A DNA stretch of 64,000 bases, taken from the IMG/VR virus record IMGVR_UViG_3300044981_000078, positions 1 to 64,000 of that record, one strand, 5' to 3'. Of this stretch, positions 1 to 64,000 are shown one piece after another; the first letter of the stretch is position 1, and each line of letters starts with the position of its first letter. The stretch is from a virus. The notes under the pieces were generated by a model. It was not told where the DNA came from. It saw only the letters and a list, made by a program, of their open reading frames with translations, and ran no database searches. A program made the position numbers and the translations under genes.

Positions 1-247
1 GAGCTATTTCATTGATTAGCTCTTCCTGCCGCTCCATTTTGTAACGAAATGCCATCTTATCTGAAATTTCTTTTTCAGCGAGTATAGTCTCTTGAGCGAA
101 TGCTTTATAATCGCGAGGAAACCGAACCCAATTGGGTGTTCCACCAGACAAGAGCCTCTTAATTGTGGCTTGCGTGGTTTTCATATCTCGATAAACCTCC
201 CAAGGTTTTTCGAGATGATGCAATCCTTGCGTTATGTTTTCAGGCAT
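1..247 (-). CDS. Partial hypothetical virion-arm protein, cut by window edge
   Basis: An open frame runs from an ATG at 247 to base 1 with no stop, so only the first 82 residues are visible (begins MPENITQGLHHLEKPWEVYR). It is hydrophilic, with a charged C-terminal helix around residues 55-82. The start overlaps the last 8 bases of the upstream endonuclease ORF, as seen for other cassettes here. It follows the capsid gene in the same direction, so a role in head or tail assembly is plausible but unproven. Family not recognised. Confidence 0.6.
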   Translation of the reverse strand, partial: MPENITQGLHHLEKPWEVYRDMKTTQATIKRLLSGGTPNWVRFPRDYKAFAQETILAEKEISDKMAFRYKMERQEELINEIA

Positions 248-688
248 GTGCTGATGCAAATCCTTTTAAATATTCAATTGCGTTCATCAAAGTTTTTTGA
301 GAATCATTCGCATATCCTATAATAAGATTACATGAATGACACAATAGTCCTCTATTACAAGAGCCGCAGCCTCTACGACCCGAGCAACAAGAATGATCGT
401 GATCTACAATTGGTTTAGACAATTCAATTTTACAAATAGCGCATTTACCACCTTGCTCTTCTAATCTTTTTATAAACTGCTCTGGCGACATTTTGTAATA
501 GTACTTTCTAGATTCATCAGAACGATTACCCCTAACTTTCTCGGACCACTTATTACGTTGCCGACGATACTTTATGGGGTGATCGATACGCCACTTCTTT
601 TGTTTTTTTTTTTAGATATTTCTTTTTTATGCAACTGATAGTAACTCTTTTTATGCGCCTTCCCTACATTTGAATCTTTGTACGGCAT
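240..688 (-). pseudogene. Endonuclease VII-like HNH endonuclease, frameshifted
   Basis: The intact 3' part (from 491) carries a CAIC...DHDH...GLLCHSCN pattern typical of the recombination endonuclease VII / HNH family. The reading frame upstream of 491 is open and continues a basic N-terminal region, but the natural ATG at 688 (MPYKDSNVGKAHKK) is in another frame. The switch falls at an 11-base T run at 603-613, so the gene is either frameshifted, a sequencing error, or expressed by slippage. It is preceded by the cassette hairpin at 707-740 and a GGAG ribosome site. Its stop overlaps the next start. Confidence 0.7.
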
Positions 689-706
689 ATTAATCTCCAA
701 GAAGAT

Positions 707-767
707 AATCTGAGGCGATGTCTTGGCACCGCCTCTGATTAGTATACCACAGATCATGACTCTGTGG
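707..767 (-). promoter_or_regulatory. Two-hairpin leader of endonuclease cassette A
   Basis: Read on the minus strand, a 7-bp hairpin (747-767, CCACAGA/TCTGTGG) directly follows the capsid stop codon. A second hairpin (707-740) has a 9-bp stem GAGGCGGTG/CATCGCCTC with loop CCAAGA. The second hairpin matches the shared leader of five other endonuclease genes in this window. Confidence 0.6.
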
Positions 768-777
768 GAAAGTTAAA

Positions 778-1720
778 CTACTGAATTGCAGGAACTGAGT
801 CAATCCACCTCATCCTTTGCGTGTTTGCGCCACGGGCAGGCGGAAGAGTTACCGTCTGGTGGAACTTGTATGAACACCATCCACCGATTGTTCCAGTTGG
901 GTCAAAGCTCGACTTCGGAGCGTTGTCCACAACAGAGCAATCGATTGTGCGCCAGTCGCCTTCGTGAAGGTCGGTGTCGCCCGGGACTTCCAACCATACG
1001 CCGATTATTGCGTAGTTACCGAATACATAGGTACGATAAGCAATCTTACCAGTTGACTGGTAGTTTGCGGTTGTGGTCACGAACGGAGTCTGACGCAACA
1101 CAATGTTGGTGCCTGGTAGTTCGATATCCATCTTCTGGTCTGCGCCAGCCATCTTATCGAACTTGTCAATGTTACCTAGCTTCCACAAGTCAACGATTGA
1201 GTTGTTCACTGTCGTTGCATTGAAGATATCACCTAGGACGTTTGGTGAAACTACTCCGGCAAACTTTCCACCACGGTTTGGCAATACGTTCTTTGAAACA
1301 AGCTGCTGCTTCAATTCACGGATTGTTCCCAAATCGATGGTGTACGGAGCAGATAGCAAGCTGCTCTGGTTAACCTGAGTATCAACCGAAGCGGCTCCCG
1401 CTGCGTCGGCTACTGCGCTATACAACTCAGAGATACTCTGTCCTGCCTGATATGCAAGTTCGATAGCGCTGTTTCCAACGACATCGTCCAATGCTGAAGC
1501 AATAACAAAGCTGCTGAAGTTGCTGTAGTTGTTCCACTCACCGACCTGAGCAGGAGAACTGATCTGGCCGACGAATTCCGGTGATCCTACGATACCGTCT
1601 CCAACCTGGGTTGTATCTCCAGTTAGAGTGTTGTACTGAAAGAACTGACGGTTGATACCGGCATTAAGAGGCTGAACCTTTCTCTCTGCCGCTACCAAGA
1701 ACGCGTCTGTTTCTCCCTTG
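778..1720 (-). CDS. Major capsid protein, exon 2
   Basis: This is the main coding part of a probable HK97-fold major capsid protein. It is read as continuous from about 1720 (KGETDAFLVAAERKVQPLN); in the unspliced DNA a TAA at 1722-1724 blocks extension. Without splicing only an internal TTG at 1698 would be available and the N-terminus would be missing. Joined to exon 1 (2479-2570) it gives about 344 residues, a usual capsid size. The context of scaffold then capsid downstream of the portal supports the call. The family is inferred from position, size and composition, not from a profile search. Confidence 0.75.
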
Positions 1721-2478
1721 CCTTATGTTAACTAACAGTTCTTTTTCCTGTTAGAGCGGACTATCACATCCCGCCGTCAGCGGGTTTTCTCGTTTAGTCT
1801 CTCACGCTGCTTTCGCTTGCGCCTTGTTCTCATCTCAGAGTTCAAGTCCATTAGAGAAAATTCTCACTGTTTCCAGTGACCCCATATAGTCAATGATTTT
1901 TTGTAGCTCTTCAAGATTTGCGTCAGATTTAATCCTATTAGCTCGGTGTGATATAAAGACTAAATTACCAGAGTATTTTTTCAAATATGGTAAATTAGGA
2001 TTCTTTCTATCTATAGAAGGACTAAGGTCTTTATTTTTTAAAGTTCCTTTTCCCTTTTTATACTTTATGCCGAGTACAGGACAAAAGTCTGTCAACTCAG
2101 GAAGGTCCTCTAATTCAAGATCACTCTCGTAACCTCTCCTTTTAGACCTCTCATGAATATTCTTCAAAGCTTGAAACTTGATTTGATCGTCAATAGATGA
2201 CAGCATTGAATAGCCGCCGTGCTTTCTGTTCTGATGCCCTTTTCTTCTAGCATCATCAGTAAGAAAACATCCGCAAGACTTAACCTTATTTTGCATAAGA
2301 GATGAAGTTGACACCACTTTTTCTTTACCACAAACGCAATGACAGAGCCAACGTCCTACTACTACATTACCACCTGTGGTTACCTTACTCTCTGCTCTTT
2401 CAATAACTGTAAGTCTTCCGAATTGTCTATTTTTCAAATCTATTATTTTCATTAACTAGCTCCACTATTTAGTGGTCG
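1721..2478 (-). ncRNA. Group I intron interrupting the major capsid gene
   Basis: On the minus strand the 3' part has the hallmarks of a group I core. The P7 strands are GAGACTA (1795-1801) and GATAGTCC (1758-1765). A P8 hairpin CCCGC/GCGGG lies between them, and a P9 hairpin CTAACAG/CTGTTAG at 1732-1754 follows. A terminal G sits just before exon 2. The exon 1 end is T (AACCT), as expected for the 5' site. The boundaries given restore frame (IPNL-KGETD), but P1 and P3-P6 were not resolved, so the ends could shift by several bases. The intron carries an endonuclease ORF. Confidence 0.75.
1835..2452 (-). CDS. Intron-encoded homing endonuclease (HNH-type)
   Basis: A 205-residue protein lies inside the group I intron. 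The N-terminal part (about 8-80) has a GRLTVIE motif and a CHCVCGKEK...SCGC cysteine pattern common in AP2/NUMOD-like DNA-binding modules of intron endonucleases. The C-terminal part (about 115-190) has FCPVLGIKY, SIDRKNPNLPY and a conserved N-x-V-F-I-S-H-R-A-N segment typical of a degenerate HNH group in phages. A short hairpin CCACT/AGTGG lies just before the start. Its position inside the capsid intron implies homing into intronless capsid alleles (family knowledge, inference). Confidence 0.75.
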   Translation of the reverse strand: MKIIDLKNRQFGRLTVIERAESKVTTGGNVVVGRWLCHCVCGKEKVVSTSSLMQNKVKSCGCFLTDDARRKGHQNRKHGGYSMLSSIDDQIKFQALKNIHERSKRRGYESDLELEDLPELTDFCPVLGIKYKKGKGTLKNKDLSPSIDRKNPNLPYLKKYSGNLVFISHRANRIKSDANLEELQKIIDYMGSLETVRIFSNGLEL

Positions 2479-2570
2479 AGGTTGGGAATGAGTTCCTTAT
2501 CAAAAAGAATACTCTGTGCCGTCAATATATTCCCAACGTTTGCTGCTGACGGGTTTGGTGATCCAGCCAT
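2479..2570 (-). CDS. Major capsid protein, exon 1
   Basis: An ATG at 2570, preceded by a GAGG ribosome site, encodes 30 full codons (MAGSPNPSAANVGNILTAQS...) ending ELIPN plus two bases. The phrase ILTAQSILFDKELIPN looks like the start of a capsid arm. The frame meets a stop 12 bases into the intron, so without splicing only a 34-residue peptide would be made. Lies 45 bases after the scaffold stop. Confidence 0.7.
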
Positions 2571-2614
2571 AGCTGAACCTCGTGTGCTTTATCTCCGCTT
2601 ACGCGGGTTGTCGA

Positions 2615-3883
2615 TTATCGTTGAGCCCTCTGGTTTCTCTCCCGTACGAATTCCTCGATTAGAGGACGCATCTGCGGATCACGCATGTGCTTCTTCATTT
2701 GCTCGGGAGACCATGACTTAACTTCTTCTGACGTGAGCTTCTTAGGCTTAGCTGGACCCGGTCGAGTCGCTGACGACTCACCTGGAACCAAACCGCCGTT
2801 TACCCCCGGTCTTGGGATAGCAGTAGCCGGATTAACCGGTGCTGCGGCCTGTGCCGGAACAGTCGCTACCGGCTGCACTGCCGGTACCGCTGTTGGTGTA
2901 ACTGTCACTGCCGCTACCGGGGTTACCGGAACAACAGGCGCTGTCACCACCGGATTGGCCGGAGGGGTTGGCGCAACCGGCTCTCGTGGTACGGGAGCCA
3001 GCTTGGATTCTATAGCAAGAAAACAAATCTCTAAATTGTCGTATGTCCAAGTCAACTCCGGGTTTTCTACGAAGTAGTCCTTGACCAGTTCGATATTTGC
3101 CTTACAATTGTAAAAATCTTCTTTATGATTATCCAAAAATCGTCGGCTTACTGCGGCTTGACGCGCTGTCTCTGCTGCCTCAGCGTCTAGCTTGTCTTTT
3201 TCGGCCTTCTGAACCTTTCGGATAGCAGCCAACTGTTTTTGAGGATCGTCTGACTTCAAATCCTTCATAGACTCTAATAGCTCCGCATCAGATAGATTCT
3301 GTGGAGATACCGGCTGTTGGTCTTTAAATGAAATTTTTTGCTGCTTAAGACGATGGCCCCAACGAACTGCCTGAGTATGGGCCTCCTTCTGCTTTATAGA
3401 CAGTTCAACCCAAGAGCGAGCCTCAAGGTGAGTCGGCCTACCGATTGGGTTTCCATGTTCGTCCACGGATTGATAATCTTGTACTAGCTTAGCGATGTTT
3501 CCGTATTGATCTCTAGTAGCTGAGATTCCAGCCAACGCTAACTGCTCGTTCTCTACCTTAAGAGCGGCTTCTCTTTCAGCCTCTTTGGCTGCTGCAGCCT
3601 GAGCTTCCGCTTGTACTGCTGCAATCCGCTGTTGCTCTGCTTCGTCAGGAAGTGTTACTACCGGGTCCGGAACAATCTCTGGTTCGGGCTGCACCGCAGA
3701 GTTTGCTTCTATTTGTCTTTGCGCTGCTTCAATATCTGCTAGTGACTGAGATTTAACGACAGTTAAAACAGCATGTCTCATCTCATCTGATCTGCGCATT
3801 TGATCTTTCATTTCCTGCCCAGTCCACTTTAATACTTCAGAGAAACTAAGGGTTTCAGGAGTAAGTCCAGGGGTTACGCTCAT
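2615..3883 (-). CDS. Putative scaffolding protein
   Basis: A 422-residue, highly charged protein placed directly before the capsid gene, the usual place for scaffold. There are coiled-coil and Ala/Glu-rich stretches (residues about 80-120 and 200-250) and a Pro/Val/Ala-rich linker (about 310-385). The N-terminal segment (SEVLKWTGQEMKDQMRRSDEM, about 15-34) and the C-terminal segment (SEEVKSWSPEQMKKHMRDPQM, about 390-409) are imperfect copies of each other. This is unusual and may reflect two capsid-contact helices. Identity rests on context and composition. Confidence 0.55.
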   Translation of the reverse strand: MSVTPGLTPETLSFSEVLKWTGQEMKDQMRRSDEMRHAVLTVVKSQSLADIEAAQRQIEANSAVQPEPEIVPDPVVTLPDEAEQQRIAAVQAEAQAAAAKEAEREAALKVENEQLALAGISATRDQYGNIAKLVQDYQSVDEHGNPIGRPTHLEARSWVELSIKQKEAHTQAVRWGHRLKQQKISFKDQQPVSPQNLSDAELLESMKDLKSDDPQKQLAAIRKVQKAEKDKLDAEAAETARQAAVSRRFLDNHKEDFYNCKANIELVKDYFVENPELTWTYDNLEICFLAIESKLAPVPREPVAPTPPANPVVTAPVVPVTPVAAVTVTPTAVPAVQPVATVPAQAAAPVNPATAIPRPGVNGGLVPGESSATRPGPAKPKKLTSEEVKSWSPEQMKKHMRDPQMRPLIEEFVRERNQRAQR

Positions 3884-3884
3884 A

Positions 3885-4232
3885 TTATTCCGTCCTTGTG
3901 ACGAGTGGTTTTACGATTCGATTGACTTCAGGTTCCGCTTTTGTATCTTGAGTTTGACTAGCTTCCGCCATAGCGGTTTGCCAATCGATAGACTGAAGAA
4001 CCAAAAGAGAAAATTCGCTTCGATCTCTTGCCTTAGATTGGAGGGCCTTGAGTTTTCGCTCGTAGCCCTCTTCAATCGGGTCTAGCTTAATAACATCCTC
4101 AGTCGCTCTTTTACAGGCCTCCATAAACATCAGTTCGAGTACTGAAAACCCCGGATGATGTCTAAGTCCTGTAAGATTGAGTCGCTGAGTCTCTGTCAGG
4201 GTATCCGACAGTAGAGGCGTTTTATTTGCCAT
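3885..4232 (-). CDS. Hypothetical structural-module protein
   Basis: 115 residues, mostly helical and charged (MANKTPLLSDTLTETQRLN...). It sits between portal and scaffold, so head assembly is likely. Its start (ATG at 4232) and ribosome site (AAGGAAG) lie inside the last codons of the upstream endonuclease ORF, an 11-base overlap. Family not recognised. Confidence 0.6.
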   Translation of the reverse strand: MANKTPLLSDTLTETQRLNLTGLRHHPGFSVLELMFMEACKRATEDVIKLDPIEEGYERKLKALQSKARDRSEFSLLVLQSIDWQTAMAEASQTQDTKAEPEVNRIVKPLVTRTE

Positions 4233-4662
4233 TGTACTTCCTTAGATATTCGATTGCACTAGATAGCCTCTTAGTGTCTTCGTGAGCAAAGCCTACAAAA
4301 ACATTACACGAGTGGCATAATAAGCCTCGCGGCTGTCTAGTTTTATGATTGTGGTCAACGCTCGGCTTACTGAGAACAGAAAAACAAATAGCACACTTAC
4401 CTTCCTGATCTTTTAACTTCTGCTCAAACCACTCTTGAGTTACGCCGTAATTTCTCTTTCGTGCATAGGCTGCATACTTCTCTGGATGCTTACGACGATG
4501 ACCCTTAATATACTCATTCTGATATCCCGGGTTATCTCGTTTATATTTATTAACCTTTTCAGGGTTGTCTAGAGCCCACCGCTTCTTTCTTAAAGAAATC
4601 TCGTTTTTATGGGCCTCATGATACTTCTTATTCTTTTCTCGTTCTTGCTCTTTTGTTTTCAT
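4222..4662 (-). CDS. Endonuclease VII-like HNH endonuclease, cassette B
   Basis: 146 residues. A basic N-terminal region (about 1-75) precedes a zinc-binding HNH core CAICFSVLSKPSVDHNHKT...GLLCHSCN (about 90-125), the pattern of T4 endonuclease VII-like enzymes. Strong GGAGAG ribosome site and ATG at 4662. It is a paralogue of the broken gene at 240-688. It sits between portal and a small head gene without interrupting either, so it is a free-standing mobile gene. Confidence 0.8.
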   Translation of the reverse strand: MKTKEQEREKNKKYHEAHKNEISLRKKRWALDNPEKVNKYKRDNPGYQNEYIKGHRRKHPEKYAAYARKRNYGVTQEWFEQKLKDQEGKCAICFSVLSKPSVDHNHKTRQPRGLLCHSCNVFVGFAHEDTKRLSSAIEYLRKYNGK

Positions 4663-4685
4663 ATTCTCTCCATTAAGAGTGATCT

Positions 4686-4739
4686 GGGGCGTGTAATGGC
4701 ACGCCCCTAATCAGTAAACCTCAACGGATCAGGTTGAGG
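4686..4739 (-). promoter_or_regulatory. Two-hairpin leader of endonuclease cassette B
   Basis: Minus strand: first hairpin CCTCAAC/GTTGAGG (4719-4739) follows the portal stop. The second (4686-4707) has an 8-bp stem GGGGCGTG/CACGCCCC and loop CCATTA. The ribosome site follows about 15 bases later. No U-tract follows, so a simple intrinsic terminator is unlikely. Confidence 0.6.
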
Positions 4740-4743
4740 AAAA

Positions 4744-6864
4744 TTATAGCGCTGTAGTTGAACCAAATGACTCAGGATTGTCCGATGGTTGACCGGCTGC
4801 TTCCATATTAAGTGAGTGTTCGGTTGCTGAACGAAGTACTTCGGCTCCAGCCTTTCCGAGTTGTCTTTGATCTTCCAACTGTTGTTCTTGTTGGAATTTC
4901 TGCTGTTGCACTGCTTGCTGCGCTTGCAATTGCTTTTGCTGCATAGCTGCTGGTTGATTTGCGTCGTAACGTTGCTTCTGTTCCGGAGTCATAGGAGTCA
5001 TAAAATCCTGAGAAAATTTCCATCCGGCTGCATCAGTAAATGCCTTAAAAATTGCAACACCATCGAATTGATAACCCGAATCATTAATGTTTTTTACAAA
5101 TACCGGGCTATTCAAAAGTTGAATTATCACTGGAAGTGCCTGAGCCATCTCTTTCTTGGCACCAAGATGAGACCCAGCAAGAACCTCATATTCGAATTTT
5201 GCACTTCGAAACTCGATATGATCTCCCATGTATGTTGTACCTAGCTCCTCACCAAGCACTCGGCGTAGAACTGAGGTCGGAAGAAGCTGATTGTTTAACT
5301 CATCCATCTGATACAGCCAAGGTACAAACACTTGTTCTATCAAACGACTACTTGGGCCGTCTAGACGTGACGCATTAGCTTGAACAACGGCTGCCGCTCC
5401 GGTTCCTGATCGCATTCCGGTGGTCTTAACACCGGCTGCTCCAGCACCCATCATTACCTGTTCATTGGCCCCTGATGTTTCCTGCGCGGCTGCGCGAGTA
5501 ACATTCAAGAACTGCCACGCTTCCGAAGGAACAGGAGGCATTGTCATAAACTTAAATGCCTTGTCAACATCATCGTCCACGTCTATGATTCCGCCCTGCT
5601 TCCAGCGGGTCATCTGAGTAGGAACATTAAAACCTTTCTTACGTACGGCGGTTGGTTGTAGTCCGTATGCAAGCAGGTCAAGAGCCAGGTTTGTAATTCC
5701 CTGTTCGACTATCTGTTCGCTTCCTATTAGTAAGCCGAGTCCCTGACCATAGAAAGCGTCCGGTATATTTCTCCAGTTTGCACTAAAAAACGGAAGCGCT
5801 CCGTAAGGATTTGGCTCGTTTCGAAGCAATATGTTCTGGCCGCTAAAAGACAAAACTACAATGACCTTTTGTTTGTCCCAGCGCTCAAGAATTTCCATAG
5901 GAGCATCTTGAGGGTCAGAACTACTCTTAAAGGTTCTCGGTAGTGCGTGCTGTAGGTATCCACGCATGCCTTCTGGAATAGTCAATGTCAGATTATCCGG
6001 CTTAGCCGTAGGACCGGATAAGAAAAATGACTTAAGGTCTTCCTCACTCGGAATATCGTATCCCGGAGTATCTCGCAGCGAGTTCAAATCATCAAATGTA
6101 ACATAGTCTCGATAGATGACCCACTTCGCTTCTCGAATATCTCCGACACGAGTACCTGGGTCCACCAAAACTGTTCGTATGTCACAAAACTTAATCCAGG
6201 GACGAGAAATCTGCATGGACTCAACGAACACTTCGAAGTCATCAGATTCCGGAGTATCTATAGGAGATGTCGGCACCGTTGTATCGAGAGACGCAGGAGC
6301 CTGCTTCCTACGATATCTCTTTACATTTTCTGTCTTCTCTAGATAACCCCACTTGAATATAGTGGTGCCATAGAGAGCCATCTGATCTACCCCACGCTCA
6401 ACCTGGGTCTTAAACTTCATGTCCCACAGTTGGGCGGAGAATAGAGCGGTCTTAGCGCGGGTCACTTCCTGCTTTGTTCCCGGTCGGGGGCGTAGCAAGA
6501 ACGGAGGGTCTTCATAAAACAAACCCTCTATGATTTTAGGAACTATAGAACTTATGTGATTTGATACAGTAAACTTCGGAACGTTCGCTTGAGCTACATT
6601 TCCGCCATCAAAGGCGCTAGACTGTCTCGGGCTCTGAAAGATAATTCCAGAATCAATCCATCCGGACGCCCACTGATTAACATTAATGTAATTGTCAGCC
6701 AGTGCAGCATCATCTATAACTAGTTTTAGCGCTGCGCCGTCATCAAACATGTAAGTACCAGTATCCTGGTCCTTGTGCATGTCCTTTGACGTAATGTTGC
6801 CTACCGCATCAACTGCCTTGCTCTCCAAGGTTTCAGCCGCATGCGGATTCAACGGTTCTGTCAT
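4744..6864 (-). CDS. Portal protein
   Basis: 706 residues directly downstream of the large terminase with a 3-base gap, the canonical portal position. The core (about 60-560) has the mixed alpha/beta character of dodecameric portals. The C-terminal part (about 610-690) is a Gln-rich coiled coil (AMQQKQLQAQQAVQQQKFQQ), as in portals with a helical barrel, more typical of podovirus-like phages. It forms the DNA channel at the capsid vertex. Called from size, order and composition. Confidence 0.75.
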   Translation of the reverse strand: MTEPLNPHAAETLESKAVDAVGNITSKDMHKDQDTGTYMFDDGAALKLVIDDAALADNYINVNQWASGWIDSGIIFQSPRQSSAFDGGNVAQANVPKFTVSNHISSIVPKIIEGLFYEDPPFLLRPRPGTKQEVTRAKTALFSAQLWDMKFKTQVERGVDQMALYGTTIFKWGYLEKTENVKRYRRKQAPASLDTTVPTSPIDTPESDDFEVFVESMQISRPWIKFCDIRTVLVDPGTRVGDIREAKWVIYRDYVTFDDLNSLRDTPGYDIPSEEDLKSFFLSGPTAKPDNLTLTIPEGMRGYLQHALPRTFKSSSDPQDAPMEILERWDKQKVIVVLSFSGQNILLRNEPNPYGALPFFSANWRNIPDAFYGQGLGLLIGSEQIVEQGITNLALDLLAYGLQPTAVRKKGFNVPTQMTRWKQGGIIDVDDDVDKAFKFMTMPPVPSEAWQFLNVTRAAAQETSGANEQVMMGAGAAGVKTTGMRSGTGAAAVVQANASRLDGPSSRLIEQVFVPWLYQMDELNNQLLPTSVLRRVLGEELGTTYMGDHIEFRSAKFEYEVLAGSHLGAKKEMAQALPVIIQLLNSPVFVKNINDSGYQFDGVAIFKAFTDAAGWKFSQDFMTPMTPEQKQRYDANQPAAMQQKQLQAQQAVQQQKFQQEQQLEDQRQLGKAGAEVLRSATEHSLNMEAAGQPSDNPESFGSTTAL

Positions 6865-6867
6865 ATT

Positions 6868-9126
6868 TTATGCTCGTAGCCCATTTCCCCCAAAAATTCG
6901 TTGGGCTATTGAACTGTTTCCAACGTCTTCGGAGGGGGTATATATTGGTTCCAATGCCGGAGGATTTATGTTATATCTACCAAACATTGCGTCGTGCTGC
7001 GCTCTTAAAATCTTTGCGCCCATCTCTCTTTCTAGCTGCTCCACCTCTTGCTGTTGCTGCTCAGGAGATTTTGGAGTACTGCTAGGAAGATATCGGCTAA
7101 TAAAAGATAGCGCATCTGGGATGTCGTCTTTTCTAGAACGTGTACTTTTAGCCCCAGTGTATTGACTTAACTGAGTAAAAGTTTCGTCGTTCCACGGTCC
7201 CATAGCAAAATATAATCGATCAGACTTAAGTAAGACCTCAAGGCCTTTAACTCGATTACGTTTTGCGTCGTATCCCTGTTCAACTGGCGCTCTAAATATG
7301 TGGTACCACGGTAACCCGGTTTTCTTAAAGTGCTCCGGAATGGCATACATCCAGAATGACTCCAGACCTCCGGTATCCTCAACGTGTATTCGTTTTGGTA
7401 ACCAGCGCTGATTAAGTTGAGCCAATTCTTGGGCTGTTTGTGTTTGAGTCCACCTGCCGAACACCACTTCTAAAACAACAACCGAAACAATGCCATCTTG
7501 TAGACCAGTTTGCGGGTCTTTCTTTTTATAAATTTTCATGGCTGCAAAGGTAGAAAAATCTGAATTCTTCTTTGCTTCTTTAGCCATATCGCCTACAATG
7601 TATATCTCACCTTTAAGGGCCTGGGCTTCTGTGGGAAGCATTTGATGGGCCTTCAATAACTCTAAAGGCATATCAATAGCATCAGCGCCCCAGACAGGCT
7701 CATTAAGATACTGACATCGGAATGTAGACTCGTTCTTTAGTTTTCCCTGAAGAAACTTCCAGTCTGCGTGCTCTGGAAAGGTCAATGTGACCATGTGCTC
7801 TTCAAGCTCTTTAACTTTTTTATTTCCTATATGCGAAAAAGCTGGCTTAACGTACCAGGCCGCTCGCTTGAACAGCTTGATACCATGAACTTCAGGCTTC
7901 TCGATGGCTGCATCCTCAATATACCCGTAATAATCATCCGGGAAGTATCGAGTACCAATCATATCCACCCAACCCCATGTGTCACATACAGACATGGTGG
8001 TGTCTATGTGGTTCTTTAATTTTTCTCTGGTAACTGTAGTTTGACAGTTGGTGTTTGATACCACGTCATCAAACTTCAATATGTCGCAATGCAAACCAGA
8101 CAATGTGGAATCAATAGAGTCTGCCCAAAGAGTAGGATATGTGCGATCCAGTCTACGAGCCGGACACTTCACAGGCTCATTAGATGTTCCCTTTACACCT
8201 CGTAAAATATACTCTGGAAAAAGTAAGTGAAGGGCGCTCGGTTCCGCTCCGGCAGCAAGGAAAAACTTCTTCTTAATCTGATTAACGAAAATCTCTGCGA
8301 GATTATTATCCGCGCAAAGAATAATCATACTGATATCTGGAACCGAAAGCATCCACTGAACTGCGTCTGCTCTGCCTATGGTTGACTTGAAAAAATCTCT
8401 AGCGTCTTCTGTCAGAGATATCTTTTCATAATTACTTGGAGAGTCTACCTCTTCAGGTCTAAAAACATAATTTTTAGTTTCTGGATTCCATACAGTGGGA
8501 ACACGATTCTGTCTCTTGATGGCCGTGGTTAGTTCCATAATTCCATAACCGGAACGATACACACCATCAAAGTTCTTAGAGACAAACTGATTGCAAACAA
8601 CCTGATGAACTCGCTCCACTACTAAGGTCTCGCCCAGCACTTCTCGGGCTAGCCATAGCAGGTCTTTGCGAGCTTGATCTCTGGCGTACAGCCAATTTTG
8701 AAAGTCTAAATATCCATCATCGTGAAAATGGACACCATAAGAGTATTCACCGGTAGCTATTCCTTTTTTATCAAGAATAGGGTATCCGGCTATTCTTCTA
8801 GCTTTAATTGGCTCTACAGCCGATTCTTTTTTCTTTTTCTTTCCACGTTGTTCTTCTTCCTCGGTTAAATGTTCTACACCGATATAAAGAAGCCACATCT
8901 CTTCCATCGGAGTTCTCTGACGACCAGCGCCGTCAGCCGGACTAGTGTGTCCTTCTCCGCGAAAGTACTTACCTTCTAGACAGCACTCAAGAATTTCTGG
9001 GTCTACCTTGGATAAATCTAAGCCTTCGACCTCGCCCTTAACCAGTTTCGACCAGAATGCAGTTTGTTTCTTCGCACGATGACTAACAAACTCCCAGTCT
9101 CTTTTAGGTTGCCCCGTTAATGGCAT
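6868..9126 (-). CDS. Terminase large subunit
   Basis: 752 residues, large for the family. The ATPase half (about 200-450) includes DISMIILCADNNLAEIFV (the strand after motif A) and LRGVKGTSNEPVKCPARRLD. The nuclease half has acidic motifs at GDMAKEAKKNSD (about 510), HVEDTGG (about 595) and DDIPDALSF (about 690). The expected P-loop is degenerate: around residue 245 FFKST is present without the usual GxxGxG. It packages DNA through the portal encoded next. A long N-terminal extension with a Lys-rich run is unusual. Confidence 0.75.
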   Translation of the reverse strand: MPLTGQPKRDWEFVSHRAKKQTAFWSKLVKGEVEGLDLSKVDPEILECCLEGKYFRGEGHTSPADGAGRQRTPMEEMWLLYIGVEHLTEEEEQRGKKKKKESAVEPIKARRIAGYPILDKKGIATGEYSYGVHFHDDGYLDFQNWLYARDQARKDLLWLAREVLGETLVVERVHQVVCNQFVSKNFDGVYRSGYGIMELTTAIKRQNRVPTVWNPETKNYVFRPEEVDSPSNYEKISLTEDARDFFKSTIGRADAVQWMLSVPDISMIILCADNNLAEIFVNQIKKKFFLAAGAEPSALHLLFPEYILRGVKGTSNEPVKCPARRLDRTYPTLWADSIDSTLSGLHCDILKFDDVVSNTNCQTTVTREKLKNHIDTTMSVCDTWGWVDMIGTRYFPDDYYGYIEDAAIEKPEVHGIKLFKRAAWYVKPAFSHIGNKKVKELEEHMVTLTFPEHADWKFLQGKLKNESTFRCQYLNEPVWGADAIDMPLELLKAHQMLPTEAQALKGEIYIVGDMAKEAKKNSDFSTFAAMKIYKKKDPQTGLQDGIVSVVVLEVVFGRWTQTQTAQELAQLNQRWLPKRIHVEDTGGLESFWMYAIPEHFKKTGLPWYHIFRAPVEQGYDAKRNRVKGLEVLLKSDRLYFAMGPWNDETFTQLSQYTGAKSTRSRKDDIPDALSFISRYLPSSTPKSPEQQQQEVEQLEREMGAKILRAQHDAMFGRYNINPPALEPIYTPSEDVGNSSIAQRIFGGNGLRA

Positions 9127-9147
9127 GAATTGATCTCCGACTATTGA

Positions 9148-9771
9148 TTATGAAGCATAGGCTGTCTCTTCTGATTCTTTCTTCGGCTTAAATACAGGCT
9201 TAACATTAAACCTTTTACCGTCGAATGAGACCTCTACCACCCCACCCGGCTCTACTAAAGCAGCCTTGTGGTTTCCGTGCAACAAATTACCTAAAGAATG
9301 GATTATGCTAGAATGTACGGCTAAATAACTTGGCTTACCTGTTCTATATCCGACTCTAAATGCTCTAAGAAGCGGTCTTCGAGATCGAGAATTTATATTA
9401 TCAATCGACTCCCCGCCGGGGATCGGAACATCAGTATGCTCGTGATAATACTTCATCTGCTCTTTATGATCGCTCTTCTTTTCTCCGGTATACTTTCCGG
9501 CGTCTAGAGGTAAAAGAGACTGAAGAGGGGTAGCTTTAATTCCACGGCCTTCTAATACTTCTTTTGCGGTATCTCTAGACCTACTTAAAGGGCTGGTCCA
9601 GGCTTGTCCGATTCGCTTATCGGCCATAAACTCTGCCTGTTCTTTTGCGTCTTGACGACCCTGCTGATCTAAAGGAACATTTTCCTGACCACGGTATCTG
9701 TCTTCTTTATTAAGCTCCGTCGTACCGTGTCTGCCAACGTAGGCGACTACCTGGTCGTTATTTTCTGCCAT
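9148..9771 (-). CDS. Histidine phosphatase (phosphoglycerate mutase-like)
   Basis: 207 residues. The N-terminal VGRHGTTELN (about 13-22) is the RHG catalytic motif, followed by the phosphate-pocket arginines in RYRGQ and PLSRSRDTA. GGES at about 118 and a second histidine in AVHSS (about 152) complete the site. The substrate is unknown; family members remove phosphate from sugars, nucleotides or proteins. Its place directly upstream of the terminase in a virion module is odd. Good ribosome site (AGGTGATAC). Confidence 0.75.
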   Translation of the reverse strand: MAENNDQVVAYVGRHGTTELNKEDRYRGQENVPLDQQGRQDAKEQAEFMADKRIGQAWTSPLSRSRDTAKEVLEGRGIKATPLQSLLPLDAGKYTGEKKSDHKEQMKYYHEHTDVPIPGGESIDNINSRSRRPLLRAFRVGYRTGKPSYLAVHSSIIHSLGNLLHGNHKAALVEPGGVVEVSFDGKRFNVKPVFKPKKESEETAYAS

Positions 9772-9778
9772 GTATCAC

Positions 9779-9949
9779 CTACGATAGCTCTCGTATTCTC
9801 CGCTCTATTTCTTCATCCGTGGGTTCTTTAATTGAAAACGTCTTCAAACTTGCATAGACTTGAATAAGTTCAACACGACGACGCTTCTCTTCCTCTATTT
9901 GCATCATTAACTTCGCAATAACGCGAAGAAGAGTCTGTTCATCAAACAT
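9779..9949 (-). CDS. Small helical protein
   Basis: ATG at 9949 to TAG at 9779, 56 residues (MFDEQTLLRVIAKLMMQIEE...). Highly charged and helical, with a Glu/Arg-rich middle. Tightly placed between the membrane protein and the histidine phosphatase, with 9 and 7 base gaps. Function unknown. Confidence 0.5.
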   Translation of the reverse strand: MFDEQTLLRVIAKLMMQIEEEKRRRVELIQVYASLKTFSIKEPTDEEIERRIRELS

Positions 9950-9958
9950 CAGGAGCCC

Positions 9959-10162
9959 CTATTGTTGGTCGTGATCTCTCTGTGCCGGTGAAAATGCGTG
10001 TCCAGTAATAGCGCCCAACACTGTTGCAGTAAATGCCACGAATGTGGGGTCCATGTGGTGAAACCACTGAAGGACAGCACCTGTGCCAAATACTCCAACA
10101 CACACTGGAAGGTGATAATCTTTTACAGCCGACAACCACTTGTCTACAGTATTAAATGACAT
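9959..10162 (-). CDS. Small membrane protein, holin-like
   Basis: 67 residues from ATG 10162 (MSFNTVDKW). Two hydrophobic stretches (about 18-35 and 40-58) could span the membrane, with a short charged tail. The start was chosen because GGAG lies 6 bases upstream. The longer start at 10183 lies inside the endonuclease ORF. A holin is possible, but there are other candidates and no lysis genes adjoin it. Confidence 0.5.
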   Translation of the reverse strand: MSFNTVDKWLSAVKDYHLPVCVGVFGTGAVLQWFHHMDPTFVAFTATVLGAITGHAFSPAQRDHDQQ

Positions 10163-10613
10163 CAAATTTCTCCACATACGCATGGGCGTCCAACAAGCAC
10201 TGCAAATTGCGCTTTTCGAAAAACCCTAAACCAGCGTTGTGTCCACTGCACAGAATTCCACGAACTTTTCCCGAGACATGAGAGTGGTCGATTGGCGAAT
10301 ATAAATCAACTGTCGCTTCACAGTGAGAAAAAGCACATTTAAAATTTTGTTCGATAAGCATCGCGTCATGCTGCTCAGTTGTTAAACCGTACTTCCTCTT
10401 AACCCAACTATGTCGTACTCGATCTCGATTTCTTCTATTCCACTCAGAAACCAAACGACGATGACGATCCGGATTCTTTCTAACCCAATTATCTTTAAAT
10501 TTTTGTACTCTATCGGGGTGCGCTTCGGCCCAAGCCTTAGCAGCCGCAACTTTCTTCGCTTTGTTTCTCTTATGATACTCACGATCATAAGCAGCTTTAT
10601 CTTCCTTATTCAT
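10152..10613 (-). CDS. Endonuclease VII-like HNH endonuclease, cassette C
   Basis: 153 residues: basic helical N-terminus (about 1-75), then CAFSHCEATV...PIDHSHVSGKVRGILCSGHN (about 90-130). One cysteine of the usual second CxxC is replaced (CSGHN instead of CxxCN), so metal binding may be altered. The stop overlaps the start of the membrane protein by 11 bases. Free-standing mobile endonuclease. Confidence 0.75.
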   Translation of the reverse strand: MNKEDKAAYDREYHKRNKAKKVAAAKAWAEAHPDRVQKFKDNWVRKNPDRHRRLVSEWNRRNRDRVRHSWVKRKYGLTTEQHDAMLIEQNFKCAFSHCEATVDLYSPIDHSHVSGKVRGILCSGHNAGLGFFEKRNLQCLLDAHAYVEKFDVI

Positions 10614-10637
10614 GTGTTCTCCTTGATAGAACGATAA

Positions 10638-10688
10638 GGGGTACGATCAAGGCGTACCCCAAATCTGCGCCCCGAGGATCAATCGGGG
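10638..10688 (-). promoter_or_regulatory. Two-hairpin leader of endonuclease cassette C
   Basis: Minus strand: hairpin CCCCGA/TCGGGG (10670-10688), then an 8-bp stem GGGGTACG/CGTACCCC with loop CCTTGAT (10638-10660). AAGGAG lies 12 bases further on. Same architecture as the other cassette leaders. Confidence 0.6.
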
Positions 10689-10730
10689 AATATTCACCAC
10701 TTCCAAAATTGAAAAATCTTTTTGAGGATA

Positions 10731-11030
10731 TTAAGTAGCCACTGCAGAAAGTCCTGTGGGAGGTAGAATAGGCACCTGAACGTTAGATGCTTCGTTCGAA
10801 TGCACCGATTCGACTCCGCCTGCGCCTACTGCTGTCACAACATAATCATAAACCTGTCCGGCTGCTACTGTTGTATCATCGTAGGTCAGAGCCGTAATCA
10901 AACTAGAATTCAAAGCTGGCGCTTTTTCTCCGCCAACTGATGTGCTACGATAGACGTTATATCCTGTTCCTGCTACCGGAGGAGTTGTTAAATCTACCGA
11001 TGCTACCCAGGTCAAAGTAACTGTATGCAT
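10731..11030 (-). CDS. Fibronectin type III domain protein
   Basis: 99 residues forming one FN3-like domain: VTLTWVAS near the start, YNVYRST (about 25-31), YDYVVTAVGAGG (about 62-73) and a final NEAS turn. Such domains decorate capsids or tail fibres of many phages and bind carbohydrates weakly (family knowledge). It lies in the virion arm, so a surface-exposed virion protein is likely. Confidence 0.75.
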   Translation of the reverse strand: MHTVTLTWVASVDLTTPPVAGTGYNVYRSTSVGGEKAPALNSSLITALTYDDTTVAAGQVYDYVVTAVGAGGVESVHSNEASNVQVPILPPTGLSAVAT

Positions 11031-11038
11031 TTAGTCTC

Positions 11039-11230
11039 CTAGTGCTTAAAGCTCTTCATCGTTTTCGCGAAGTTTTTCATGTGCTTCATGTGCTCGCTAT
11101 CACTATCCTGAGCGGCCAACTTATCTTCTGGAATAGACTCGCCTTCGGGCACGCCTAGGGCGCGATGCAAACCACCCTTGCGAAGATGGTGCATTGCGCG
11201 ATACAAACTTGTATTATGTCCTTTAGCCAT
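11039..11230 (-). CDS. Small basic hypothetical protein
   Basis: 63 residues (MAKGHNTSLYRAMHHLRKGG...), rich in His, Lys and Met. One base separates it from the next gene upstream. Its composition resembles the other short histidine-rich proteins of this arm. Function unknown; possibly a minor virion protein. Confidence 0.5.
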   Translation of the reverse strand: MAKGHNTSLYRAMHHLRKGGLHRALGVPEGESIPEDKLAAQDSDSEHMKHMKNFAKTMKSFKH

Positions 11231-11231
11231 A

Positions 11232-11483
11232 TTACACCGCCGCTGGAGGAGCTACAGCGCCTGCAGGACCTGCCGCTGGCATCGGTCCGGCTTGGGCCTC
11301 TGCTTCACCCGGGTTGGGGCTTCCCGTGTGATCTAAAAGTCCGTCAAGCATGGAATCATGATCCGCAGATGCATACTTCTTATCATGTTTCGGACCATCT
11401 TCGTGGACGTGGTGCGTAGTATGACTTCCGTCAGAATGGTGCTCGATATGAGTGTGAGTATACTTATGTTTCTTGGTCGCCAT
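11232..11483 (-). CDS. His-rich hypothetical protein
   Basis: 83 residues. The first 35 are strikingly histidine-rich (KHKYTHTHIEHHSDGSHTTH), then an acidic/Pro/Ala tail. A metal-binding role is possible. Its start overlaps the end of a 36-residue ORF upstream. Confidence 0.5.
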   Translation of the reverse strand: MATKKHKYTHTHIEHHSDGSHTTHHVHEDGPKHDKKYASADHDSMLDGLLDHTGSPNPGEAEAQAGPMPAAGPAGAVAPPAAV

Positions 11484-11574
11484 TTGAAACTCCTAAACTA
11501 AACCGTCTTTCAAATTCTTTCTTAATTACATCATCAGAAAAATCTTCTATCCGTTTTCGCCTTTGGTTACTCAT
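11464..11574 (-). CDS. Very small hypothetical protein
   Basis: ATG 11574 to TAA 11464, 36 residues (MSNQRRKRIEDFSDDVIKKE). Short Arg-rich helix followed by an acidic patch; it reads through the start of the next gene by 20 bases. No strong ribosome site, so confidence is limited. The rest of 11575-11648 shows no gene. Confidence 0.35.
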   Translation of the reverse strand: MSNQRRKRIEDFSDDVIKKEFERRFSLGVSNGDQET

Positions 11575-11648
11575 CTGAATAGACGTAGAGGCCCACCTAC
11601 AATTTTCAGCCCCGCCAACAGGTTATAAGGCTGCTGGTTTGAATAAAC

Positions 11649-12245
11649 CTACTTAGTAAATGACTTCATACCCTTTGTATCATTCAGAGCACAACATCCG
11701 TCTCTATAGACTCTAAATGCACCCTGCTTACAAAAGCCGTCTCTACCGTGACTATCTGGGGACTTTGCGTCGGCCATATATTCACAGCGCTTACAACTAA
11801 ATCCCTCTCTTGGGGTTTCACCGTAGTCGGCCAAATCTTTACTTATCTTATCGGCAAACTCTAGTTCCGGATCACCGGCGTCTAAATCTTCCCAGTGGCG
11901 ACAGCTACCGTGATCTCCGCTTATTTTTCCTTCAACAGCTAAACAAGCTCCACCTGGTTCGTACTTATTACAAGTTTGACAAAGATAGTTACCTTCGTAA
12001 TCAAAACTTCTAGAGTCACCAGACCATGGGTCCGCATACTGAAACATCTTTGCAAATGTGTCTCTTAGATGTGACTCCTGAACCTCGTCATACTCCCCGG
12101 TATCTTTAAATAGCCCGTCTTCACCTTTTGTCGGGTTCACAATCTTTCGATCTTGAGCAGGACGATTATTCAAAATAACAAACGGAGAAGACTTTGGCTT
12201 ACTCTGCTTAACCAACTTATAAGAAGCGTTAGAGTATTCGTTCAT
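11649..12245 (-). CDS. Cys-rich hypothetical protein
   Basis: 198 residues with clustered cysteines in the second half: CQTCNKY...GGACLAVEG...GSCRHW (about 88-118) and FSCKRCEYM...GFCKQGAFRVYRDGCC (about 150-185). This suggests one or two metal-binding folds. N-terminus is basic. Located among virion genes. Family not recognised. Confidence 0.6.
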   Translation of the reverse strand: MNEYSNASYKLVKQSKPKSSPFVILNNRPAQDRKIVNPTKGEDGLFKDTGEYDEVQESHLRDTFAKMFQYADPWSGDSRSFDYEGNYLCQTCNKYEPGGACLAVEGKISGDHGSCRHWEDLDAGDPELEFADKISKDLADYGETPREGFSCKRCEYMADAKSPDSHGRDGFCKQGAFRVYRDGCCALNDTKGMKSFTK

Positions 12246-12247
12246 GG

Positions 12248-12424
12248 TTAAGACTCTTTACGAGCTTTTCTGACTTCCGAATAAGATGGCTTACCATCTT
12301 TCACATGCTCTGGGAGATTGTGTTTTCCCTTAGTTGCGGCGTCAAACTCAGCTAAGTTCTTTTTACCAAACTCTTCTGGGTGCGCGTGAGCCCAACCTTG
12401 TTGCGCCTTCGATACAAATGGCAA
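12248..12424 (-). CDS. Small hypothetical protein with TTG start
   Basis: TTG at 12424 with GAGG 6 bases upstream; 58 residues (first residues LPFVSKAQQGWAHAHPEEFG after the start is read as Met). The SKAQQGWAHAHPEEFGK pattern is common in short phage proteins of unknown role, which supports it being real. It ends 3 bases before the next gene. Confidence 0.55.
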   Translation of the reverse strand: MPFVSKAQQGWAHAHPEEFGKKNLAEFDAATKGKHNLPEHVKDGKPSYSEVRKARKES

Positions 12425-12433
12425 GTTAACCTC

Positions 12434-12775
12434 TTACAACTTCCAATGAAATATTGAGCTTAAATCGTGGTGAACAATGGTTCCGATACCGACAATTATC
12501 GAATGATACCACTGTCGTTTCTTAGCGTCATCTTGCTCGGTCTCAATAGTTCCTACTCGGGCTTCCATACTTCCTTTAAATCCTGAAAATTCTTGATGCA
12601 AATCTCCAACGGCTTTCAACATCTCTGCTCTTGCATCACTAATAGCTTTCATCACTTCGAGTGTGTCGCCGTTCATAAGGTCCCTATAAAATTTGCCAAG
12701 GGCTTTTACATTGGCTGCTGTGGATTTCGCACGGTTTTCTGGAGGAGGGGCGCTAACATAGATGCGCCCCGTCAC
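12434..12775 (-). CDS. XhlA-like holin/haemolysin candidate
   Basis: 113 residues from a GTG at 12775. The middle (about 45-85) is a coiled coil and the C-terminus carries RQWYHSIIVGIGTIVHHDLS, one membrane span after a charged helix. This is the layout of XhlA-type proteins linked to lysis. An internal ATG near residue 34 could be the true start. Fold and role are inferred. Confidence 0.45.
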   Translation of the reverse strand: MTGRIYVSAPPPENRAKSTAANVKALGKFYRDLMNGDTLEVMKAISDARAEMLKAVGDLHQEFSGFKGSMEARVGTIETEQDDAKKRQWYHSIIVGIGTIVHHDLSSIFHWKL

Positions 12776-12807
12776 AATCCAGGAAATTAATTAACTAATT
12801 CAGGTCA

Positions 12808-13500
12808 CTAATCCTGAACTATCTTGAACTCAGTCAAACTAGCACTGTTTCCGGTTGATCCTGCGCTGAATGTAACTCCAGCTACGAACCCAAATCCAGG
12901 ATTTGACAAAGCATTTCCAAACGATGTTGCTGCCGGAGTACCTGTTAACAATCCCTGAACTGCGGTAAAGTAAGCAGGAACCTGAGTTACTGCTGCGCCA
13001 CCGCCTGTCTTCTGTACGATAGCATATGTCTGATAACCGGATAGCGTTCCAGAGTTAGGATCAAAATACATATCACCCATGATGGTAAATGCAACGCCAT
13101 CACCAGCCACTGTAGCGCTAGAAGCAACGTTACATAGAAGGGCGGTATAAACTGGGCTTACATAGATCGAACCTGTTGAAGCGTTAGGTGTAACAATCTG
13201 AACTACTGGAGTTATTGTTGGAGTTCCAGTTGTGGTTGACGCATAACCGGATGCGTACAAACGGAATCTTGCACCCTGCAACTTAAACGCACTTGCATCA
13301 AATGCCAACATACCAATCGAACTGGTTGCTGATGGCACCTGACCTAGCTGTGATGACTGCTGCGGAGTATTAACCCCCGGCTGTCCGACGTTCCACAATG
13401 ACTGTGGCGGATTACTAAAGAAATACTGAAGAACTCCGGAAGTTCCCCCGACTGTGCTGGGGAATGCTTCACTGATTTGATACTGAAGTACTGTTGCCAT
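12808..13500 (-). CDS. Probable virion protein, beta-rich
   Basis: 230 residues, Ala/Gly/Ser/Thr-rich with alternating hydrophobic pattern (MATVLQYQISEAFPS...), no cysteines in the first half. Typical of minor capsid or decoration proteins. Good position in the virion arm. Family not recognised. Confidence 0.55.
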   Translation of the reverse strand: MATVLQYQISEAFPSTVGGTSGVLQYFFSNPPQSLWNVGQPGVNTPQQSSQLGQVPSATSSIGMLAFDASAFKLQGARFRLYASGYASTTTGTPTITPVVQIVTPNASTGSIYVSPVYTALLCNVASSATVAGDGVAFTIMGDMYFDPNSGTLSGYQTYAIVQKTGGGAAVTQVPAYFTAVQGLLTGTPAATSFGNALSNPGFGFVAGVTFSAGSTGNSASLTEFKIVQD

Positions 13501-13606
13501 GACTTGCCTCTATGAACGCAAACGCTACGCTTCGATTTTGTTCTAACACGCAAACGCTGCGCTTTATTAGGAATAGTCGTACTATCCCTATCATCGAATG
13601 ACACTT
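13501..13606 (-). repeat. Short direct repeats between cassette D and virion gene
   Basis: A near-identical block occurs twice: GCAAACGCTACGCTTCG at about 13519 and GCAAACGCTGCGCTTTA at about 13551. The frame that spans them runs into the next gene, so coding is unlikely. The repeats may be remains of the insertion that brought the adjacent endonuclease. Confidence 0.4.
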
Positions 13607-14041
13607 TCAATTTTCATTCGTATGTTTCCGCAAAAGCGGAAATCTCTTTCTAACAATTAAATCTTCTTTATTTTCTCGTCTCTTAATCCAATTGCAATTA
13701 GCACAGAGAATCTGAAATAAACCTAAGTTGTCTAATACGTATTTCAAAAAAGTAGTCTGAGAAAAATTCTTACGATTTTTACTACCACCACCGTTTATGT
13801 GGTCTATTTGAAGGGCTCTTCTGTCTCCGAATCCGCAGTGGGAGCACCTAGCCCCTAATTTATTAAAAACTCGTTCTCTTAGAACAGCAGTGCGTTCTTT
13901 AGACCTATCATAAACGCCGTTGCAAATATTGCGATTACGACTACACGCATTACAATATCCGTATCCGGCTCGTAGAGTAGAGGGAGTAGAGTTTTCTATT
14001 GTAAGAACAACTAAACACGTACTGCACTTTCCGTTTGCCAT
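13607..14041 (-). CDS. HNH endonuclease, cassette D
   Basis: 144 residues. N-terminal zinc ribbon (CSTCLVVL...CNACSRN, about 5-38), then CSHCG (about 68-72), LQIDHINGGG (about 79-88) and ILCANCNWIKR (about 113-123), which is a complete HNH motif with its zinc knuckle. Differs from the endonuclease VII-like cassettes but shares their leader hairpin. ATG at 14041 with AGGAG. Confidence 0.85.
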   Translation of the reverse strand: MANGKCSTCLVVLTIENSTPSTLRAGYGYCNACSRNRNICNGVYDRSKERTAVLRERVFNKLGARCSHCGFGDRRALQIDHINGGGSKNRKNFSQTTFLKYVLDNLGLFQILCANCNWIKRRENKEDLIVRKRFPLLRKHTNEN

Positions 14042-14067
14042 TTTATTTCTCCTAGTAAGACGGTGAA

Positions 14068-14118
14068 GGGCATGTACTAGGCATGCCCAACACCTAACTC
14101 TCGGGAGCTACCCGAAAG
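14068..14118 (-). promoter_or_regulatory. Two-hairpin leader of endonuclease cassette D
   Basis: Minus strand: hairpin CTTTCGGG/CCCGAGAG (14098-14118) directly after the upstream stop, then a 7-bp stem GGGCATG/CATGCCC with loop CCTAGTA (14068-14088). Same order and spacing to the ribosome site as the other cassettes. Confidence 0.6.
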
Positions 14119-14931
14119 CTAAACTTTTTCTAGCGACGTTCCACACTCTATGCAAAATTTCGCTGATGATTTATTTTTCTTGCCGCATGTATCGCACTTG
14201 ACCTTAGTTTGAACGGTCTTCGCGACCCTAATATCTGACCCCGCCTTCTTGCCGACCAGGTGTAAGACCAAAACCTCTGATGAATCTGTTTCGAAACCCG
14301 AAACTCGACAAAACTGCTGATTGCTAATGGACCCCGGAACTGTAATCCCCGCATCATTCTCCTGCTCTGCTGACTGCAAGTTAGCTGCGCATAGAGATAC
14401 ATTCTGAGCCGACAACATAAAATTACTATTATTTAAAGATGCTGTTCCCGAAGATCGGGTCAATGACCCCAACGATCCCGAAGCGCTCGGATTACCGTAC
14501 GTACTATAATATATGGGATACCTAGGATAGCAACCACCAGGATAATGATAATGGTAAGTATGGTGCTCAACAACCTTGGGCGCTTCATATACTTTTTCGC
14601 GCTTGAACTCAATACGAACGAGGCCATCTTCTGCGGTGATGCCTCGGTGTTCTTCGATACGCACTGTACGTTCGATAAACTTGAAACGGTTACCACGGTT
14701 CAGGTCCTCAACAAATCTCTCGACCTCTACATCCCGCCCTGGTTTGATAACGAGCCAGCCTGCGGCGTCTTTTCCGTCGATTGAGATACGGGCCTGCATA
14801 CGAACAGAATCTAAATTCTTCAAAAGAACTGTATATTCTGAGCCGAATGGCAGTTCAACGCGATCTGAGGACTCGCGAAGTATTTTACCACCTACCTTAA
14901 TTGCGCAAACAAAGTTCTTCTTATACGTCAT
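14119..14931 (-). CDS. Conserved-looking phage protein with C-terminal zinc ribbon
   Basis: 270 residues. N-terminal beta-rich domain (about 1-110) with LPFGSEYTVLLKNLDSVRMQ and FKFIERT...HRGITAEDGLVRIEF. A Tyr/His/Pro-rich linker (about 120-150) follows, and a terminal double-CxxC ribbon CDTCGKKNKSSAKFCIECG (about 243-261). This arrangement resembles a family seen in many large phages with no assigned function (recollection, not a search). Probably a virion or scaffold accessory protein. Confidence 0.65.
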   Translation of the reverse strand: MTYKKNFVCAIKVGGKILRESSDRVELPFGSEYTVLLKNLDSVRMQARISIDGKDAAGWLVIKPGRDVEVERFVEDLNRGNRFKFIERTVRIEEHRGITAEDGLVRIEFKREKVYEAPKVVEHHTYHYHYPGGCYPRYPIYYSTYGNPSASGSLGSLTRSSGTASLNNSNFMLSAQNVSLCAANLQSAEQENDAGITVPGSISNQQFCRVSGFETDSSEVLVLHLVGKKAGSDIRVAKTVQTKVKCDTCGKKNKSSAKFCIECGTSLEKV

Positions 14932-14947
14932 TTATTCACCTTTTAAC

Positions 14948-15013
14948 GGTTGACACACTAACAACCCAGTATTTTAAAGTGTGTTGATTTTCCTATTCGC
15001 TATATCCGAATAG
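14948..15013 (-). promoter_or_regulatory. Tandem intergenic hairpins
   Basis: Minus strand: CTATTCG/CGAATAG hairpin (14993-15013) just after the upstream stop, then an imperfect stem around ACACAC/GTGTGT (about 14950-14985). It resembles the two-hairpin leaders in layout but lacks the CC-starting loop. It may be a processing or weak termination site between virion genes. Confidence 0.4.
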
Positions 15014-15017
15014 AGAA

Positions 15018-15278
15018 TTACTTAATGTGCTTTAAAGCGTCCCCGGCGGCCTGATGAGGATTACTCATATCAGCGAATTCACGCTTCTTAGGGTTCTGGC
15101 TCAAAGCCTCATCTTCCTTAGATGTGGACTTGTGACCTACATGGGCGGGAGGTGCCATCTTCTTCATCATACCGCCGAGTGCCTCGTCTTCATGAGACGT
15201 TGATCCCGGGCTAGAGTGCGCCATGGGTGCCTTCTTCTTAATTTTACCGCCAAGTGCTTCACAATCGCTCATTGCCAT
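15018..15278 (-). CDS. Small repeat-containing protein
   Basis: 86 residues. Two imperfect internal repeats, CEALGGKIKKKAPMAHSSPG and DEALGGMMKKMAPPAHVGHK, each followed by ST-x-x-E-DEAL. Basic and Ala/Met-rich. AGGAG ribosome site. Position suggests a minor virion protein; function unknown. Confidence 0.55.
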   Translation of the reverse strand: MAMSDCEALGGKIKKKAPMAHSSPGSTSHEDEALGGMMKKMAPPAHVGHKSTSKEDEALSQNPKKREFADMSNPHQAAGDALKHIK

Positions 15279-15297
15279 AGAAATTCTCCTAATTTTA

Positions 15298-15678
15298 CTA
15301 CACGTAATTTATTGAAACGATTACATTACTAGATGGAGGAGTGGTCCCCGCAGTCCCGCCGGTCGTAACACATGCCGCTGATAGAGCAGTTGCAAATGTC
15401 TTACCCTGCGCCGCTCCAACGAAATAAGTTTCGGTTACCAATGCACTGCCCGGGACAAAAATAACAGAATCCGGAGCAGTTGTTCCAAGGGTTACTGAGC
15501 CGCTGGCAAGATTCCAAAGCTTAACATAACTAGCCGAAGCGTTAAGTGTATTATCTATAGTTACAGAATATACTTTAGCTGAACTTGCCTTGACAGCATC
15601 AATAGATGCACCCATTGCAGAATCTTGAAAAATAACTTCATTAGATGGACTAGACACATTCACTTGAGTTATCGCCAT
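15298..15678 (-). CDS. Small beta-rich virion-like protein
   Basis: 126 residues (MAITQVNVSSPSNEV...), Ser/Thr/Val-rich beta-sandwich character. It shares the MAIT start and general pattern with the next gene, so they may be paralogues or companions on the virion surface. Family not recognised. Confidence 0.55.
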   Translation of the reverse strand: MAITQVNVSSPSNEVIFQDSAMGASIDAVKASSAKVYSVTIDNTLNASASYVKLWNLASGSVTLGTTAPDSVIFVPGSALVTETYFVGAAQGKTFATALSAACVTTGGTAGTTPPSSNVIVSINYV

Positions 15679-15689
15679 AAATTTTTCCC

Positions 15690-16076
15690 TTAGCCACCGA
15701 CTATAAATTCAACCGGGGTGTTACCAACATTTGCCTGCAATGACAGCGCCGTAATCCCTGAACCTGGAACCGGATTCGCTTCCGTAAACATAATCATTGA
15801 TCCGGGCTGCAAAACTACAACAACGTTAGACGCTCCGCCCGACGGGGTCCATGTAACGGTCACGACATTGGCCGCGTGTAGATTTTTAAGATATAAAAAC
15901 TGAACCGGAGATATCGGAAGACTAATAGTGGTGGCTCCAATACCTACAGGCAAGGTCTGTGCCTGAGAAAAAACGACCCCAGGCATAACTAAAGACAGTT
16001 GCTTCTGCAGTGAAACAACCCCCGTAGTACCGTCCGATATGATAATTTGTCCCTGTAGGGTAACAGTTATAGCCAC
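15690..16076 (-). CDS. Small beta-rich virion-like protein
   Basis: 128 residues (MAITVTLQGQIIIS...), strongly alternating beta pattern, Gly/Val-rich, no Cys. Likely a decoration or tail-associated protein by context. 4-base gap to the next gene upstream. Confidence 0.55.
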   Translation of the reverse strand: MAITVTLQGQIIISDGTTGVVSLQKQLSLVMPGVVFSQAQTLPVGIGATTISLPISPVQFLYLKNLHAANVVTVTWTPSGGASNVVVVLQPGSMIMFTEANPVPGSGITALSLQANVGNTPVEFIVGG

Positions 16077-16080
16077 TGAA

Positions 16081-16650
16081 TTATCCTAGCGGAATTTCCG
16101 CCCAAATAAGTGAAGGTGCAAGATTGGCAGTCAATGTTCCCGATGACACAACACAAACTCCCGAGTTAGGGGTGATGACAACAGACCCAGCAATATCATC
16201 CTTAAAAACTACCGCATCACCGGCAGCCAAATCCAAATAGGCTCCGGTACTATAATATCCCGGAACAGTTGGCGCTCCAACAAGAGTACCGGCGGTAAAC
16301 GGAGTAGCCTTTGCAGTTCCGGCATTTCCGATCAATGCATTTTGAGGAGTATTTCCGGGGGTCGTAGCAGTAGGAGTTTGTCCACCTACAAATTGAAATC
16401 CAAAGCCCGCTCCGGTTGTACCGGCGGTAAAGGTTGTTATTGGAAGAGTCATACCCAACAAAACCAAATTTACACCGGAGGTCGCTGGGTTAAACAATGC
16501 AAAATTTCCGGTAGCTGTAGCAGACGCAGCGGCCACTGCCGCTGACGCATAAGTTACACCAAATACAATTCCCGCAGACACTAAATTGAAATATCGTGGA
16601 AAGAAATCTGAAGCGAGAGAAGACTGACGAATAGCAAGTCCAAGATTCAT
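16081..16650 (-). CDS. Beta-rich virion-like protein
   Basis: About 189 residues from ATG 16650 (MNLGLAIRQSSLASDFFPRY). The longer start at 16668 was rejected because GGGG lies just upstream of 16650. Ala/Thr/Gly-rich C-terminal two thirds. Preceded by a strong intrinsic terminator, so it begins a new transcript. Confidence 0.55.
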   Translation of the reverse strand: MNLGLAIRQSSLASDFFPRYFNLVSAGIVFGVTYASAAVAAASATATGNFALFNPATSGVNLVLLGMTLPITTFTAGTTGAGFGFQFVGGQTPTATTPGNTPQNALIGNAGTAKATPFTAGTLVGAPTVPGYYSTGAYLDLAAGDAVVFKDDIAGSVVITPNSGVCVVSSGTLTANLAPSLIWAEIPLG

Positions 16651-16671
16651 ATCATCCCCAAAACACAAAAA

Positions 16672-16699
16672 GCGGGGCCAACCGTTAGGCTAGCCCCGC
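16672..16699 (-). terminator. Intrinsic terminator, minus strand
   Basis: Stem GCGGGGC/GCCCCGC with inner CC/GG pairs, followed on the minus strand by TTTTT (16667-16671). Separates the gene at 16706-17170 from the rest of the virion arm. Confidence 0.75.
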
Positions 16700-16705
16700 A
16701 GAAAA

Positions 16706-17170
16706 TTACTTAGTTCTCCATGCTCCATTAGTAAAGCAATAGAAAATTGTTGGCCCGGTACCCCCGCCATTCTGCGCGGCCACAGACAATGCTGTGTTTA
16801 CAGCCGCTCCGTTAATCGTTTCACCTGTCGCAGGAAAAACGTTCATAGCGTTTAATGCAGCGTCATTCAAAACGTCAATCTGCATACCACGAATAGACGG
16901 AGGAAGAGTAATAGAATCACCCGCTGTACCTACAGTCGTAACACGTATCATAGGAGTAGTTACAGGAACTCCATTCGCTTGACCGCCGCCAGCGTGAGCA
17001 GTGACCCCATCCTGAGCCATCGCCTGACCGTACAACTGATTATTTGCTGTCTGTCCTGCGTTAACTACCTCACCGGGTCCTAACACCTGACTAACATCGA
17101 TATTTTCTCCGCGATCCATGTACTGCGCTCTTGCAATAGGAAGTCCGGCTGATGTTGAAGGAATTGCCAT
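16706..17170 (-). CDS. Virion-like protein, Ala/Gly-rich
   Basis: 154 residues from ATG 17170 (MAIPSTSAGLPIARAQYMDR), with GGAG 8 bases upstream. Low-complexity Ala/Asn/Gly and Thr/Val composition with no Cys until near the end. A single-gene unit between two terminators. Function unknown; probable structural protein. Confidence 0.55.
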   Translation of the reverse strand: MAIPSTSAGLPIARAQYMDRGENIDVSQVLGPGEVVNAGQTANNQLYGQAMAQDGVTAHAGGGQANGVPVTTPMIRVTTVGTAGDSITLPPSIRGMQIDVLNDAALNAMNVFPATGETINGAAVNTALSVAAQNGGGTGPTIFYCFTNGAWRTK

Positions 17171-17220
17171 AGATAATTCTCCGTGATACTTAAAATCCAG
17201 GCAATGCCTGGACAAAATAA

Positions 17221-17243
17221 AAGCCGCCCAAAATGAGCGGCTT
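17221..17243 (-). terminator. Intrinsic terminator ending the tRNA array
   Basis: Stem AAGCCGC/GCGGCTT followed on the minus strand by TTATTT. It lies 23 bases after the last tRNA and ends the long tRNA transcript. Confidence 0.7.
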
Positions 17244-17265
17244 GGCCCGAACTACATTTTAATAT

Positions 17266-17339
17266 TGGTCGGGGATGGAAGAATCGGACTTCCGTCTCAC
17301 CCATCCGAAGGGCGTAGATTGCCATTATCAGAATCCCCG
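17266..17339 (-). tRNA. tRNA-Pro(CGG)
   Basis: Acceptor CGGGGAT/ATCCCCG, T-loop TCCGATT, anticodon loop TTCGGAT, encoded CCA. The C1 with GGGG start is typical of proline tRNAs. Reads CCG. Confidence 0.85.
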
Positions 17340-17442
17340 TGACACCGCCACTTTCCGCTCGCTAATGACCCCTTGAGCCTTCGGACGATGGGGGACCGTT
17401 GTTCTCGGGAACGATTGCCGCCAATTATTAAAATTGGTAAAC
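17340..17442 (-). other. Unassigned spacer with hairpins between tRNA-Pro genes
   Basis: 103 bases without a cloverleaf. Possible stems GGTCCCC/GGGGTC and CGTT/AACG. No ORF of note. Could be an unrecognised small RNA. Confidence 0.25.
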
Positions 17443-17530
17443 TGGTCGGGGTACGGTGACTCGAACACCGAAGGTCTCTCGACACCGGTTTCCAAAACCG
17501 GACTGCTTCCATTTACAGAGCTATACCCCG
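17443..17530 (-). tRNA. tRNA-Pro(TGG) with long variable region
   Basis: Acceptor CGGGGTA/TACCCCG, D-arm GCT/AGC, anticodon loop TTTGGAA, T-arm CGGTG-TTCGAGT-CACCG, encoded CCA. The 14-base variable region is longer than normal for proline. Confidence 0.8.
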
Positions 17531-17536
17531 TTAAAC

Positions 17537-17908
17537 TTATTGTCGTGCTGACAAAAGAGTTGTATGATCCATACGCTCACCACCAGACTTTTGTTGCTGC
17601 GGCTTCGTTGGCTCATGCGATTGATCTCCGCCATATTCGTCCAATAGACTCGGCGGAAGAATCAAAATTTTTTTACCGTCTGTGCTGTGTCCTGCGTAAA
17701 CCCCGGGCTCTACTCCGGCTGGTGCGGCCACAAAAATCTGTGTGCCATCGGGAACGACTAGTGGTACTAACGCTCCGGTCGCCGGGTCTGCTACCATAAC
17801 ATGCGGTATTACTACAGATCGTACTCCGACTTTCTTTCCGACAAAGAAACAACTGACAGCGACAGTCAATCCGAGAACAAAAGCCAACGTTGAAGTAATT
17901 ACGCTCAT
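17537..17908 (-). CDS. Small membrane-anchored protein
   Basis: About 123 residues from ATG 17908 (MSVITSTLAFVLGLTVAVSC). One N-terminal membrane span (about 5-24) is followed by a Val/Pro-rich extracytoplasmic part (VADPATGALVPLVVPDGTQI). Embedded in the tRNA array transcript. An envelope or lysis-accessory role is possible; family not recognised. Confidence 0.55.
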   Translation of the reverse strand: MSVITSTLAFVLGLTVAVSCFFVGKKVGVRSVVIPHVMVADPATGALVPLVVPDGTQIFVAAPAGVEPGVYAGHSTDGKKILILPPSLLDEYGGDQSHEPTKPQQQKSGGERMDHTTLLSARQ

Positions 17909-17988
17909 AAATCTCCCGGGACAGAGCACAATTATCGTCGCTCAAGTTCGCTGCGGTGAACTTAATCCTCTGCTCGACGTTACAAACT

Positions 17989-18063
17989 TGGATGCGCGAA
18001 CTGGATTCGAACCAGTATAAACAGGGTCAGGGCCTGTTGGACTGCCAATTGTCCGATCACGCA
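17989..18063 (-). tRNA. tRNA-Gln(CTG)
   Basis: Acceptor TGCGTGA/TCGCGCA, D-arm GGAC/GTCC, anticodon loop CCCTGAC, T-loop TTCGAAT, CCA encoded. Position 33 is C instead of the near-universal T. Confidence 0.8.
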
Positions 18064-18071
18064 ATTGAAAC

Positions 18072-18149
18072 TGGTTGGCCTCGAAGGATTCAAACCTTCA
18101 GTCGCATCGGTTCAAAGCCGAGCATGTTATCAATTACACCAGAGGCCAA
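18072..18149 (-). tRNA. tRNA-Gln(TTG)
   Basis: Acceptor TTGGCCT/AGGCCAA, anticodon loop CTTTGAA, T-arm TGAAGG-TTTGAAT-CCTTCG, CCA encoded. Reads CAA. Confidence 0.85.
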
Positions 18150-18154
18150 TAAAT

Positions 18155-18228
18155 TGGAGAGCCGGGTGAGAGTCTAACTCACCAAAGCGGGTTTGCAATC
18201 CGCCGCCTAGACGATTGGCTTCCGACTC
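18155..18228 (-). tRNA. tRNA-Cys(GCA)
   Basis: Acceptor GAGTCGG/CCGGCTC, anticodon loop TTGCAAA, T-stem GTGAG/CTCAC region with loop TTAGACT, CCA encoded. The last pair of the anticodon stem is an A-C mismatch. Confidence 0.8.
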
Positions 18229-18239
18229 AATAAATTGAC

Positions 18240-18272
18240 GCAGGGACCAAGAGTTAACATTGAAATCCCTGC
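18240..18272 (-). other. Isolated 7-bp hairpin between tRNAs
   Basis: GCAGGGA/TCCCTGC stem with a 19-base loop, no cloverleaf and no U-tract. Its 3' side (CTTGGTCCCTGC) faintly resembles the Y RNA 3' end, but not enough to call. Confidence 0.3.
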
Positions 18273-18280
18273 ATAGAAAA

Positions 18281-18365
18281 TGGAGGAAGATAACGTATCG
18301 AAACGTAAGCCTCTCGGCTTGGCTGGTGTTCAAGGCCAGTTGAGCGCCCTTGCTCCCTATCTTCC
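18281..18365 (-). tRNA. tRNA-Ser(TGA)
   Basis: Type II tRNA: acceptor GGAAGAT/ATCTTCC, anticodon loop CTTGAAC, variable hairpin AAGCC-GAGA-GGCTT, T-loop TTCGATA in a short stem, CCA encoded. The T-stem is irregular. Confidence 0.75.
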
Positions 18366-18369
18366 ATAA

Positions 18370-18459
18370 TGGCGGAGGATACAGGATTTGAACCTGTACA
18401 AGCTTACGCTTGGCTTCCGCTTAGCAAGCGGACACAATACCGGGTTCTGTCAACCCTCC
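18370..18459 (-). tRNA. tRNA-Ser(GCT)
   Basis: Type II: acceptor GGAGGGT/ATCCTCC, anticodon loop TTGCTAA, long variable arm, CCA encoded. Its first 10 bases overlap the stop end of the endonuclease ORF upstream. Confidence 0.85.
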
Positions 18460-18860
18460 AAATACTTTATAGCACTTTGCATGAATGCTAGATTATCTTC
18501 AAACGATCCTATCCCTCGGTTACAAGAACTACAAAGCAAGCCACGCACTTTTTTAGTTGAGTGACAATGATCTATAACCAGCTTTTTATCTCGTTGGCAA
18601 ATTGCACATAAGCCGTGCTGCCGTTCCTGCATCTGTTTATATTGTTCTTCCGTTATCTTATATTTTCGAGTGTAGTCTTTTACGTAATTATAAGGGCCTT
18701 GCCGTGCTTTAATGGCCTCTTTATTATTCTGGTATCTTACAGCTTCGTATTTTGACCTACAATCCTTACACTGCGGGTGTCTTCTATCTCTTCCCTTCGT
18801 GTGATAATCAAAACGCTCAATGTCTTTCTCAATGCCGCACTTAGAACACAATTTCATCAT
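18450..18860 (-). CDS. Endonuclease VII-like HNH endonuclease, cassette E
   Basis: 136 residues. N-terminal zinc ribbon CSKCGIEKDIERF...CKDCRSKYE (about 5-40), basic middle, then CAICQRDKKLVIDHCHSTKKVRGLLCSSCNRGIG (about 85-118), a complete endonuclease VII-type core. The stop codon lies inside the 5' acceptor of tRNA-Ser(GCT). GGGAGAG ribosome site. Confidence 0.85.
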   Translation of the reverse strand: MMKLCSKCGIEKDIERFDYHTKGRDRRHPQCKDCRSKYEAVRYQNNKEAIKARQGPYNYVKDYTRKYKITEEQYKQMQERQHGLCAICQRDKKLVIDHCHSTKKVRGLLCSSCNRGIGSFEDNLAFMQSAIKYLEG

Positions 18861-18882
18861 AACACTCTCCCTTAAAGAGTGC

Positions 18883-18924
18883 CGGGAGGTGTTAAGGGCA
18901 CCTCCCGACTAATTGTACGTACAA
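18883..18924 (-). promoter_or_regulatory. Leader of cassette E: palindrome plus CC-loop hairpin
   Basis: Minus strand: palindrome TTGTACGTACAA (18913-18924), then a 9-bp stem CGGGAGGTG/CACCTCCCG with loop CCCTTAA (18883-18907). The same palindrome occurs at the matching place in two other cassettes. Confidence 0.6.
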
Positions 18925-18927
18925 ACC

Positions 18928-19134
18928 TTATTGGTTCAATGCCTGTTTAGCTTTTTGAACCATATCTCCCTTGGCCTTCAGTTCATCACCAAGCGAAGGG
19001 GCCTTGCGTGCTTCTCGCGCCGCGCTATATGTCGGTTTCTGTGGCTGCGGCATACTCGGACTAGGAAACTTCTGTTCTGCCTCTCCGAGTACCTTCTTAG
19101 CGTTTGCTAAGGTTGTTTCAATATCTTGCGGCAT
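18928..19134 (-). CDS. Small hypothetical protein
   Basis: 68 residues (MPQDIETTLANAKKVLGEAE...), helical ends with a Pro/Ser linker. Lies right after the RNase P RNA (10 bases from its 3' end). Weak ribosome site. Function unknown. Confidence 0.5.
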   Translation of the reverse strand: MPQDIETTLANAKKVLGEAEQKFPSPSMPQPQKPTYSAAREARKAPSLGDELKAKGDMVQKAKQALNQ

Positions 19135-19144
19135 AATTTTCGAT

Positions 19145-19444
19145 GGTGAACTTGTAAGCAGGATTCTGTTCCGTGCGTTCTTATAGAAGCACGGTGACTG
19201 CCATTCGTCTTTGCTGCCTACCCGACCTTCATCACGCTAAACAAACGTTCCGGTCCTATTTGGCATTGCTCTGGTGTGGATTATCTTCGCTCCAATGATG
19301 TAAGCGTTCGATGACTTTCTAGAATGTCACCGTTCAATTACATACGAAGGCTTACCCGTACGCTTTCGCGCCCCGCAACTTCCACGGCACCATGTTTAGA
19401 TGAGTCCTGACTTTCCTCTGTTTCCAGCGGCAGTCTAGTTCACC
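19145..19444 (-). ncRNA. rnpB: RNase P RNA (bacterial type A-like)
   Basis: 300 nt. The 5' conserved region reads GAGGAAAGTCAGGACTC and the 3' one ACAGAATCCTGCTTA. Together they form P4 with the bulged U kept and the pairing changed from the common CCGGG/CCCGG to CAGGA/TCCTG, a compensatory change. AGCAATGCCAAATAGGACCG and GGTCGGGTAGGCAGC match other conserved core blocks. Ends pair perfectly as P1 (GGTGAACT/AGTTCACC). It is the catalytic RNA for tRNA 5' maturation. It starts 4 nt after the CCA of tRNA-Arg(CCT), so it is probably released from the array transcript by tRNA processing. No RNase P protein gene is visible in the window. Confidence 0.92.
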
Positions 19445-19448
19445 AATA

Positions 19449-19525
19449 TGGACTCGCTGGCGGGACTCGAACCCGCATACATCAGTTTAGGAAACTAAGC
19501 CCCGATCCTTTCGAGGAACAGCGAG
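19449..19525 (-). tRNA. tRNA-Arg(CCT)
   Basis: Acceptor CTCGCTG/CAGCGAG, anticodon loop TTCCTAA, T-arm GCGGG-TTCGAGT-CCCGC, CCA encoded. Reads AGG. Immediately upstream of the RNase P RNA. Confidence 0.85.
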
Positions 19526-19532
19526 AAAATTT

Positions 19533-19606
19533 TTATCCCTTCAGGTGCGCGACCGGAGTCCGGTGCGTTTTAGTTTCGAGAGTTTCACTCTACCCCTTCG
19601 GGATAA
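19533..19606 (-). other. tRNA-like element, degenerate
   Basis: 74 nt, right size and position for a tRNA, with acceptor-like ends TTATCCC/GGGATAA and a GGTCGCGCACC T-arm-like hairpin. No balanced anticodon arm and no encoded CCA. Either a decayed tRNA or another tRNA-like RNA. Confidence 0.35.
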
Positions 19607-19609
19607 AAC

Positions 19610-19684
19610 TGGGGGGCCGTAACGGAGTCCAACCGTTCTCTTGGAGTTAGAAGCTCCAGGTCCTATGCGATGAACGAACAGCCC
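19610..19684 (-). tRNA. tRNA-Arg(TCT)
   Basis: Acceptor GGGCTGT/ACGGCCC, anticodon stem TGGAG/CTCCA with loop CTTCTAA, T-arm AACGG-TTGGACT-CCGTT, CCA encoded. Reads AGA. Confidence 0.85.
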
Positions 19685-19690
19685 AAAACT

Positions 19691-19765
19691 TGGCGAGAGA
19701 TGATGGATTCGAACCACCAAAAGCGCGTTTGGAGTGCGCCGGTTTGCCGTTAAGCCTAATCTCTC
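19691..19765 (-). tRNA. tRNA-Trp(CCA)
   Basis: Acceptor GAGAGAT/ATCTCTC, anticodon loop CTCCAAA, T-loop TTCGAAT, CCA encoded. The anticodon stem ends in an A-C mismatch, as in the Cys gene. Confidence 0.8.
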
Positions 19766-19772
19766 ATAAAAC

Positions 19773-19848
19773 TGGAGCGGAACATGGGATTCGAACCCAC
19801 TCGTTCAGTTTGGAAAACTGACATGCTAGCCGTTAACATCAGTCCCGC
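19773..19848 (-). tRNA. tRNA-Gly(TCC)
   Basis: Acceptor GCGGGAC/GTTCCGC, anticodon stem TCAGT/ACTGA with loop TTTCCAA, T-arm GTGGG-TTCGAAT-CCCAT, CCA encoded. GCGGG start is typical for glycine. Confidence 0.85.
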
Positions 19849-19977
19849 TTAAAATCCATAAATCCACAACTCATGATCCAGAATCGGACGAAACACATGC
19901 TTATCGCCAGGTGTCCACAGATACAATCCTAACTCAGTGGACATGATAATAAAAGCAGATTCTGAATGCACGTACAT
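19849..19977 (-). CDS. Possible 42-residue protein
   Basis: ATG 19977 to TAA 19849, in a gap between two tRNA genes. Sequence MYVHSESAFIIMSTELGLYL... is aromatic-rich with no low-complexity bias. An internal ATG at 19944 would give 31 residues. No clear ribosome site. The stop touches the 5' end of tRNA-Gly(TCC). Confidence 0.35.
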   Translation of the reverse strand: MYVHSESAFIIMSTELGLYLWTPGDKHVFRPILDHELWIYGF

Positions 19978-19984
19978 ATAAATT

Positions 19985-20055
19985 TGTGGCACCCACCTCA
20001 CGGTCCCGGTGCCCCGGACTAGGTATTGAGGGCAACCCTCGTGCGCCTAGACGCT
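19985..20055 (-). other. Unassigned structured RNA candidate
   Basis: Minus strand: a long hairpin CTAGG/CCTAG enclosing GAGGG-TTG-CCCTC, then a second GGCACC/GGTGCC hairpin, with no cloverleaf and no CCA. Between tRNA-Gly(GCC) and the small ORF. Confidence 0.35.
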
Positions 20056-20060
20056 GTGAT

Positions 20061-20135
20061 TGGAGCGATGTGCGGGAAATCGAACCCGCGCCTATGACTT
20101 GGCAAGCCATCGGACTTCCATTATCCGAACATCGC
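20061..20135 (-). tRNA. tRNA-Gly(GCC)
   Basis: Acceptor GCGATGT/ACATCGC, anticodon loop TTGCCAA, T-arm GCGGG-TTCGATT-CCCGC, CCA encoded. Its 5' end abuts the stop codon of the nuclease gene upstream. Confidence 0.85.
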
Positions 20136-20540
20136 CTAAAATTCAAAGTCTTTAGCAAAACGTAATCCGGTTTTTATGCTCTTAGAAGGCTCTATACGTA
20201 ATGACATTGTGCCTTTAACACACTTCTCTATAGGAACAAAATATGTCTTTCCATTGTCGGGGCAATAAACTCCGAAAGCGTCTATATCGTCTTTCGAATA
20301 ATAATTCATACCTGCTGCTGTCACACTATAAGTTCTAAATTTTACCACACCTTTTCTAATTCGTGCAGTCTTACATTGAACACGTATGAATTTTCCCTTC
20401 TCATCATCTAATAAAAGGTCATATCGAGAAGCACCGTTAAAAGGTATAAAAATTTTCTTACCCCTCAGCAGTAGCGCCGCTAAAATCATTCCTTCTGTAA
20501 CAGAACCTACTCCACTCGTATCTTTCATTTGTCTCTCCAC
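20136..20540 (-). CDS. PD-(D/E)XK homing-type endonuclease, cassette F
   Basis: 134 residues. GSVTEGMILAALLLRGKKIFIPFN (helix plus strand) is followed by RYDLLLDDEKGKFIRVQCKTAR, giving a D-x(n)-Q-x-K active site (about 53-70) of the I-Ssp6803I-like or group-I-intron-associated PD-(D/E)XK family. This fold is unrelated to HNH. It nevertheless has the same leader hairpin as the HNH cassettes. Stop is directly next to the 5' end of tRNA-Gly(GCC). Strong TGGAGAG ribosome site. Confidence 0.7.
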   Translation of the reverse strand: MERQMKDTSGVGSVTEGMILAALLLRGKKIFIPFNGASRYDLLLDDEKGKFIRVQCKTARIRKGVVKFRTYSVTAAGMNYYSKDDIDAFGVYCPDNGKTYFVPIEKCVKGTMSLRIEPSKSIKTGLRFAKDFEF

Positions 20541-20549
20541 TATAGAGTC

Positions 20550-20589
20550 GGAGGGGTGATAGTGGCACCCCTCCCAGTTGTACGTACAA
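20550..20589 (-). promoter_or_regulatory. Leader of cassette F: palindrome plus CC-loop hairpin
   Basis: Minus strand: palindrome TTGTACGTACAA (20578-20589), then a 9-bp stem GGAGGGGTG/CACCCCTCC with loop CCACTAT (20550-20574), then the ribosome site. Confidence 0.6.
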
Positions 20590-20595
20590 AATCAA

Positions 20596-21072
20596 TTAGG
20601 CGTGATCGCCTTTGTCACCCTTGTCGCCTTTAGGTCCGGGGTCTCCACGGTCGCCTTTGTCGCCCTTTATAGAGTCACCTTTATCGCCCTTATCACCTTT
20701 GTCACCTTTTACAGAATCACCTTTATCGCCTTTAGGTCCTATTACGGTATCACCTTTATCGCCCTTAATAGAATCGCCTTTATCACCCTTTAGGCCGTGC
20801 TCTCCGTTAGTTCCTGGATCGCCCTTATCACCCTTCACAGAGTCGCCTTTGTCACCCTTAATTCCTGGAATTCCAATATCGCCGCGATCCCCCTTCGGGC
20901 CTGCGGGTCCTGTTATAGATTTACCGTCGGCTCCGTTTTTTCCAGGGGCTCCTTGAGGTCCTACCGGTCCCGCCGGACCTGCTACCGGCGCTGTCTTAAA
21001 CAGACTGTGAACTAACGCAATAACTCCGGATGCCAACCCTGCTACAGCAATATAATCCGCGTATGGAATCAT
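20596..21072 (-). CDS. Collagen-like membrane-anchored protein
   Basis: 158 residues. N-terminal hydrophobic segment (about 5-25) then about 40 Gly-X-Y triplets ([20 protein letters not shown], then many GDKGD units) to the end. Collagen-like repeats in phages form trimeric stalks in fibres or surface proteins (family knowledge). The repeat length may vary between isolates. No globular cap is visible. Confidence 0.8.
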
Positions 21073-21124
21073 CTTAGTCCCCTCAGAACTAAAACTAACA
21101 TGTGGTACAGTACTACCTCAAATG

Positions 21125-21201
21125 TGGTCGCTGTGAGTGGAATCAAACCACTTATGATGACGCTTTATGAGAGCGTTGTTCACTCGGAGAACATCACAGC
21201 G
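21125..21201 (-). tRNA. tRNA-Met or Ile2 (CAT), first copy
   Basis: Acceptor CGCTGTG/CACAGCG, anticodon stem ACGCT/AGCGT with loop CTCATAA, T-arm AGTGG-TTTGATT-CCACT, CCA encoded. It could read AUG or, if lysidine-modified, AUA. Confidence 0.8.
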
Positions 21202-21208
21202 TTAAAAT

Positions 21209-21284
21209 TGGTTGCGGGTCTAAGAGTCGCACTTAGCTGAAATCAGTTTATGAGGCTGATGACTTCCTCGAAGTCTAACCCGCG
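21209..21284 (-). tRNA. tRNA-Met (CAT), second copy, with C1-A72 mismatch
   Basis: Acceptor CGCGGGT/ACCCGCA leaves C1 opposite A72, a feature of initiator tRNAs. Anticodon loop CTCATAA. The stem lacks the initiator GGG/CCC pairs and the T-loop (TGCGACT) is unusual. Its 5' end overlaps the stop of an endonuclease remnant. Confidence 0.7.
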
Positions 21285-21401
21285 ATAGAAATTTTATATT
21301 CTACGTTTCTTATTCCGAACGTAGGTAACTGAGAATGACAATTAGGACATGTAATTGCTAAATTCTCTTCTCGATTATCCCAAAACTTGCCATTCTTATG
21401 A
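21275..21401 (-). pseudogene. Truncated HNH endonuclease remnant, cassette G
   Basis: About 42 codons that encode the tail of an HNH protein: NHKNGKFWDNREENLAITCP then NCHSQLPTFGIRN. Everything 5' of this is missing. The palindrome TTGTACGTACAA lies directly upstream (21402-21413), where complete cassettes E and F have it. The stop TAG is inside the 5' acceptor of tRNA-Met. Confidence 0.7.
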
Positions 21402-21413
21402 TTGTACGTACAA
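21402..21413. repeat. Palindrome TTGTACGTACAA, third copy
   Basis: A perfect 12-bp palindrome, identical to 18913-18924 and 20578-20589. All three copies mark the upstream boundary of endonuclease cassettes in the tRNA array. Confidence 0.7.
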
Positions 21414-21416
21414 AAA

Positions 21417-21494
21417 TGGTGGGTCTGGTGAGAGTCGAACTCACAAATTCTCCGGTCTAAACGGAGCACATATGCCATATTCTGTTACAGACCC
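21417..21494 (-). tRNA. tRNA-Leu(TAG), type I-like
   Basis: Acceptor GGGTCTG/CAGACCC, anticodon stem CTCCG/CGGAG with loop TTTAGAC, T-arm GTGAG-TTCGACT-CTCAC, CCA encoded. The variable region is only about 5 nt, while leucine tRNAs normally have a long arm. Confidence 0.7.
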
Positions 21495-21499
21495 AAACT

Positions 21500-21575
21500 T
21501 GGCGGGGTTACCGGGAATCGAACCCGGATAGTGAGATTGAAAGTCTCACGAATTGACCGCTTATTCGATAACCCC
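21500..21575 (-). tRNA. tRNA-Glu(TTC)
   Basis: Acceptor GGGGTTA/TAACCCC, anticodon stem TGAGA/TCTCA with loop CTTTCAA, T-arm CCGGG-TTCGATT-CCCGG, CCA encoded. Confidence 0.85.
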
Positions 21576-21584
21576 AAAATTGAA

Positions 21585-21679
21585 TTCGGCCTTAGCAAAA
21601 TTTCTCAGTTACTTTTGCTTTTTCGCAACCCTCGGAGACTAGGAACTGAGATGGTCTCGACAAGGTGAAGCCGACCGAA
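21585..21679 (-). other. Unassigned structured RNA in tRNA array
   Basis: 95 nt with closing TTCGG/CCGAA, an internal perfect 8-bp stem TCTCAGTT/AACTGAGA, and hairpins CCT/AGG and TTGC-GAAAAA-GCAA. Flanked by tRNAs 9 and 3 nt away. Not a cloverleaf and not clearly Y-like. Confidence 0.4.
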
Positions 21680-21682
21680 ACT

Positions 21683-21756
21683 TGGTAGCCCTGAACGGAA
21701 TCTAACCGTTGCTTTTCCCGTGAGAGGGGAATGACCTGACACTAATCGACAGGGCC
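21683..21756 (-). tRNA. tRNA-Glu(CTC)
   Basis: Acceptor GGCCCTG/CAGGGCT, anticodon stem TTCCC/GGGAA with loop CTCTCAC, T-arm AACGG-TTAGATT-CCGTT, CCA encoded. G1-U72 wobble. Confidence 0.8.
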
Positions 21757-21763
21757 ATTAAAC

Positions 21764-21839
21764 TGGCGGCGTTGACGAGAATCGAACTCGCACCTTCGTT
21801 CGTGACAGGAACGCGCACTCACCGTTATGCTACAACGCC
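21764..21839 (-). tRNA. tRNA-Asp(GTC)
   Basis: Acceptor GGCGTTG/CAACGCC, anticodon stem CGTTC/GAACG with loop CTGTCAC, T-loop TTCGATT, CCA encoded. Confidence 0.85.
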
Positions 21840-21901
21840 ATAAATTTTTGCCCTGACTAGTGGTAGCTAGCCGCCGATGTGGGACCACATCGTTATAACA
21901 C
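21840..21901 (-). other. Spacer with hairpins
   Basis: Minus strand: CGATGTGG/CCACATCG hairpin with a 2-nt loop and a CTAGC/ACTAG stem. No U-tract directly after. Possibly a processing or attenuation site. Confidence 0.25.
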
Positions 21902-21976
21902 TGGAGCCGAAACCAGGAATCCAACCTGGGATTACTCATTACCAATGAGTCGTCTTAAGCACTAGACTATATCGGC
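21902..21976 (-). tRNA. tRNA-Thr(GGT)
   Basis: Acceptor GCCGATA/TTTCGGC with one T-T mismatch, anticodon stem ACTCA/TGAGT with loop TTGGTAA, T-arm CCAGG-TTGGATT-CCTGG, CCA encoded. Confidence 0.85.
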
Positions 21977-21982
21977 AAAACT

Positions 21983-22056
21983 TGGAGCAGCGTCTGAGAA
22001 TCTAACTCAGGTCAACGCATTACGAGTGCGTGATAATCACACTATACCAACGCTGC
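21983..22056 (-). tRNA. tRNA-Thr(CGT)
   Basis: Acceptor GCAGCGT/ACGCTGC, anticodon stem ACGCA/TGCGT with loop CTCGTAA, T-arm CTGAG-TTAGATT-CTCAG, CCA encoded. Confidence 0.85.
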
Positions 22057-22060
22057 AAAC

Positions 22061-23095
22061 TTACGCCGTTGCCTTTCGGCTCTTATCTCGGCGGAATATC
22101 AAATAATCAGAGTGACCGTCCCAATCTAAAACTACTGTGTCACCTGTCTTGACCTGTTCGGTTGACAGCAATCGTGACATCGGACGGACTACATACTTCT
22201 CAATCGTTCTCTTCAGGTGACGAGCGCCGTAGTTTATATCTGTGCCCTCACGAAGCAAAAACTTCTTAGCCGACTCGTGAGTACTGAAAAGAAACTGGGC
22301 CTTGTCATTATGCAAAATTCTATTCTGAACGATCTCTAGTTCGATATCCAGTATACGATAGAGATGCTCAGATGTCAAGGGATGAAATACCACCACCTTG
22401 TCCAGCCGGTTCATAAACTCAGGAGAAAACTTTCTCTTTGCTGCTTCCTGAGCTATCCTATCAATCTTGTTGTCTAACTGAGTCTCGATTTGAGGTTGCG
22501 AAAACCCCATTGAACCGTTAAACAAACTAGTAATATCTTTGGCCCCGAGATTAGAGGTCAAGAATATCATTGTCAGAGACAGATCAACTCTACGGTTGTC
22601 TCCGAGTGTCAAGGTCGCCTTGTCAAGCATACCAAGTAATAGCTGCCACAGAGAGTCTGACGCTTTCTCAATTTCATCGAATAATAGAAAGCTCAGTCTA
22701 AGACCTTCTTTGTGATATGTCGCCAACGCTTCCTGGGTTATCTTCGGGTGTGTTTCCCGATGACCTAGATATCCCGGAGGTGAACCGATTAACTTTGCTA
22801 TCTCGTGACTGTGTTGAAACTCAGCACAGTCTATCTTAATGGCTGCACGCGGGTCACCAAATAAAACTTCCGCTGTCGCTTCAACTACTCTGGTCTTGCC
22901 AATTCCTGTCGGCCCAAGAAATAAAAAGTTACTTATCGGACGACCGGCGGGGCACAGCCCTGCCCGAAACATTTCAAAGGAGTCTACGATAGCCTCAACC
23001 GCATCTTGCTGGCCGATTATCTTCTCTTCTAAAGAAGACTGAAAACCGATCAGTTCTCGGCTCTTACGGGTCGGGTCCAAATCTGACATAGTCAT
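22061..23095 (-). CDS. AAA+ ATPase resembling the ClpB/ClpC D2 domain
   Basis: About 344 residues from ATG 23095. Walker A GPTGIGKT (61-68), pore-loop region GSPPGYLGH, Walker B FLLFDEIEKA, sensor 1 IFLTSNLGA, arginine finger region FSPEFMNRLDKVVVF and a D2-small domain ending in a beta strand. The N-domain, D1 and middle domain of full Clp proteins are absent. No obvious ClpP-binding loop was identified. It could act as an unfoldase or as an adaptor for host Clp. Sits inside the tRNA array. Confidence 0.85.
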   Translation of the reverse strand: MTMSDLDPTRKSRELIGFQSSLEEKIIGQQDAVEAIVDSFEMFRAGLCPAGRPISNFLFLGPTGIGKTRVVEATAEVLFGDPRAAIKIDCAEFQHSHEIAKLIGSPPGYLGHRETHPKITQEALATYHKEGLRLSFLLFDEIEKASDSLWQLLLGMLDKATLTLGDNRRVDLSLTMIFLTSNLGAKDITSLFNGSMGFSQPQIETQLDNKIDRIAQEAAKRKFSPEFMNRLDKVVVFHPLTSEHLYRILDIELEIVQNRILHNDKAQFLFSTHESAKKFLLREGTDINYGARHLKRTIEKYVVRPMSRLLSTEQVKTGDTVVLDWDGHSDYLIFRRDKSRKATA

Positions 23096-23121
23096 AGAAC
23101 CCCCGAACAACTGTAACAAAC

Positions 23122-23196
23122 TGGAGCACGATAAAGGTTTCGAACCTTTTCCCGCTGTTTACAAGACAGCAGTTCTACCAATTAAACTAATCGTGC
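23122..23196 (-). tRNA. tRNA-Thr(TGT)
   Basis: Acceptor GCACGAT/ATCGTGC, anticodon stem GCTGT/ACAGC with loop CTTGTAA, T-arm AAAGG-TTCGAAA-CCTTT, CCA encoded. The Y RNA ends 3 nt upstream of it. Confidence 0.85.
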
Positions 23197-23199
23197 ATA

Positions 23200-23280
23200 G
23201 CGAGGAATCAAGCGACCTAGGGTATGGGCTTGCGCCCGCTCTATTTACAGTAGAAGTATCCCAGGTCTAACGTCACTCGC
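23200..23280 (-). ncRNA. Y RNA (Ro60-binding RNA) inside tRNA array
   Basis: 81 nt, ends paired GCGAG/CTCGC. It aligns along its length with the Y RNA next to ro60 (57989-58072): TGACGTTAGA versus TGCCGTTAGA, TACTTCTACTG versus TACTTCTTACTG, an AGAGCGGGC-GCAA-GCCC hairpin in the same place, CATACCCTA versus CATATCCTA, and an identical TCGCTTGAT near the 3' end. It lies 3 and 5 nt from neighbouring tRNAs, so it is likely excised by tRNA processing enzymes. Confidence 0.8.
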
Positions 23281-23285
23281 GAAAC

Positions 23286-23372
23286 TGGCTGGGGCGGTAG
23301 GCATCGAACCTACAGGTGTCTTGCGACTCTCGGGTAACAGCCGAGTGGGTTTACCAATTCCCCTACGCCCCA
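23286..23372 (-). tRNA. tRNA-Asn(GTT) with long variable arm
   Basis: Acceptor TGGGGCG/CGCCCCA, anticodon stem CTCGG/CCGAG with loop CTGTTAC, variable hairpin GTC-GCAA-GAC, T-arm GTAGG-TTCGATG-CCTAC, CCA encoded. A type II arm is not normal for asparagine. Confidence 0.75.
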
Positions 23373-23374
23373 AT

Positions 23375-23482
23375 ATTTAAAATGTTTACCCGGCTATCAC
23401 GGGTACCGCTTGGGTTCCACTTGCGACCTACCCACAACTGGTAGCCGCCTTTTGTTGTGTTACGCTTCGCACTATAACATAC
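23375..23482 (-). other. Unassigned structured RNA in tRNA array
   Basis: Stems CGGCTA/TAGCCG and TACCCG/CGGGTA are visible. Weak similarity to the Y RNA ends (TACCAGTTG near the 5' side, CGTGATA near the 3' side). No cloverleaf. Confidence 0.35.
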
Positions 23483-23557
23483 TGGAAGGCAACCGGGGAA
23501 TCCAACCCCGACTTTCGCGTTCGAAGCGCGATGTCTTGTGCATTCGACTAGTCGCCC
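23483..23557 (-). tRNA. tRNA-Arg(TCG)
   Basis: Acceptor GGGCGAC/GTTGCCT, anticodon stem TCGCG/CGCGA with loop CTTCGAA, T-arm CGGGG-TTGGATT-CCCCG, CCA encoded. Confidence 0.85.
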
Positions 23558-23564
23558 ATAAATC

Positions 23565-23640
23565 TGGAGGGCCGTAAGAGAATCGAACTCTTTTCTCGAC
23601 GTTCGTAGCGTCGTGTCCTATTCCGGTGAACGAACAGCCC
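23565..23640 (-). tRNA. tRNA-Arg(ACG)
   Basis: Acceptor GGGCTGT/ACGGCCC, anticodon stem CGACG/CGTCG with loop CTACGAA, T-arm AAGAG-TTCGATT-CTCTT, CCA encoded. A34 would need editing to inosine for wobble. Confidence 0.85.
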
Positions 23641-23649
23641 ATTAAAACT

Positions 23650-23725
23650 TGGTAGCCAACTTCGGACTCGAACCGAAAACCCCTTGTTTGTAGGACAAGT
23701 GCTCTTGCCATTGAGCTAGTCGGCT
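23650..23725 (-). tRNA. tRNA-Val(TAC)
   Basis: Acceptor AGCCGAC/GTTGGCT, anticodon stem CTTGT/ACAAG with loop CCTACAA (C33), T-arm TTCGG-TTCGAGT-CCGAA, CCA encoded. Confidence 0.85.
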
Positions 23726-23732
23726 AAACTTT

Positions 23733-23905
23733 TGCGGGACGGTGGAGCTTCGCTCACTTCGCCGGACTGATTACCACACATAGCCATCGTTTACCGATGC
23801 TGACGCCCGCATTAATAGTCTGGGTGCCCGGGGATTCTCACCCCGCCGTCACGACAGTACTGACTAGTCTTCCTGCCGGACTGGTAACGAATTACCGCGT
23901 ACCCG
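23733..23905 (-). other. Unassigned structured RNA region, two related halves
   Basis: Two blocks share TTACCAGTCCGGC / TAATCAGTCCGGC. One has GCGGG/CCCGC ends, the other GGGT/ACCC ends plus a CGGGG-TGAGAAT-CCCCG arm that looks like a T-arm. Neither folds as a normal tRNA and neither has CCA. Could be one RNA or a duplication. Confidence 0.4.
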
Positions 23906-23912
23906 TAAAACT

Positions 23913-23986
23913 TGGTGGACCGTACATGAATCGAACATGCACCGCTTCCTTGCAAGGGAAACAGACTCCCGTTATCCTAACGGCCC
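23913..23986 (-). tRNA. tRNA-Ala(TGC)
   Basis: Acceptor GGGCCGT/ACGGTCC, anticodon loop CTTGCAA, T-arm GCATG-TTCGATT-CATGT, CCA encoded. Confidence 0.85.
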
Positions 23987-23990
23987 AAAA

Positions 23991-24110
23991 TTACTTCTTA
24001 TGAAAAACTGTCTTATACAAACTGTAATTAAACTTATATTCAGCGAATGATGTTGCTAATCCGGCACCGAACAGAACTGCTAGTACCGCTACTGCTTTCA
24101 GAATTAGCAT
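23991..24110 (-). CDS. 39-residue membrane peptide
   Basis: ATG 24110 to TAA 23991 with AAGGGG 7 bases upstream. MLILKAVAVLAVLFGAGLAT is a membrane span or signal anchor, followed by a short Tyr/Lys-rich tail. Too short for common ORF cut-offs. Could be a toxin-like or envelope-active peptide; function unknown. Confidence 0.6.
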   Translation of the reverse strand: MLILKAVAVLAVLFGAGLATSFAEYKFNYSLYKTVFHKK

Positions 24111-24123
24111 ACTGTCCCCTTGA

Positions 24124-24178
24124 AATATTCGCGGCCTGTTCCCAGAACTAGTCAACCGTATCGAACGGCGAGGCGAAA
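24124..24178 (-). other. Structured spacer
   Basis: Ends TTCGC/GCGAA enclosing CCGT-TCGAT-ACGG (T-arm-like) and GTTC-TGG-GAAC hairpins. 55 nt, too short for a tRNA; perhaps a decayed one. Confidence 0.3.
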
Positions 24179-24179
24179 T

Positions 24180-24255
24180 TGGTTGTGGTCACAGGAATCG
24201 AACCTGTTGCCTCTCGCCTATCAAGCGAGCGCCCATCCTTATGTGCTTGACCACA
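24180..24255 (-). tRNA. tRNA-Ile(GAT)
   Basis: Acceptor TGTGGTC/GACCACA, anticodon stem CTCGC/GCGAG with loop TTGATAG, T-arm ACAGG-TTCGATT-CCTGT, CCA encoded. Confidence 0.85.
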
Positions 24256-24374
24256 ATAAAACTTTTCTTCAAGAAGCCACCGTGCCAATGCACCAATACT
24301 ATTCGGTTGCTTCGCGAGTTTTTCTAGCTCTTATTTTGTACAGAGCTTTTGTGATGGTTCATAACTCATAAAAC
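24256..24374 (-). other. Gap holding a possible broken small ORF
   Basis: Minus strand from ATG at about 24366 reads MSYEPSQKLCTK, then TAA, then continues open as ELEKLAKQPNSIGALARWLL. Either a decayed gene or coincidence. No RNA fold seen. Confidence 0.25.
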
Positions 24375-24464
24375 TGGAGGAGTAGGCTGGATTCGAACCA
24401 GCAGTGTTCGCAAGGAACTCCGCTTTTACAGAGCGGTGGGATTACCGGATATCCCGTCTACTCC
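24375..24464 (-). tRNA. tRNA-Tyr(GTA)
   Basis: Type II: acceptor GGAGTAG/CTACTCC, anticodon stem CCGCT/AGCGG with loop CTGTAAA, long variable arm, T-arm GCTGG-TTCGAAT-CCAGC, CCA encoded. Confidence 0.87.
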
Positions 24465-24470
24465 AAAACT

Positions 24471-24546
24471 TGGTAGGTCCGGTGGGAGTCCAACCCACAA
24501 CGTTTCGATTAAAAGTCGAGTGCTCTGGCAATTGAGCTACGAACCT
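24471..24546 (-). tRNA. tRNA-Lys(TTT)
   Basis: Acceptor AGGTTCG/CGGACCT, anticodon loop CTTTTAA, T-arm GTGGG-TTGGACT-CCCAC, CCA encoded. Close paralogue of the next gene. Confidence 0.85.
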
Positions 24547-24551
24547 AAATA

Positions 24552-24627
24552 TGGTGACTCCGGTGGAAGTCCAATCCACAACCTATCGGGTAAGAGCCGA
24601 GTGCTCTGGCAATTGAGCTACGAAGTC
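24552..24627 (-). tRNA. tRNA-Lys(CTT)
   Basis: Acceptor GACTTCG/CGGAGTC, anticodon loop CTCTTAC, T-arm GTGGA-TTGGACT-TCCAC, CCA encoded. D-arm and flank nearly identical to the Lys(TTT) gene, so a local duplication. Confidence 0.85.
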
Positions 24628-24633
24628 AAAACT

Positions 24634-24725
24634 TGGTCCGCTAGACTGGATTCGAACCAGTATGCCGTTTTATAGCGGCGGAGGGTTTTAAGTCCTCAGT
24701 GTCTCGCCTGTTCCACCACTAGCGG
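24634..24725 (-). tRNA. tRNA-Leu(TAA)
   Basis: Type II: acceptor CCGCTAG/CTAGCGG, anticodon loop CTTAAAA, variable hairpin CCGCCGCTATAAAACGGC, T-loop TTCGAAT, CCA encoded. Confidence 0.85.
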
Positions 24726-24732
24726 ATAAAAT

Positions 24733-24826
24733 TGGTATTCCCGAGAGGACTCGAACCTCTATCTTGCTGGAATCCCCAGCGACCAAGGTATAAGCTTGGG
24801 GCTCTAACCAATTGAGCTACGGGAAT
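24733..24826 (-). tRNA. tRNA-Ile(TAT) with long variable arm
   Basis: Acceptor ATTCCCG/CGGGAAT, anticodon stem CCAAG/CTTGG with loop CTTATAC, variable hairpin GCTGG/CCAGC, T-arm AGAGG-TTCGAGT-CCTCT, CCA encoded. Isoleucine tRNAs are normally type I. Confidence 0.75.
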
Positions 24827-24828
24827 AT

Positions 24829-24913
24829 TGGTGCGAAAGAGGGGAGTCCAACCCCTACGGTTTTACCCGGCGGTTTTTGAGACCGCTGCGTCTGGCAATT
24901 CCGCCACTCTCGC
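24829..24913 (-). tRNA. tRNA-Leu(CAA)
   Basis: Type II: acceptor GCGAGAG/CTTTCGC, anticodon stem GCGGT/ACCGC with loop CTCAAAA, long variable arm, T-arm AGGGG-TTGGACT-CCCCT, CCA encoded. Confidence 0.85.
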
Positions 24914-24919
24914 ATAATA

Positions 24920-24979
24920 TTTGGGACACTTAAGTCCCAGGTTGGTCTTCACTCCCTCGCGGGCGAAGCTTACCAAACC
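24920..24979 (-). other. Structured spacer RNA
   Basis: Minus strand: a long hairpin AGGTT(T)GGT/ACCAACCT with an inner CTTC(G)CCC-GCGA-GGG(AGT)GAAG, then GGGAC-TTAAGT-GTCCC. Well-formed, but family not recognised. Confidence 0.35.
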
Positions 24980-24984
24980 TAAAC

Positions 24985-25058
24985 TGGTCCTGGCTGTCCG
25001 AGTCGGACGGACACGGCTCGTTCTTCAGACGAGAATGCGACCCCTACATCAAACCAGG
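24985..25058 (-). tRNA. tRNA-Phe(GAA)
   Basis: Acceptor CCTGGTT/AGCCAGG, anticodon stem CTCGT/ACGAG with loop CTGAAGA, T-arm GTCCG-TCCGACT-CGGAC, CCA encoded. First tRNA after the array promoter. Confidence 0.85.
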
Positions 25059-25128
25059 ATAATCTTTCGGGCTTTTGTTGGCGGGAGCCCTGCAACCCGA
25101 CTTAGTGACTTTATATTTAACTTTTAAC

Positions 25129-25157
25129 ACTCTAGCACAGTTCTGAAAACCTGTCAA
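25129..25157 (-). promoter_or_regulatory. Sigma-70-type promoter of the tRNA array
   Basis: Minus strand: TTGACA (25152-25157), 17-base spacer, TAGAGT (25129-25134). Transcription would start near 25122 and run through the tRNA array to the terminator at 17.2 kb, possibly with internal stops. Confidence 0.75.
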
Positions 25158-25168
25158 GCTTTTATTTC

Positions 25169-25206
25169 AAAAATCTTTTGAGGCTTTCATAGTTTGTCGG
25201 TAGCCT
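25169..25206 (-). terminator. Weak terminator after tRNA-His
   Basis: Minus strand: GAGGCT/AGCCTC stem (25180-25206), then AAAAGATTTTT. It separates the His tRNA transcript from the main array promoter. Confidence 0.45.
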
Positions 25207-25257
25207 CTAACCGGACATCTCCATCCTACTTGGGATAGGACCAGTCGGACGGGAACT

Positions 25258-25333
25258 TGGGGCGAAAGATCAGACTCGAACTGACATTCTCCGATTCACA
25301 GTCGGATGTCCTTACCTTTGGACGACAATCGCC
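25258..25333 (-). tRNA. tRNA-His(GTG)
   Basis: Anticodon stem TCCGA/TCGGA with loop CTGTGAA, T-loop TTCGAGT. It has the extra 5' G pairing with C73, which is the histidine identity feature, and an encoded CCA. The acceptor has two T-T mismatches. Confidence 0.8.
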
Positions 25334-25340
25334 ATCAAAC

Positions 25341-25514
25341 TTAAAGTTTCTTGATTTCGTTAACTACAGCGGTCTCGATCTTCTTGAGTTCCGCTTTGCC
25401 CTTCGCTATCTCTTTCGCGAACCACAGTCTAACTGCTGCCGAGCCCGCGATGAAACTTGCGACCAGCTTTGCATATTCGCTGGTTAGTACTGCTGTCAGT
25501 GAGAAGATTACCAT
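25341..25514 (-). CDS. Small membrane protein
   Basis: 57 residues from ATG 25514 (MVIFSLTAVLTSEYAKLVAS), with AAAGGAAA before it. One or two weak membrane segments (about 1-12 and 16-34) and a Lys-rich helical tail. Holin-like in layout, but unproven. The start at 25532 has no ribosome site. Confidence 0.55.
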   Translation of the reverse strand: MVIFSLTAVLTSEYAKLVASFIAGSAAVRLWFAKEIAKGKAELKKIETAVVNEIKKL

Positions 25515-25541
25515 ATTCGTTTCCTTTGTCAAGCTTTATTT

Positions 25542-25850
25542 TTACTTTCCTTGATATCCGCCCTTATCGGCTTCTGTGTTGCCAAATCCACGTACCGGTG
25601 CCGGGGAGTTGTTCGGCTTGGCGCTGTATCCCGCTGACTGATAGCCATTCGATCCAAGTTGGCACTCACGTAGTTCGATCAACTCTGAATTCGGTTGCTC
25701 GGTGGCTACGGTAGTTTGATTACGTGCATACCGTCCCGGGTTGCCCAGGGCATCATTCTTTATGTCACCAGTTACCTTAGCCGCCGGGGTGGTTATCCCC
25801 GCACTGGCTACGTCGGTCGGTTGATTATAAGCCGGGTCAATTTTCAACAT
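25542..25850 (-). CDS. Hypothetical protein
   Basis: 102 residues from ATG 25850 (MLKIDPAYNQPTDVASAG), GGAGAG upstream. Asn/Gly/Pro-rich and probably poorly structured (NPGRYARNQTTVATEQ...YSAKPNNSPAPV). Function unknown. Confidence 0.5.
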   Translation of the reverse strand: MLKIDPAYNQPTDVASAGITTPAAKVTGDIKNDALGNPGRYARNQTTVATEQPNSELIELRECQLGSNGYQSAGYSAKPNNSPAPVRGFGNTEADKGGYQGK

Positions 25851-25851
25851 G

Positions 25852-26265
25852 CTACTCTCCAAAAAATTTAACTGTATCCAACGCGAGATGTTTGAAGGCC
25901 CGGATAACTTGGGAACGGAAGACCTTGAAGTCTTCGCCGCCGACTGAGGCTCTAAGTTGACTTAGAATATCTGTAACTTCGGTACCACCGCATAACATGC
26001 CTGGGTCTATATTTACAGAACCTGCGCCTTCTGACAAATCACGATCATGAATAACTACATCTGAGCCGTCTTCACTATGTTCGATGGTTGTAGAAGCATA
26101 AACAGCTTTTTGCTCTGGCTGCAGTACTACGGTCTCTCCAACATGTTTCGGAACGTGGAACTCAACTTTTACATCTTTCCATTCTTCGCCCGGTTCTTTC
26201 ACCTGGACTACTTCGGACCTGAGAGGCGATTGGTCCACTCGATTGACATAACGCTCAGTTGGCAT
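25852..26265 (-). CDS. Hypothetical protein
   Basis: 137 residues (MPTERYVNRVDQSPLRSEVV...). Acidic, beta-rich first half (VEFHVPKHVGETVVLQPEQK) and a helical C-terminus. First gene of the leftward arm after the divergence region. AAGGAC ribosome site. Not recognised. Confidence 0.55.
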   Translation of the reverse strand: MPTERYVNRVDQSPLRSEVVQVKEPGEEWKDVKVEFHVPKHVGETVVLQPEQKAVYASTTIEHSEDGSDVVIHDRDLSEGAGSVNIDPGMLCGGTEVTDILSQLRASVGGEDFKVFRSQVIRAFKHLALDTVKFFGE

Positions 26266-26817
26266 TGTTTTTAGTCCTTTGTATTCTTCAGGTCGGTCTG
26301 ACAGACCTTTTTGGTAGACCTTTATTCCCGTAAAGCCTTTGTAATGAATAGGTTATAGGCTATTGCTCTAATGTGCCGGTCTCCGAGCAAAAACGTCAAT
26401 TGTTCGTTACCGATCCCGGGTGCAAAGGGCCGCCGGGGCGCTCTACCCCCGTCAAAATTCCATAAGTACCTTCTTTTCAGATACTTAGGAGCGGGACTCC
26501 CAACTTCTTCGCGCTCAACGCATGTCTATAACTTACTCGATCTAAACAGCTTATCGGTATCGCTCGGAAACCACTCAAATCACTGCTTTTGTTGCAAATC
26601 CTTGCAAATCAATGCGTTAGTTTGTTTGCGTATAATGACTTATTATCCCCTTTTGGCTCGGATACAGAGGGTCATTGCCGCCGCTCGCCTCTAGCACACC
26701 CGAAACTGCCTTTATTTTCAACAAGTTATGGCGTTTTCGCTTTATTTTCGTGTTTTTCTGTTCGATTTTCTAATTTTTTCGGTGTTTTAGTTTTGCCTGG
26801 TCCCACTCACATGGAGT
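26266..26817. other. Left part of divergence region, no gene seen
   Basis: Short ORFs here have no coding look. A small plus-strand hairpin AGGTC/GACCT followed by TTTTT lies at about 26299-26322. Short tandem TTGCAAATCC units lie near 26591. The stretch 26707-26800 is very T-rich. It is the left half of the switch between the two arms. Confidence 0.4.
26671..26698. repeat. 28-bp direct repeat, copy 1
   Basis: GTCATTGCCGCCGCTCGCCT... matches copy 2 at 26816-26843 at about 24 of 28 positions. The two copies flank a 117-bp T-rich segment. Confidence 0.55.
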
Positions 26818-26843
26818 CATAGCCGCCGCTCGTCCATAGCACA
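26816..26843. repeat. 28-bp direct repeat, copy 2
   Basis: GTCATAGCCGCCGCTCGTCC...; see copy 1. It also forms the end of the decayed hydrolase frame, so it may mark a recombination joint. Confidence 0.55.
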
Positions 26844-27186
26844 AATGAAAACAAGCGACGTGGCACCCGCGCGCTTGGACATGGCGCGCTGGGCCTCAGG
26901 TGAAATCATCCGGTCCTTGGTGGTGAGCAGATACCAGCTCGGCTTCGTCCTCCACGAGGGCGGAAACCTTTGGATGGTTTCCGGCTTCGGTGATTACCGC
27001 TCCCCCGTAGGAATGTCCAACGAGAACTGTAGGTCCGTCCTGCGTTGCCAGAGTTCTCTTGGTAACGGCAACGTCGTCCTCCAACGATATCGTCGGATTC
27101 TGGACGATGCTGACGCTATAGCCGTCTTGCTTCAATATCTTGTAGACGCCCTCCCAGCCTGCGCCATCCACAAAGCCACCATGGAC
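26818..27186 (-). pseudogene. Decayed alpha/beta-hydrolase fragment, host-like
   Basis: From about 27186 the minus strand reads VHGGFVDGAGWEGVYKILKQ, then GPTVLVGHSYGGAVITEAG with the nucleophile elbow GHSYGG of alpha/beta hydrolases, then HPKVSALV. After this an internal deletion and frame change lead to WYLLTTKDRMISPEAQRAMS, which looks like the C-terminal region of the same protein. No start, and the catalytic Asp region is missing. It is more GC-rich than its surroundings. Likely a piece of bacterial chromosome captured by the phage. Confidence 0.65.
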
Positions 27187-27298
27187 GAGTTAGATCAATT
27201 GATTCGCCCAGTCCCTCGGCTAACAGCCTCTCGACCCGGTCTCTCGCTCGCTTTCCCTTCCTATAAGATGTCTCAATTAGTACGGGCTTATTCCCAGG

Positions 27299-27374
27299 AT
27301 TGTGCCGCCACAAATTGGCGGCGCTATTTTCAGGGGTCAAAACACCGATTGTGCCGCCAGAATTGTGCCGCCAA
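27299..27374. repeat. Clustered TTGTGCCGCCA repeats
   Basis: ATTGTGCCGCCA occurs three times within 76 bp, once in inverted form with TTGGCGGC. A further TTTGGCGGCGC lies at about 27701. This resembles eroded ends of insertion sequences; no transposase frame is present nearby. Confidence 0.45.
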
Positions 27375-27783
27375 GTGCTCAAAAAATATTAAGTGTATCA
27401 AAACAATATACTTAGTCATTTCGCACCTGATTCACAATTAGCTAAGTCCTTTGTTTGTGTAAAATGCTGTTGGCCAAAATGCTGTCCTGTAGACAGAGCG
27501 CATTCGTATCAGAAAAATAAATCCAAAAATGCCCCATATGAATTATAAGTATTTTATATATCATATAGATAGAAACGATTATTTTTTGATATTAATAAGG
27601 AGAAACACGGAGGCACCTATTTTGACCCTAAATTATTATGACTAAATATGACTCAAATTAGATCACTTTTCGGATAGAATACTGTCTCAGGAGACCTCGA
27701 TTTGGCGGCGCTTTGAATCAAAAACAAAAGACTTACAGTCAGGGATAATAAAAAGTAGTCGATTGTGCCTCCGCATTTCTCCC
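27375..27783. other. AT-rich regulatory gap, no gene seen
   Basis: About 400 bp with AT-rich stretches (27530-27650) and no credible ORF on either strand. It lies upstream of the first rightward promoter, so operators or an origin could be here, but no repeat family was found. Confidence 0.35.
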
Positions 27784-27812
27784 TTGACAATTAATTTGAC
27801 TTATGGCATACT
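27784..27812 (+). promoter_or_regulatory. First rightward promoter
   Basis: TTGACA (27784-27789), 17-base spacer, CATACT. A GGGTAG-AAA-CTACCC hairpin lies in the leader at about 27823-27838, before the ribosome site of the first gene. It probably drives early genes. Confidence 0.6.
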
Positions 27813-27874
27813 TGGACAATTAGGGTAGAAACTACCCCGAGTTATATATTGTTTACTTAAAATTGGAGGATACG

Positions 27875-28132
27875 ATGCCAAGTAATGAGGACGTTCAAGC
27901 ACGATTGATTAATCTTTTAGACCAGGCTCCGGATAAACTAATGGTCCGGCGCAAGCTAGTCAAGGCATGCGGCAGCAGCTATCGCTGTCGAGCGGACGAA
28001 CAAATCAGCCTGCTACTATCCAATGGTGTATTCGTCCTGTTAGGTCTCGGGGTCAAAGGTAGCCCAAAGGTCGTAGCACTCAATAAGCAATTGACCCCCG
28101 ACCGCTGCCCGCTCTGTCATCAACCTTATTAG
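27875..28132 (+). CDS. Small early protein with zinc finger tail
   Basis: 85 residues from ATG 27875 after GGAGG. The body (about 1-70) looks like a winged-helix fold (LINLLDQAPDKLMVRRKLVK). The C-terminus has CPLCHQPY. First gene of the rightward arm, so a host-takeover or regulatory role is plausible. Function unknown. Confidence 0.6.
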   Translation: MPSNEDVQARLINLLDQAPDKLMVRRKLVKACGSSYRCRADEQISLLLSNGVFVLLGLGVKGSPKVVALNKQLTPDRCPLCHQPY

Positions 28133-28148
28133 GTACTAGTACTTTTTT
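28132..28148 (+). terminator. Palindrome plus T-run, possible compact terminator
   Basis: GGTACTAGTAC followed by TTTTTT directly after the stop codon. The same element recurs after the stop at 29600. Stem is only 5 bp, so termination would be weak. Confidence 0.35.
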
Positions 28149-28152
28149 GTTG

Positions 28153-28181
28153 TTGACAAATTCTGTGGATAATGAGACCAT
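28153..28181 (+). promoter_or_regulatory. Promoter with shared downstream box
   Basis: TTGACA, 17 bases, GACCAT. The segment GGATAATGAGACCATCGGTA closely matches GGATATGAGACCATCAGTA at 31194-31212, so both may be read by the same factor. Confidence 0.55.
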
Positions 28182-28202
28182 CGGTACATGGAGGGCAACA
28201 TC

Positions 28203-28613
28203 ATGATGGACATACACAACAAACTAGTACACGCTGCAACGGACTTTGACCGGAAGCAATCAAGCAAGCCCTATAACATATACGCTCTGGGACGCTATCT
28301 CAAAGCAATCGAGGACGCTGAAGTGGATATCGCGGAACAGCACATCACGATCCGCAAGGCGCTATTTGGACATTTTAATGGGCGATTGCTTGACGTGATG
28401 CTTAAGGCAGTTGGCGAAACAAAGTCTACATCGGAAGAGGTTCGCGAATCAGACCGCAACTATTTTCGATCAGGAATCTGCAAGGACTGTGGGAACGGGA
28501 CATTGAACAACGAGACCAACGAACAGTTTGTCGAGTCTGACAACAGCGTAGCCTGCGTGCGCTGCGGTTCTTCTCATGTTGACGGTGACCTTTACAATGA
28601 GGAGAAAGTATAA
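28203..28613 (+). CDS. Early protein with zinc-binding C-terminus
   Basis: 136 residues from ATG 28203 (MMDIHNKLVHAATDF) after GGAGGG. Helical N-terminal two thirds, then CKDCGNGTL...CVRCGSSHVDGD (about 98-130), a likely zinc ribbon. Not recognised. Confidence 0.6.
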   Translation: MMDIHNKLVHAATDFDRKQSSKPYNIYALGRYLKAIEDAEVDIAEQHITIRKALFGHFNGRLLDVMLKAVGETKSTSEEVRESDRNYFRSGICKDCGNGTLNNETNEQFVESDNSVACVRCGSSHVDGDLYNEEKV

Positions 28614-28861
28614 TGGACGCGGTTTGCACCGGCGGTCTCGCCAGACTCCATGATATTCGCCGCGAACTAGAGCACGGCGGGTTTGTTCGTTTCGTTTGGG
28701 GTAATTATGGTGGTGAACTGTTGTTTCATGCCGATGGTGAATACTTCACAGCAATTGATGGCCGAAGCTATCAGGCATTTCTCCGTGACGCGGACAAGCG
28801 GTACAATCGAACAGAACGTGGCAGCACAGAGCAGTCCAATCTTGTTATCGAATGGAGGTAG
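28613..28861 (+). CDS. Small hypothetical protein
   Basis: 82 residues, GGAGAAAG before the ATG, 1-base overlap with the previous gene. Aromatic-rich centre (FVRFVWGNYGGELLFHADGE). Function unknown. Confidence 0.5.
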   Translation: MDAVCTGGLARLHDIRRELEHGGFVRFVWGNYGGELLFHADGEYFTAIDGRSYQAFLRDADKRYNRTERGSTEQSNLVIEWR

Positions 28862-28865
28862 TCCA

Positions 28866-29030
28866 ATGAACTGCGGACCCTACACTCTCCCAAAGTATCC
28901 GGACGACGCAACCCTGACCGATATCGAGCGCGAAGACAGCAGGATACAGATAGAATTGCTTGACAGGCTATCTGACGAATGGCTGCACCTACGCGCTGCG
29001 GTTGATGAACTGACACACATGGTGAACTAA
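28866..29030 (+). CDS. Small hypothetical protein
   Basis: 54 residues (MNCGPYTLPKYPDDATLTDI), acidic and helical C-terminus. GGAGGTAG before the ATG. Missed by simple frame calls that start upstream. Function unknown. Confidence 0.5.
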   Translation: MNCGPYTLPKYPDDATLTDIEREDSRIQIELLDRLSDEWLHLRAAVDELTHMVN

Positions 29031-29257
29031 TGACCCGCACCGTAAACAATCTATCCGCCGGTCGTCTCAACAGCATGACCCGCAATTGGGCTCACTCAGT
29101 CCAGCGCAAGGGCACCAAGCCTGATTGGGTTGATCTGTGGGACTTGGTCGCGCAGTGGGACGACCAGCGCAAGATTGTCACATGCACAAGTTGCGGCACT
29201 GAGCTTAAGAATTTATCGTGGGCTCAAGAGCACGCACAGCGAAACAATCTAATTTAG
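29030..29257 (+). CDS. Small hypothetical protein
   Basis: 75 residues overlapping the previous stop (TAATG). A CTSCG motif near the C-terminus hints at a single metal knuckle. Basic first half. Function unknown. Confidence 0.5.
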   Translation: MTRTVNNLSAGRLNSMTRNWAHSVQRKGTKPDWVDLWDLVAQWDDQRKIVTCTSCGTELKNLSWAQEHAQRNNLI

Positions 29258-29267
29258 GAGGATTCAA

Positions 29268-29600
29268 GTGGGAGATCGAGCGAACGTCAAAGTAGTGGAT
29301 TTTGATTCGACTGTGTTTCTTTATACTCACTGGTCAGGCTCTGAATTGCCCACAGTTCTTCAAGCAGCACTGAAGCGCGGCAGAGAGCGATGGGACGATG
29401 GCCAATATCTCACTCGCATTATTTTCTGCGAGATGATCGGAAAAGATAGTGGACTGACTGGATATGGCATTTCATCCGTTGTCGGAGACGGCGATGACCA
29501 CATCATCACGGTTAATATTCAGAAGCAGACTGTCTCTATCGGTGACGAGAAATTTGATTTCGAAGACTATGTTACGATGAAAAAACCAAGTTGGTACTAG
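29268..29600 (+). CDS. Conserved-type phage protein (MGDRANVKV start)
   Basis: 110 residues from GTG 29268 after AGGAGG. The pattern MGDRANVKVVDFDSTVFLYT then HWSGSELP recurs in many phage and bacterial small proteins of unknown function (recollection). Last gene of its operon; followed by a palindrome-T element. Confidence 0.6.
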   Translation: MGDRANVKVVDFDSTVFLYTHWSGSELPTVLQAALKRGRERWDDGQYLTRIIFCEMIGKDSGLTGYGISSVVGDGDDHIITVNIQKQTVSIGDEKFDFEDYVTMKKPSWY

Positions 29601-29610
29601 TACGTTTTTG
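29593..29610 (+). terminator. Second palindrome-T element
   Basis: GGTACTAGTAC-G-TTTTTGTTTT at the end of the gene, a near copy of 28132-28148. Confidence 0.35.
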
Positions 29611-29614
29611 TTTT

Positions 29615-29650
29615 AAAAAAAAAAAACGGGAATTATATAGATAACTCCCG
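29615..29650 (-). terminator. Minus-strand terminator facing left
   Basis: Read on the minus strand: hairpin CGGGAGTTAT/ATAATTCCCG, then a 12-base T run (29615-29626). It would stop antisense transcripts entering the early operon from the right. Confidence 0.5.
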
Positions 29651-29717
29651 CAAGTAAACAAGGGACTTTAAGTGCCGTGTTTACGTTAAAAATCTTTGCC
29701 CGATTCGCAGAATGTAC

Positions 29718-29746
29718 TTGACTACCTTACGGTAGTTATGTATATT
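29718..29746 (+). promoter_or_regulatory. Promoter with operator-like inverted repeat
   Basis: TTGACT, 17-base spacer, TATATT. The spacer contains ACTACC-TTAC-GGTAGT (29721-29736), an inverted repeat overlapping the -35, a likely repressor site. It drives the zinc protein and transposase. Confidence 0.65.
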
Positions 29747-29767
29747 GTGAGCATGGAGGCAGCGCAC

Positions 29768-29959
29768 ATGATAAACTCTTTTGCACCTCGGGATGGGAAA
29801 TGCGAAGACTGTGGCGAGACTCGTTCGCTAAAGGATGGCCTGTGCCACGAATGCACGCAGGCTGAGATTGATGCCAGCAATTGCGCAGAGTGCAATCTTA
29901 CCCAGTCCGCTTGTGTCTGCGAAGGCGGCCCTTGGATTCCGGGCGGGTATCGCCTATGA
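29768..29959 (+). CDS. Small zinc-ribbon protein next to transposase
   Basis: 63 residues from ATG 29768 (GGAGG upstream). An alternative ATG at 29753 coincides with the predicted transcript start. Motifs CEDCGETRSLKDGLCHEC and CAECNLTQSACVC are two zinc sites. Stop overlaps the transposase start (ATGA), suggesting coupling. Confidence 0.6.
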   Translation: MINSFAPRDGKCEDCGETRSLKDGLCHECTQAEIDASNCAECNLTQSACVCEGGPWIPGGYRL

Positions 29960-30873
29960 GCCGCTCAACGATCAGCACGTTCAAACTTTTTGAACTGTTC
30001 CCACACGAGCCTTCCGCTCGGAAGTATCTGGAAGGCCGTCTCTGGCCGAATGGCGTTACCTGTCCCGAGTGCAAGTCCAAAGAGCGGATTACGGCGCGCA
30101 AGGATGGCTTTTACCGATGCAACGCCTGCAAACTGGACTTCACGGTGCGAACCAAGACAATTTTCGAGCGTTCGCACGTACCGCTTCACAAGTGGCTGTA
30201 TGCCATGTATTTGCTTGTGACAGCCCGCAAGGGCATCTCTAGCCTACAGTTGGGCAAAGAGATAGGTATTACTCAGAAATCGGCGTGGTTCGTCCTACAC
30301 AGGCTCCGTGAGGCTTGCGGAACTAAATTGGAGTTGCTTCAAGGAACCGTCGAAGTAGATGAGACATTCTTCGGCGGCGAGGAAAACAATCGGCACATGT
30401 ACGACCGCATCCACAAACCAAGGGAACGCACTGAAAAGACTATCGTAGTCGGGATGCGCCAACGCGGAGGGCACACGGTCGCCAAGATCGTACCTAGCAC
30501 TGGCGGGTTAGCCCTTCGCGGCGCGATTCATGAGAATGTTGCGCCTGGTACGCGAATCCTGTCCGATGACTACGGCAGCTATACCGCGCTTCCGAAAGAG
30601 GGCTTCCAGCACGATTCAGTGAAGCATGTTACAGGCGAATACGTGCGTGGCGATGTCCACACGAACGGGATTGAATCGGTTTGGGCTGTTATGAAGCGCG
30701 GGATGCACGGCGTCTACCATCACGCCGACAAGAAGCATATGGGCAGATACGTGAACGAATTTACCTTCCGACTAAACCAAGGCAATGTCTCTCGCCATAC
30801 TACGGAACGGCTGGATAGTTTCGTTGACGCCGTAGCAGGCAAGCGATTGACTTTCTCAAGGCTGACCGCATGA
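29956..30873 (+). CDS. IS1595 (ISXO2-like) family transposase, copy 1
   Basis: 305 residues. N-terminal zinc ribbon CPECKSKERITARKDGFYRCNACK (about 36-59), helix-turn-helix region (LQLGKEIGITQKSAWFVLHR), then the catalytic domain with VEVDETFFGG (first D), ILSDDYGSY (second D) and the N/E-H region HTNGIESVWAVMKRGMHGVY. The family uses DDNK/E-H chemistry. No terminal inverted repeats were found around it, so it may be a stand-alone or domesticated gene. Related to the copy at 62648. Confidence 0.88.
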   Translation: MSRSTISTFKLFELFPHEPSARKYLEGRLWPNGVTCPECKSKERITARKDGFYRCNACKLDFTVRTKTIFERSHVPLHKWLYAMYLLVTARKGISSLQLGKEIGITQKSAWFVLHRLREACGTKLELLQGTVEVDETFFGGEENNRHMYDRIHKPRERTEKTIVVGMRQRGGHTVAKIVPSTGGLALRGAIHENVAPGTRILSDDYGSYTALPKEGFQHDSVKHVTGEYVRGDVHTNGIESVWAVMKRGMHGVYHHADKKHMGRYVNEFTFRLNQGNVSRHTTERLDSFVDAVAGKRLTFSRLTA

Positions 30874-31094
30874 GAAAGGGAAGCAAGCGTTGTACAGGTT
30901 TGGTTTGGCATGAACCTAAAGTCTGTGTACGCGGGTATTGGAGGCAATGCGGAAATGAAGCAACCCATCAAGTCGGAGGAAAATACGGGAGATACTTTTG
31001 CGACAGTTGCAGACCCCGTACAGATTCTCAATCAGACAGCGGATTTAGTGTTGATGTATCGTCCGAAAATAAAAACGAAGGCTGCAAAGCGTAG
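30870..31094 (+). CDS. Small zinc-finger protein (alternative frame to next)
   Basis: 74 residues, ATG overlapping the transposase stop. CTGLVWHEPKVC...CGNEATHQVGGKYGRYFCDSC (about 8-47) is a convincing zinc pattern. The second half overlaps another plausible gene in a different frame, so only one may be real. Confidence 0.45.
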   Translation: MRKGSKRCTGLVWHEPKVCVRGYWRQCGNEATHQVGGKYGRYFCDSCRPRTDSQSDSGFSVDVSSENKNEGCKA

Positions 31095-31149
31095 AGTACG
31101 AAGGAATAAGCGTGCGGCGAAGGATAAGGACAAGCCGAAATCAAGGTAG
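30955..31149 (+). CDS. Small basic protein
   Basis: 64 residues from ATG 30955 (MKQPIKSEENTGDTFATVAD), with GGAGG 11 bases upstream. The tail KTKAAKRRVRRNKRAAKDKD is strongly basic, suggesting nucleic-acid binding. Overlaps the zinc-finger ORF in another frame. Confidence 0.5.
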   Translation: MKQPIKSEENTGDTFATVADPVQILNQTADLVLMYRPKIKTKAAKRRVRRNKRAAKDKDKPKSR

Positions 31150-31179
31150 TCAACTATATAATTCCAAAAAAAAAACATG

Positions 31180-31208
31180 TTGACACCAAATTGGGGATAT
31201 GAGACCAT
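31180..31208 (+). promoter_or_regulatory. Promoter of the DUF932 gene
   Basis: TTGACA, 17-base spacer, GACCAT, with the shared block TGAGACCATCAGTA, like the promoter at 28153. Confidence 0.6.
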
Positions 31209-31256
31209 CAGTATATCAAATACGAATCGGCACCGAGCCGAAGAAAAGAGAATACA

Positions 31257-32051
31257 GTGACCAATCTGACGAACCAAGAAATTCAGCGATATGCTCCAAG
31301 CTGTTTCGCAGGTCAGGCTCACGAGTCCCGTTCCTCGCGCTACACATTCCTTCCGACCATCGATGTTATTGACGGTTTGCGCGATGCTGGTTTTCATCCG
31401 GTGATGGCCTGTCAGTCCCGCACCCGGGTCGCTGGTAAACAGTTTTTCACAAAGCACATGCTTCGCTTCCGTTCCACCGACCAGACAGCTATCACTGTTG
31501 GCGATTCTCTGCTTGAGACTGTCTTGGTCAATTCACACGATGGTACGAGCAGCTATCAGGTTATGCTTGGCGTCTTCCGCCTGGTCTGTTCGAACGGCAT
31601 GATCGTTGGTGATACATTTGACTCGGTCAAGGTCCGACATGTTGGCAATATCGTTGAGGACGTGGTTAAGGCTACCGCGAACCTCTTGAGCAATGCTCCC
31701 AAACTGATGGAGCTTATCAATATCTGGCGTTCGATTATGCTGACCACGGCAGAACAGCTAGCGTTTGCGACCGCTGCCCACCAGTTGATTTTCACCGAAG
31801 GCTCCAACATAGCCCAAGCTATCACTCCCGACCGGCTTCTCGCAGTTCGCCGTGGTGGTGATCAGGGCTCTGACCTCTATACCACGTTTAACCGTGTGCA
31901 AGAGGCTGCGGTTCGCGGTGGCATCCGTGGCAATCGTTTGCCCGGCATGAATCGTCTGCGGTCACGCTCGGTCGAATCGATTGACCGCAATGTCAACCTG
32001 AACAAATCGCTTTGGACTCTGGCCGAGGAAATGGCTAAGCTCAAGGGGTAA
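31257..32051 (+). CDS. DUF932 family protein
   Basis: 264 residues from GTG 31257. The segments YTFLPTIDVIDGLRDAGF, GKQFFTKHMLRFR, VLVNSHDGTSSYQVMLGVFR and LVCSNGMIVGDTFDSVKVRH are typical of the DUF932 / phage-plasmid-like family. Exact role unknown; common in early regions of phages and on plasmids near anti-defence or maintenance genes. Confidence 0.85.
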   Translation: MTNLTNQEIQRYAPSCFAGQAHESRSSRYTFLPTIDVIDGLRDAGFHPVMACQSRTRVAGKQFFTKHMLRFRSTDQTAITVGDSLLETVLVNSHDGTSSYQVMLGVFRLVCSNGMIVGDTFDSVKVRHVGNIVEDVVKATANLLSNAPKLMELINIWRSIMLTTAEQLAFATAAHQLIFTEGSNIAQAITPDRLLAVRRGGDQGSDLYTTFNRVQEAAVRGGIRGNRLPGMNRLRSRSVESIDRNVNLNKSLWTLAEEMAKLKG

Positions 32052-32111
32052 GTTATTCTGCCTAGGGCTCTCCGAGCCCCAGGCTGAGCAACTTGCTCAC
32101 TCGGAGGAATT

Positions 32112-32546
32112 GTGGCAACTAAGAAGAACTTAAACCGTAACACTGTCCGCATGCTCCACAAGGTTCAAAGGTTTTTGATGGAAGAGCCGAGGCGGTTTAA
32201 TATGCGGGATGGCGTCGTATCTTCAACTGCTATTAAAGAGCAACTCGAACAGCCGCCTTGCGGTACCGCGTGCTGTATCGCAGGAGCGATCTATATTCTC
32301 GGTAACAATATCGCTCTCCATGGCCAGTATATCAGTTTAGGAACCATTGAACACTACGCTGCCGAAAAGTTCAATCTCAAGGGTGGTTTAGCGTCCCGAT
32401 TGTTTTACGACACCTACGGAACCCCCTCAAACCGCTGGCCTGATCTTTACGTTAAGGCATATCAAGCCGCGCAGACCCCGCTCGAACGCGCCTGCATCGG
32501 TGTCGCACGTATCGAGCACTTCATTGCGACCGACGGACAAGAATAG
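32112..32546 (+). CDS. Hypothetical protein
   Basis: 144 residues from GTG 32112 (GAGGAAT upstream). Contains PPCGTACCIAGAIYILGNN and a helical second half. Cysteines at about 50-55 could bind metal. Not recognised. Confidence 0.6.
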   Translation: MATKKNLNRNTVRMLHKVQRFLMEEPRRFNMRDGVVSSTAIKEQLEQPPCGTACCIAGAIYILGNNIALHGQYISLGTIEHYAAEKFNLKGGLASRLFYDTYGTPSNRWPDLYVKAYQAAQTPLERACIGVARIEHFIATDGQE

Positions 32547-32548
32547 AC

Positions 32549-32707
32549 ATGACCAGGCTCCGCGAAAACGAGATAGCCGACCGCTGCTATCACTGGTGTG
32601 TGATCGGTCGTCACGATTGGTCGCACGAAGTTCGGCAGTGCAAGAGAAACGAACCGCCCGATACATATAAGCGGAACTGCCCGAAACATACGGAGGAGGT
32701 CCCGTGA
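32549..32707 (+). CDS. Small Cys/His-rich protein
   Basis: 52 residues from ATG 32549 (MTRLRENEIADRCYHWCVIG). Cys and His spacing (CYHWC...H...C...CPKH) suggests zinc binding. Stop overlaps the next GTG start. Confidence 0.5.
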   Translation: MTRLRENEIADRCYHWCVIGRHDWSHEVRQCKRNEPPDTYKRNCPKHTEEVP

Positions 32708-33150
32708 AACAATTAGCGCCGGGGGTTTTTATTGTTGGTAGGTATGAGCCTCAACAGCTTGATGGCTCTTTGATTGGTAGGGAGCTTGTCACTCTCACAT
32801 CTGATTTGAAAACCCAAGGATATGGATCATGGACCGGAGGAGATTGGCAAGATCATCAGGCCGCAGCGGAAGTTAGACCTCCTGATGTTACCCAGATGAT
32901 TTTAGATAGACCAGAGTATATTTCCGACTGGCATCGAGATAACTCAGGCAAACCGGGTGGCGTTGTTGTGTGGTCTAACCGTGAACAGACAGAAATCAAG
33001 TTAAAAGATGGAACTGTCTTATGTCCAGACTCGTGCGACGTTCTTTTGATATCCAACGCAGAAGTAGAGCATCGCACCCCGCAAAAGATATCAAAAGATC
33101 GTTGGTTCTTCCGGCGTCATGTCGAGCTTCCAGATTGGCCCGGTTTATGA
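32704..33150 (+). CDS. Possible 2OG-Fe(II) oxygenase-like protein
   Basis: 148 residues from GTG 32704 (GGAGG upstream). ISDWHRDNSGKPGGVVVWSN gives H-x-D, VEHRTP gives a second H, and KDRWFFRRHV a trailing Arg, the order used by 2-oxoglutarate/iron oxygenases. The segment is small for the fold and the match is motif-level only. If correct it might modify nucleic acid or protein. Confidence 0.4.
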   Translation: MKQLAPGVFIVGRYEPQQLDGSLIGRELVTLTSDLKTQGYGSWTGGDWQDHQAAAEVRPPDVTQMILDRPEYISDWHRDNSGKPGGVVVWSNREQTEIKLKDGTVLCPDSCDVLLISNAEVEHRTPQKISKDRWFFRRHVELPDWPGL

Positions 33151-33356
33151 TTAATCCTGTAGAGTGTTCGTGGCCCTGCTGTAGACAGCTAGGCTGGCAC
33201 AAATTTGAGACCGATCAGCGTTACTGTACTGAGCACTATAATAAGGTGCTGAGAAACCGGGATTACATTATAGAACTATGGGAGCGGCTACAGTATGACC
33301 GAGCGCAGCGACAAAATAGACAAGATCAATCAGCGGATAGTCGCCCTAATGCTTGA
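33147..33356 (+). CDS. Small Cys-rich protein
   Basis: 69 residues from ATG 33147, overlapping the previous stop (ATGA). ECSWPCCRQLGWHKFETDQRYC is a compact metal-binding pattern; the C-terminal half is a charged helix. Confidence 0.55.
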   Translation: MINPVECSWPCCRQLGWHKFETDQRYCTEHYNKVLRNRDYIIELWERLQYDRAQRQNRQDQSADSRPNA

Positions 33357-33459
33357 ACGTAAGCAGGCCGAGCGACACGGCACATGGACACAAGAGGAAG
33401 CAATCTACAAGCAGATAGAAGTGCTTGAAAAACAAATCAAGAAGATCGAGGACGAATGA
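33295..33459 (+). CDS. Small coiled-coil protein
   Basis: 54 residues from ATG 33295, overlapping the previous gene by 62 bases in another frame (MTERSDKIDKINQRIVALML). Heptad-like throughout. Stop overlaps the next ATG. Confidence 0.5.
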   Translation: MTERSDKIDKINQRIVALMLERKQAERHGTWTQEEAIYKQIEVLEKQIKKIEDE

Positions 33460-33794
33460 GAGTCACGTCCAGCGAACTACGGCACAGCATATTCATCGGT
33501 ATCGTGATTGGTATAATTCTCATTTTGTGCTTTGTGTTGCATGCGGAGGACAAGATCGAACGCCGCTACATCAGAATCTTGGCGAAAGACCCGCAGACAA
33601 ACGGACGCGCCATAATGCCTATGGTCGCCCCGATTGTCTTTGTACGACAGATCGCCGGACCTGAGTTACCGGAGGACAAAGGCAGCACGGCGTGTCATTG
33701 GTCTCAGAAGATTGAGAACGGCAAGCCGGTGATTGTTGGGGATTGCGATCAGGGTGTCAAGTTGGTAGTTACTGGATTAGATTTGAATTATTAG
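33456..33794 (+). CDS. Membrane-anchored protein
   Basis: 112 residues. One N-terminal span (about 11-29, IFIGIVIGIILILCFVLHAE), then a soluble domain with two cysteines (CHW...DCD). Layout suits an envelope protein or inner-membrane spanin, but there is no lysis gene beside it. Confidence 0.5.
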   Translation: MRVTSSELRHSIFIGIVIGIILILCFVLHAEDKIERRYIRILAKDPQTNGRAIMPMVAPIVFVRQIAGPELPEDKGSTACHWSQKIENGKPVIVGDCDQGVKLVVTGLDLNY

Positions 33795-33802
33795 GAGGCC
33801 AA

Positions 33803-33976
33803 ATGAATCTCTCGGTATTCGAAGAAGATAATAAATATGAATTATACGAAGTCTTAATAGGTAATGATTGGAAGATCATTCATCCTTGGTTACCACTAAT
33901 GCAACAAGTTCGTGGTATGCGCGGGTATCGATTGTGGGACTACGAAGGACACATAGTTAAGCAGTTTGTACGATAA
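33803..33976 (+). CDS. Small hypothetical protein
   Basis: 57 residues from ATG 33803 after AGGAGG. Aromatic and acidic (MNLSVFEEDNKYELYEVLIG). Function unknown. Confidence 0.5.
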   Translation: MNLSVFEEDNKYELYEVLIGNDWKIIHPWLPLMQQVRGMRGYRLWDYEGHIVKQFVR

Positions 33977-34043
33977 CCCCGTACCTACAGCGCATCCTCA
34001 GACACTACAAAACCCCGTATCTATTGAGACATCTTATGATACC

Positions 34044-34430
34044 ATGTCTAAACAGACACAACGGGACAGGTTTCTACGTACCGCCTTCGGGATTACCGCC
34101 GCAGAGTGGGACATAATCCTTCTATATCAAGATAAAAAATGTCCTATTTGCGGTAAGTCTATAGCCGGTAAGCCTAGGCCGCACACCGATCATGACCACG
34201 ATAATGGCAATCTTCGCGGACTGCTCTGTAGCCAGTGCAACCGCGCCCTTGGGAAGGCCCAGGACAAGCGTTGGGCGTGGGCCCCGGAGTGTTTCCTTAA
34301 AGCCTACTACTATCTTTTAAATCACCCCGCAGCCGCCGCCCTAGGTCGTCAGCCGGTTGGTTTCCCTGGTCGTATAGGCACAGCTAGATATCGTAAGTGG
34401 GCCAAAAAGAAAACCCCGTACATATCGTGA
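34044..34430 (+). CDS. Endonuclease VII-like HNH protein (no cassette leader)
   Basis: 128 residues from ATG 34044, although an upstream TTG at 33966 keeps the frame open. CPICGKSIAGKPRPHTDHDHDNGNLRGLLCSQCN is a complete endonuclease VII core. Unlike the minus-strand homologues it has no two-hairpin leader, so it may be a resident recombination nuclease resolving branched DNA. Confidence 0.75.
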   Translation: MSKQTQRDRFLRTAFGITAAEWDIILLYQDKKCPICGKSIAGKPRPHTDHDHDNGNLRGLLCSQCNRALGKAQDKRWAWAPECFLKAYYYLLNHPAAAALGRQPVGFPGRIGTARYRKWAKKKTPYIS

Positions 34431-34436
34431 GTACTT

Positions 34437-35165
34437 ATGAATATGACAATCGAAAAGTGGATTCAGTTTATCAAGGCCCACGAGAAGCTAATCATAGTCT
34501 GTCTCGGGGTATGGTTTGCGTTCCATCTGTATGGCGATGTTCTCAACTCGTGGATAGATCACGATAAGAGAAACATAGCCCTGCAGACTACAGTAGCGCA
34601 GACCGCAGCACAGAAGTCACAGGCTGACAGTGTACAGAACCAGCAGCTTGCCGAGCAGCTAGCAGATATGAAGCTGCAGTATGCTACACTGTCAGCCCAA
34701 CTGACCGCATCGATGCAAGTTCGGGCTGTAGCTACTCAAACTCAGAAGCAGAAGAACGATCAATCGACTCCGAGTGTAGTAGCATCGAGGATCACAGACA
34801 TACTTCATGTTGGGCCCAATCAGGTTGTCTCCAATGTCGGGGATGACGGTTTGACATTTACCGCAGCAGCGGCACATGTAAATGTCAACGCCTTAGAAGA
34901 CGGCCTAAAGGCCGAGGCCGATGTACTTGATTTGAATAAGCAACTCGCCGGGTGTATCGCAATCAATAAAATAGAGGAAGATACGACCGTCGGCGTACGT
35001 AAAGAACTAGCAGATGAGAAGCTGTCACATATAGCTGATGTGAAGCTCGAACAGGATAAGACAAAGTTGGCGGTAGACAATGGTAAGAAACAATTCCGTA
35101 AAGGATTTGTCTTCGGTTTCATTACCGGCTTTGTAGGCGGGATCGTCACCGGGCACAAATTCTAA
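34437..35165 (+). CDS. Large membrane-anchored coiled-coil protein
   Basis: 242 residues. N-terminal span (about 18-34, IIVCLGVWFAFHLYG), a long coiled coil (about 45-110) and a hydrophobic Gly-rich C-terminus (FGFITGFVGGIVTGHKF). It could bridge membranes or organise complexes at the inner membrane. Function unknown. Confidence 0.55.
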   Translation: MNMTIEKWIQFIKAHEKLIIVCLGVWFAFHLYGDVLNSWIDHDKRNIALQTTVAQTAAQKSQADSVQNQQLAEQLADMKLQYATLSAQLTASMQVRAVATQTQKQKNDQSTPSVVASRITDILHVGPNQVVSNVGDDGLTFTAAAAHVNVNALEDGLKAEADVLDLNKQLAGCIAINKIEEDTTVGVRKELADEKLSHIADVKLEQDKTKLAVDNGKKQFRKGFVFGFITGFVGGIVTGHKF

Positions 35166-35902
35166 TGACTGAGAAAGCGAAGATAGTTCTCATCGATATT
35201 GAAACTGCTCCGTCTCTCGGGTGGGTCTGGGCGAAATATGACACAAATGTCATAGATTTTAAAACCGATTGGTACATACTTTCATTTGCATACAAGACTC
35301 TGGGCGGAGGCAAGGTTCAAACAAAATGCCTAGCCGATTACCCGGGGTATAAAAAAGATTTAGAAAACGACAAAGCTCTTGTAAGCGACCTTTGGAAAGT
35401 GTTCGATGAAGCTGATATTTTGTTGGGGCACAATTTAGATTCTTTTGATATCCGAAAAGCAAATGCGAGATTTCTCACACACGGATTACCGCCGCCGTCT
35501 CCGTTTAAGACAATCGACACTTTGAAAATTGCACGGAGGGCGTTTAAGTTCGATTCAAATAAGTTAGATGACTTGGGACGGTATCTCGGTATCGGGCGCA
35601 AACTACCTCATACTGGTTTTCATTTGTGGCGCTCTTGTATGACGGGGGATTTGAGAGCTTGGGGCCTTATGTGTCGATATAATGCCCAGGATATAAGCTT
35701 GCTTGAGAAGGTATACTACGCTGTTCGTGCTTGGTCTCCTACGCACGCTAATGTGAATAAAGGCGAACCAGAGACCTGTCCGAAGTGTGGAAGTAAGGAT
35801 GTTCAGCGTAGAGGATTCAACTTTACCCTGCTTCGAAAGAAACAGCGTTTTATGTGTACGAAGTGTCGCGGCTGGTTCGAGGGAAGTGTCGAAAAGGTAT
35901 GA
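35165..35902 (+). CDS. DnaQ/RNase H-like exonuclease with zinc ribbon
   Basis: 245 residues. Exonuclease motifs IDIETAP (about 11-17), GHNLDSFDIRKAN (about 90-102) and YNAQDISLLEKVY (about 176-188) match a DEDD-type 3'-5' exonuclease. C-terminal CPKCGSKDVQRRGFN...CTKC ribbon (about 205-235). Overlaps the previous stop. Possibly proofreading or RNA decay. Confidence 0.75.
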   Translation: MTEKAKIVLIDIETAPSLGWVWAKYDTNVIDFKTDWYILSFAYKTLGGGKVQTKCLADYPGYKKDLENDKALVSDLWKVFDEADILLGHNLDSFDIRKANARFLTHGLPPPSPFKTIDTLKIARRAFKFDSNKLDDLGRYLGIGRKLPHTGFHLWRSCMTGDLRAWGLMCRYNAQDISLLEKVYYAVRAWSPTHANVNKGEPETCPKCGSKDVQRRGFNFTLLRKKQRFMCTKCRGWFEGSVEKV

Positions 35903-36435
35903 TCGACAACACTCCGGAAAAGATAAAACAGTACTGGTTAGACCAAGCTCCGGAGTATGTCGAGGCCATTAGCGATCCAGTGTACCAGCAAGAACAGTTT
36001 TTACGAATTTCGCTTCGTCCGGATGACAATGTAAAGTGGCGGGAGAAGCTAGAATCATTAGACCCAGCGCATCCGAAGGCATCGGTTCCGGACTGGGTTC
36101 GGTGGGCGAAGCGTAAGAAGCAAGACTTTAGGTGTTTCATTCTCGGTTGGCACGAGAACGACTGGATGCTCAATAAGCAGTCAGGAGAGATTCAACAGGT
36201 CGGCATCCTTACACTAGATCACACCTTGGCGGCGCATCATGGTGGTCTAACTACTGATGCGAATACCAAAATGATCGCAGAGATCGCCAACCTGAAAAAG
36301 GGATGTAAGCTGAAAACATATGACGAGATGCGACAATTTCTTCATACAATTTATGAGCTTTATATCCCGGACCCGGTAGAGCTAATAGCAATTGAATCCA
36401 TGAGAATGAAAAATATTAAGAAGGTGAAACTGTAA
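35899..36435 (+). CDS. Hypothetical protein, weakly HNH-like
   Basis: 178 residues from ATG 35899 (overlap ATGA). TLDHTLAAHHGGLTTDANTK has a D-H...N spacing reminiscent of HNH enzymes, but zinc cysteines are lacking, so function is not assigned. Confidence 0.55.
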   Translation: MIDNTPEKIKQYWLDQAPEYVEAISDPVYQQEQFLRISLRPDDNVKWREKLESLDPAHPKASVPDWVRWAKRKKQDFRCFILGWHENDWMLNKQSGEIQQVGILTLDHTLAAHHGGLTTDANTKMIAEIANLKKGCKLKTYDEMRQFLHTIYELYIPDPVELIAIESMRMKNIKKVKL

Positions 36436-37154
36436 TGCTGATAATTGGCTTCGGGAATAAATCGCGCCACGGGAAAGACACCGCCGCAGAGGCAATTAAG
36501 AACTTCTACGACACTAAGAACACTTTGTTGTTGAAGCACGGTCAGGATAAGGCGGTCACTCGGATTGGAGTATTCAAATTTGCAACCGCGTTGTATCAGG
36601 AAGTTGCAGATTATATTAGGGCATACGGCGGTGCAGAAAAATTATTTTCTGACATTGGGAAAGGTGACGCGGCGGTACAGTTGCCAGTAGGTGCAGGAGC
36701 ATATATGGGAGCACTCCGAATACCAACTTGGGTAACGAAGGGTGACCCGACACCGATTGTTGGACTGACTGTTTCAGCGCCGTACGGTAAGCACCCCAAA
36801 TTGTTGCAATGGTGGGGCACAGAGTATCGACGTAAGAACTTCGGAGAAAATTATTGGGTAGATAAGCTATTTGAAAGTATTCCGAGTAACATAGACATCG
36901 CTCTTGTGAGTGACGTTCGATTCCAGAATGAGGCAGATTCAATAACTGAACGTGGCGGATACAATGTGAACGTGACCCGGCTATTGCCGGACGGCACACC
37001 ATATCGCTCACAAGATCGTCCGGCAGATCATTTGTCAGAGACCGCACTAGATTCGTATCCGTGGCAATTCAGACTATCAAATCATGAGGGACATCAAGCG
37101 CTGCTAGAAGAGCAGGCGATCACTCTGACAGAGTATTTACGGGGACTCAAGTGA
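36435..37154 (+). CDS. Deoxynucleoside monophosphate kinase
   Basis: 239 residues. P-loop GFGNKSRHGKDTAAEA (5-20) fits the phage dNMP kinase family. The substrate-side motif LLQWWGTEYRR (about 118-128) and DIALVSDVRFQNEAD (about 155-169) are also typical. Supplies dNDPs for replication alongside ThyX and RNR. Confidence 0.8.
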   Translation: MLIIGFGNKSRHGKDTAAEAIKNFYDTKNTLLLKHGQDKAVTRIGVFKFATALYQEVADYIRAYGGAEKLFSDIGKGDAAVQLPVGAGAYMGALRIPTWVTKGDPTPIVGLTVSAPYGKHPKLLQWWGTEYRRKNFGENYWVDKLFESIPSNIDIALVSDVRFQNEADSITERGGYNVNVTRLLPDGTPYRSQDRPADHLSETALDSYPWQFRLSNHEGHQALLEEQAITLTEYLRGLK

Positions 37155-37324
37155 CCAAACCCAGGAAGCAGAAAGATTATACACCGAAACCGAGCAAGAC
37201 CGGGATGATGACCTGTGAACTAGATCATCAGTGGATCGCAATCAATCAGAATCCAGAGCGTGTGTCGGTTCCGTGCCCGGTATGTGGCAACCAAACGTCA
37301 GTGAATAGATTGGAAAAACTATGA
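37151..37324 (+). CDS. Small zinc-ribbon protein
   Basis: 57 residues from GTG 37151, overlapping stops on both sides. MTCELDHQW...VPCPVCGNQT is a zinc site. Basic N-terminus (TKPRKQKDYTPKPSK). Probably nucleic-acid binding. Confidence 0.55.
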   Translation: MTKPRKQKDYTPKPSKTGMMTCELDHQWIAINQNPERVSVPCPVCGNQTSVNRLEKL

Positions 37325-37902
37325 TCGATAGCAAGGGCAATGACGCAGTCAAGGCGTATATCGCTACGGTGACCGGCAAGAAGTTTTTTCTGTTGTCCCC
37401 GAAGCTAGAGGATATCGATATATACGATATCGCTCACTCCCTGGCGATGCAGTGCCGTTGGACCGGCCATACGAAGTTTCATTACTCGATTGCGCAGCAT
37501 AGTTATTATTGTAGTTTTATTGGTTCCGAGTTAGAAGCGTTCGACCGACTGATGCATGATGCGTCAGAAGCATATATTGGTGATTTAAATAGACCACTGA
37601 AGCATTATACTGAGGCAGGCATAGCATACCGACGCCAAGAGGCGGTGATTCAGAGAGCGATTGCAGAGAGATTTGGGTTCTCAATAATAGAACCTATGTC
37701 TGTGAAGATAGCGGACAACATGATGTTGTATGCAGAGAAAGACCAGATCATGAGTATCAGATTTGAAGCTAGTGACTATCAGGGCGGTACCAAGATTGAC
37801 ACAACCGCCGCCGATGTTACTATCGAGCGGTGGTCGCCAGAACAAGCAAAGCAAATGTTTTTAAATCGTTTCGAAGAGCTATATAAAAGGAGAATTAACT
37901 AA
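37321..37902 (+). CDS. HD-domain phosphohydrolase (YfbR-like nucleotidase)
   Basis: 193 residues. HYSIAQHSYYC (about 54-64) and LMHDASEAYIGDLNRPLK (about 77-94) give the H...HD...D metal site; a late D (KIADN) completes it. Related enzymes are 5'-deoxynucleotidases. Fits the nucleotide module. Confidence 0.8.
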   Translation: MIDSKGNDAVKAYIATVTGKKFFLLSPKLEDIDIYDIAHSLAMQCRWTGHTKFHYSIAQHSYYCSFIGSELEAFDRLMHDASEAYIGDLNRPLKHYTEAGIAYRRQEAVIQRAIAERFGFSIIEPMSVKIADNMMLYAEKDQIMSIRFEASDYQGGTKIDTTAADVTIERWSPEQAKQMFLNRFEELYKRRIN

Positions 37903-38240
37903 TGTCTGAGGTAATCAGCAACTATGTAACAATCACATGTGACGCCGCAGGATGCGATAAGAATGTCACGTTCCTGGGCACGGATGACGGCGGAAAGAAG
38001 GTAATTCAGGAGAACCCGTGGATGAATTCACTTCGCACCATTCAAACCATAGACGGCAGGAAGTTCATCTATTGTTCTGACGAGTGCGAGGCCAAGGGGG
38101 TAGGAGCCGGATCACACAATCAGAAGGTTATTGTGACCCCGCAGGCAAACTCAGTGGACCTCGCTGCGCAGGCGGCAGAACGAGCACGTCAAGCGACCGA
38201 GGCACTGAAGACCGGACACGGTAAGGTAGCGCTAAGCTAG
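37902..38240 (+). CDS. Hypothetical zinc-binding protein
   Basis: 112 residues. CDAAGCDKNV and FIYCSDECEAKG form a treble-clef-like pair (about 13-19 and 58-65), then an Ala-rich helical tail. Function unknown. Confidence 0.55.
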   Translation: MSEVISNYVTITCDAAGCDKNVTFLGTDDGGKKVIQENPWMNSLRTIQTIDGRKFIYCSDECEAKGVGAGSHNQKVIVTPQANSVDLAAQAAERARQATEALKTGHGKVALS

Positions 38241-38524
38241 TGTTTCTCGGACCAAACGGACCTAGCCTGATATCGGAAGAGTTTAATCAACTCTGCATAG
38301 ATACACATGTGGAGGTTACGGTTAGACCTCTTCCGAATCCAGGTAACCCGTATCAGGCAGTTCGTATGTTGGAGTTTAAGAGTTTCAGCGATCAAGTCAT
38401 ATTAGTGACTCAGAACGATCAGAAGAGAACAACGCACTATATCCCGGCGAGGGGCTCGATTCAGATGATACTGAATCCGGGTGAGCCTCTGCCAAACATA
38501 GAGAAGGTGTCCGATGGTGTTTAG
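38240..38524 (+). CDS. Hypothetical protein
   Basis: 94 residues from GTG 38240 with a 1-base overlap. Beta-rich centre (VRMLEFKSFSDQVILVTQND). Not recognised. Confidence 0.5.
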   Translation: MFLGPNGPSLISEEFNQLCIDTHVEVTVRPLPNPGNPYQAVRMLEFKSFSDQVILVTQNDQKRTTHYIPARGSIQMILNPGEPLPNIEKVSDGV

Positions 38525-38882
38525 TAGTTACTTTGTAGACTTCACAGCGTACATTGACGAACGGAAGAGACCTGAAAACTTTCCGCATGTAGTTCATGAT
38601 AAGCAGGTCTTAAAGGATGTCGAGAGTATTCCACATCTTCAATTCTTAGTGAATGAAAGATTCATTAAGCTGGTATCGGCTGCCGGGATAGTCGCAATGA
38701 AGGACGAAGACATAGTGGATGAGGGGGTAATCACTTTCGATAGACGAGTTTTTGTGCCGTGGCATATGATCACTCACATGAAGCTAGATGTGAATATCTT
38801 GCCTCCTCCGAAGTCAACTCAGGACTCGATGGTTCCCGGTCACATCATTCCAGGCGAGCCTCCGAAGGAGCTACTAAATTGA
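38514..38882 (+). CDS. Hypothetical protein
   Basis: 122 residues. Starts 11 bases before the previous stop. Mixed alpha/beta, Pro-rich end (LPPPKSTQDSMVPGHIIPGE). Not recognised. Confidence 0.5.
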   Translation: MVFSSYFVDFTAYIDERKRPENFPHVVHDKQVLKDVESIPHLQFLVNERFIKLVSAAGIVAMKDEDIVDEGVITFDRRVFVPWHMITHMKLDVNILPPPKSTQDSMVPGHIIPGEPPKELLN

Positions 38883-39604
38883 TTCTTTTGAGCTTGGACT
38901 TTGAGACCACAGGTCTTTCTGTTACGGATGATCGCGTAATCGAAGTTGGGGCCGTGCTTTATTCCACAAATCAACACAAGTGCTTGGACAGTTTAGGGGT
39001 GTTGGTTAAGACCGATAAACAGATTACACCAGAGATAACTGGGATTACGAATATACATCCGGCAGCAGTCGAGCGCTTTGGATACGACCCTGACGACATT
39101 CTTGATCTGCTTATCAATATGATAGCCAATGCCGATGCAATGATCGGCTATAACGTCAAAAGATTCGATAAACATGTATTCAATAATTGGGCTGAGCGTG
39201 CCGGACAGTCTCATGGAGCTAGTATATGGATCGATCTATTCCAAGACCTCCCGTGGACGGTGCCAACCGGTAAATTGAGCCATGTAGCGGCAGACCACGG
39301 CATACTAAACTTATTTCCTCACTCAGCTATGGCCGATGCGCAGACAGTGTTAGCGATAGCAAGTAAATACGATCCGGAAGAGCTATTACATCGGGCGCAG
39401 TCCCCTACTGTAGTACTTCAAGCACGCCAAGACCGTTCAAGTAATGACTTAGTTAAACGCAGTCCTTATAAATTTCGATGGTCTCCGTCAAACCGAATTT
39501 GGTGGCGACCTGCGAAGCAACAAGATGTAGAAGAGATAATTCAATCAGCTCCGTTTCCGATCACAATCGAGAAACAGTGGACGCCGGAGGAGCTAGATAA
39601 TTAA
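38879..39604 (+). CDS. DEDDh 3'-5' exonuclease (DnaQ-like)
   Basis: 241 residues from TTG 38879 (GGAG 8 bases before), coupled to the previous stop. LDFETTGLSVTDDRVIEVGA (about 6-25), IGYNVKRFDKHVF (about 86-98) and HSAMADAQTVLAI (about 147-159) are the three Exo motifs. Second such exonuclease in this arm; proofreading or nucleotide recycling is likely. Confidence 0.8.
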   Translation: MILLSLDFETTGLSVTDDRVIEVGAVLYSTNQHKCLDSLGVLVKTDKQITPEITGITNIHPAAVERFGYDPDDILDLLINMIANADAMIGYNVKRFDKHVFNNWAERAGQSHGASIWIDLFQDLPWTVPTGKLSHVAADHGILNLFPHSAMADAQTVLAIASKYDPEELLHRAQSPTVVLQARQDRSSNDLVKRSPYKFRWSPSNRIWWRPAKQQDVEEIIQSAPFPITIEKQWTPEELDN

Positions 39605-39792
39605 TGGCATCAAAAACAAAAGGCTATCAAGTCCTGGCTAAACTTGAGGTGAGTATAGGTATAGAAATTCAAGCTACAAGTTTAGAAGAAGCAGTTCAAA
39701 AATCAGCGTCTCTAAAAGAAAACGACTTTATTACGATTGAGGGTGATTACTTAGATGGGAGTTTAGAAATAACAGGAGTCTACAAATCATGA
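39604..39792 (+). CDS. Small hypothetical protein
   Basis: 62 residues, one-base overlap with the exonuclease stop. Beta-alpha-beta pattern (VLAKLEVSIGIEIQATSLEE). Not recognised. Confidence 0.5.
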   Translation: MASKTKGYQVLAKLEVSIGIEIQATSLEEAVQKSASLKENDFITIEGDYLDGSLEITGVYKS

Positions 39793-40301
39793 GCTTAGGC
39801 GGTGGAGATAAGCTGGCCCGTGGCGCATCTTCCGCGCAATTCGAGCCAGCCAATGTCAGTGAAGAGAAGTGGCTAGCAATTTTTGGAGAGGAGGGGGTTC
39901 GTAGGCTGAACGCGATGGACGAGAAGGATCGTCAGAAACTTATAGAGGAGGCCCAAGCCAAAGTAGCCGAAATAGAAGCCGAGGCCGAACTAGAGTCAGA
40001 CGTTGAGATCGAGTCGGTTCAGGATCGTATTTGGGTTATTAGATTGGAAGAGGAAGAAAAAGTCGGTGGTTTGTTTGTTCCTGACGAGGGAAAAGAAAAG
40101 CCCGCGAAAGGAATAGTTAAAGCAGTTGGGCCAGGTAAGTGGGTAAATGGAAACTTGCAGGTACCGTCAATCGCCATAGGTGATAAGGTGGTATTCGGCA
40201 AGTATTCGGGTGCTGAAGTCCAAGTAGGATTTGAACACTATTTAGTACTCCGAGAAGAAGATATTTTCGGAATAGAGAAAAAGAAAACTAAAAAAGGATA
40301 A
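39789..40301 (+). CDS. GroES-like co-chaperonin with N-terminal extension
   Basis: 170 residues. The C-terminal part (about 77-165) is a Cpn10 fold: VQDRIWVIRLEEEEKVGGLF (mobile-loop side), AKGIVKAVGPGKW, SIAIGDKVVFGKYSGAEV and YLVLREEDIFGI. The first 75 residues are an acidic helical extension absent from GroES. Phage co-chaperonins replace GroES for capsid folding (family knowledge). No GroEL gene is in the window. Confidence 0.8.
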   Translation: MSLGGGDKLARGASSAQFEPANVSEEKWLAIFGEEGVRRLNAMDEKDRQKLIEEAQAKVAEIEAEAELESDVEIESVQDRIWVIRLEEEEKVGGLFVPDEGKEKPAKGIVKAVGPGKWVNGNLQVPSIAIGDKVVFGKYSGAEVQVGFEHYLVLREEDIFGIEKKKTKKG

Positions 40302-40309
40302 AAACTAAA

Positions 40310-40885
40310 ATGCAGATACCAGCAGCTAAAGTATATGAAAAGCCAGAAGCAGGACCGCACTACGCAGTACTTATCGATGTGGTCGATCTAGGGATCATTA
40401 CAGCTACATTCAATGGACAGCCAAAGAGCTACCCGGCGCTCCGATTCATTTGGAGCCTAGCGACCGTGGGTAAGGACGGCAAGCCGTTGCAGGTTTGGAG
40501 CAAGAAGATCAACGCATCTAGCTGGCACGAGAAGGGAAACCTATACCAGACAGTTAAGCAGATTCTCGGTGTCCCTCCGCAGCCGACACTAGACCCGGAA
40601 TCACTGATCGGTCAGGTCCGTCAGGTCTTTGTAAGTCGAGAGAAGAGCCCCGACGGTCTCAAGGACTACGCAAATATCATCGGTATCGTTCCGGCACCGG
40701 CGGGATTTAATCTACCGATTCCAGCGGATTATGTCCGTGTGAAGTACCGCCCACAACAGACAGCAGGGCCTAATGGACAGCCTGTTCAGACCTATCAGGC
40801 TCCGCCGCCTCAACAGCAACCCCAGCAAACCCCACCATTCGCCCCACAGCCCGTACCCGGGCAAGGTGGAACAATTAAGTTCTAA
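40310..40885 (+). CDS. Possible single-stranded DNA-binding protein
   Basis: 191 residues. Beta-rich first 125 residues (YAVLIDVVDLGIITATFNGQ) suggest an OB-like domain. The tail (about 145-191) is Pro/Gln-rich. Placed next to the primase-helicase. The assignment is from context and layout only. Confidence 0.45.
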   Translation: MQIPAAKVYEKPEAGPHYAVLIDVVDLGIITATFNGQPKSYPALRFIWSLATVGKDGKPLQVWSKKINASSWHEKGNLYQTVKQILGVPPQPTLDPESLIGQVRQVFVSREKSPDGLKDYANIIGIVPAPAGFNLPIPADYVRVKYRPQQTAGPNGQPVQTYQAPPPQQQPQQTPPFAPQPVPGQGGTIKF

Positions 40886-40950
40886 GCTAACCGGAAAGCC
40901 GCGACTAGGCTTGGCAAGGCGGGAGAGACCGCCAACTTACGGAGCGCACA

Positions 40951-42993
40951 GTGGGACTGTTCAAAGAAATAGCGGAGCCTCTAGTTACACGCGGTGTGCC
41001 TGTAATGCCACTGCGCCCAAAAACTAAGATAGCTTTCTTTAACGATTGGCCTCGTGTAGCGACAACTAATTCAGAACAAATTCAAAAGTGGGATGAGGAA
41101 TTTCCAAACGCAAATGGCGCGTGCGTGGCCCATGCGCATCCTGATGGGGTGTGGTTTTTTGAGATAGACAAACCAGGATTCATTGATGAATTACAGGCCG
41201 AGACCGGACAAATACTTCCCGAAACTTTTATGGTACGGTCCAGCCCGGGCCGTGGCCATCTATATTTTCGCCATAACGCGTCTTCTATTTCTCTAGCCGA
41301 AAAAAGTAAAGTTATAAAAGCTGTTCAAGATAAGAAAGAGGTTTGGTCTGCTCGCTTAGATAACGCCTATGTGGTCGCGCCGGGGAGCTATCATCCTGTA
41401 TCCGGATTACGTTATGAAACCTTACGTGATGTAGATATAGCCATAGCGCCCGATTGGTTGATCGCGTGGTGTAAAAACCAGGCGACAGAAGACGAAAAAC
41501 TGTCTGTATCCTCCATAGATGGTCCAAAGATTCCACGGGGAGCGCACGATACTACTTTAACTCGTATTGCAGGAAAGCTTCGTCAAGATGGACTAGAAGA
41601 AGATTTTATCTACAATGCGATAGTTGAGGTGTGCGAAAAGAGATGTGAGGGCTACGGTTCTGACTATCGAGATATGTGCAAGAAGATTGCACACTCAATT
41701 TGTAAGTACCCAGTCAAGGAAGCCGCGCCAGTCATCATGGGCGGGGTCGTTCTAGGCCAGCCGCAGGTTCAACCAGTTCCGGAACCGGTAGACATCGCAG
41801 CGATCCCATACCCGATATTTCCCCGTTGGTGCATGAAAGGCACATCGGTGTATGATGGACTGATAGAGCCTATATGCAAGGCTAATAGTCGGTATCCTGA
41901 GTTTATGTTCATGCCTGCGGTCGCTCTGATATTGAACTATCTTGCGGGCAAGGTCCGAGTCGAGTATAAGAATCTCATCCCGAGCTTCTATATGGTGAGC
42001 ATCGGGCGCAAGGGTCTGGTTATTAAGTCAAGTTCGGTCAAAGATGTGGTAGAATACTTGAACCATGCTGGAATTGTTAACGACGCCGGTCCGCATACCA
42101 GAAATGCCGAGGGCAAGTCACTGATATTTACCCCGGGATCGTCAGAGGGTCTAGGCATGGAAATGTCTAGGACTAACTGCAAGAATGCGGTATTATTTTA
42201 CGACGAATTGAGTATCTTGACCAGCAAGGCGGGCATAGACGGAAGCTCACTGATCCCTAACCTACTTTTGATGTATGAGTCACAGAAGTTTTCGAATTCG
42301 GTGAAGTCACGTAAAGAGATTTATAACTTTGAGCCAAACTCATACTGCACGTCATTGATAGCTTGCACCACGGACAAGAACTTCCTGCAGAACTGGTCTA
42401 AGATGGCGGGCAATAGTTCCGGGCTGGACGAACGGTTCTTCTTTTTGTACCAGCCGGAGGTGTTGAAAGAGCCGACTCCATACATAGCGGTCGATACTAA
42501 AGACGCGGCGGTAGAGACCCGTAAGAGACTAGACAAGGCTATAAAACAGCAGTTGTATCGTATCACTGACTCTACTCCTCTAGAGATGAAGATCAGTAAG
42601 CTAGGAAACCGTACCGAGATTCGTGCAGAGAAGCTGGCGCTATATTTTGCGATAGACCTGGGACGAGACGAGATAGACGAGGAGTGTGTAGATCGAGCTA
42701 TCGCTATCTGCGAATATGAAATAGCGGTCAAGAAGTACTTGAAAGTGTTCGAGTCCGCGAGTCGGGAGTCGATGATTCAAAATGAAATGATTCAGGCTCT
42801 GCAGCGCAATCAAGGCAGGCTAGAGAAGCGAAAGTTCGAGAAGCTGGTCCACCCACTGCGTCACGGTTTGAGCGTATTCAACAAGTGCTACATGTCTCTA
42901 ATCGCGGCAGGATATATCGCAGAATACGGTAGCGGAGTCAAGGGTGATCCGCAGATGGTCATCTTGCTACGAAATGTTGAGGAGGATGAATGA
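40951..42993 (+). CDS. Primase-helicase-like replication protein
   Basis: 680 residues from GTG 40951. N-terminal part (about 1-190) resembles the bifunctional primase/polymerase (AEP) fold: GVPVMPLRPKTKIAFFNDWP, VWFFEIDKPGF and SSPGRGHLYFRHN. The C-terminal part (about 290-600) resembles DUF3987/helicase-like proteins with FYDELSILTSKAG as Walker B. The Walker A position reads IGRKGLVIKSSSVKD, lacking the normal glycine loop. Probably initiates DNA synthesis with the polymerase downstream. Confidence 0.7.
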   Translation: MGLFKEIAEPLVTRGVPVMPLRPKTKIAFFNDWPRVATTNSEQIQKWDEEFPNANGACVAHAHPDGVWFFEIDKPGFIDELQAETGQILPETFMVRSSPGRGHLYFRHNASSISLAEKSKVIKAVQDKKEVWSARLDNAYVVAPGSYHPVSGLRYETLRDVDIAIAPDWLIAWCKNQATEDEKLSVSSIDGPKIPRGAHDTTLTRIAGKLRQDGLEEDFIYNAIVEVCEKRCEGYGSDYRDMCKKIAHSICKYPVKEAAPVIMGGVVLGQPQVQPVPEPVDIAAIPYPIFPRWCMKGTSVYDGLIEPICKANSRYPEFMFMPAVALILNYLAGKVRVEYKNLIPSFYMVSIGRKGLVIKSSSVKDVVEYLNHAGIVNDAGPHTRNAEGKSLIFTPGSSEGLGMEMSRTNCKNAVLFYDELSILTSKAGIDGSSLIPNLLLMYESQKFSNSVKSRKEIYNFEPNSYCTSLIACTTDKNFLQNWSKMAGNSSGLDERFFFLYQPEVLKEPTPYIAVDTKDAAVETRKRLDKAIKQQLYRITDSTPLEMKISKLGNRTEIRAEKLALYFAIDLGRDEIDEECVDRAIAICEYEIAVKKYLKVFESASRESMIQNEMIQALQRNQGRLEKRKFEKLVHPLRHGLSVFNKCYMSLIAAGYIAEYGSGVKGDPQMVILLRNVEEDE

Positions 42994-43688
42994 AGGTTAT
43001 AGAGCCGAGCTTTGACATAGTCGATCCACTTAATCAGACCGAAGGCGTTCGGTTGCTTCAGAAGATCGAGCGAATGGCTAGAATTAGCCACCGATCCGAA
43101 GAGAAACAGACCACGGAGACCTGGGAAAAGTTTATTCGGGCTGTTGTAGTTGGACATGGAGATTATTCCGTAATTGAACACGCGTCGGCTACGGTGATAT
43201 TTCGGGTTGATCGTGGGATCACGCATGAGTTAGTCAGACACCGGCTGTTCAGTTTTACGCAGGAGTCTACTCGATTTGTTAAATATGGGGTTTCAACTAG
43301 TGTCGATGCTACACTAACTCAATATGGGCATGGTATGGAATTTATATGTCCCTCTGAGGTGTATAAACCAGATCGTAGTAGGTTTGCTACATTCGAGTGG
43401 GCGGTAACTGAGGCCGAGAAAAATTATATGGCAATGTTAGCTGATGGAGTTAGGCCACAAGAAGCGCGATCAATACTTCCTAATAGTTTGGCTGCAACAA
43501 TAGCGGTTACAGGAAATCTTAGAAATTGGCGTCACTTTTTCCTGATGCGCACATCTAAAGAAACACACCCGGACTTTCGTAGGGTGACAATACCATTGTT
43601 AGAACAGTTCCAGCAGTTGATCCCAATTTTGTACGAAGACATCGTGCCAAACGCACGACAAATTGATAATCTGAGGGCACCTAGATGA
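42990..43688 (+). CDS. thyX: FAD-dependent thymidylate synthase
   Basis: 232 residues. The ThyX signature RHRLFSFTQESTRF (83-96) is complete. SVIEHASATV (about 60-69) and RNWRHFFLMRTS (about 178-189) match flavin and substrate sites. Makes dTMP from dUMP using methylene-tetrahydrofolate. ATG overlaps the previous stop. Confidence 0.93.
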   Translation: MKVIEPSFDIVDPLNQTEGVRLLQKIERMARISHRSEEKQTTETWEKFIRAVVVGHGDYSVIEHASATVIFRVDRGITHELVRHRLFSFTQESTRFVKYGVSTSVDATLTQYGHGMEFICPSEVYKPDRSRFATFEWAVTEAEKNYMAMLADGVRPQEARSILPNSLAATIAVTGNLRNWRHFFLMRTSKETHPDFRRVTIPLLEQFQQLIPILYEDIVPNARQIDNLRAPR

Positions 43689-45325
43689 CCGAGATGTCGA
43701 AGTTCGCGCAAGCGATCATGGAGCAAAAGTACAGTCACACAAATAAAGAAGGGGAGATCGAATCGTGGGAGAATATAGCTTACAGAGTCAGTAAGAAGGT
43801 ACTGCAGGCGGTCAAGGCCCCACAGACGCAGATCGAGGAAACGAAGAAGATTATAGCGGAGCGGAAATTCTTACCTGGAGGCAGGTACCTCGCTGCGACA
43901 GGTCGTCTCTTCCATCAAGTGAACAACTGCTTTTTGTTCCGAGCAGAGGACTCCCGAGAGGGTTGGGCCGACTTAATGTATAAAGGAACCCTATCTCTTA
44001 TGACCGGAGGAGGCATCGGAGTTGATTATTCGGCTGTCCGTGAAAGAGGCCGACTAATTCGTAAGACAGGGGGCGAAGCAACCGGGCCAATTAGTCTCAT
44101 GTCAATGCTGAACGAATCGGGAAGATATATAATGCAAGGTGGCTCGCGGCGCTCAGCTATTTGGGCCGGATTGAACTGGTCGCATCCTGACATCCAGGAA
44201 TTTATTCGATTAAAGGACTGGCCCGCTGAAGTCAAAGCGCTGAAGGAAAAAGACTTCAATTTTCCGGCTGCGATGGACATGACCAACATTAGTGTTTTAT
44301 TGGACGATGAATTTTTCGAGGCATATCACGATGAAAAGCATGAACAGCATACTCTGGCGCATACGGTCTATTGGTCAACTGTCAGGCACATGCTTGAAAC
44401 TGGTGAGCCGGGATTCAGTATCGATACCGGGAAAAATAGTCGAGAGACACTACGTAACGCCTGCACTGAGGTCACGAGTGCCGACGATTCCGATGTCTGC
44501 AACCTTGGTTCCATTAACATGGCGAGAATTGAGTCTTTGGAGGAAATGGAAAAGACTGTGGAATTGGGCATTGCCTTTCTTTTGGCAGGTACCGTCTACT
44601 CAGATATTCCTTTTGCCGGGATCGATAAAGTTAGAAACAAAAATCGCCGTCTTGGACTCGGTCTCATGGGACTACATGAATGGTTGCTTCGTCATAATCG
44701 GAAGTACGGTCCGGACGAAAAACTAGGAATGTATTTGGAGATTTATGCGAAAGCCGATAAATACGTCAAGCCGTACGCGAAGAAGTGGGATGTGTCACAA
44801 CCGATCAAGACAAGAGCTATCGCGCCGAACGGAACCATCGGTATCGTTGCAGAAACTACAACAGGGGTCGAACCGATATTCTGTGCCGCTTACAAAAGAC
44901 GATATCTTAAGGGAAGTGTTTGGAATTTTCAATTCGTAGTTGATCCTACTGCGAAGAGATTGTTAGATTCAGGGGTACCGCTAGAGTTAATCGAGGACGC
45001 ATATGATTTGGCCAATGACGTTGAGCGACGTGTTAGCTTCCAGGCATGGGTACAACAGTACGTCGATCACTCCATATCAAGTACGATCAACTTGCCCCGG
45101 TGGGGATCAGAACTTAACAACGAAATGCGAGTGCGGGACTTTGGAAATATGCTCATCAGGTATCTACCTCGTTTACGCGGCATTACCGTATACCCCGATG
45201 GAGCAAGAGCAGGTCAGCCTTTGAATCCGGTGCCACTTGCTGAGGCGTTAGCGCAAGAGGGTCATGTGTTCGAAGAATCAGGAACTACTGTGTGTGATAT
45301 TACGAAGGGAGGAGTTTGTGGCTAA
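43685..45325 (+). CDS. nrdJ: Adenosylcobalamin-dependent (class II) ribonucleotide reductase
   Basis: 546 residues, shorter than full-length NrdJ. VNNCFLF (first redox Cys, about 79-85), GGIGVDYSAVRERG, NACTEV (active-site N-x-C-x-E, about 258-263), NLGSINMAR, APNGTIGIVAETTTGVEP (about 378-395) and a C-terminal ITKGGVCG are visible. No small-subunit or activase gene is present, in line with class II. Requires host cobalamin. Supplies deoxynucleotides together with ThyX. Confidence 0.85.
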   Translation: MTEMSKFAQAIMEQKYSHTNKEGEIESWENIAYRVSKKVLQAVKAPQTQIEETKKIIAERKFLPGGRYLAATGRLFHQVNNCFLFRAEDSREGWADLMYKGTLSLMTGGGIGVDYSAVRERGRLIRKTGGEATGPISLMSMLNESGRYIMQGGSRRSAIWAGLNWSHPDIQEFIRLKDWPAEVKALKEKDFNFPAAMDMTNISVLLDDEFFEAYHDEKHEQHTLAHTVYWSTVRHMLETGEPGFSIDTGKNSRETLRNACTEVTSADDSDVCNLGSINMARIESLEEMEKTVELGIAFLLAGTVYSDIPFAGIDKVRNKNRRLGLGLMGLHEWLLRHNRKYGPDEKLGMYLEIYAKADKYVKPYAKKWDVSQPIKTRAIAPNGTIGIVAETTTGVEPIFCAAYKRRYLKGSVWNFQFVVDPTAKRLLDSGVPLELIEDAYDLANDVERRVSFQAWVQQYVDHSISSTINLPRWGSELNNEMRVRDFGNMLIRYLPRLRGITVYPDGARAGQPLNPVPLAEALAQEGHVFEESGTTVCDITKGGVCG

Positions 45326-45695
45326 AGTTAGTATTGACGCAGCATCAGTTTTAAACGAGCTTGCGAAACAAGTTCATGCGGCAAATAAAAAATGGTGGAC
45401 AAATCCGGCTACAAATGAGCCAATCCAGCGCAATCGCGCAGAGATGCTGATGTTAATCGTTAGTGAAATTGCTGAAGCCATGGAGGGCGAGCGTAAAAAT
45501 TTGATGGATGATAAATTGCCGCATCGCCCCATGGCTGAGGTTGAGTTAGCTGACGCCATAATTCGAATTTTAGATTACGCCAATGGCCTCGGCTATGATA
45601 TTGGCGGGGCTTATGTCGAAAAGATGAAGTATAACGCAATTCGTAAGGATCATACGGCTGAAGAGCGTCTTAAGGAAAACGGAAAGAAATTCTAA
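45318..45695 (+). CDS. MazG-like nucleotide pyrophosphohydrolase
   Basis: 125 residues from GTG 45318 after GGAGGAG, overlapping the RNR stop. LIVSEIAEAMEGERKN (E-x-x-E pattern, about 48-63) and VELADAIIRILDYANGLG (E-x-x-D, about 77-94) make the MazG metal site. May remove unusual nucleotides or alter ppGpp levels (family knowledge). Confidence 0.8.
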   Translation: MAKVSIDAASVLNELAKQVHAANKKWWTNPATNEPIQRNRAEMLMLIVSEIAEAMEGERKNLMDDKLPHRPMAEVELADAIIRILDYANGLGYDIGGAYVEKMKYNAIRKDHTAEERLKENGKKF

Positions 45696-47884
45696 TGTAT
45701 TTAGTTTTGGACTTCGAAACCGGGAGCGAGGCCGAACTGACCGAAGTTGGGCTCCATAATTATTGTCTTCACCCAACTACCGAAGTTCTCTGCCTAGCGT
45801 GGAGGCTCGTCAAGTCTCTAGATATAGACACAGTGACTCCGGTACAGATATGGGAGCCGCATCTAGCATCTAGGCCGTACATAGGTTCGCTGCCTAAGCC
45901 GCTGCTGGGGGCAATCCTAGACCCTAAAGTGCCCATAATTGCATTTAATAGCGCCTTCGAGCGCTATGTCTTCCAGTATGTTCTAGGCATCGAGATACCT
46001 GCAGAGCGATTTCAGGACCCTCAAGCGTCAGCAAGATACTTGTCCCTTCCGGCGAACCTAGAAGATGTCGGTATGGTCCTCGGTCTCCCGATGGAGATGC
46101 GCAAGGATAAACGCGGGGAGCGGCTATTAGATTTGTTTTCGTATCCGCACACTAGGAAGAAAAAAGACGGCGGCGGGACATACTTTAATGACTGGAATAC
46201 GCACCCGGCAGAGTGGGCGCAACTGTTAGAGTATTGTAAGCAAGATGTCATAGCCGAGCAAGAGGTCGCCCGTCGTGAGAATCTGCTTGGGGTCTTCCCG
46301 TTGCCGGATCGAGAACGGAAGATTTGGCTGCTGGATCAAAAAATAAACGATAAAGGAATTAAGGTAAGCGGGTTAGTAGAAAAGGCGCTGAGGCTAGCGG
46401 AAAAAGCCAAGCAAGAAAAACTAGATGAGCAAAATAAAGCAACCGGCCTGCTTAATGCTAACTCAACTTCACAATTGCTTCCTTGGGTTCGAGATTTGGG
46501 TTATCCATTGGGAAACCTTCGTAAGACGAATATTGAACTGGTATTGAAGGACCCAGAGGTTACGTTGACCCCAGAATGTCGGAAGGTTTTAGAGGCTCGC
46601 TTAGAGGCAGGCTCCACTAGTTATAAGAAGTTACAAGCTATCCTTAGAAATACAAGTCCTGACGGCAGATTGCGAGGACAGTTTATATTCATGGGTAGTA
46701 GTCGCTGCGGACGCTGGTCTGGAAATTCCGTTCAACTCCATAATCTTGCTCGTTCAGGCATGTTAGGCGGTTACAATTTTGAAGAGCTAGAAGTAATGAA
46801 AGACTCCCGCAGTATGATCTTTGCGGAAGACTACGACGCAATTAAGAATAAGTACGGGTCAGTTTTACTCACTGTAAAGAATCTAATTCGTACTTTTTTT
46901 TCCTGTGAAGGAACCGATAAGAAGTTTTTGATAGCCGATTTAGCGAGCATCGAGACTCGTGTCGCCGCTTGGCTGTCTCAGTGCGGCCCTCTCTTAAAGG
47001 TTTTTCAAGAAGGACGAGACGCTTATCTAGATTTTGCCTCAAAATTATATGGTATTCCATATGAGGTCTTGTGGTCCGATTACAAGGGTAAGAACGGTAA
47101 AGATCGACAGATCGCCGCAAAACGTATGCGGCAGACGGCAAAGCCCGGGGTCTTAGGGGCCGTGTATCAACTTGGAGGCGGCAAGTGGGGAATAGATTTT
47201 AAGACCGGAGATAGAACGCGTACAGGATTGTTCGGTTATTCCTGGAACATGGGTATAGAAATTACAGAAGGCCAAGCCTACGATATCGTGAAAGTTTTCA
47301 GGGAATCTTATAAAGAAATTCCAGAAATGTGGTTTGATTTAGAAAACGCGGTAAAAGATGTTATTCAGAATAAACAAACAGTACGATATTTAGGGCCAAA
47401 TAATTGCATCAAAATAGATAAGCTGACGATAGAAGGCCGCAAGCCACTTCTCAGGATACAGCTTCCCTCTGGAAGATTTCTGCACTATGTAGACGCGGCG
47501 ATAGAAACAGTAAAAATGCCGTGGACCAAAAAGAGCGAAGAGACCGGAGAAGAAGAGGACGTGTACCGTCCGGGCATAACTTACTATAACCAAAATCAAA
47601 CTACACACCAATGGGACCTTGCGGTCACGCACGGCGGGAAAATATTTGAGAACCTTTGTCAGGCCCTGGCCCGTGACATTCTCACAGAAGGCATGTTAGC
47701 GGTAGACCAAGCGGAGGCAGATATCGTGGCCCACGTACACGATGAAATCGTGTGCGAAGTCATAGATGATCCGTTCTCGCTTTCAATCGAAGAAATGATC
47801 AAAATAATGAGTAGAGATATCTGCTGGGCTCCCGGACTACCGTTGGGTGCAGATGGGTTTCAGGCTGAATTTTACCATAAATAG
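45695..47884 (+). CDS. Family A DNA polymerase with 3'-5' exonuclease
   Basis: 729 residues. The N-terminal exonuclease has LDFETGS (5-11) and a CKQDVIAEQEVA segment (about 183-194). Polymerase motif A is DLASIETRVAAWL (about 414-426), motif B KRMRQTAKPGVLGAVYQLGG (about 471-490) and motif C HVHDEIVC (about 681-688). This is the replicative polymerase. Starts on the MazG stop. Confidence 0.92.
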   Translation: MYLVLDFETGSEAELTEVGLHNYCLHPTTEVLCLAWRLVKSLDIDTVTPVQIWEPHLASRPYIGSLPKPLLGAILDPKVPIIAFNSAFERYVFQYVLGIEIPAERFQDPQASARYLSLPANLEDVGMVLGLPMEMRKDKRGERLLDLFSYPHTRKKKDGGGTYFNDWNTHPAEWAQLLEYCKQDVIAEQEVARRENLLGVFPLPDRERKIWLLDQKINDKGIKVSGLVEKALRLAEKAKQEKLDEQNKATGLLNANSTSQLLPWVRDLGYPLGNLRKTNIELVLKDPEVTLTPECRKVLEARLEAGSTSYKKLQAILRNTSPDGRLRGQFIFMGSSRCGRWSGNSVQLHNLARSGMLGGYNFEELEVMKDSRSMIFAEDYDAIKNKYGSVLLTVKNLIRTFFSCEGTDKKFLIADLASIETRVAAWLSQCGPLLKVFQEGRDAYLDFASKLYGIPYEVLWSDYKGKNGKDRQIAAKRMRQTAKPGVLGAVYQLGGGKWGIDFKTGDRTRTGLFGYSWNMGIEITEGQAYDIVKVFRESYKEIPEMWFDLENAVKDVIQNKQTVRYLGPNNCIKIDKLTIEGRKPLLRIQLPSGRFLHYVDAAIETVKMPWTKKSEETGEEEDVYRPGITYYNQNQTTHQWDLAVTHGGKIFENLCQALARDILTEGMLAVDQAEADIVAHVHDEIVCEVIDDPFSLSIEEMIKIMSRDICWAPGLPLGADGFQAEFYHK

Positions 47885-47910
47885 TAGAAAACAAAGGCTT
47901 TAGAAAGTAG

Positions 47911-47939
47911 TTGACAAAACAATAAAAAAGTACTACTCT
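47911..47939 (+). promoter_or_regulatory. Promoter of recombination operon
   Basis: TTGACA, 17-base spacer, TACTCT. AGTACT occurs on both sides of the predicted start (47929 and 47954) and GGTACT between, suggesting an operator. Confidence 0.65.
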
Positions 47940-47976
47940 CAAGGCGGTACTAAAGTACTAGGACGAGGAGCAAACA

Positions 47977-49164
47977 ATGAGTGATGGTTTTATTCCGCTT
48001 TATGATCTTGAATCGTTAACCGAACCGCAGCGTCAAGAATATCTCAAGGCAGTCTGCAAGCACATGGGGGTGCCAGATAATCTGAATTTGGTCGCTCTTA
48101 CATATGTTGACGACGGCGATGGCCCGTCCAGGCTCGTGCCGTACGCGAAGCGCGGCGCAACCGAAAATGTCCGCAATAACCTGCAGATCGATATTGAGAG
48201 TCTCACTAGTCAGATGATTGGTGGTAGTATTGTGTTTACTGCAATTGCAAGGTCTAAACCTACGGGCAGGAGAGAAATCTCCACCGGATCGAAGTTCATC
48301 GATGGGCTACAGGGCACTCAACTCGATGATAGTATTATGACAGCCCAGACCAGGGCTCTCCGCCGTGTAACCCTACAATTTATTGGCGCGGGGGTCTTGG
48401 ACGAATCAGAAGTCAACCAGCGAAAGACTGTTCACGCGGTATCGGCACCGATTGCGCCTACTCCACAACCTACTGTAGCGCCAAGTAGTCAACCGGGTAA
48501 AGATATTACAGTTGTAGATACTTGTTCTTCGGACGGTTCTTTGGTAGGTGTTAAAATTGAATCCAAGATGGTTGGAGAATATTGTGATTTCGCACAGCCT
48601 GATAACCCTGACGGAACGGACCCAGCAAAGAAACGTGCCGACACAATCGCACAACTAAATGCACAAAACCCCCCGAAAGAGGGGGATTCGTTACAAACTA
48701 GTGCAGAAGCGAAGAAACCTAGAAAGCCGCGAGGACCGAATAAGAAAAAGGTCGATTTGGGTCCGAGCGGACCACCTCCGGCACAACCGGTCATTATTCC
48801 GGCCACTGTATCAGCGCCAATTGCTATAAACCCAGTGGCTCCATCAGTTATAGAGGCCCCTAAAGCGGACATTATTCCGGCCATAAAGCCAAAGTGCGAC
48901 CCGGCCCTACTTAAGACATACCGTGTACGTCACTTTCAAATCATGAACACAATGGAGCTAGAGGGCGGATTCACCGGCTCCGAGGGGATGGGCAAGCCAG
49001 ACAAGGTACGAAGTTTCGCTGCATTGATGTTTCCAGATATCACAAACTTTAATGATTTAACTTCCGAACAGTGGGAGAAGTATCTTGGGTTTCTAGAGAA
49101 TAAAATCAAAACTGAGGGAGCAACGGCGACGGTCAAGTATGTCGAGGCCGCAATCGGACTATGA
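47977..49164 (+). CDS. Putative single-strand annealing/recombination protein
   Basis: 395 residues. The N-terminal part (about 1-150) has PYAKRGATENVRNN...DSIMTAQTRALRRVTLQFIG and GAGVLDESEV, a pattern seen in phage annealing-type proteins near Cas4/RecB-like nucleases. A Pro-rich linker (about 250-310) and a separate helical C-terminal domain follow. Genomic partner genes (helicase, exonuclease) support recombination. Not certain. Confidence 0.5.
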   Translation: MSDGFIPLYDLESLTEPQRQEYLKAVCKHMGVPDNLNLVALTYVDDGDGPSRLVPYAKRGATENVRNNLQIDIESLTSQMIGGSIVFTAIARSKPTGRREISTGSKFIDGLQGTQLDDSIMTAQTRALRRVTLQFIGAGVLDESEVNQRKTVHAVSAPIAPTPQPTVAPSSQPGKDITVVDTCSSDGSLVGVKIESKMVGEYCDFAQPDNPDGTDPAKKRADTIAQLNAQNPPKEGDSLQTSAEAKKPRKPRGPNKKKVDLGPSGPPPAQPVIIPATVSAPIAINPVAPSVIEAPKADIIPAIKPKCDPALLKTYRVRHFQIMNTMELEGGFTGSEGMGKPDKVRSFAALMFPDITNFNDLTSEQWEKYLGFLENKIKTEGATATVKYVEAAIGL

Positions 49165-49556
49165 AGACTGGAAAAAAGAAGTATATTCATACAAGTAGTC
49201 CCAAAAATTCAAACGGTTCTATAGGTGGGAGCACTCCGGAAGAAATAACCGCTCATGTTTATATGACTGATTTCATGATCGAACAAGTTTCGGAATTTGC
49301 TTGTTTTAATTATTATGACCGGTGTCTTCATGGTTGTTCGATTTGGGGTATTCGCCCGTGTACTTGTCCGATAGAAAAGCCATTTATTTCTAGGAGCAAA
49401 TTTGTGGCATATCATCTAGCTCCAGGGGCAGATGAAACCCCTGTCAAAGTTGCTAGATGGAAAGCGCTGGAGATTATCAATGATTGGAATGAAAATCAAA
49501 CCAAAGAGTCGCTAAAACAAAAAAGACAATGTCGTTGGGTGTATTTTTTACCATAA
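49161..49556 (+). CDS. Hypothetical Cys-rich protein
   Basis: 131 residues. FACFNYYDRCLHGCSIWGIRPCTCP (about 47-71) holds five cysteines. Basic N-terminus. Overlaps the previous stop. Not recognised. Confidence 0.55.
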   Translation: MKTGKKKYIHTSSPKNSNGSIGGSTPEEITAHVYMTDFMIEQVSEFACFNYYDRCLHGCSIWGIRPCTCPIEKPFISRSKFVAYHLAPGADETPVKVARWKALEIINDWNENQTKESLKQKRQCRWVYFLP

Positions 49557-49571
49557 AATTGAGGATAACTA

Positions 49572-50267
49572 ATGAAGAAAATCTTAGTCGTGTTAGCTTT
49601 GCTATTTAGCGCAGTTTCAATGCGGGCGCAAGACCTAAAGACCCACTTTCTTTTCGGGCCGGACGGTGGCTATAATTTTGGCAATACGTTTGTTGGTGGT
49701 ACCGCCGAAGTCGAGATTCCTATCGGGCCACATGTCGAGATAGACGGAAGCGGGAAGATAAACCCCTACGAATCGCACATCAAGCTTGGCCACGGTATCG
49801 GATACAGTGTTGGCGGCGGGGTGCTCTTGTGGGCGAACCGTACGTCGGGATTCGAGGGGCTATATTCGTACGGTGGCTATACAGTGGTCCAAGCGACAAA
49901 GGCCGCTGACTATGTGTACGCAGGATATGTGTACAAACACACAATGCTCGGCTTCCCAACTAGATTTCATTTTAACTACTTTCAGCAGGTCTTTAACGGT
50001 ATCTCCGCAAACGGCACCGAAACCAATCATGTGATAGGTGGGGCACTCGCGTTTGACAGTCTCGAAGGTTGCTTTAAGACTGGCTGCGTTCGTTCCAAGT
50101 TTACATGGTACACCGGACGTACACTGAACCAAGGGAACCCGAAGTGTGACGGTCAGTGCGGCGATCCTATTACCTGCCCGCGCCAATCTGTAGTAAGCGG
50201 CGGATTTGAATTCAACGTGCGGTTTGAGTTTCCACGCCGGGCACACGGGAACTACGACCTCTTCTAA
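49572..50267 (+). CDS. Secreted outer-membrane-like protein
   Basis: 231 residues with a signal peptide (MKKILVVLALLFSAVSMRAQ, cleavage after RAQ). Gly/aromatic alternating strands follow (IGYSVGGGVLLWAN, GLYSYGGYTVVQ, YVYAGYVYKH), ending FEFNVRFEF with a terminal aromatic, as in small beta-barrels. Four paired cysteines at about 173-205. A phage-encoded surface protein could block superinfection or alter receptors (inference). Confidence 0.65.
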   Translation: MKKILVVLALLFSAVSMRAQDLKTHFLFGPDGGYNFGNTFVGGTAEVEIPIGPHVEIDGSGKINPYESHIKLGHGIGYSVGGGVLLWANRTSGFEGLYSYGGYTVVQATKAADYVYAGYVYKHTMLGFPTRFHFNYFQQVFNGISANGTETNHVIGGALAFDSLEGCFKTGCVRSKFTWYTGRTLNQGNPKCDGQCGDPITCPRQSVVSGGFEFNVRFEFPRRAHGNYDLF

Positions 50268-51842
50268 ATGAACTTTAATGACGAGCAGCGAGCAGTCATA
50301 AACGCGATTGACGGTACATACATAGTCATAAGCGGGCCAGGGTCGGGAAAGACCGCATGCATGGTCGAGCGTTTTCTTACTATGATTATGCGGGGCATCT
50401 CAGTAAATGATATATTGAATTTAACTTTTACAAATGCAGCCGCTCAAGAGGCTGCTCAACGGGCAGGAATACTAGACGCGGAAAAGTTTTTTAGAACGTT
50501 CCACTCATATGCGTTGGAGATAATCAAAAAAGAACGGGCGCATCTGCCCTTCGAATTAAGCGAGACGGTTATCCCCGTGGCCGGACAAGAGTTTAAGCTC
50601 TTATTTGATCTGGTAAAGGCGTATCCGGCGACACAGAACTTTCGTGCTCTTTCAGATAAAATATCATCTTGGAAACGAGCCGATATCGATCCAGAACGTG
50701 CTATTAGTGAGGCGATAGGAGCCGAATATTATTTTGCTCTAGCCTATCGAGAATACGAGGATCAATGTAGAAGAGACGGCTGGATAGATTTCGATTCTCT
50801 TATCTGGGAGACTGTAAATCTTTTGGAGAATAATGAAGAGGTCCGAAATCGATGGAAGAGAAAATACATAGCAGCGGACGAATTTCAGGACACTGACATC
50901 CGCCAACTCCATATGCTTGAGCTATTATTTGATGGCAATCTAATTTGCGTAGGTGATACAAATCAAGGAATTTATAGTTGGAGAGGGGCGCACCCAGACG
51001 TTTTCAAATACGTCCAGAAAAAACTCCCTAATACTAAGATATTATTTTTAGGACAAAATCATAGGTCTAGCCAGAAAATCGTATCTTTTATCAAAGATAT
51101 TCTTCCCGAAGATAACGGAATATCTAGTTATATGATGACTACGAATGAAGAAGGGGTCGATCCTGTTATAACGCGATATAGAGACGATCACGAAGAAGCT
51201 GTTCAGACTCTTCGGCAAGTAATAGACCCAATTAATACTGTCATTATGGCTCGAACTAATCGGCAACTTTTTGTGTTTCAGAGATTGTGTGTAAGTCGTG
51301 GAATTAAATACCGAATCCTCGGAAAAAAGGACTTCTTTGAAACTAGCGAGGTCAAAAAGCTTCTTCAATTAGCTAAAGATTCTACGGATCGAGGTCCGGC
51401 GGATCAAGTTTTGGCTAGTTTAATCAGTCAGCACAATCTTTTAAATATCTATCGCGGAAGCGGAGACCCGATGGAAAGTGATCCCGTAGATAATTTAAAT
51501 TCAATTGTTAAAATGGCTGTCGGCAAGGGCACCGTCCTGGAGTTCCTAGAAAAACTTCGTAAATTGACATATGCAAGAAAGTCGGCCAAAGGATTGACGC
51601 TATCCACGGTACACCAAATGAAAGGAAAACAGGCTGACCATGTATTTGTGGTTGGGGTGGATCAAAACCGCATGCCCCATCGCGAAGGTGAAATAGGCGA
51701 AGAGAGGAGAATTTGGTTTACGGCATGCTCCAGGGCAGCTAAGACTCTAAATATCAGTTTTTATGGTCCGCGTAGTGAGTTTTTGAATAGCTTTCTAAGT
51801 CAAATTAAAGTTTATCAAAATGAGTCCGAGGAAAACGCATGA
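50268..51842 (+). CDS. UvrD/Rep-like SF1 helicase
   Basis: 524 residues. Q-motif NFNDEQRAVI, motif I GPGSGKTA (23-30), Ia LTFTNAAAQEA, II AADEFQDTD (about 203-211), III GDTNQGIYSWRGA, IV NHRSSQ, V STVHQMKGKQAD (about 446-457) and VI ERRIWFTACSRA. Smaller than UvrD. Partners the annealing protein and exonuclease. Confidence 0.92.
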   Translation: MNFNDEQRAVINAIDGTYIVISGPGSGKTACMVERFLTMIMRGISVNDILNLTFTNAAAQEAAQRAGILDAEKFFRTFHSYALEIIKKERAHLPFELSETVIPVAGQEFKLLFDLVKAYPATQNFRALSDKISSWKRADIDPERAISEAIGAEYYFALAYREYEDQCRRDGWIDFDSLIWETVNLLENNEEVRNRWKRKYIAADEFQDTDIRQLHMLELLFDGNLICVGDTNQGIYSWRGAHPDVFKYVQKKLPNTKILFLGQNHRSSQKIVSFIKDILPEDNGISSYMMTTNEEGVDPVITRYRDDHEEAVQTLRQVIDPINTVIMARTNRQLFVFQRLCVSRGIKYRILGKKDFFETSEVKKLLQLAKDSTDRGPADQVLASLISQHNLLNIYRGSGDPMESDPVDNLNSIVKMAVGKGTVLEFLEKLRKLTYARKSAKGLTLSTVHQMKGKQADHVFVVGVDQNRMPHREGEIGEERRIWFTACSRAAKTLNISFYGPRSEFLNSFLSQIKVYQNESEENA

Positions 51843-53032
51843 GCTTTTTATACGTGAACAGCCAAGGAAATCCTCACCGAAAACACAGCTACAGTTCGGG
51901 CTTAATTTTTGAGCAAAGTCCTCTGAAATACTATCTTCAAAAAATTCTGGGGTGGAGAGAGATTCGTTCGTATGCCCGTTTTGAATTCGGAAAAGCGATT
52001 GAGGAGAGCATACAGTCTTATCACGATCACGGCGGTGAAATAGACATTAAGGAAGACTTTATACGCCGCTGGTCTGCGCACAAGGATAATGAGAGCATCA
52101 CTTATACAGACACAGAAAAGAACTGGGCGACTTGCTTGACGATGGGTCAAGACATGGTTAGACTATACGCTGCAGTTCAGCCCAATCTCCCAATACCGAT
52201 GGGCGGTCGAGCAGTCTGGCAAAGAGAGTATTCAAAAACTGTCTTTCCCGGTGATCCTAATTATGGAGAAATCGATTTTGCGGGAAAGCTAGACATTGTG
52301 TGCTATACTGAGCCGGATCACCCGATGCTCCCTAAAATTGAATGGAAGTCGGAGTACGGGATGTATCGTCCTGTTATAGTTGATATTAAAACTAGCGCCA
52401 TAGATTTTCCCGAACAACCAGGCATGGCCGCTCTAGATGCGCAATTACGTGTCTATTCTTGGCTCACCGGTATACGTGATACAGCGCTGTTGTGGTTCAA
52501 GAAGAGCGGTCTCGGATATAAAAAAGGCTACTCCGCAACAGTAATCGAACCAATCGGACAGTATACTGCCGGTCAAGAGGTGGTTATTGCTAAGGTAGAC
52601 GGGGAAGACGCTTGGGTTGTCTACAATGACTTTATGGTTGAGGAGATGAATAAGGCTCAGGGTAAAAAGGGGGATAAACTAGATCAAACAGACGAGGCCA
52701 AACAACGCGCCCAGAACTGGCTGGATCAATACGGGGTAAGGGTTCCGTTATCAAGTTTGACTCGTCAGCGTCTGCAGTTTAATTCAGGTAGAGTCACACA
52801 GCAGTCTGCAGATGATGCAGGACGCATAGCGGGGAGACAGATCATACAGATTGTCAACGCGTGGAAGAATAAAGAATGGCCAAATAATTTTGGAATCCGC
52901 TACCCCCACGATGATCGAAACGATTCGTACTTTCGCGCGTTCGTGCTCGGTGACGAAGTTTATAAGAAGCAAAATTTCATAAAAGCAGATGAAGAAACAT
53001 TTGATAGTTTATTCCAAGAGGACGAACCGTGA
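51839..53032 (+). CDS. PD-(D/E)XK exonuclease, Cas4/RecB-like
   Basis: 397 residues. FEFGKAIEESIQSYHDHG (about 44-61, H/E side), GEIDFAGKLDIVCY (about 141-154), PVIVDIKTSA (about 180-189, D...D-x-K) and QLRVYSWLTG form the nuclease core. No clear FeS cysteine cluster. Overlaps the helicase stop, so it is part of one recombination unit. Confidence 0.8.
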   Translation: MSFLYVNSQGNPHRKHSYSSGLIFEQSPLKYYLQKILGWREIRSYARFEFGKAIEESIQSYHDHGGEIDIKEDFIRRWSAHKDNESITYTDTEKNWATCLTMGQDMVRLYAAVQPNLPIPMGGRAVWQREYSKTVFPGDPNYGEIDFAGKLDIVCYTEPDHPMLPKIEWKSEYGMYRPVIVDIKTSAIDFPEQPGMAALDAQLRVYSWLTGIRDTALLWFKKSGLGYKKGYSATVIEPIGQYTAGQEVVIAKVDGEDAWVVYNDFMVEEMNKAQGKKGDKLDQTDEAKQRAQNWLDQYGVRVPLSSLTRQRLQFNSGRVTQQSADDAGRIAGRQIIQIVNAWKNKEWPNNFGIRYPHDDRNDSYFRAFVLGDEVYKKQNFIKADEETFDSLFQEDEP

Positions 53033-53313
53033 AAATGAACATCTTTACAGTAACCAGGGGCGGACAAAAGTTTGCAGGGGACTCGATTCATAGTTCAATT
53101 ACTGGAGAAAGCATAGGTGGGCCACTGGCCCCGGAAGATCAAATCATAACTGAAATAGACGAGCTTAAGATGTCTCCAGAAAAGATCATAGCTACTAGAT
53201 TTTTGGCCTTCTTGGAGACCCGAAGGCTTGATATGAAATCATTAGCCATACTAAGTGACGAAGAACAAAATAGAATTAGAAGAGAGTTTTTTCTAGAACA
53301 GGACACAATATGA
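53029..53313 (+). CDS. Hypothetical protein
   Basis: 94 residues from GTG 53029, though ATG 53035 is also possible. Helical acidic C-terminal half (SPEKIIATRFLAFLETRRLD). Not recognised. Confidence 0.5.
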   Translation: MKMNIFTVTRGGQKFAGDSIHSSITGESIGGPLAPEDQIITEIDELKMSPEKIIATRFLAFLETRRLDMKSLAILSDEEQNRIRREFFLEQDTI

Positions 53314-53561
53314 CTTATCATATCGTTAAGTTTCATGCAGACGGCGGTCAAATGTGCGTACCGGGGATTCGGTGTTTCACGGATAAGGCTAAAGCTGACG
53401 AACTAGCTGAGTACCTTCGAACTGAATCGGGGCATTCTTGTGGTCTGCAATCTGTTCAACAATGCGAATCCGAAAGACCTATCGAAAATGACGGAATAAT
53501 CTATCCCGGTGTAGCTAACATGGGAAGAGATACTTTGGGGGAGTGCTATTTTCGCAAATGA
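53310..53561 (+). CDS. Hypothetical protein
   Basis: 83 residues overlapping the previous stop. Contains four cysteines without an obvious zinc spacing. Not recognised. Confidence 0.5.
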   Translation: MTYHIVKFHADGGQMCVPGIRCFTDKAKADELAEYLRTESGHSCGLQSVQQCESERPIENDGIIYPGVANMGRDTLGECYFRK

Positions 53562-54124
53562 TTGTATTAACGCCCATTAAACGGACGGACCCTCGAATTC
53601 TTGCGGACATGGCTATTCACTACAGCCAGCCAAAAGGATTTGTTGGTCGCAATATCTGTTACGCCATAGTGGTCAGAGATGTGTATTACGGTGCAATTGT
53701 TGGTGGATCATCTACCTTACATTTGGCTGGTCGAGATGAGTTTTTTGGATTAACAAGAGTAAACAAGAAGTCTGCATTGAAACATATTGTGAATAATATA
53801 TTTTATCACATCGAAAAGAAAGACGGGCGCTATCCTGTCCGAAACATGGTTCCTACTGTTTTGAGTTTGTTTAGAGAACGAATTATATCTGATTGGAAAG
53901 CTAAATATGGAGATGATGTTATTGGATTTGAGTCTTTAATCGAATTACCGCGATCAGGTGAATCTTATAAACGGGATGGTTGGGTAGAGGTCGGCATAAC
54001 TAAAGGGCAGACTTGTAAACGAATCGCGGGGAAGGGAACCGATTCATGGACGGGAAAACGAGTATGGGATACGAAAAATTTGAGACCCAAGCGTGTTTTT
54101 GTTCGTCACATTAGTGAAAAATAG
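53558..54124 (+). CDS. GNAT-fold protein, Mom/DUF4338-like
   Basis: 188 residues from ATG 53558. HYSQPKGFVGRNICYAIVVR near the start, YGAIVGGSSTLHLAGRDEFF in the middle, and SGESYKRDGWVEVGITKGQT near the end, which resembles the acyl-donor-side end of Mom-like DNA-modification acetyltransferase relatives. A DNA base modification role is possible but unproven. Confidence 0.5.
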   Translation: MIVLTPIKRTDPRILADMAIHYSQPKGFVGRNICYAIVVRDVYYGAIVGGSSTLHLAGRDEFFGLTRVNKKSALKHIVNNIFYHIEKKDGRYPVRNMVPTVLSLFRERIISDWKAKYGDDVIGFESLIELPRSGESYKRDGWVEVGITKGQTCKRIAGKGTDSWTGKRVWDTKNLRPKRVFVRHISEK

Positions 54125-54547
54125 ATGGAACACCGGGACACACTCCCGACTTTACGCGCTTCACTCGACGGTAATGACACTTTCTTAAGCGGCGGTCACC
54201 GGGTAATAAAGACCGCCGGGGCGAGTCGTCATGCAAAGCGAATGGAGAAGGTACCGGTGTGGGCTCTCGATGACGAAAAGATAAAACAATATATTAATCT
54301 TAGGTTTCCAAAAGCTAAAACAGATAAACAGCAGAGGACCCGGGCGGCCAGGGTGGTTCGTGTGATTTACCTATATTACCGGGTGGGAGAGACCTTATCG
54401 GCGGTAGCGGAGCAGGTCGGGATGACTGACGGGGCAGTAAATCAGATGCTTATGCGGGTTAATAGGTCCATGACCAGGCCGATCAAGCCGTCTCATAGAC
54501 CTAAAAAGCCCGTACATATTGGGGAGACTAGTGAAGTCAACTTTTGA
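54125..54547 (+). CDS. Helix-turn-helix regulator, sigma region 4-like
   Basis: 140 residues. RVIYLYYRVGETLSAVAEQV then GMTDGAVNQMLMRVNRSM (about 78-115) is a classical HTH of the sigma-70 region 4 type, flanked by basic segments. Could control late transcription. No region 2 is seen. Confidence 0.65.
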   Translation: MEHRDTLPTLRASLDGNDTFLSGGHRVIKTAGASRHAKRMEKVPVWALDDEKIKQYINLRFPKAKTDKQQRTRAARVVRVIYLYYRVGETLSAVAEQVGMTDGAVNQMLMRVNRSMTRPIKPSHRPKKPVHIGETSEVNF

Positions 54548-55115
54548 AGTTGGGGAGAACCTAGAAAGGGGCATGATAAGCAAAATTCGGGTCCACACCT
54601 GCGGAAACCAACGGTATGAAGGGTATATTACGGAGAAATGCAGGTGCCGCAAGTATGTGACCCAAGAGAAGGCAGAGCAGCTTAAGAACGACGGCTACGC
54701 GGCTCATGTTATAACATCTATTAAGACCATAGATGTAGAAGACATATGTTCGATGTGCGAAGGCAACGACCGGTTAAAGAAGTCTTGTAAGGCTTGTGGG
54801 AAAACCGGAATAGAGACTAAGAAGAGAAACCTAATTGAATACGGCGAAGATATCTATATGCGTCCTATCCTCAGAACACCGAGGACCGCGACTATCGAGA
54901 AAAACCATCTCGAATACGCCTATGTCAAGTTGGATAAGGATGCCGCAAGAAGAATAGAACTATATCACGAATCTGATCAATCGGCGCTAGGAGATTTAGG
55001 CGCTGAAATTAGGAATCCAGTGACCGGAGAAGTTGTACGTAAGGGCACCCCGGAGCCTAAAAACGATCCGGCTAAGGGCCAGGGTCGAGATCACGACTAC
55101 GGAAGGGCGATATGA
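54531..55115 (+). CDS. Protein with DnaJ-type zinc motif
   Basis: 194 residues from GTG 54531 (GGGGAG 6 bases before). CSMCEGNDRLKKSCKACGKTG (about 74-94) is a CxxCxG pair. An earlier CRCRK may also bind metal. Gly/Arg-rich end. Function unknown. Confidence 0.55.
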   Translation: MKSTFEVGENLERGMISKIRVHTCGNQRYEGYITEKCRCRKYVTQEKAEQLKNDGYAAHVITSIKTIDVEDICSMCEGNDRLKKSCKACGKTGIETKKRNLIEYGEDIYMRPILRTPRTATIEKNHLEYAYVKLDKDAARRIELYHESDQSALGDLGAEIRNPVTGEVVRKGTPEPKNDPAKGQGRDHDYGRAI

Positions 55116-55486
55116 CCGAACAAAACTCACCGACTCCCGAGGGACAGGCGGCGGCAGAGCAGGCGTTGCAAGAGATTAGAGATCGATCTTTTAGCGGACG
55201 AAACCCCCACTTGGGAAAGATGGTGAACTGTCCGTTCTGTAATTTGCGCCACCGGCAGAATGAGCGTAAGTGCGAACAAAAGTTCGCGGAAGAAGACGGG
55301 ATTGTTTACGGTGCCCTTGTTCCGCCTGAAGGCCTGACCCAACTAACCAAGAGACAAATTTTTGGGGCTCGTGCATTCGCAAAGAAGCGACAGCGCCCTC
55401 GTAATAAACCGAAGAAGCCGATGACAAAGTGGGCTAGGGTTTTAAAAGCCGCCGCTGAGAAGAGGAAGAATGCTAAAACAGTTTAG
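55112..55486 (+). CDS. Hypothetical basic zinc protein
   Basis: 124 residues. VNCPFCNLRHRQNERKCEQK (about 38-57) and a strongly basic C-terminus (KKRQRPRNKPKKPMTKWARV). Probably binds nucleic acid. Not recognised. Confidence 0.55.
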   Translation: MTEQNSPTPEGQAAAEQALQEIRDRSFSGRNPHLGKMVNCPFCNLRHRQNERKCEQKFAEEDGIVYGALVPPEGLTQLTKRQIFGARAFAKKRQRPRNKPKKPMTKWARVLKAAAEKRKNAKTV

Positions 55487-56063
55487 AGACTGGGTATATC
55501 TGTTCGTAACTGAGCGTTTACTCAAGGATGAGTTTTTCATTTCTAGGCTGGATAGCGCTCTCAAACAGCACAACAAACAACTGGAAGTTTTGAAGGAAGC
55601 AGCGCGTCGGCTCAAGATAGACGCTCTTCAACGTAAGATGGCTGAAGAGCGTATCGCAGAGATAAAGAAACTTCAGGATAGTTGCTCGCATCTTAAGGGT
55701 GGTCGTTTGAGGAGCCCATGCGGTGAAGACTACAATATTTGGATTCACATATTTACAGACAATCACCGCCGTAGTGTTCGATGCTTAACTTGTAGAAAAG
55801 AGTGGACCGGAGATCAACTTAAATCTCCCGAGGTCCAACACATGTTAGCGCATACTACTAATACCCTCACCTCATCGGAGTTTAAGATAGGACCGGCGAA
55901 AGACCAAGAATTTCCCGGTGGTAATGCTCCAATGACAGAAGAGGAAGAGATTGCAAATAATCCGTTATGGCCCTTTGCAAGCCGAATATATGTTCAATGG
56001 TGGGACAAAATGTTAAAGAAACTTCGTAAAAAGAAACGCTTGACAAACAACAGGCGTGCATGA
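55470..56063 (+). CDS. Hypothetical protein
   Basis: 197 residues. Helical coiled-coil N-terminal half (about 20-75), SCSHLKGGRLRSPCGED then VRCLTCRKEW zinc pair (about 72-115), basic tail. Overlaps the previous gene by 17 bases. Confidence 0.55.
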   Translation: MLKQFRDWVYLFVTERLLKDEFFISRLDSALKQHNKQLEVLKEAARRLKIDALQRKMAEERIAEIKKLQDSCSHLKGGRLRSPCGEDYNIWIHIFTDNHRRSVRCLTCRKEWTGDQLKSPEVQHMLAHTTNTLTSSEFKIGPAKDQEFPGGNAPMTEEEEIANNPLWPFASRIYVQWWDKMLKKLRKKKRLTNNRRA

Positions 56064-56069
56064 CATATT
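56040..56069 (+). promoter_or_regulatory. Promoter of secreted-protein gene
   Basis: TTGACA, 17-18 base spacer, ACATAT/CATATT, inside the end of the upstream gene; leader of about 45 bases to the next ATG. Confidence 0.6.
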
Positions 56070-56121
56070 TAACTTGTGAGAGGCACCGTCAGCCGAGAAT
56101 GACGCTAACAGGGGATTGAAA

Positions 56122-56598
56122 ATGAAAAAGTTGCTTTCAGCAGTTCTGTTTGTTCTTGCATTTGCAATTGGGGCTTCGGCTCAAACAACTCAACAGAGTG
56201 TTGACTATCCGTTTTTCAACGCGGGGGATCACAGTCAGGTCACGTTTTATTTTGGTCACTTGCCGAACGGTGAGCCCGGCACTACCGCGCTTATCATTCA
56301 GTGCGCGTTTAACCGTGCTGAATTGATTACCAATTTCGATGTGTACGGTCAGCAAATGGGATCACAGTTTTTTGCTGTTACCTGTTCACATGTGGGGCCA
56401 ACTTGGGTCAATGGTCAGAGGACCGACACTTACACTCTTAACGCAACGCCACTTGCCGAATCTCTCGTTATGTACGGGACCAACGAAAATGGCAATCCTG
56501 TGACATCAAATCTCAATCTAATCGTCAACAGCGCAACATGGACTGTTACCGGCACCCGTGGGGCGAAGTCTAGCGGCGGGGCAGAGATTACTGACTGA
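56122..56598 (+). CDS. Secreted hypothetical protein
   Basis: 158 residues from ATG 56122. Signal peptide MKKLLSAVLFVLAFAIGASA (cleavage after ASA), then a beta-rich domain with two cysteines (about 62 and 91). It has its own promoter. Second secreted protein of the arm; periplasmic or surface role likely. Confidence 0.6.
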   Translation: MKKLLSAVLFVLAFAIGASAQTTQQSVDYPFFNAGDHSQVTFYFGHLPNGEPGTTALIIQCAFNRAELITNFDVYGQQMGSQFFAVTCSHVGPTWVNGQRTDTYTLNATPLAESLVMYGTNENGNPVTSNLNLIVNSATWTVTGTRGAKSSGGAEITD

Positions 56599-56651
56599 GT
56601 CTTCTCCCTAGCCCTCGCGCGGAGGGACAGGGTGACCGCTCAGGAGGTAAG

Positions 56652-57521
56652 ATGGATTTAATTATTACACATCAGAATTGTCCCGATGGTTGGGCAGCGG
56701 CGTATGTCGCAAAATTACGGTATCCAGAAGCCAAAATATTAACTCAAGACCATGGTCTAGAACCCCCATATAATGACGTTACTGGCAAAAATGTTTTGGT
56801 GGTGGATTTCTCGTGGCGAACCCGAGAACAGAATGACAAGCTCGCCTTATTAGCAAAATCATTCAAGATTCTGGATCATCACAAGAGCGCCAAAGAAGTT
56901 CTCGATGGAGCTAGTTATGCCGTATTCGATATGGAAAGGTCCGGCGCGGGACTCGCGTGGGACTATTTATACGGGAAAGATGCGCCGATAGAAAATAACC
57001 CCCGTAACAGACCGCGTCCTTGGTTTATTGATTATGTAGAGGATCGCGATCTGTGGCGTCACGCGTTACCGGAGTCCGAGGCGGTCAATGGCTTCATAAT
57101 GACATTCGCGTACGAGATTCAAGCCTGGGACCAGATGATAAAGACCGACCTCCGAGACGCTATTACAAACGGAAAGGCGGTTCAGCTTGAGATTAATAAG
57201 TATGTTCGTGAGATTATAAAACAGACTCAGGTCGGATCGCTGAATGTCCTTGATAAGAAATATTCTGTCGGACTTGTAAATGCTCCGTATTTGCACATTA
57301 GTGATGTTGGTAACGCTCTTGCTCATCGTTATGATATTGGAATGGGCTGGTTCGAAAGGGTTGACGGCGTCATTCAATTTTCAATGCGGTCTGTTGATGA
57401 CATAGATGTAGCAAATATAGCGAAACAATTTAATGGGGGCGGGCACCAACACGCCGCCGGGTTCCAATTGTCGTTGGCAGACGGACGTAAATTAGTCGAT
57501 CAAATTCTAGGACGATCATGA
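56652..57521 (+). CDS. DHH/DHHA1-family phosphoesterase
   Basis: 289 residues. THQNCPDGWAAA (6-17, D in motif I), VVDFSW (about 50-55), LDHHKSAKE (about 74-82), YVEDRDLWRH (about 128-137) and GGGHQHAAGF (about 261-270). Family members cut nanoRNA, cyclic dinucleotides or pAp. An anti-CBASS or RNA-recycling function is conceivable. GGAGG before the ATG. Confidence 0.85.
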   Translation: MDLIITHQNCPDGWAAAYVAKLRYPEAKILTQDHGLEPPYNDVTGKNVLVVDFSWRTREQNDKLALLAKSFKILDHHKSAKEVLDGASYAVFDMERSGAGLAWDYLYGKDAPIENNPRNRPRPWFIDYVEDRDLWRHALPESEAVNGFIMTFAYEIQAWDQMIKTDLRDAITNGKAVQLEINKYVREIIKQTQVGSLNVLDKKYSVGLVNAPYLHISDVGNALAHRYDIGMGWFERVDGVIQFSMRSVDDIDVANIAKQFNGGGHQHAAGFQLSLADGRKLVDQILGRS

Positions 57522-57811
57522 GAACACAAACCACCGTGTTACCGAATGAATTTAAGTACGATCACAAGACTAAAACCTTAGTTGTTGAGTACACAGACGG
57601 CTCTCAGATCAAGTATTTTGACATCGAGCCGACATCTATATTCTTGTTGAACGGGAACTATCACCGCTTTGCGGACTTCATTCAATATGTTGAGACATTT
57701 AGTCCTAGGTCAGAGTTAGTTCGTAAGCCGACAAAGCGTACCGGTACAATCATGCAGGAAGAGCCGGACACTAGAGAAACAAATCCGAACTGGAAGCCTA
57801 AAAAGACTTGA
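57518..57811 (+). CDS. KTSC-like small protein
   Basis: 97 residues. YDHKTKTLVVEYTDGSQIKY is a beta-hairpin typical of KTSC-domain proteins, then a basic, unstructured tail. Overlaps the DHH stop. The Y RNA promoter starts in its last codons. Confidence 0.5.
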   Translation: MRTQTTVLPNEFKYDHKTKTLVVEYTDGSQIKYFDIEPTSIFLLNGNYHRFADFIQYVETFSPRSELVRKPTKRTGTIMQEEPDTRETNPNWKPKKT

Positions 57812-57836
57812 CAGTGATCTAGGATTGTGGTATTAA
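57808..57836 (+). promoter_or_regulatory. Y RNA promoter
   Basis: TTGACA, 17-base spacer, TATTAA; the predicted start at about 57843 is 3 nt before the first Y RNA stem. Likely transcribes both Y RNAs and perhaps ro60. Confidence 0.75.
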
Positions 57837-57845
57837 TAGTTTGAA

Positions 57846-57978
57846 TGCGGGTGCCGTAGATTAGGGTTACTTCTCCTGCTAAGAGTGGAGTCGTGGGTTC
57901 GAGCCCCACTCCTACGCCAACGGCGAGGATAGCTTAGTGGTAAAGCGCCAACGTTCCTTAGTCGCCTGATGCCCCGCA
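57846..57978 (+). ncRNA. YrlA-type Y RNA with permuted tRNA-like domain
   Basis: Ends pair TGCGGG/CCCGCA. TGCCGTAGA near the 5' end and CTGATGC near the 3' end form the Ro60-binding stem with an unpaired C. Inside: a hairpin CTC-CTGCTAA-GAG, a perfect T-arm GTGGG-TTCGAGC-CCCAC, an acceptor-like stem TCCT(A)CGCC/GGCGAGGA closed by AAC, then a D-arm GCTTAGTGGTAAAGC. This order (T-arm, closed acceptor, D-arm) is a circularly permuted tRNA mimic, as known for bacterial Y RNAs that tether Ro60 to other RNA enzymes. Confidence 0.85.
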
Positions 57979-57988
57979 AATTTTTGAT

Positions 57989-58072
57989 CGCAGATGCCGT
58001 TAGAGACGGGTTACTTCTTACTGAACAAGAGAGGGATAAAATCCCATATCCTATTTCGCTTGATGCTCTGCG
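57989..58072 (+). ncRNA. Y RNA, short form
   Basis: 84 nt, ends CGCAGA/TCTGCG. TGCCGTTAGA and TTGATGC form the conserved Ro-binding helix with a bulged C; GGGTTACTTCT is shared with the longer Y RNA. A GGGAT-AAA-ATCCC hairpin replaces the tRNA-like domain. Close relative of the minus-strand RNA at 23200-23280. Confidence 0.85.
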
Positions 58073-58091
58073 ATAATCTTTTGGAGGAACA

Positions 58092-59495
58092 ATGAAAACA
58101 AATACGAAGACCTTACCGACTCCGAAGTTCACACACGAGGGCGCTCGTGCGTACAATACGACTGCCGAACAGGAACTGCGCCGGTCAGTTATGGCCTGCA
58201 TGCTGTGGGAGGACACCTTCTATGAAGATGGTGTGGATATCGCTGATCGTGTCAGTTCGCTCGTAGCCAAGGTCGCTCCGGAGAAAGTTTCCGAGATCGC
58301 AATCGAGGCCCGGGTCAAGCAGAAGCTGCGTCATGTGCCTCTGTTTCTCGCTGTAGCGATGGCAAAGCTGCCGACTCACAAGCATGTTGTAGCGGATACT
58401 GTCGCTGAGATCATCCAGCGCCCGGACGAGCTTGCAGAGATTCTCGCTATCTATTCTAAGGACCGTACCGGAAGCAAGAAGCTGAACAAGCTGTCAAAGC
58501 AGCTTCAATACGGTATCGCTCGTGCGTTCACAAAGTTCAACGAATACAGCTTGGCAAAGTATAATCAGGACAAGGATGTCAAGCTCCGCGACGTTCTATT
58601 TTTGACTCACCCTACACCGGTAGACGACGCTCAGGCCGATCTGTGGAAGCGACTGATTGATGGAAAGTTGGACACCCCGGACACCTGGGAGGTCGCAATA
58701 TCTGCTGCGAAGGGCAACAAGGACCTGACCCGCGACACCTGGGACCGTCTGTTGAAAGAGGGCAAGCTGGGCGCACTGGCGCTCCTTCGCAATTTGCGAA
58801 ATATGGATGAAGCCGGGGTACACACCGATCTTATCCGTAATTCACTCTTAAACGCCAATACCGAACGCGTACTCCCGTTTCGTTTTGTTGCAGCCGCACA
58901 CGCCGCCCCGAAGTTTGAGGGCGAACTGGACCAATTACTTATCAAAACATCCGAAAAGCTCCCTAAGCTTTCGGGAAAAACTATCCTGATTGTTGACGTT
59001 TCCGGATCGATGTACAGAGCCGGAAATATCAGCAAGCGATCAGATATGACCAGGTTGGAGGCAGCCGGAGCGCTGGCGGCTATCGCTCGCGAGTCTTGTG
59101 AAAGTGTTGCAATCTACGCGACCGCAGGCGACGATTACGCTCGCAAGCATAAGACCGGTCTTGTTCCCGCACGCCGAGGAATGGCGTTAATTGAGAAATT
59201 TACAGCGCGTGGATTCGTTTTAGAGTTAGGCGGAGGGGGAATTTTCTTGAAGCAGGTCCTTGACTATGTCTACGAGAAGGAAAAGACAGCCGACCGAATC
59301 ATTGTATTCACAGACGAACAGGATTGTGACTTGAAGTGCAATCCGGCAACCGCCAACGCTTTCGGAAAGCGTAATTACCTGGTCAACATCTCAAACGAGC
59401 GAAACGGTATCGGCTATAAGCCGAACTGGATTCATATCGATGGGTTCTCGGAGGCTATCCTTCAATACATTGCAGCAACGGAGCAGAATGGTTAA
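58092..59495 (+). CDS. rsr: Ro60/Rsr protein (TROVE plus vWA domain)
   Basis: 467 residues. Residues about 15-285 form the helical-repeat TROVE ring (TTAEQELRRSVMACMLWEDT start, VKQKLRHVPLFLAVAMAKLP). Residues about 295-460 are a von Willebrand A domain with MIDAS motif DVSGSM (302-307), T320 and FTDEQD. Ro60 binds Y RNAs on its surface and misfolded RNA ends in its ring, and in bacteria works with exonucleases such as PNPase. Two Y RNAs directly upstream confirm the assignment. GGAGGA ribosome site. Confidence 0.93.
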   Translation: MKTNTKTLPTPKFTHEGARAYNTTAEQELRRSVMACMLWEDTFYEDGVDIADRVSSLVAKVAPEKVSEIAIEARVKQKLRHVPLFLAVAMAKLPTHKHVVADTVAEIIQRPDELAEILAIYSKDRTGSKKLNKLSKQLQYGIARAFTKFNEYSLAKYNQDKDVKLRDVLFLTHPTPVDDAQADLWKRLIDGKLDTPDTWEVAISAAKGNKDLTRDTWDRLLKEGKLGALALLRNLRNMDEAGVHTDLIRNSLLNANTERVLPFRFVAAAHAAPKFEGELDQLLIKTSEKLPKLSGKTILIVDVSGSMYRAGNISKRSDMTRLEAAGALAAIARESCESVAIYATAGDDYARKHKTGLVPARRGMALIEKFTARGFVLELGGGGIFLKQVLDYVYEKEKTADRIIVFTDEQDCDLKCNPATANAFGKRNYLVNISNERNGIGYKPNWIHIDGFSEAILQYIAATEQNG

Positions 59496-59688
59496 AGAAA
59501 CTAATACAGATGAACCTAGTTTCATTTATGATTTAGTTCGTGAAGACGGAAGACTGGAGCGAGTGTGTAAACATGGCATCGGTCATACTGTAGGTCATAC
59601 AAATCCTAAAATGTTAAAAGACAGATATATCTGGGTCCACGGCTGTGACGGATGCTGTGCTACTTATGAAGTAATGGAGCCCGAGTGA
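59488..59688 (+). CDS. Small Cys/His-rich protein
   Basis: 66 residues from ATG 59488 (GGAGCA just before), overlapping the ro60 stop. CKHGIGHTVGH...HGCDGCC is a zinc-type cluster. Co-translated with Ro60, so a functional link is possible. Confidence 0.55.
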   Translation: MVKETNTDEPSFIYDLVREDGRLERVCKHGIGHTVGHTNPKMLKDRYIWVHGCDGCCATYEVMEPE

Positions 59689-60071
59689 AGACACAGTATC
59701 TTGTCGGACGATATAAACTAGGATTCAAGTATGTTCGACTAATTGTCGATACAACGACAGCCAATGGTTCGGTCGATCTAGTTCCCGACGATAAAGAAAC
59801 TACCAAGATAGTTATTGGTATAGACTCTCCGTGGAGTGAATCATTATCAGTTTTTCTTCATGAGGTGTACGAAGGAACCCTAATAGACTTGCACACTCGG
59901 TATAAAGCTAGGCCCAGCTACTCTGATGAAAGCTCCGATTTTATTTTCGTAGTCTCCCATAACCAACTATCGGAGGCGCACGAGCGGGTTGGGGTATTCT
60001 TAGCGGAGAGCCTTCCGGATTTTACTAAGGCATATAAAAAGTATTCGTCATTTAAGGAAACCAATGAGTAA
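59685..60071 (+). CDS. Hypothetical protein
   Basis: 128 residues from GTG 59685. SVFLHEVYEGTLIDLH (about 60-75) contains HE-x-x-E, which might bind metal, but no protease motif is complete. Not recognised. Confidence 0.5.
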   Translation: MKTQYLVGRYKLGFKYVRLIVDTTTANGSVDLVPDDKETTKIVIGIDSPWSESLSVFLHEVYEGTLIDLHTRYKARPSYSDESSDFIFVVSHNQLSEAHERVGVFLAESLPDFTKAYKKYSSFKETNE

Positions 60072-60651
60072 GGTTTGGCTGATATCAGACACTCACCTGA
60101 AGCATCAAAAGATAGCGACCTACTGTCGCCGTCCTGAGAACTTCACCGAACTAATAGATCAAAATGTCAAGAGGCTCGTAAAGCCCGAGGACACCCTGGT
60201 CCATCTCGGTGATGTCGGCATAGATAGGGCCGAGGGTCCGGACGGATTCATGAAGTATGTTCGCGAGTGGCCCGGTAAGAAGGTGCTCGTACGTGGCAAT
60301 CACGATCAGCACGGTTGCGCTTGGTATATAGATCATGGATTTGATTTTGCATGTGATGCTATGATATTTCGTTCGGTGTGGTTGACCCATAAGCCTTGGT
60401 TGGGAGAGCTACCCGAAGGTACGCATATTAATGTCCACGGTCACTTACATAATTGTTGGGATGGCTTCTTACCGGACGATCCGGAAAAAGAGCAAGAAGA
60501 GTTTGTTGTCGCTGCTCAGACCGGCAAATTACTTCGACCGTGGCACCGGTTGTTTGCAATAGAATATACCGGTTACGCGCCAGTTTGCTTTGATAAGTTT
60601 GTTGCAAAACCTGATAAGTATCAGGCAAGAGGTCCAAAGAAAAATGGCTAA
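60064..60651 (+). CDS. Metallophosphoesterase
   Basis: 195 residues. DTHLKH (9-14), HLGDVGID (about 46-53), VRGNHDQHG (about 76-84), WLTHKPW (about 105-111) and NVHGHLHNCW (about 120-129) are the five motifs of calcineurin-like phosphoesterases. Phage members act on nucleotides or RNA ends (e.g. 2',3'-cyclic phosphate). Lies two genes after ro60. Confidence 0.85.
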   Translation: MSKVWLISDTHLKHQKIATYCRRPENFTELIDQNVKRLVKPEDTLVHLGDVGIDRAEGPDGFMKYVREWPGKKVLVRGNHDQHGCAWYIDHGFDFACDAMIFRSVWLTHKPWLGELPEGTHINVHGHLHNCWDGFLPDDPEKEQEEFVVAAQTGKLLRPWHRLFAIEYTGYAPVCFDKFVAKPDKYQARGPKKNG

Positions 60652-61186
60652 TTTCGAAAGTATCGTGCAGTGGCTGCTTTATATTGAAGACGATAAAAAG
60701 ACCCCAGGAAAAATTGTTGATTTACATGACGGTGTGGGCTTGACTCGTCTCGGATTGACCCAACGATGGCACCAGGCCGACCTCCCGCTGTCCTTCTTTT
60801 CTACGATGCCTTTTGCAGAAGCGGTCACATGTGCGAAGGCTGTCTATAAGAAGCAATATTGGACCAGTCTATGCGGAGACCAGATTGAGCACGATCAGGT
60901 TGCGGCCCCGCTTCTGAGCTTTGCGGTTAATGACACAGTTAGAACTGCTGTTAAGACCCTCCAGAGCGTTCTCGGAATAACAGAAGACGGGAGTTTAGGT
61001 CCTAAGACCCTGGCCGAACTGAACTCGAAGGACCCGGACATTGTTGCCAAGCTGTTTCGAGCAGAGTGGATTGACTTCTATAAACGAGATATCATGCTCA
61101 ATCCGGGCAAAGCAGAATTTCTGAACGGCTGGCTCAACCGCGTTAATTTTTCTTATCCTAATCCGCTAGTGCCGAGTATATACTAA
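60644..61186 (+). CDS. Endolysin, GH108 N-acetylmuramidase-like
   Basis: 180 residues from ATG 60644, overlapping the previous stop. LLYIEDDKKTPGKIVDLHDG (about 9-28) corresponds to the catalytic Glu region of glycoside hydrolase 108. The second half (LQSVLGITEDGSLGPKTLAE, about 107-126) is a peptidoglycan-binding type 3 domain. Cuts the cell wall at lysis. No holin is next to it. Confidence 0.7.
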   Translation: MANFESIVQWLLYIEDDKKTPGKIVDLHDGVGLTRLGLTQRWHQADLPLSFFSTMPFAEAVTCAKAVYKKQYWTSLCGDQIEHDQVAAPLLSFAVNDTVRTAVKTLQSVLGITEDGSLGPKTLAELNSKDPDIVAKLFRAEWIDFYKRDIMLNPGKAEFLNGWLNRVNFSYPNPLVPSIY

Positions 61187-61470
61187 TGACTGTTGAAGAC
61201 CCGAAATTTGAGTGGAGTTGTCCGAGATTAGGATGTAAGAAACAGATTATCGCGTATACTGAACGCGGCATGAACCTCCTGGCGGAAGAGCACATCTATC
61301 AACATACTAAGGAAGATCACGCAAACAATGTCAAGCCTAAGACTGACTCGATCCAGGTCTATAAGCCGAAGGACTACGACACCTTGCGGTTGACTCGCGC
61401 TGATATAGATTTTTTGAAGACTAGAATGATCGCAATAGACGACAAGATGGTCAGGGAAGATAATGAGTGA
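61186..61470 (+). CDS. Hypothetical C2H2-like protein
   Basis: 94 residues overlapping the lysin stop. CPRLGCKKQI...HIYQHTKEDH (about 12-46) is a CxxxxC...H...H zinc finger. Not recognised. Confidence 0.55.
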   Translation: MTVEDPKFEWSCPRLGCKKQIIAYTERGMNLLAEEHIYQHTKEDHANNVKPKTDSIQVYKPKDYDTLRLTRADIDFLKTRMIAIDDKMVREDNE

Positions 61471-61750
61471 TCAAGAGCTAGATATTCATTTTGCTATAGG
61501 CTTTGTCCGCGAGTGGCTGCGTACAGCCCCGGAGCAGGTCATTCAACATCTTGATGAGATAATTTCCGGAGTTGACTACTATCGTCAAAAATATAATACA
61601 CTGGACGAAGACTATCAGATACTCAATAAACGATACAACGATTTGACCGCGCTGTCCGCTGGGTATCTGCAGATGATCCAAGAACAGAAGTCTCAGATCG
61701 ATCAGTTGTTAATAGATTCTCAGAGAGACTTACATCATGAAAGAGAATAA
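61463..61750 (+). CDS. Small coiled-coil protein
   Basis: 95 residues, coiled coil from about 35 to the end (YRQKYNTLDEDYQILNKRYN). Function unknown. Confidence 0.5.
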   Translation: MSDQELDIHFAIGFVREWLRTAPEQVIQHLDEIISGVDYYRQKYNTLDEDYQILNKRYNDLTALSAGYLQMIQEQKSQIDQLLIDSQRDLHHERE

Positions 61751-61940
61751 CATGAAAAAGAAACAAAAATTAGAACTATGTCAAAAACTAGATTGGGAAG
61801 GTGGTTTCGAAGCCTTCATTACTTATTCTGACTTTCCTGAAATAACGGATGAAAAATTTCGAGGGCTAGTAGACGCCTATAAGCTGGCTTATCAAAACCT
61901 CTCAAAATACATTGGCTGGGATACGTTCGAACCAGAATGA
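61737..61940 (+). CDS. Small hypothetical protein
   Basis: 67 residues; ATG 61737 or 61752. Aromatic-rich (WEGGFEAFITYSDFPEITDE). Overlaps neighbours at both ends. Function unknown. Confidence 0.5.
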   Translation: MKENNMKKKQKLELCQKLDWEGGFEAFITYSDFPEITDEKFRGLVDAYKLAYQNLSKYIGWDTFEPE

Positions 61941-62416
61941 AAATTTCGTGGAGCGAACAAGAGAATTGGTTTCAGGTCGAACTAGGAGAGCCCTGGCGCG
62001 ATAACATGGAACTAGTTCGTTTGGTCGGCTTCAAGACCACTGGCCCGCCTGATTGGATTTGGCACACCTCTAAAGCAGCAATCCTGAACAAACTTCGCAG
62101 TAAATCGCAGTCACTGGTTATCACAGAACTCGCCTTCGAAAAGTATAAACTACTCAACGAACAAGAACAATCTAAAATTGAGCTTAAGAAGAGATTCTTA
62201 AAAGCCAAAACATTGGCTGCGCGAGAAATAAACTCTAACAATTGGAAAGAGTATTTTGATGAACAAACTGGGGTCATGTGTAAGATAGTCGAGCCGGTCA
62301 CAGATAAATTTGTATGGAAATATGAGCCGCCACCCCCGCCGGGGTTGCGTTGCTTTATGTGCGGGCAGCCGTTATATTGTTTCGATCTGTCGGATATTTG
62401 TACATGGTGCGGTTAA
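61937..62416 (+). CDS. Hypothetical protein with zinc ribbon
   Basis: 159 residues. Helical middle (about 55-105), then PPPPPGLRCFMCGQPLYCFD...CTWCG, a terminal zinc ribbon. Not recognised. Confidence 0.55.
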   Translation: MKISWSEQENWFQVELGEPWRDNMELVRLVGFKTTGPPDWIWHTSKAAILNKLRSKSQSLVITELAFEKYKLLNEQEQSKIELKKRFLKAKTLAAREINSNNWKEYFDEQTGVMCKIVEPVTDKFVWKYEPPPPPGLRCFMCGQPLYCFDLSDICTWCG

Positions 62417-62426
62417 GGGAGATAAA

Positions 62427-62594
62427 ATGAAACGTTTGTGTGTATTTTATGATTCACCTAGTGGAAAAACAGCGCGGAATTGGCTGGACAAGCCCATTCA
62501 ATGGATCGTCTGTAAGAAGTGTCAAAAACTGTTGGCAAGGGGTGAGACTATCTATTCTTCGCTCTCCAAAGTATTTTCTAACTACGCAGATTAA
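62427..62594 (+). CDS. Small hypothetical protein
   Basis: 55 residues from ATG 62427 after GGGAG. IVCKKCQKLLARGE holds one CxxC. Function unknown. Confidence 0.5.
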   Translation: MKRLCVFYDSPSGKTARNWLDKPIQWIVCKKCQKLLARGETIYSSLSKVFSNYAD

Positions 62595-62612
62595 AATAGG
62601 GGAATTATCCAC

Positions 62613-62641
62613 TTGACTCCCTAACCCAAATTTGGTAGTAT
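62613..62641 (+). promoter_or_regulatory. Promoter with operator, giving leaderless transposase mRNA
   Basis: TTGACT, 17-base spacer, TAGTAT (62636-62641). ACCCAAA/TTTGGGT inverted repeat (62624-62647) covers the -10. The predicted start (about 62648) coincides with the ATG, so the mRNA would lack a leader. Confidence 0.6.
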
Positions 62642-62647
62642 TTGGGT

Positions 62648-63574
62648 ATGAGCAAAAGCACAGTGAGCACCTTCCAACTGTTCGAGAAGTGGCCGACTGA
62701 AGAGTCCGCAAGACTCTACATTGAGAAGCGACTATGGTCGAACGGCCCTGTATGCCCACGCTGTAAGGCTACAGAGCGCATTACGGCCCGCAAAGGCGGC
62801 TTCTACCGTTGTAACCCATGTAAATGGGACTTCACGGTTAGAACAGGCACTATCTTCGGTCGTTCGCACGTCCCGCTGCATAAGTGGTTGTACGCAATGT
62901 ACTTGCTTGTGACTTCGCGGAAGGGAATTTCATCTCTGCAAATGTCTAAAGAAATTGGAGTTAAGCAGCATACCGCGTGGTTCATATTACAGCGGTTGCG
63001 AGAAGCCTGCGGCGCGGAAGTCAAGATGCTTCAAGGGATTGTCGAAGTGGACGAAACCTTTATTACAGGCAAAGAACAGAATCGCCATATGTATGACCGT
63101 ATCCATGACCCCCGAGAGCGATCAGAGAAGGCAATCGTAGTCGGGATGCGAGAACGTGGCGGGAATACCGTTGCGACGGTAGTTCAGAGCACGGGCGGTT
63201 TGGCTCTCCGCGCCGAAATACACAAGCATGTGGTATCAGGCACTAGAGTTATGACCGACGATTACGGCAGTTACACGGCGCTCCCGAGAGAAGGGTTCAA
63301 GCACGAGAGCGTAAAGCATGTCACAGGAGAATATGTCCGTGGCGACGTTCACACTAATTCAATTGAATCAGTATGGGCTGTTCTAAAGCGCGGGGTACAC
63401 GGGACGTTTCACCATGTCAGCAAGAAACACCTGAATCGATATGTTTCCGAGTTTACTTTTCGTCTAAATGACGGTAAGGTTCAGCGCCACACTCTTGATA
63501 GACTCGACAGTCTGATATCCAATGTGGTAGGGAAACGAGTTACATACGAAGAAATAATCTCAGAAAAGTCTTGA
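62648..63574 (+). CDS. IS1595 (ISXO2-like) family transposase, copy 2
   Basis: 308 residues. Same domains as copy 1: CPRCKATERITARKGGFYRCNPCK ribbon, VEVDETFITGKEQNRHMYDR, VMTDDYGSYTALP and HTNSIESVWAVLKRGVHGTF. Clearly diverged from copy 1 in many positions (KMLQGIVE against ELLQGTVE). No terminal inverted repeats seen. Own regulated promoter. Confidence 0.88.
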   Translation: MSKSTVSTFQLFEKWPTEESARLYIEKRLWSNGPVCPRCKATERITARKGGFYRCNPCKWDFTVRTGTIFGRSHVPLHKWLYAMYLLVTSRKGISSLQMSKEIGVKQHTAWFILQRLREACGAEVKMLQGIVEVDETFITGKEQNRHMYDRIHDPRERSEKAIVVGMRERGGNTVATVVQSTGGLALRAEIHKHVVSGTRVMTDDYGSYTALPREGFKHESVKHVTGEYVRGDVHTNSIESVWAVLKRGVHGTFHHVSKKHLNRYVSEFTFRLNDGKVQRHTLDRLDSLISNVVGKRVTYEEIISEKS

Positions 63575-63599
63575 CAAACTCTTCTGTTTTTTGTTAGAC
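63571..63599 (+). promoter_or_regulatory. Promoter of terminal tRNA-like gene
   Basis: TTGACA (overlapping the transposase stop), 17-base spacer, TTAGAC. The roughly 90-base leader before the tRNA-like gene holds no ORF. Confidence 0.6.
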
Positions 63600-63692
63600 T
63601 GTTCTGGTAGCAAGTTGAATGGTGGATTCGTCGCCCACTGCAAATCGACGATAAGGCAGACGTAAAAGAAAGCAAACCCGTCGGCTACATAT

Positions 63693-63768
63693 GCGGAGGT
63701 AGTTTAATGGTAGAACGATCTGTTAACCAACAGGTAGGTGGCGGTTCAAATCCGACCTCTCCGCTCCA
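63693..63768 (+). tRNA. tRNA-like gene, anticodon uncertain (Asn GTT or expanded loop)
   Basis: Starts GCGGAGG, ends TCTCCGC-T-CCA, T-loop TTCAAAT, D-loop AATGGTAG. The anticodon stem ATCTG/CAGGT encloses an 8-base loop TTAACCAA, one more than normal, and the T-stem has a mismatch. May be a decayed tRNA or one with an expanded anticodon loop. The only tRNA-type gene on the plus strand. Confidence 0.6.
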
Positions 63769-63898
63769 AGAATCTCACGACGAGTGCAAATATCTCGGAA
63801 ACGATTTATGGGATTGCGGCCACATTGACAATTCTATTGATGGCTGTGACTGTCATGTTTGCGCGGCGGAGTTGATAAATGCCCGACCAATCGCTTAG
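63769..63898 (+). other. Possible small Cys-rich coding remnant
   Basis: The open frame after the tRNA-like gene reads CKYLGNDLWDCGHIDNSIDG then CDCHVCAAEL and stops at 63898. No start codon lies between the tRNA and the frame, so it may be a truncated gene. Confidence 0.3.
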
Positions 63899-64000
63899 TA
63901 AAACTCCCTTCTGCCGTCTCCTGTCCGCCGAAGAATCAAACAAAATGCTTAATGCGTGGCACTATCTAGGCGAAGTCAGGGGAATATTGTTTTCTGTCGG
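63879..64000 (+). CDS. Partial protein cut by window edge
   Basis: ATG 63879 after GGAG, open to the end (first 40 residues). MPDQSLSKTPFCRLLSAEES... then NAWHYLGEVRG. The HYLG pattern recalls the N-terminal part of phage Mom-like/GNAT proteins, but too little is visible to assign a function. Confidence 0.55.
   Translation, partial: MPDQSLSKTPFCRLLSAEESNKMLNAWHYLGEVRGILFSV

What the first reader, a model, noticed from the sequence alone, without database searches (positions are those of the whole stretch)
19145..19444. Phage-encoded RNase P RNA inside a tRNA array
A 300-nt RNA has the conserved 5' and 3' regions of bacterial RNase P RNA, a P1 of 8 perfect pairs and a P4 whose pairing is kept through compensatory changes (CAGGA/TCCTG). 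It starts 4 nt after tRNA-Arg(CCT). Phages with large tRNA sets usually rely on host RNase P; carrying an own catalytic RNA is rare as far as I know. It may handle tRNA-like precursors the host enzyme processes poorly, or replace degraded host RNA.
Basis: partly seen in the sequence, partly recalled or inferred. Interest (0 to 1): 0.92.

Follow-up and report, generated by a model that had tools for sequence, protein, structure and literature searches.

The report
Phage-encoded RNase P RNA in tRNA array
This phage and a whole family of its relatives carry their own version of the ancient catalytic RNA that trims transfer RNAs, set among their tRNA genes; I found no published description of this, and it implies that some viruses bring their own tRNA-processing ribozyme into the cell.

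Summary
Window 19446-19139 is a full-length hit to Rfam bacterial RNase P RNA class A (102.6 bits, cut-off 100, E 3e-30). It lies 2 nt after tRNA-Arg(CCT) in a 32-gene tRNA array of a 101.7-kb virus record with terminase and SU10-like portal. It is not a stray host gene. Ten further viral records of the same lineage carry it; in ten of the eleven it lies between tRNA-Arg(cct) and tRNA-Ser(gct). In the eleven aligned RNAs, 98.7% of cells in 56 proposed pairs are standard pairs and 37 pairs show changes on both sides (0 of 500 shuffles), including helix P4 and the P6 pseudoknot. The catalytic core and the CCA-binding GGU loop are kept. The specificity domain is remodelled: canonical CR-II/CR-III strings are absent, as are P13/P14/P18 in the window RNA. 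A second set of records, including 463 and 170 kb ones, has the RNA next to tRNA-Cys and/or tRNA-Gly. No RnpA protein gene was found in 24 records searched. Most likely it is a working RNase P RNA that uses host RnpA to mature the phage's tRNA precursors. Catalysis, expression and host are untested.

The parts
19139..19446 (-). RNase P RNA gene (rnpB-like), RF00010 full-length match
   Evidence: cmscan 102.6 bits, E 3.1e-30
19437..19444 (-). P1 5' strand (GGUGAACU); partner 19145-19152
   Evidence: 9 consecutive pairs incl. flanking U-A
19145..19152 (-). P1 3' strand (AGUUCACC)
19429..19435 (-). P2 5' strand; partner 19196-19202
   Evidence: 100% of cells paired, 5 of 7 pairs with changes on both sides
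19196..19202 (-). P2 3' strand
19418..19427 (-). P3, shortened to 3 bp with a GAAA loop
19405..19413 (-). P4 5' strand within CR-I (GGAAAGUCAGGA), with conserved bulged U (E. coli U69 equivalent); partner 19156-19163
   Evidence: 100% of cells paired in 11 phages, 4 of 8 pairs with changes on both sides
19155..19169 (-). CR-V (ACAGAAUCCUGCUUA) with P4 3' strand
19394..19399 (-). P6 pseudoknot 5' strand (CUAAAC); partner 19237-19242 in L17 (GUUUAG)
   Evidence: 98.5% of cells paired, all 6 pairs with changes on both sides
19237..19242 (-). P6 pseudoknot 3' strand in L17
19273..19391 (-). Remodelled specificity domain: P7, P8 with conserved UGGAAGUUG loop, P9 with GNRA loop, P10 plus a covarying 5-bp stem; canonical CR-II/CR-III strings absent
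   Evidence: alignments and motif counts
19215..19265 (-). P15-P16-P17 with the GGGU motif expected to pair with the tRNA 3' CCA
   Evidence: CGGGU in the clade RNAs; P15/P16/P17 100% of cells paired
19203..19210 (-). CR-IV / J18-2 segment (AGACGAAU)
19449..19525 (-). tRNA-Arg(cct), immediately upstream; encodes CCA
17266..25332 (-). tRNA array, 32 tRNA genes by ARAGORN, all with encoded CCA
6868..9126 (-). terminase large subunit, used to define the lineage
   Evidence: PF17289, phrog_38
4744..6864 (-). SU10-like portal protein
   Evidence: PF23899, phrog_1216

Best explanation
The element is a phage-owned RNase P RNA: the catalytic RNA subunit of the enzyme that cleaves 5' leaders from tRNA precursors. 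It is transcribed with the phage's tRNA array, folds into a class-A-type catalytic domain, binds the host's RnpA protein (none was found in the phage), uses its L15 GGU loop to pair with the CCA that the phage tRNAs encode, and cuts the tandem phage pre-tRNAs apart at their 5' ends. Because its ends often lie within 2-8 nt of mature tRNA ends, RNase P cleavage of the downstream tRNA would also release the ribozyme's own 3' end. Shown here: homology, intact core, covariation, lineage-wide conservation in tRNA arrays, absence of a detectable RnpA gene. Inferred: transcription, RnpA binding, catalysis, self-release, benefit to the phage.
For: Full-length RF00010 hit, E 3.1e-30. The record has phage terminase and SU10-like portal. 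Ten other viral records of the same lineage carry the RNA. In the window and nine of them it lies between tRNA-Arg(cct) and tRNA-Ser(gct); in G111 it lies between Arg(tct) and Arg(cct). Among the terminase-linked records at least 28 kb long, the only two without it are G005, whose listed tRNAs lie near the contig start, and G099, which has 2 tRNAs. In 11 RNAs 98.7% of cells in 56 pairs are paired and 37 pairs have changes on both sides, against 33-38% paired when partners are slid, and 0/500 shuffles. P4 is kept through swaps such as A-U to C-G to G-C, with the bulged U and CR-I/IV/V kept. CGGGU is kept and all 32 window tRNAs encode CCA. PF00825 (RnpA) was not found in the window's record or in 23 other records, while it rang in 10 control bacterial genomes. 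A second set of records has the RNA next to tRNA-Cys(gca) and/or tRNA-Gly(tcc).
Against: No transcript or activity data. The specificity domain lacks the canonical CR-II/CR-III strings that normally contact the tRNA T-loop region. Of the ten relatives three score above the Rfam cut-off and seven below. The host is unknown, so fit with its RnpA cannot be judged. In the window itself tRNA-Ser is 679 nt downstream, so the self-release idea does not apply on that side.
Confidence: 0.78

Rival explanations
1. Decoy: the RNA binds host RnpA but does not process tRNA; it titrates the protein and slows host RNase P, favouring the phage.
For: No RnpA gene was found in the phage records, and the specificity domain is eroded.
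Against: Core features needed for catalysis (P4 with bulged U, CR-I/IV/V, L15 GGU, P6 pseudoknot) are kept through compensatory change in 11 sequences, which a decoy would not need. Location inside tRNA arrays in more than one set of phages points to tRNA processing. A phage with about 30 tRNAs would harm itself by blocking RNase P.
Confidence: 0.07
2. A ribozyme that cleaves other targets (phage or host mRNAs, Y-RNA-like or other structured RNAs), with tRNA processing secondary.
For: The altered specificity domain could reflect altered substrates; the phage also encodes a TROVE/Ro60-family RNA-binding protein.
Against: Retained CCA-binding loop, encoded CCA on all 32 tRNAs and placement among tRNA genes favour tRNA precursors. 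No Y-RNA family hit in the window.
Confidence: 0.1
3. Recently captured or misassembled host rnpB, non-functional.
For: Such cases probably exist in the collection: contigs with an RF00010 hit of about 330 bits, mostly within 0.5 kb of a contig end.
Against: The RNA is found in 11 viral records of one lineage with a distinctive shared architecture and strong covariation, and in records whose terminases are only 37-40% identical to the window's.
Confidence: 0.02

Closest known systems
Bacterial RNase P RNA class A (Rfam RF00010, e.g. E. coli M1 RNA)
   Same: Order of P1-P2-P3-P4-P5-P6-P7-P8-P9-P10-P15-P16-P17; CR-I, CR-IV, CR-V, bulged U in P4, L15 GGU, P6 pseudoknot, GNRA L9
   Different: Encoded by a phage; P3 is 3 bp; P13, P14 and P18 absent in the window RNA; canonical CR-II/CR-III strings absent; L8 replaced by a conserved UGGAAGUUG loop; the two variable P4 pairs 5' of the bulge rewired in 8 of 11 phages
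Diverged RNase P RNAs of CPR bacteria (PMC8172020)
   Same: Loss of S-domain elements and P18, low covariance scores
   Different: Cellular genomes; two-thirds of those lack the CCA-binding UGG motif, which the phage RNAs retain
Archaeal type T RNase P RNA of Thermoproteaceae (loss of P12 cited in PMC8172020; other details from my own knowledge)
   Same: Reduced specificity domain with retained catalytic core
   Different: Archaeal, with several proteins; the window RNA keeps bacterial P15/L15 and a remodelled rather than deleted S domain (the 216-nt RNA of G023 comes closer)
Translation-related genes of huge phages (PMC7162821)
   Same: Phages carrying translation and tRNA-related genes beyond tRNAs themselves
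   Different: The main text of that paper contains none of the terms RNase P, ribonuclease P, rnpB or ribozyme

Membership tests
Bacterial RNase P RNA, class A (RF00010) | Covariance-model score above the curated threshold over the whole model | tested here: met
   102.6 against 100, positions 1-367. Of the ten relatives three are above and seven below the threshold
Bacterial RNase P RNA, class A (RF00010) | Catalytic-domain helices P1-P5, P15 and the P4 and P6 pseudoknots | tested here: met
   P2, P3, P4, P15, P16 and P17 100% of cells paired, P6 98.5%, P5 90.6% in 11 phages with covariation; P1 in the window and most relatives
Bacterial RNase P RNA, class A (RF00010) | Conserved CR-I, CR-IV, CR-V and bulged U in P4 | tested here: met
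Bacterial RNase P RNA, class A (RF00010) | GGU motif in L15 that pairs with tRNA CCA | tested here: met
   CGGGU in the nine RNAs and conserved columns in all eleven; tRNAs encode CCA
Bacterial RNase P RNA, class A (RF00010) | Specificity-domain CR-II / CR-III | tested here: not met
   Canonical strings absent at the expected place in the clade RNAs but present in RNAs of G017, G032 and G036. The test is a string search, and G111 holds a longer S domain with a CR-III-like stretch
Bacterial RNase P RNA, class A (RF00010) | P18 | tested here: not met
   24 model positions skipped with 0 residues in the window alignment. P18 is also absent in some bacteria (PMC8172020)
RNase P RNA superfamily (catalytic core shared by all types) | Core nucleotides GNAANNUC and the CR-V ACAGAA...UA segment with P4 pairing | tested here: met
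   All 11 phage RNAs, with one A in place of G in the ACAGAA of G008; the universal consensus is from my own knowledge
RNase P RNA superfamily (catalytic core shared by all types) | Catalytic cleavage of pre-tRNA; binding of an RNase P protein | not testable with these tools
   needs an in vitro assay

The most novel reading that the evidence does not exclude
A virus-evolved family of RNase P ribozymes that is built into tRNA polycistrons, releases itself by cutting the adjacent tRNA precursors, and recognises tRNA without the canonical CR-II/CR-III T-loop module. Specificity-domain erosion would have occurred more than once in phages (the window lineage, the 216-nt RNA of G023, the 265-nt RNA of the 389-kb record G037).
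Probability: 0.4. Interest if true: 0.93.

Novelty: new variant of a known kind. Interest (0 to 1): 0.84.

Why it matters
RNase P is one of the few near-universal ribozymes and is normally regarded as a cellular housekeeping gene. Its recurrent presence in tRNA-rich phages means some viruses bring a catalytic RNA for tRNA maturation, which links viral tRNA arrays to their own processing enzyme. It raises testable questions: does host RNase P limit phage tRNA supply, and how much of the specificity domain can an RNase P RNA lose? The RNAs are natural deep variants of the core: in most of them two P4 pairs next to the metal-binding bulge are rewired.

Tried and rejected
blastn of the window RNA against 50,697 phage records: no match. 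The same with RNAs of five other phages gave only a Salmonella record with an annotated RNase P RNA, two 'Acinetobacter phage MD-2021a' contigs and partial matches in unannotated fecal 'Bacteriophage sp.' records, or nothing; I do not count these as phage-borne. Set aside as probable host DNA: contigs with RF00010 hits of about 330 bits, mostly within 0.5 kb of a contig end, and G043 (4 tRNAs). Many of the motif hits were chance. Host by transposase relatives: scattered phyla, at most 45% identity over most of the protein, uninformative. Closest isolate terminase is Tunturiibacter phage Tunturi_3 (acidobacterial host), only 25% identical and without the RNA. My first alignment used wrong locus coordinates and was discarded. 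A relative search for G023, bearer of a 216-nt RNA, found only itself. The eight literature searches that ran showed no report of a phage RNase P RNA; preprints and most subscription papers are not held.

Full report
Observation. The Rfam scan finds RNase P RNA class A (RF00010) at 19446-19139 on the minus strand, full length, 102.6 bits against a gathering score of 100, E 3.1e-30. It lies in an array of 32 tRNA genes, all on the minus strand, 17266-25332, directly after tRNA-Arg(cct). All 32 tRNAs end in an encoded CCA, and many neighbours are separated by only 2-9 nt. The record is a 101,668-base virus record with a terminase large subunit, an SU10-like portal, a weak SU10-like adaptor match, phage DNA polymerase and endolysin.

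Not a stray host gene. Terminase relatives were fetched from IMG/VR at two depths and their whole records searched. RF00010 was found in G003, G006 and G008 (terminase 62-75% identical) and in G096, G100, G102, G103 and G104 (37-40% identical). A motif scan added G107 and G111. In the window and nine of these ten the RNA lies between tRNA-Arg(cct) and tRNA-Ser(gct), and in G111 between tRNA-Arg(tct) and tRNA-Arg(cct). Of the terminase-linked records at least 28 kb long, only G005 and G099 lack it; the listed tRNAs of G005 lie near the contig start, and G099 has only 2 tRNAs.

Covariation. On a MAFFT alignment of the 11 RNAs (A6) I named 56 pairs (P2-P10, P15-P17, with P4 and P6 as pseudoknots). 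98.7% of cells pair, against 33-38% with partners slid by 1-3 columns; 37 pairs have changes on both sides; the covariation score is 0.575 against 0.211 shuffled, 0 of 500 shuffles reaching it. Nine of these sequences gave the same picture. The structure was derived from the window sequence and the Rfam model, so percent-paired leans towards it in the slide control; the changes on both sides do not depend on that. P1 shifts by one column in the alignment and was checked on the ungapped sequences: 7-9 consecutive pairs in the window and in G008, G003, G100, G104 and G102; in G006, G103 and G096 the script returned other pairings, so P1 there was not confirmed by it.

Catalytic core. CR-I (GAGGAA..UC), CR-IV, CR-V (ACAGAA.CC.G..UA, ACAAAA in G008), the bulged U of P4, the GCAAU and AAAUAGG segments and CGGGU in L15 are kept. 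The two variable P4 pairs on the 5' side of the bulge read A-U/G-C in three phages and G-C/U-G or C-G/U-G in eight. That departs from the bacterial consensus GAAAGUC but fits the wider consensus GNAANNUC (own knowledge) and pairing is fully kept.

Remodelled specificity domain. P7, P8, P9 and P10 are present, followed by a covarying 5-bp stem and a conserved CAUU..AG segment. The canonical CR-II (ACAGAAA) and CR-III (GUAAGGGUGAAA) strings are missing at their place, although they are present in RNAs of other phages such as G032, G036 and G017. P18 is skipped in the window alignment, and P8 carries a new conserved loop UGGAAGUUG while L9 stays GNRA. In class A, L14 and L18 normally dock into P8 (own knowledge), so joint loss of P14, P18 and the normal P8 is coherent. 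G111 still has a longer S domain with a stretch that resembles CR-III, which suggests erosion within the lineage; this was not tested further.

Other phages. A second set of records (G105, 463 kb; G106, 170 kb; G108, 101 kb; G109, 34 kb; G110, 89 kb; G032, 98 kb) has the RNA next to tRNA-Cys(gca) and/or tRNA-Gly(tcc), in four of them within 4-6 nt of both. G106 and G109 carry the same RNA sequence, so they may be one virus; I did not test whether all six are one lineage. Others are G017 and G037 (both with terminase), G019 (phage DNA polymerase) and G023 (baseplate and virion proteins), and G036 (252 kb, 48 tRNAs). No terminase was found in G032 or G036 with the two models used, nor in G105, G106, G108, G109 or G110 with the one model tried there, so their viral status rests on IMG/VR. 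The 216-nt RNA of G023 scores only 28 bits, but by eye it keeps CR-I, CR-IV, CR-V and L15 with about 45 nt in place of the S domain.

Protein subunit. PF00825 (RnpA) was not found in the window's record or in 23 others, while it rang in 10 of 14 control genomes. The phage RNA therefore most likely works with the host's RnpA, or alone.

Mechanism. The best reading is a working RNase P RNA dedicated to maturing the phage's own tandem tRNA precursors. In seven of the eleven lineage members the next tRNA starts 2-6 nt after the RNA, so RNase P cleavage of that tRNA would also set the ribozyme's 3' end. This self-release is inference. In the window itself a 68-aa ORF and an endonuclease-VII-like gene lie in between.

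Novelty. In the open full-text library no paper describing a phage RNase P RNA was found, the huge-phage paper does not contain the terms, and two tool papers on RNase P RNA annotation do not mention phages. Preprints and many journals are not held, so priority is not proven. I rate it a new variant of a known kind: clearly an RNase P RNA, but viral and with a departed specificity domain.

Noticed in passing
L002:9559-11040 and L002:11305-12174 (record positions about 73559-76174, outside the window): A NAMPT/NAPRTase-family gene next to a ribose-phosphate-pyrophosphokinase-like gene; resembles phage NAD+ reconstitution pairs (own knowledge).
   Followed up: no
window 58092-59495 (+): TROVE/Ro60-family RNA-binding protein (PF05731, phrog_850); no Y-RNA family hit in the window.
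   Followed up: partly
window 29881-30873 and 62642-63574 (+): Two similar transposase-like genes (by reading, IS1595/ISXO2-like), unusual in a phage genome.
   Followed up: partly
window 22061-23119 (-): ClpB/ClpA-like AAA gene inside the tRNA array.
   Followed up: no
window 18450-18860 and 20136-20540 (-): Endonuclease VII-like and PD-(D/E)XK endonuclease genes interspersed in the tRNA array.
   Followed up: no
window 20596-21072 (-): ORF whose DNA reads as collagen-like Gly-X-Y repeats.
   Followed up: no
window 39789-40301 (+): GroES/Cpn10-family gene.
   Followed up: no
L112:1501-1716 (G023): 216-nt minimal RNase P RNA in a tRNA array, 3 nt before tRNA-Thr, with almost no specificity domain.
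   Followed up: partly
L256:1501-1851 (G111): Member of the window lineage with a longer S domain that contains a CR-III-like stretch, a possible intermediate.
   Followed up: no
L104:2462-2595 (G036): Sub-threshold YrlA (Y RNA-like) match near the phage RNase P RNA (43.7 bits, threshold 69).
   Followed up: no
L115-L123: Several viral contigs with an RF00010 hit of about 330 bits, mostly within 0.5 kb of a contig end; possibly elements integrated at or near rnpB.
   Followed up: no
L176:39672-39896 (Tunturi_3): Permuted tmRNA in the acidobacterial phage Tunturi_3, in which no RNase P RNA was found.
   Followed up: no
window 17266-25332: Short spacers after the CCA often read AGTTTT or GTTTA between neighbouring tRNAs.
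   Followed up: no
window 63692-63764 (+): Odd tRNA-like hit with a 4-base anticodon reading (aacc), beside a transposase-like gene.
   Followed up: no
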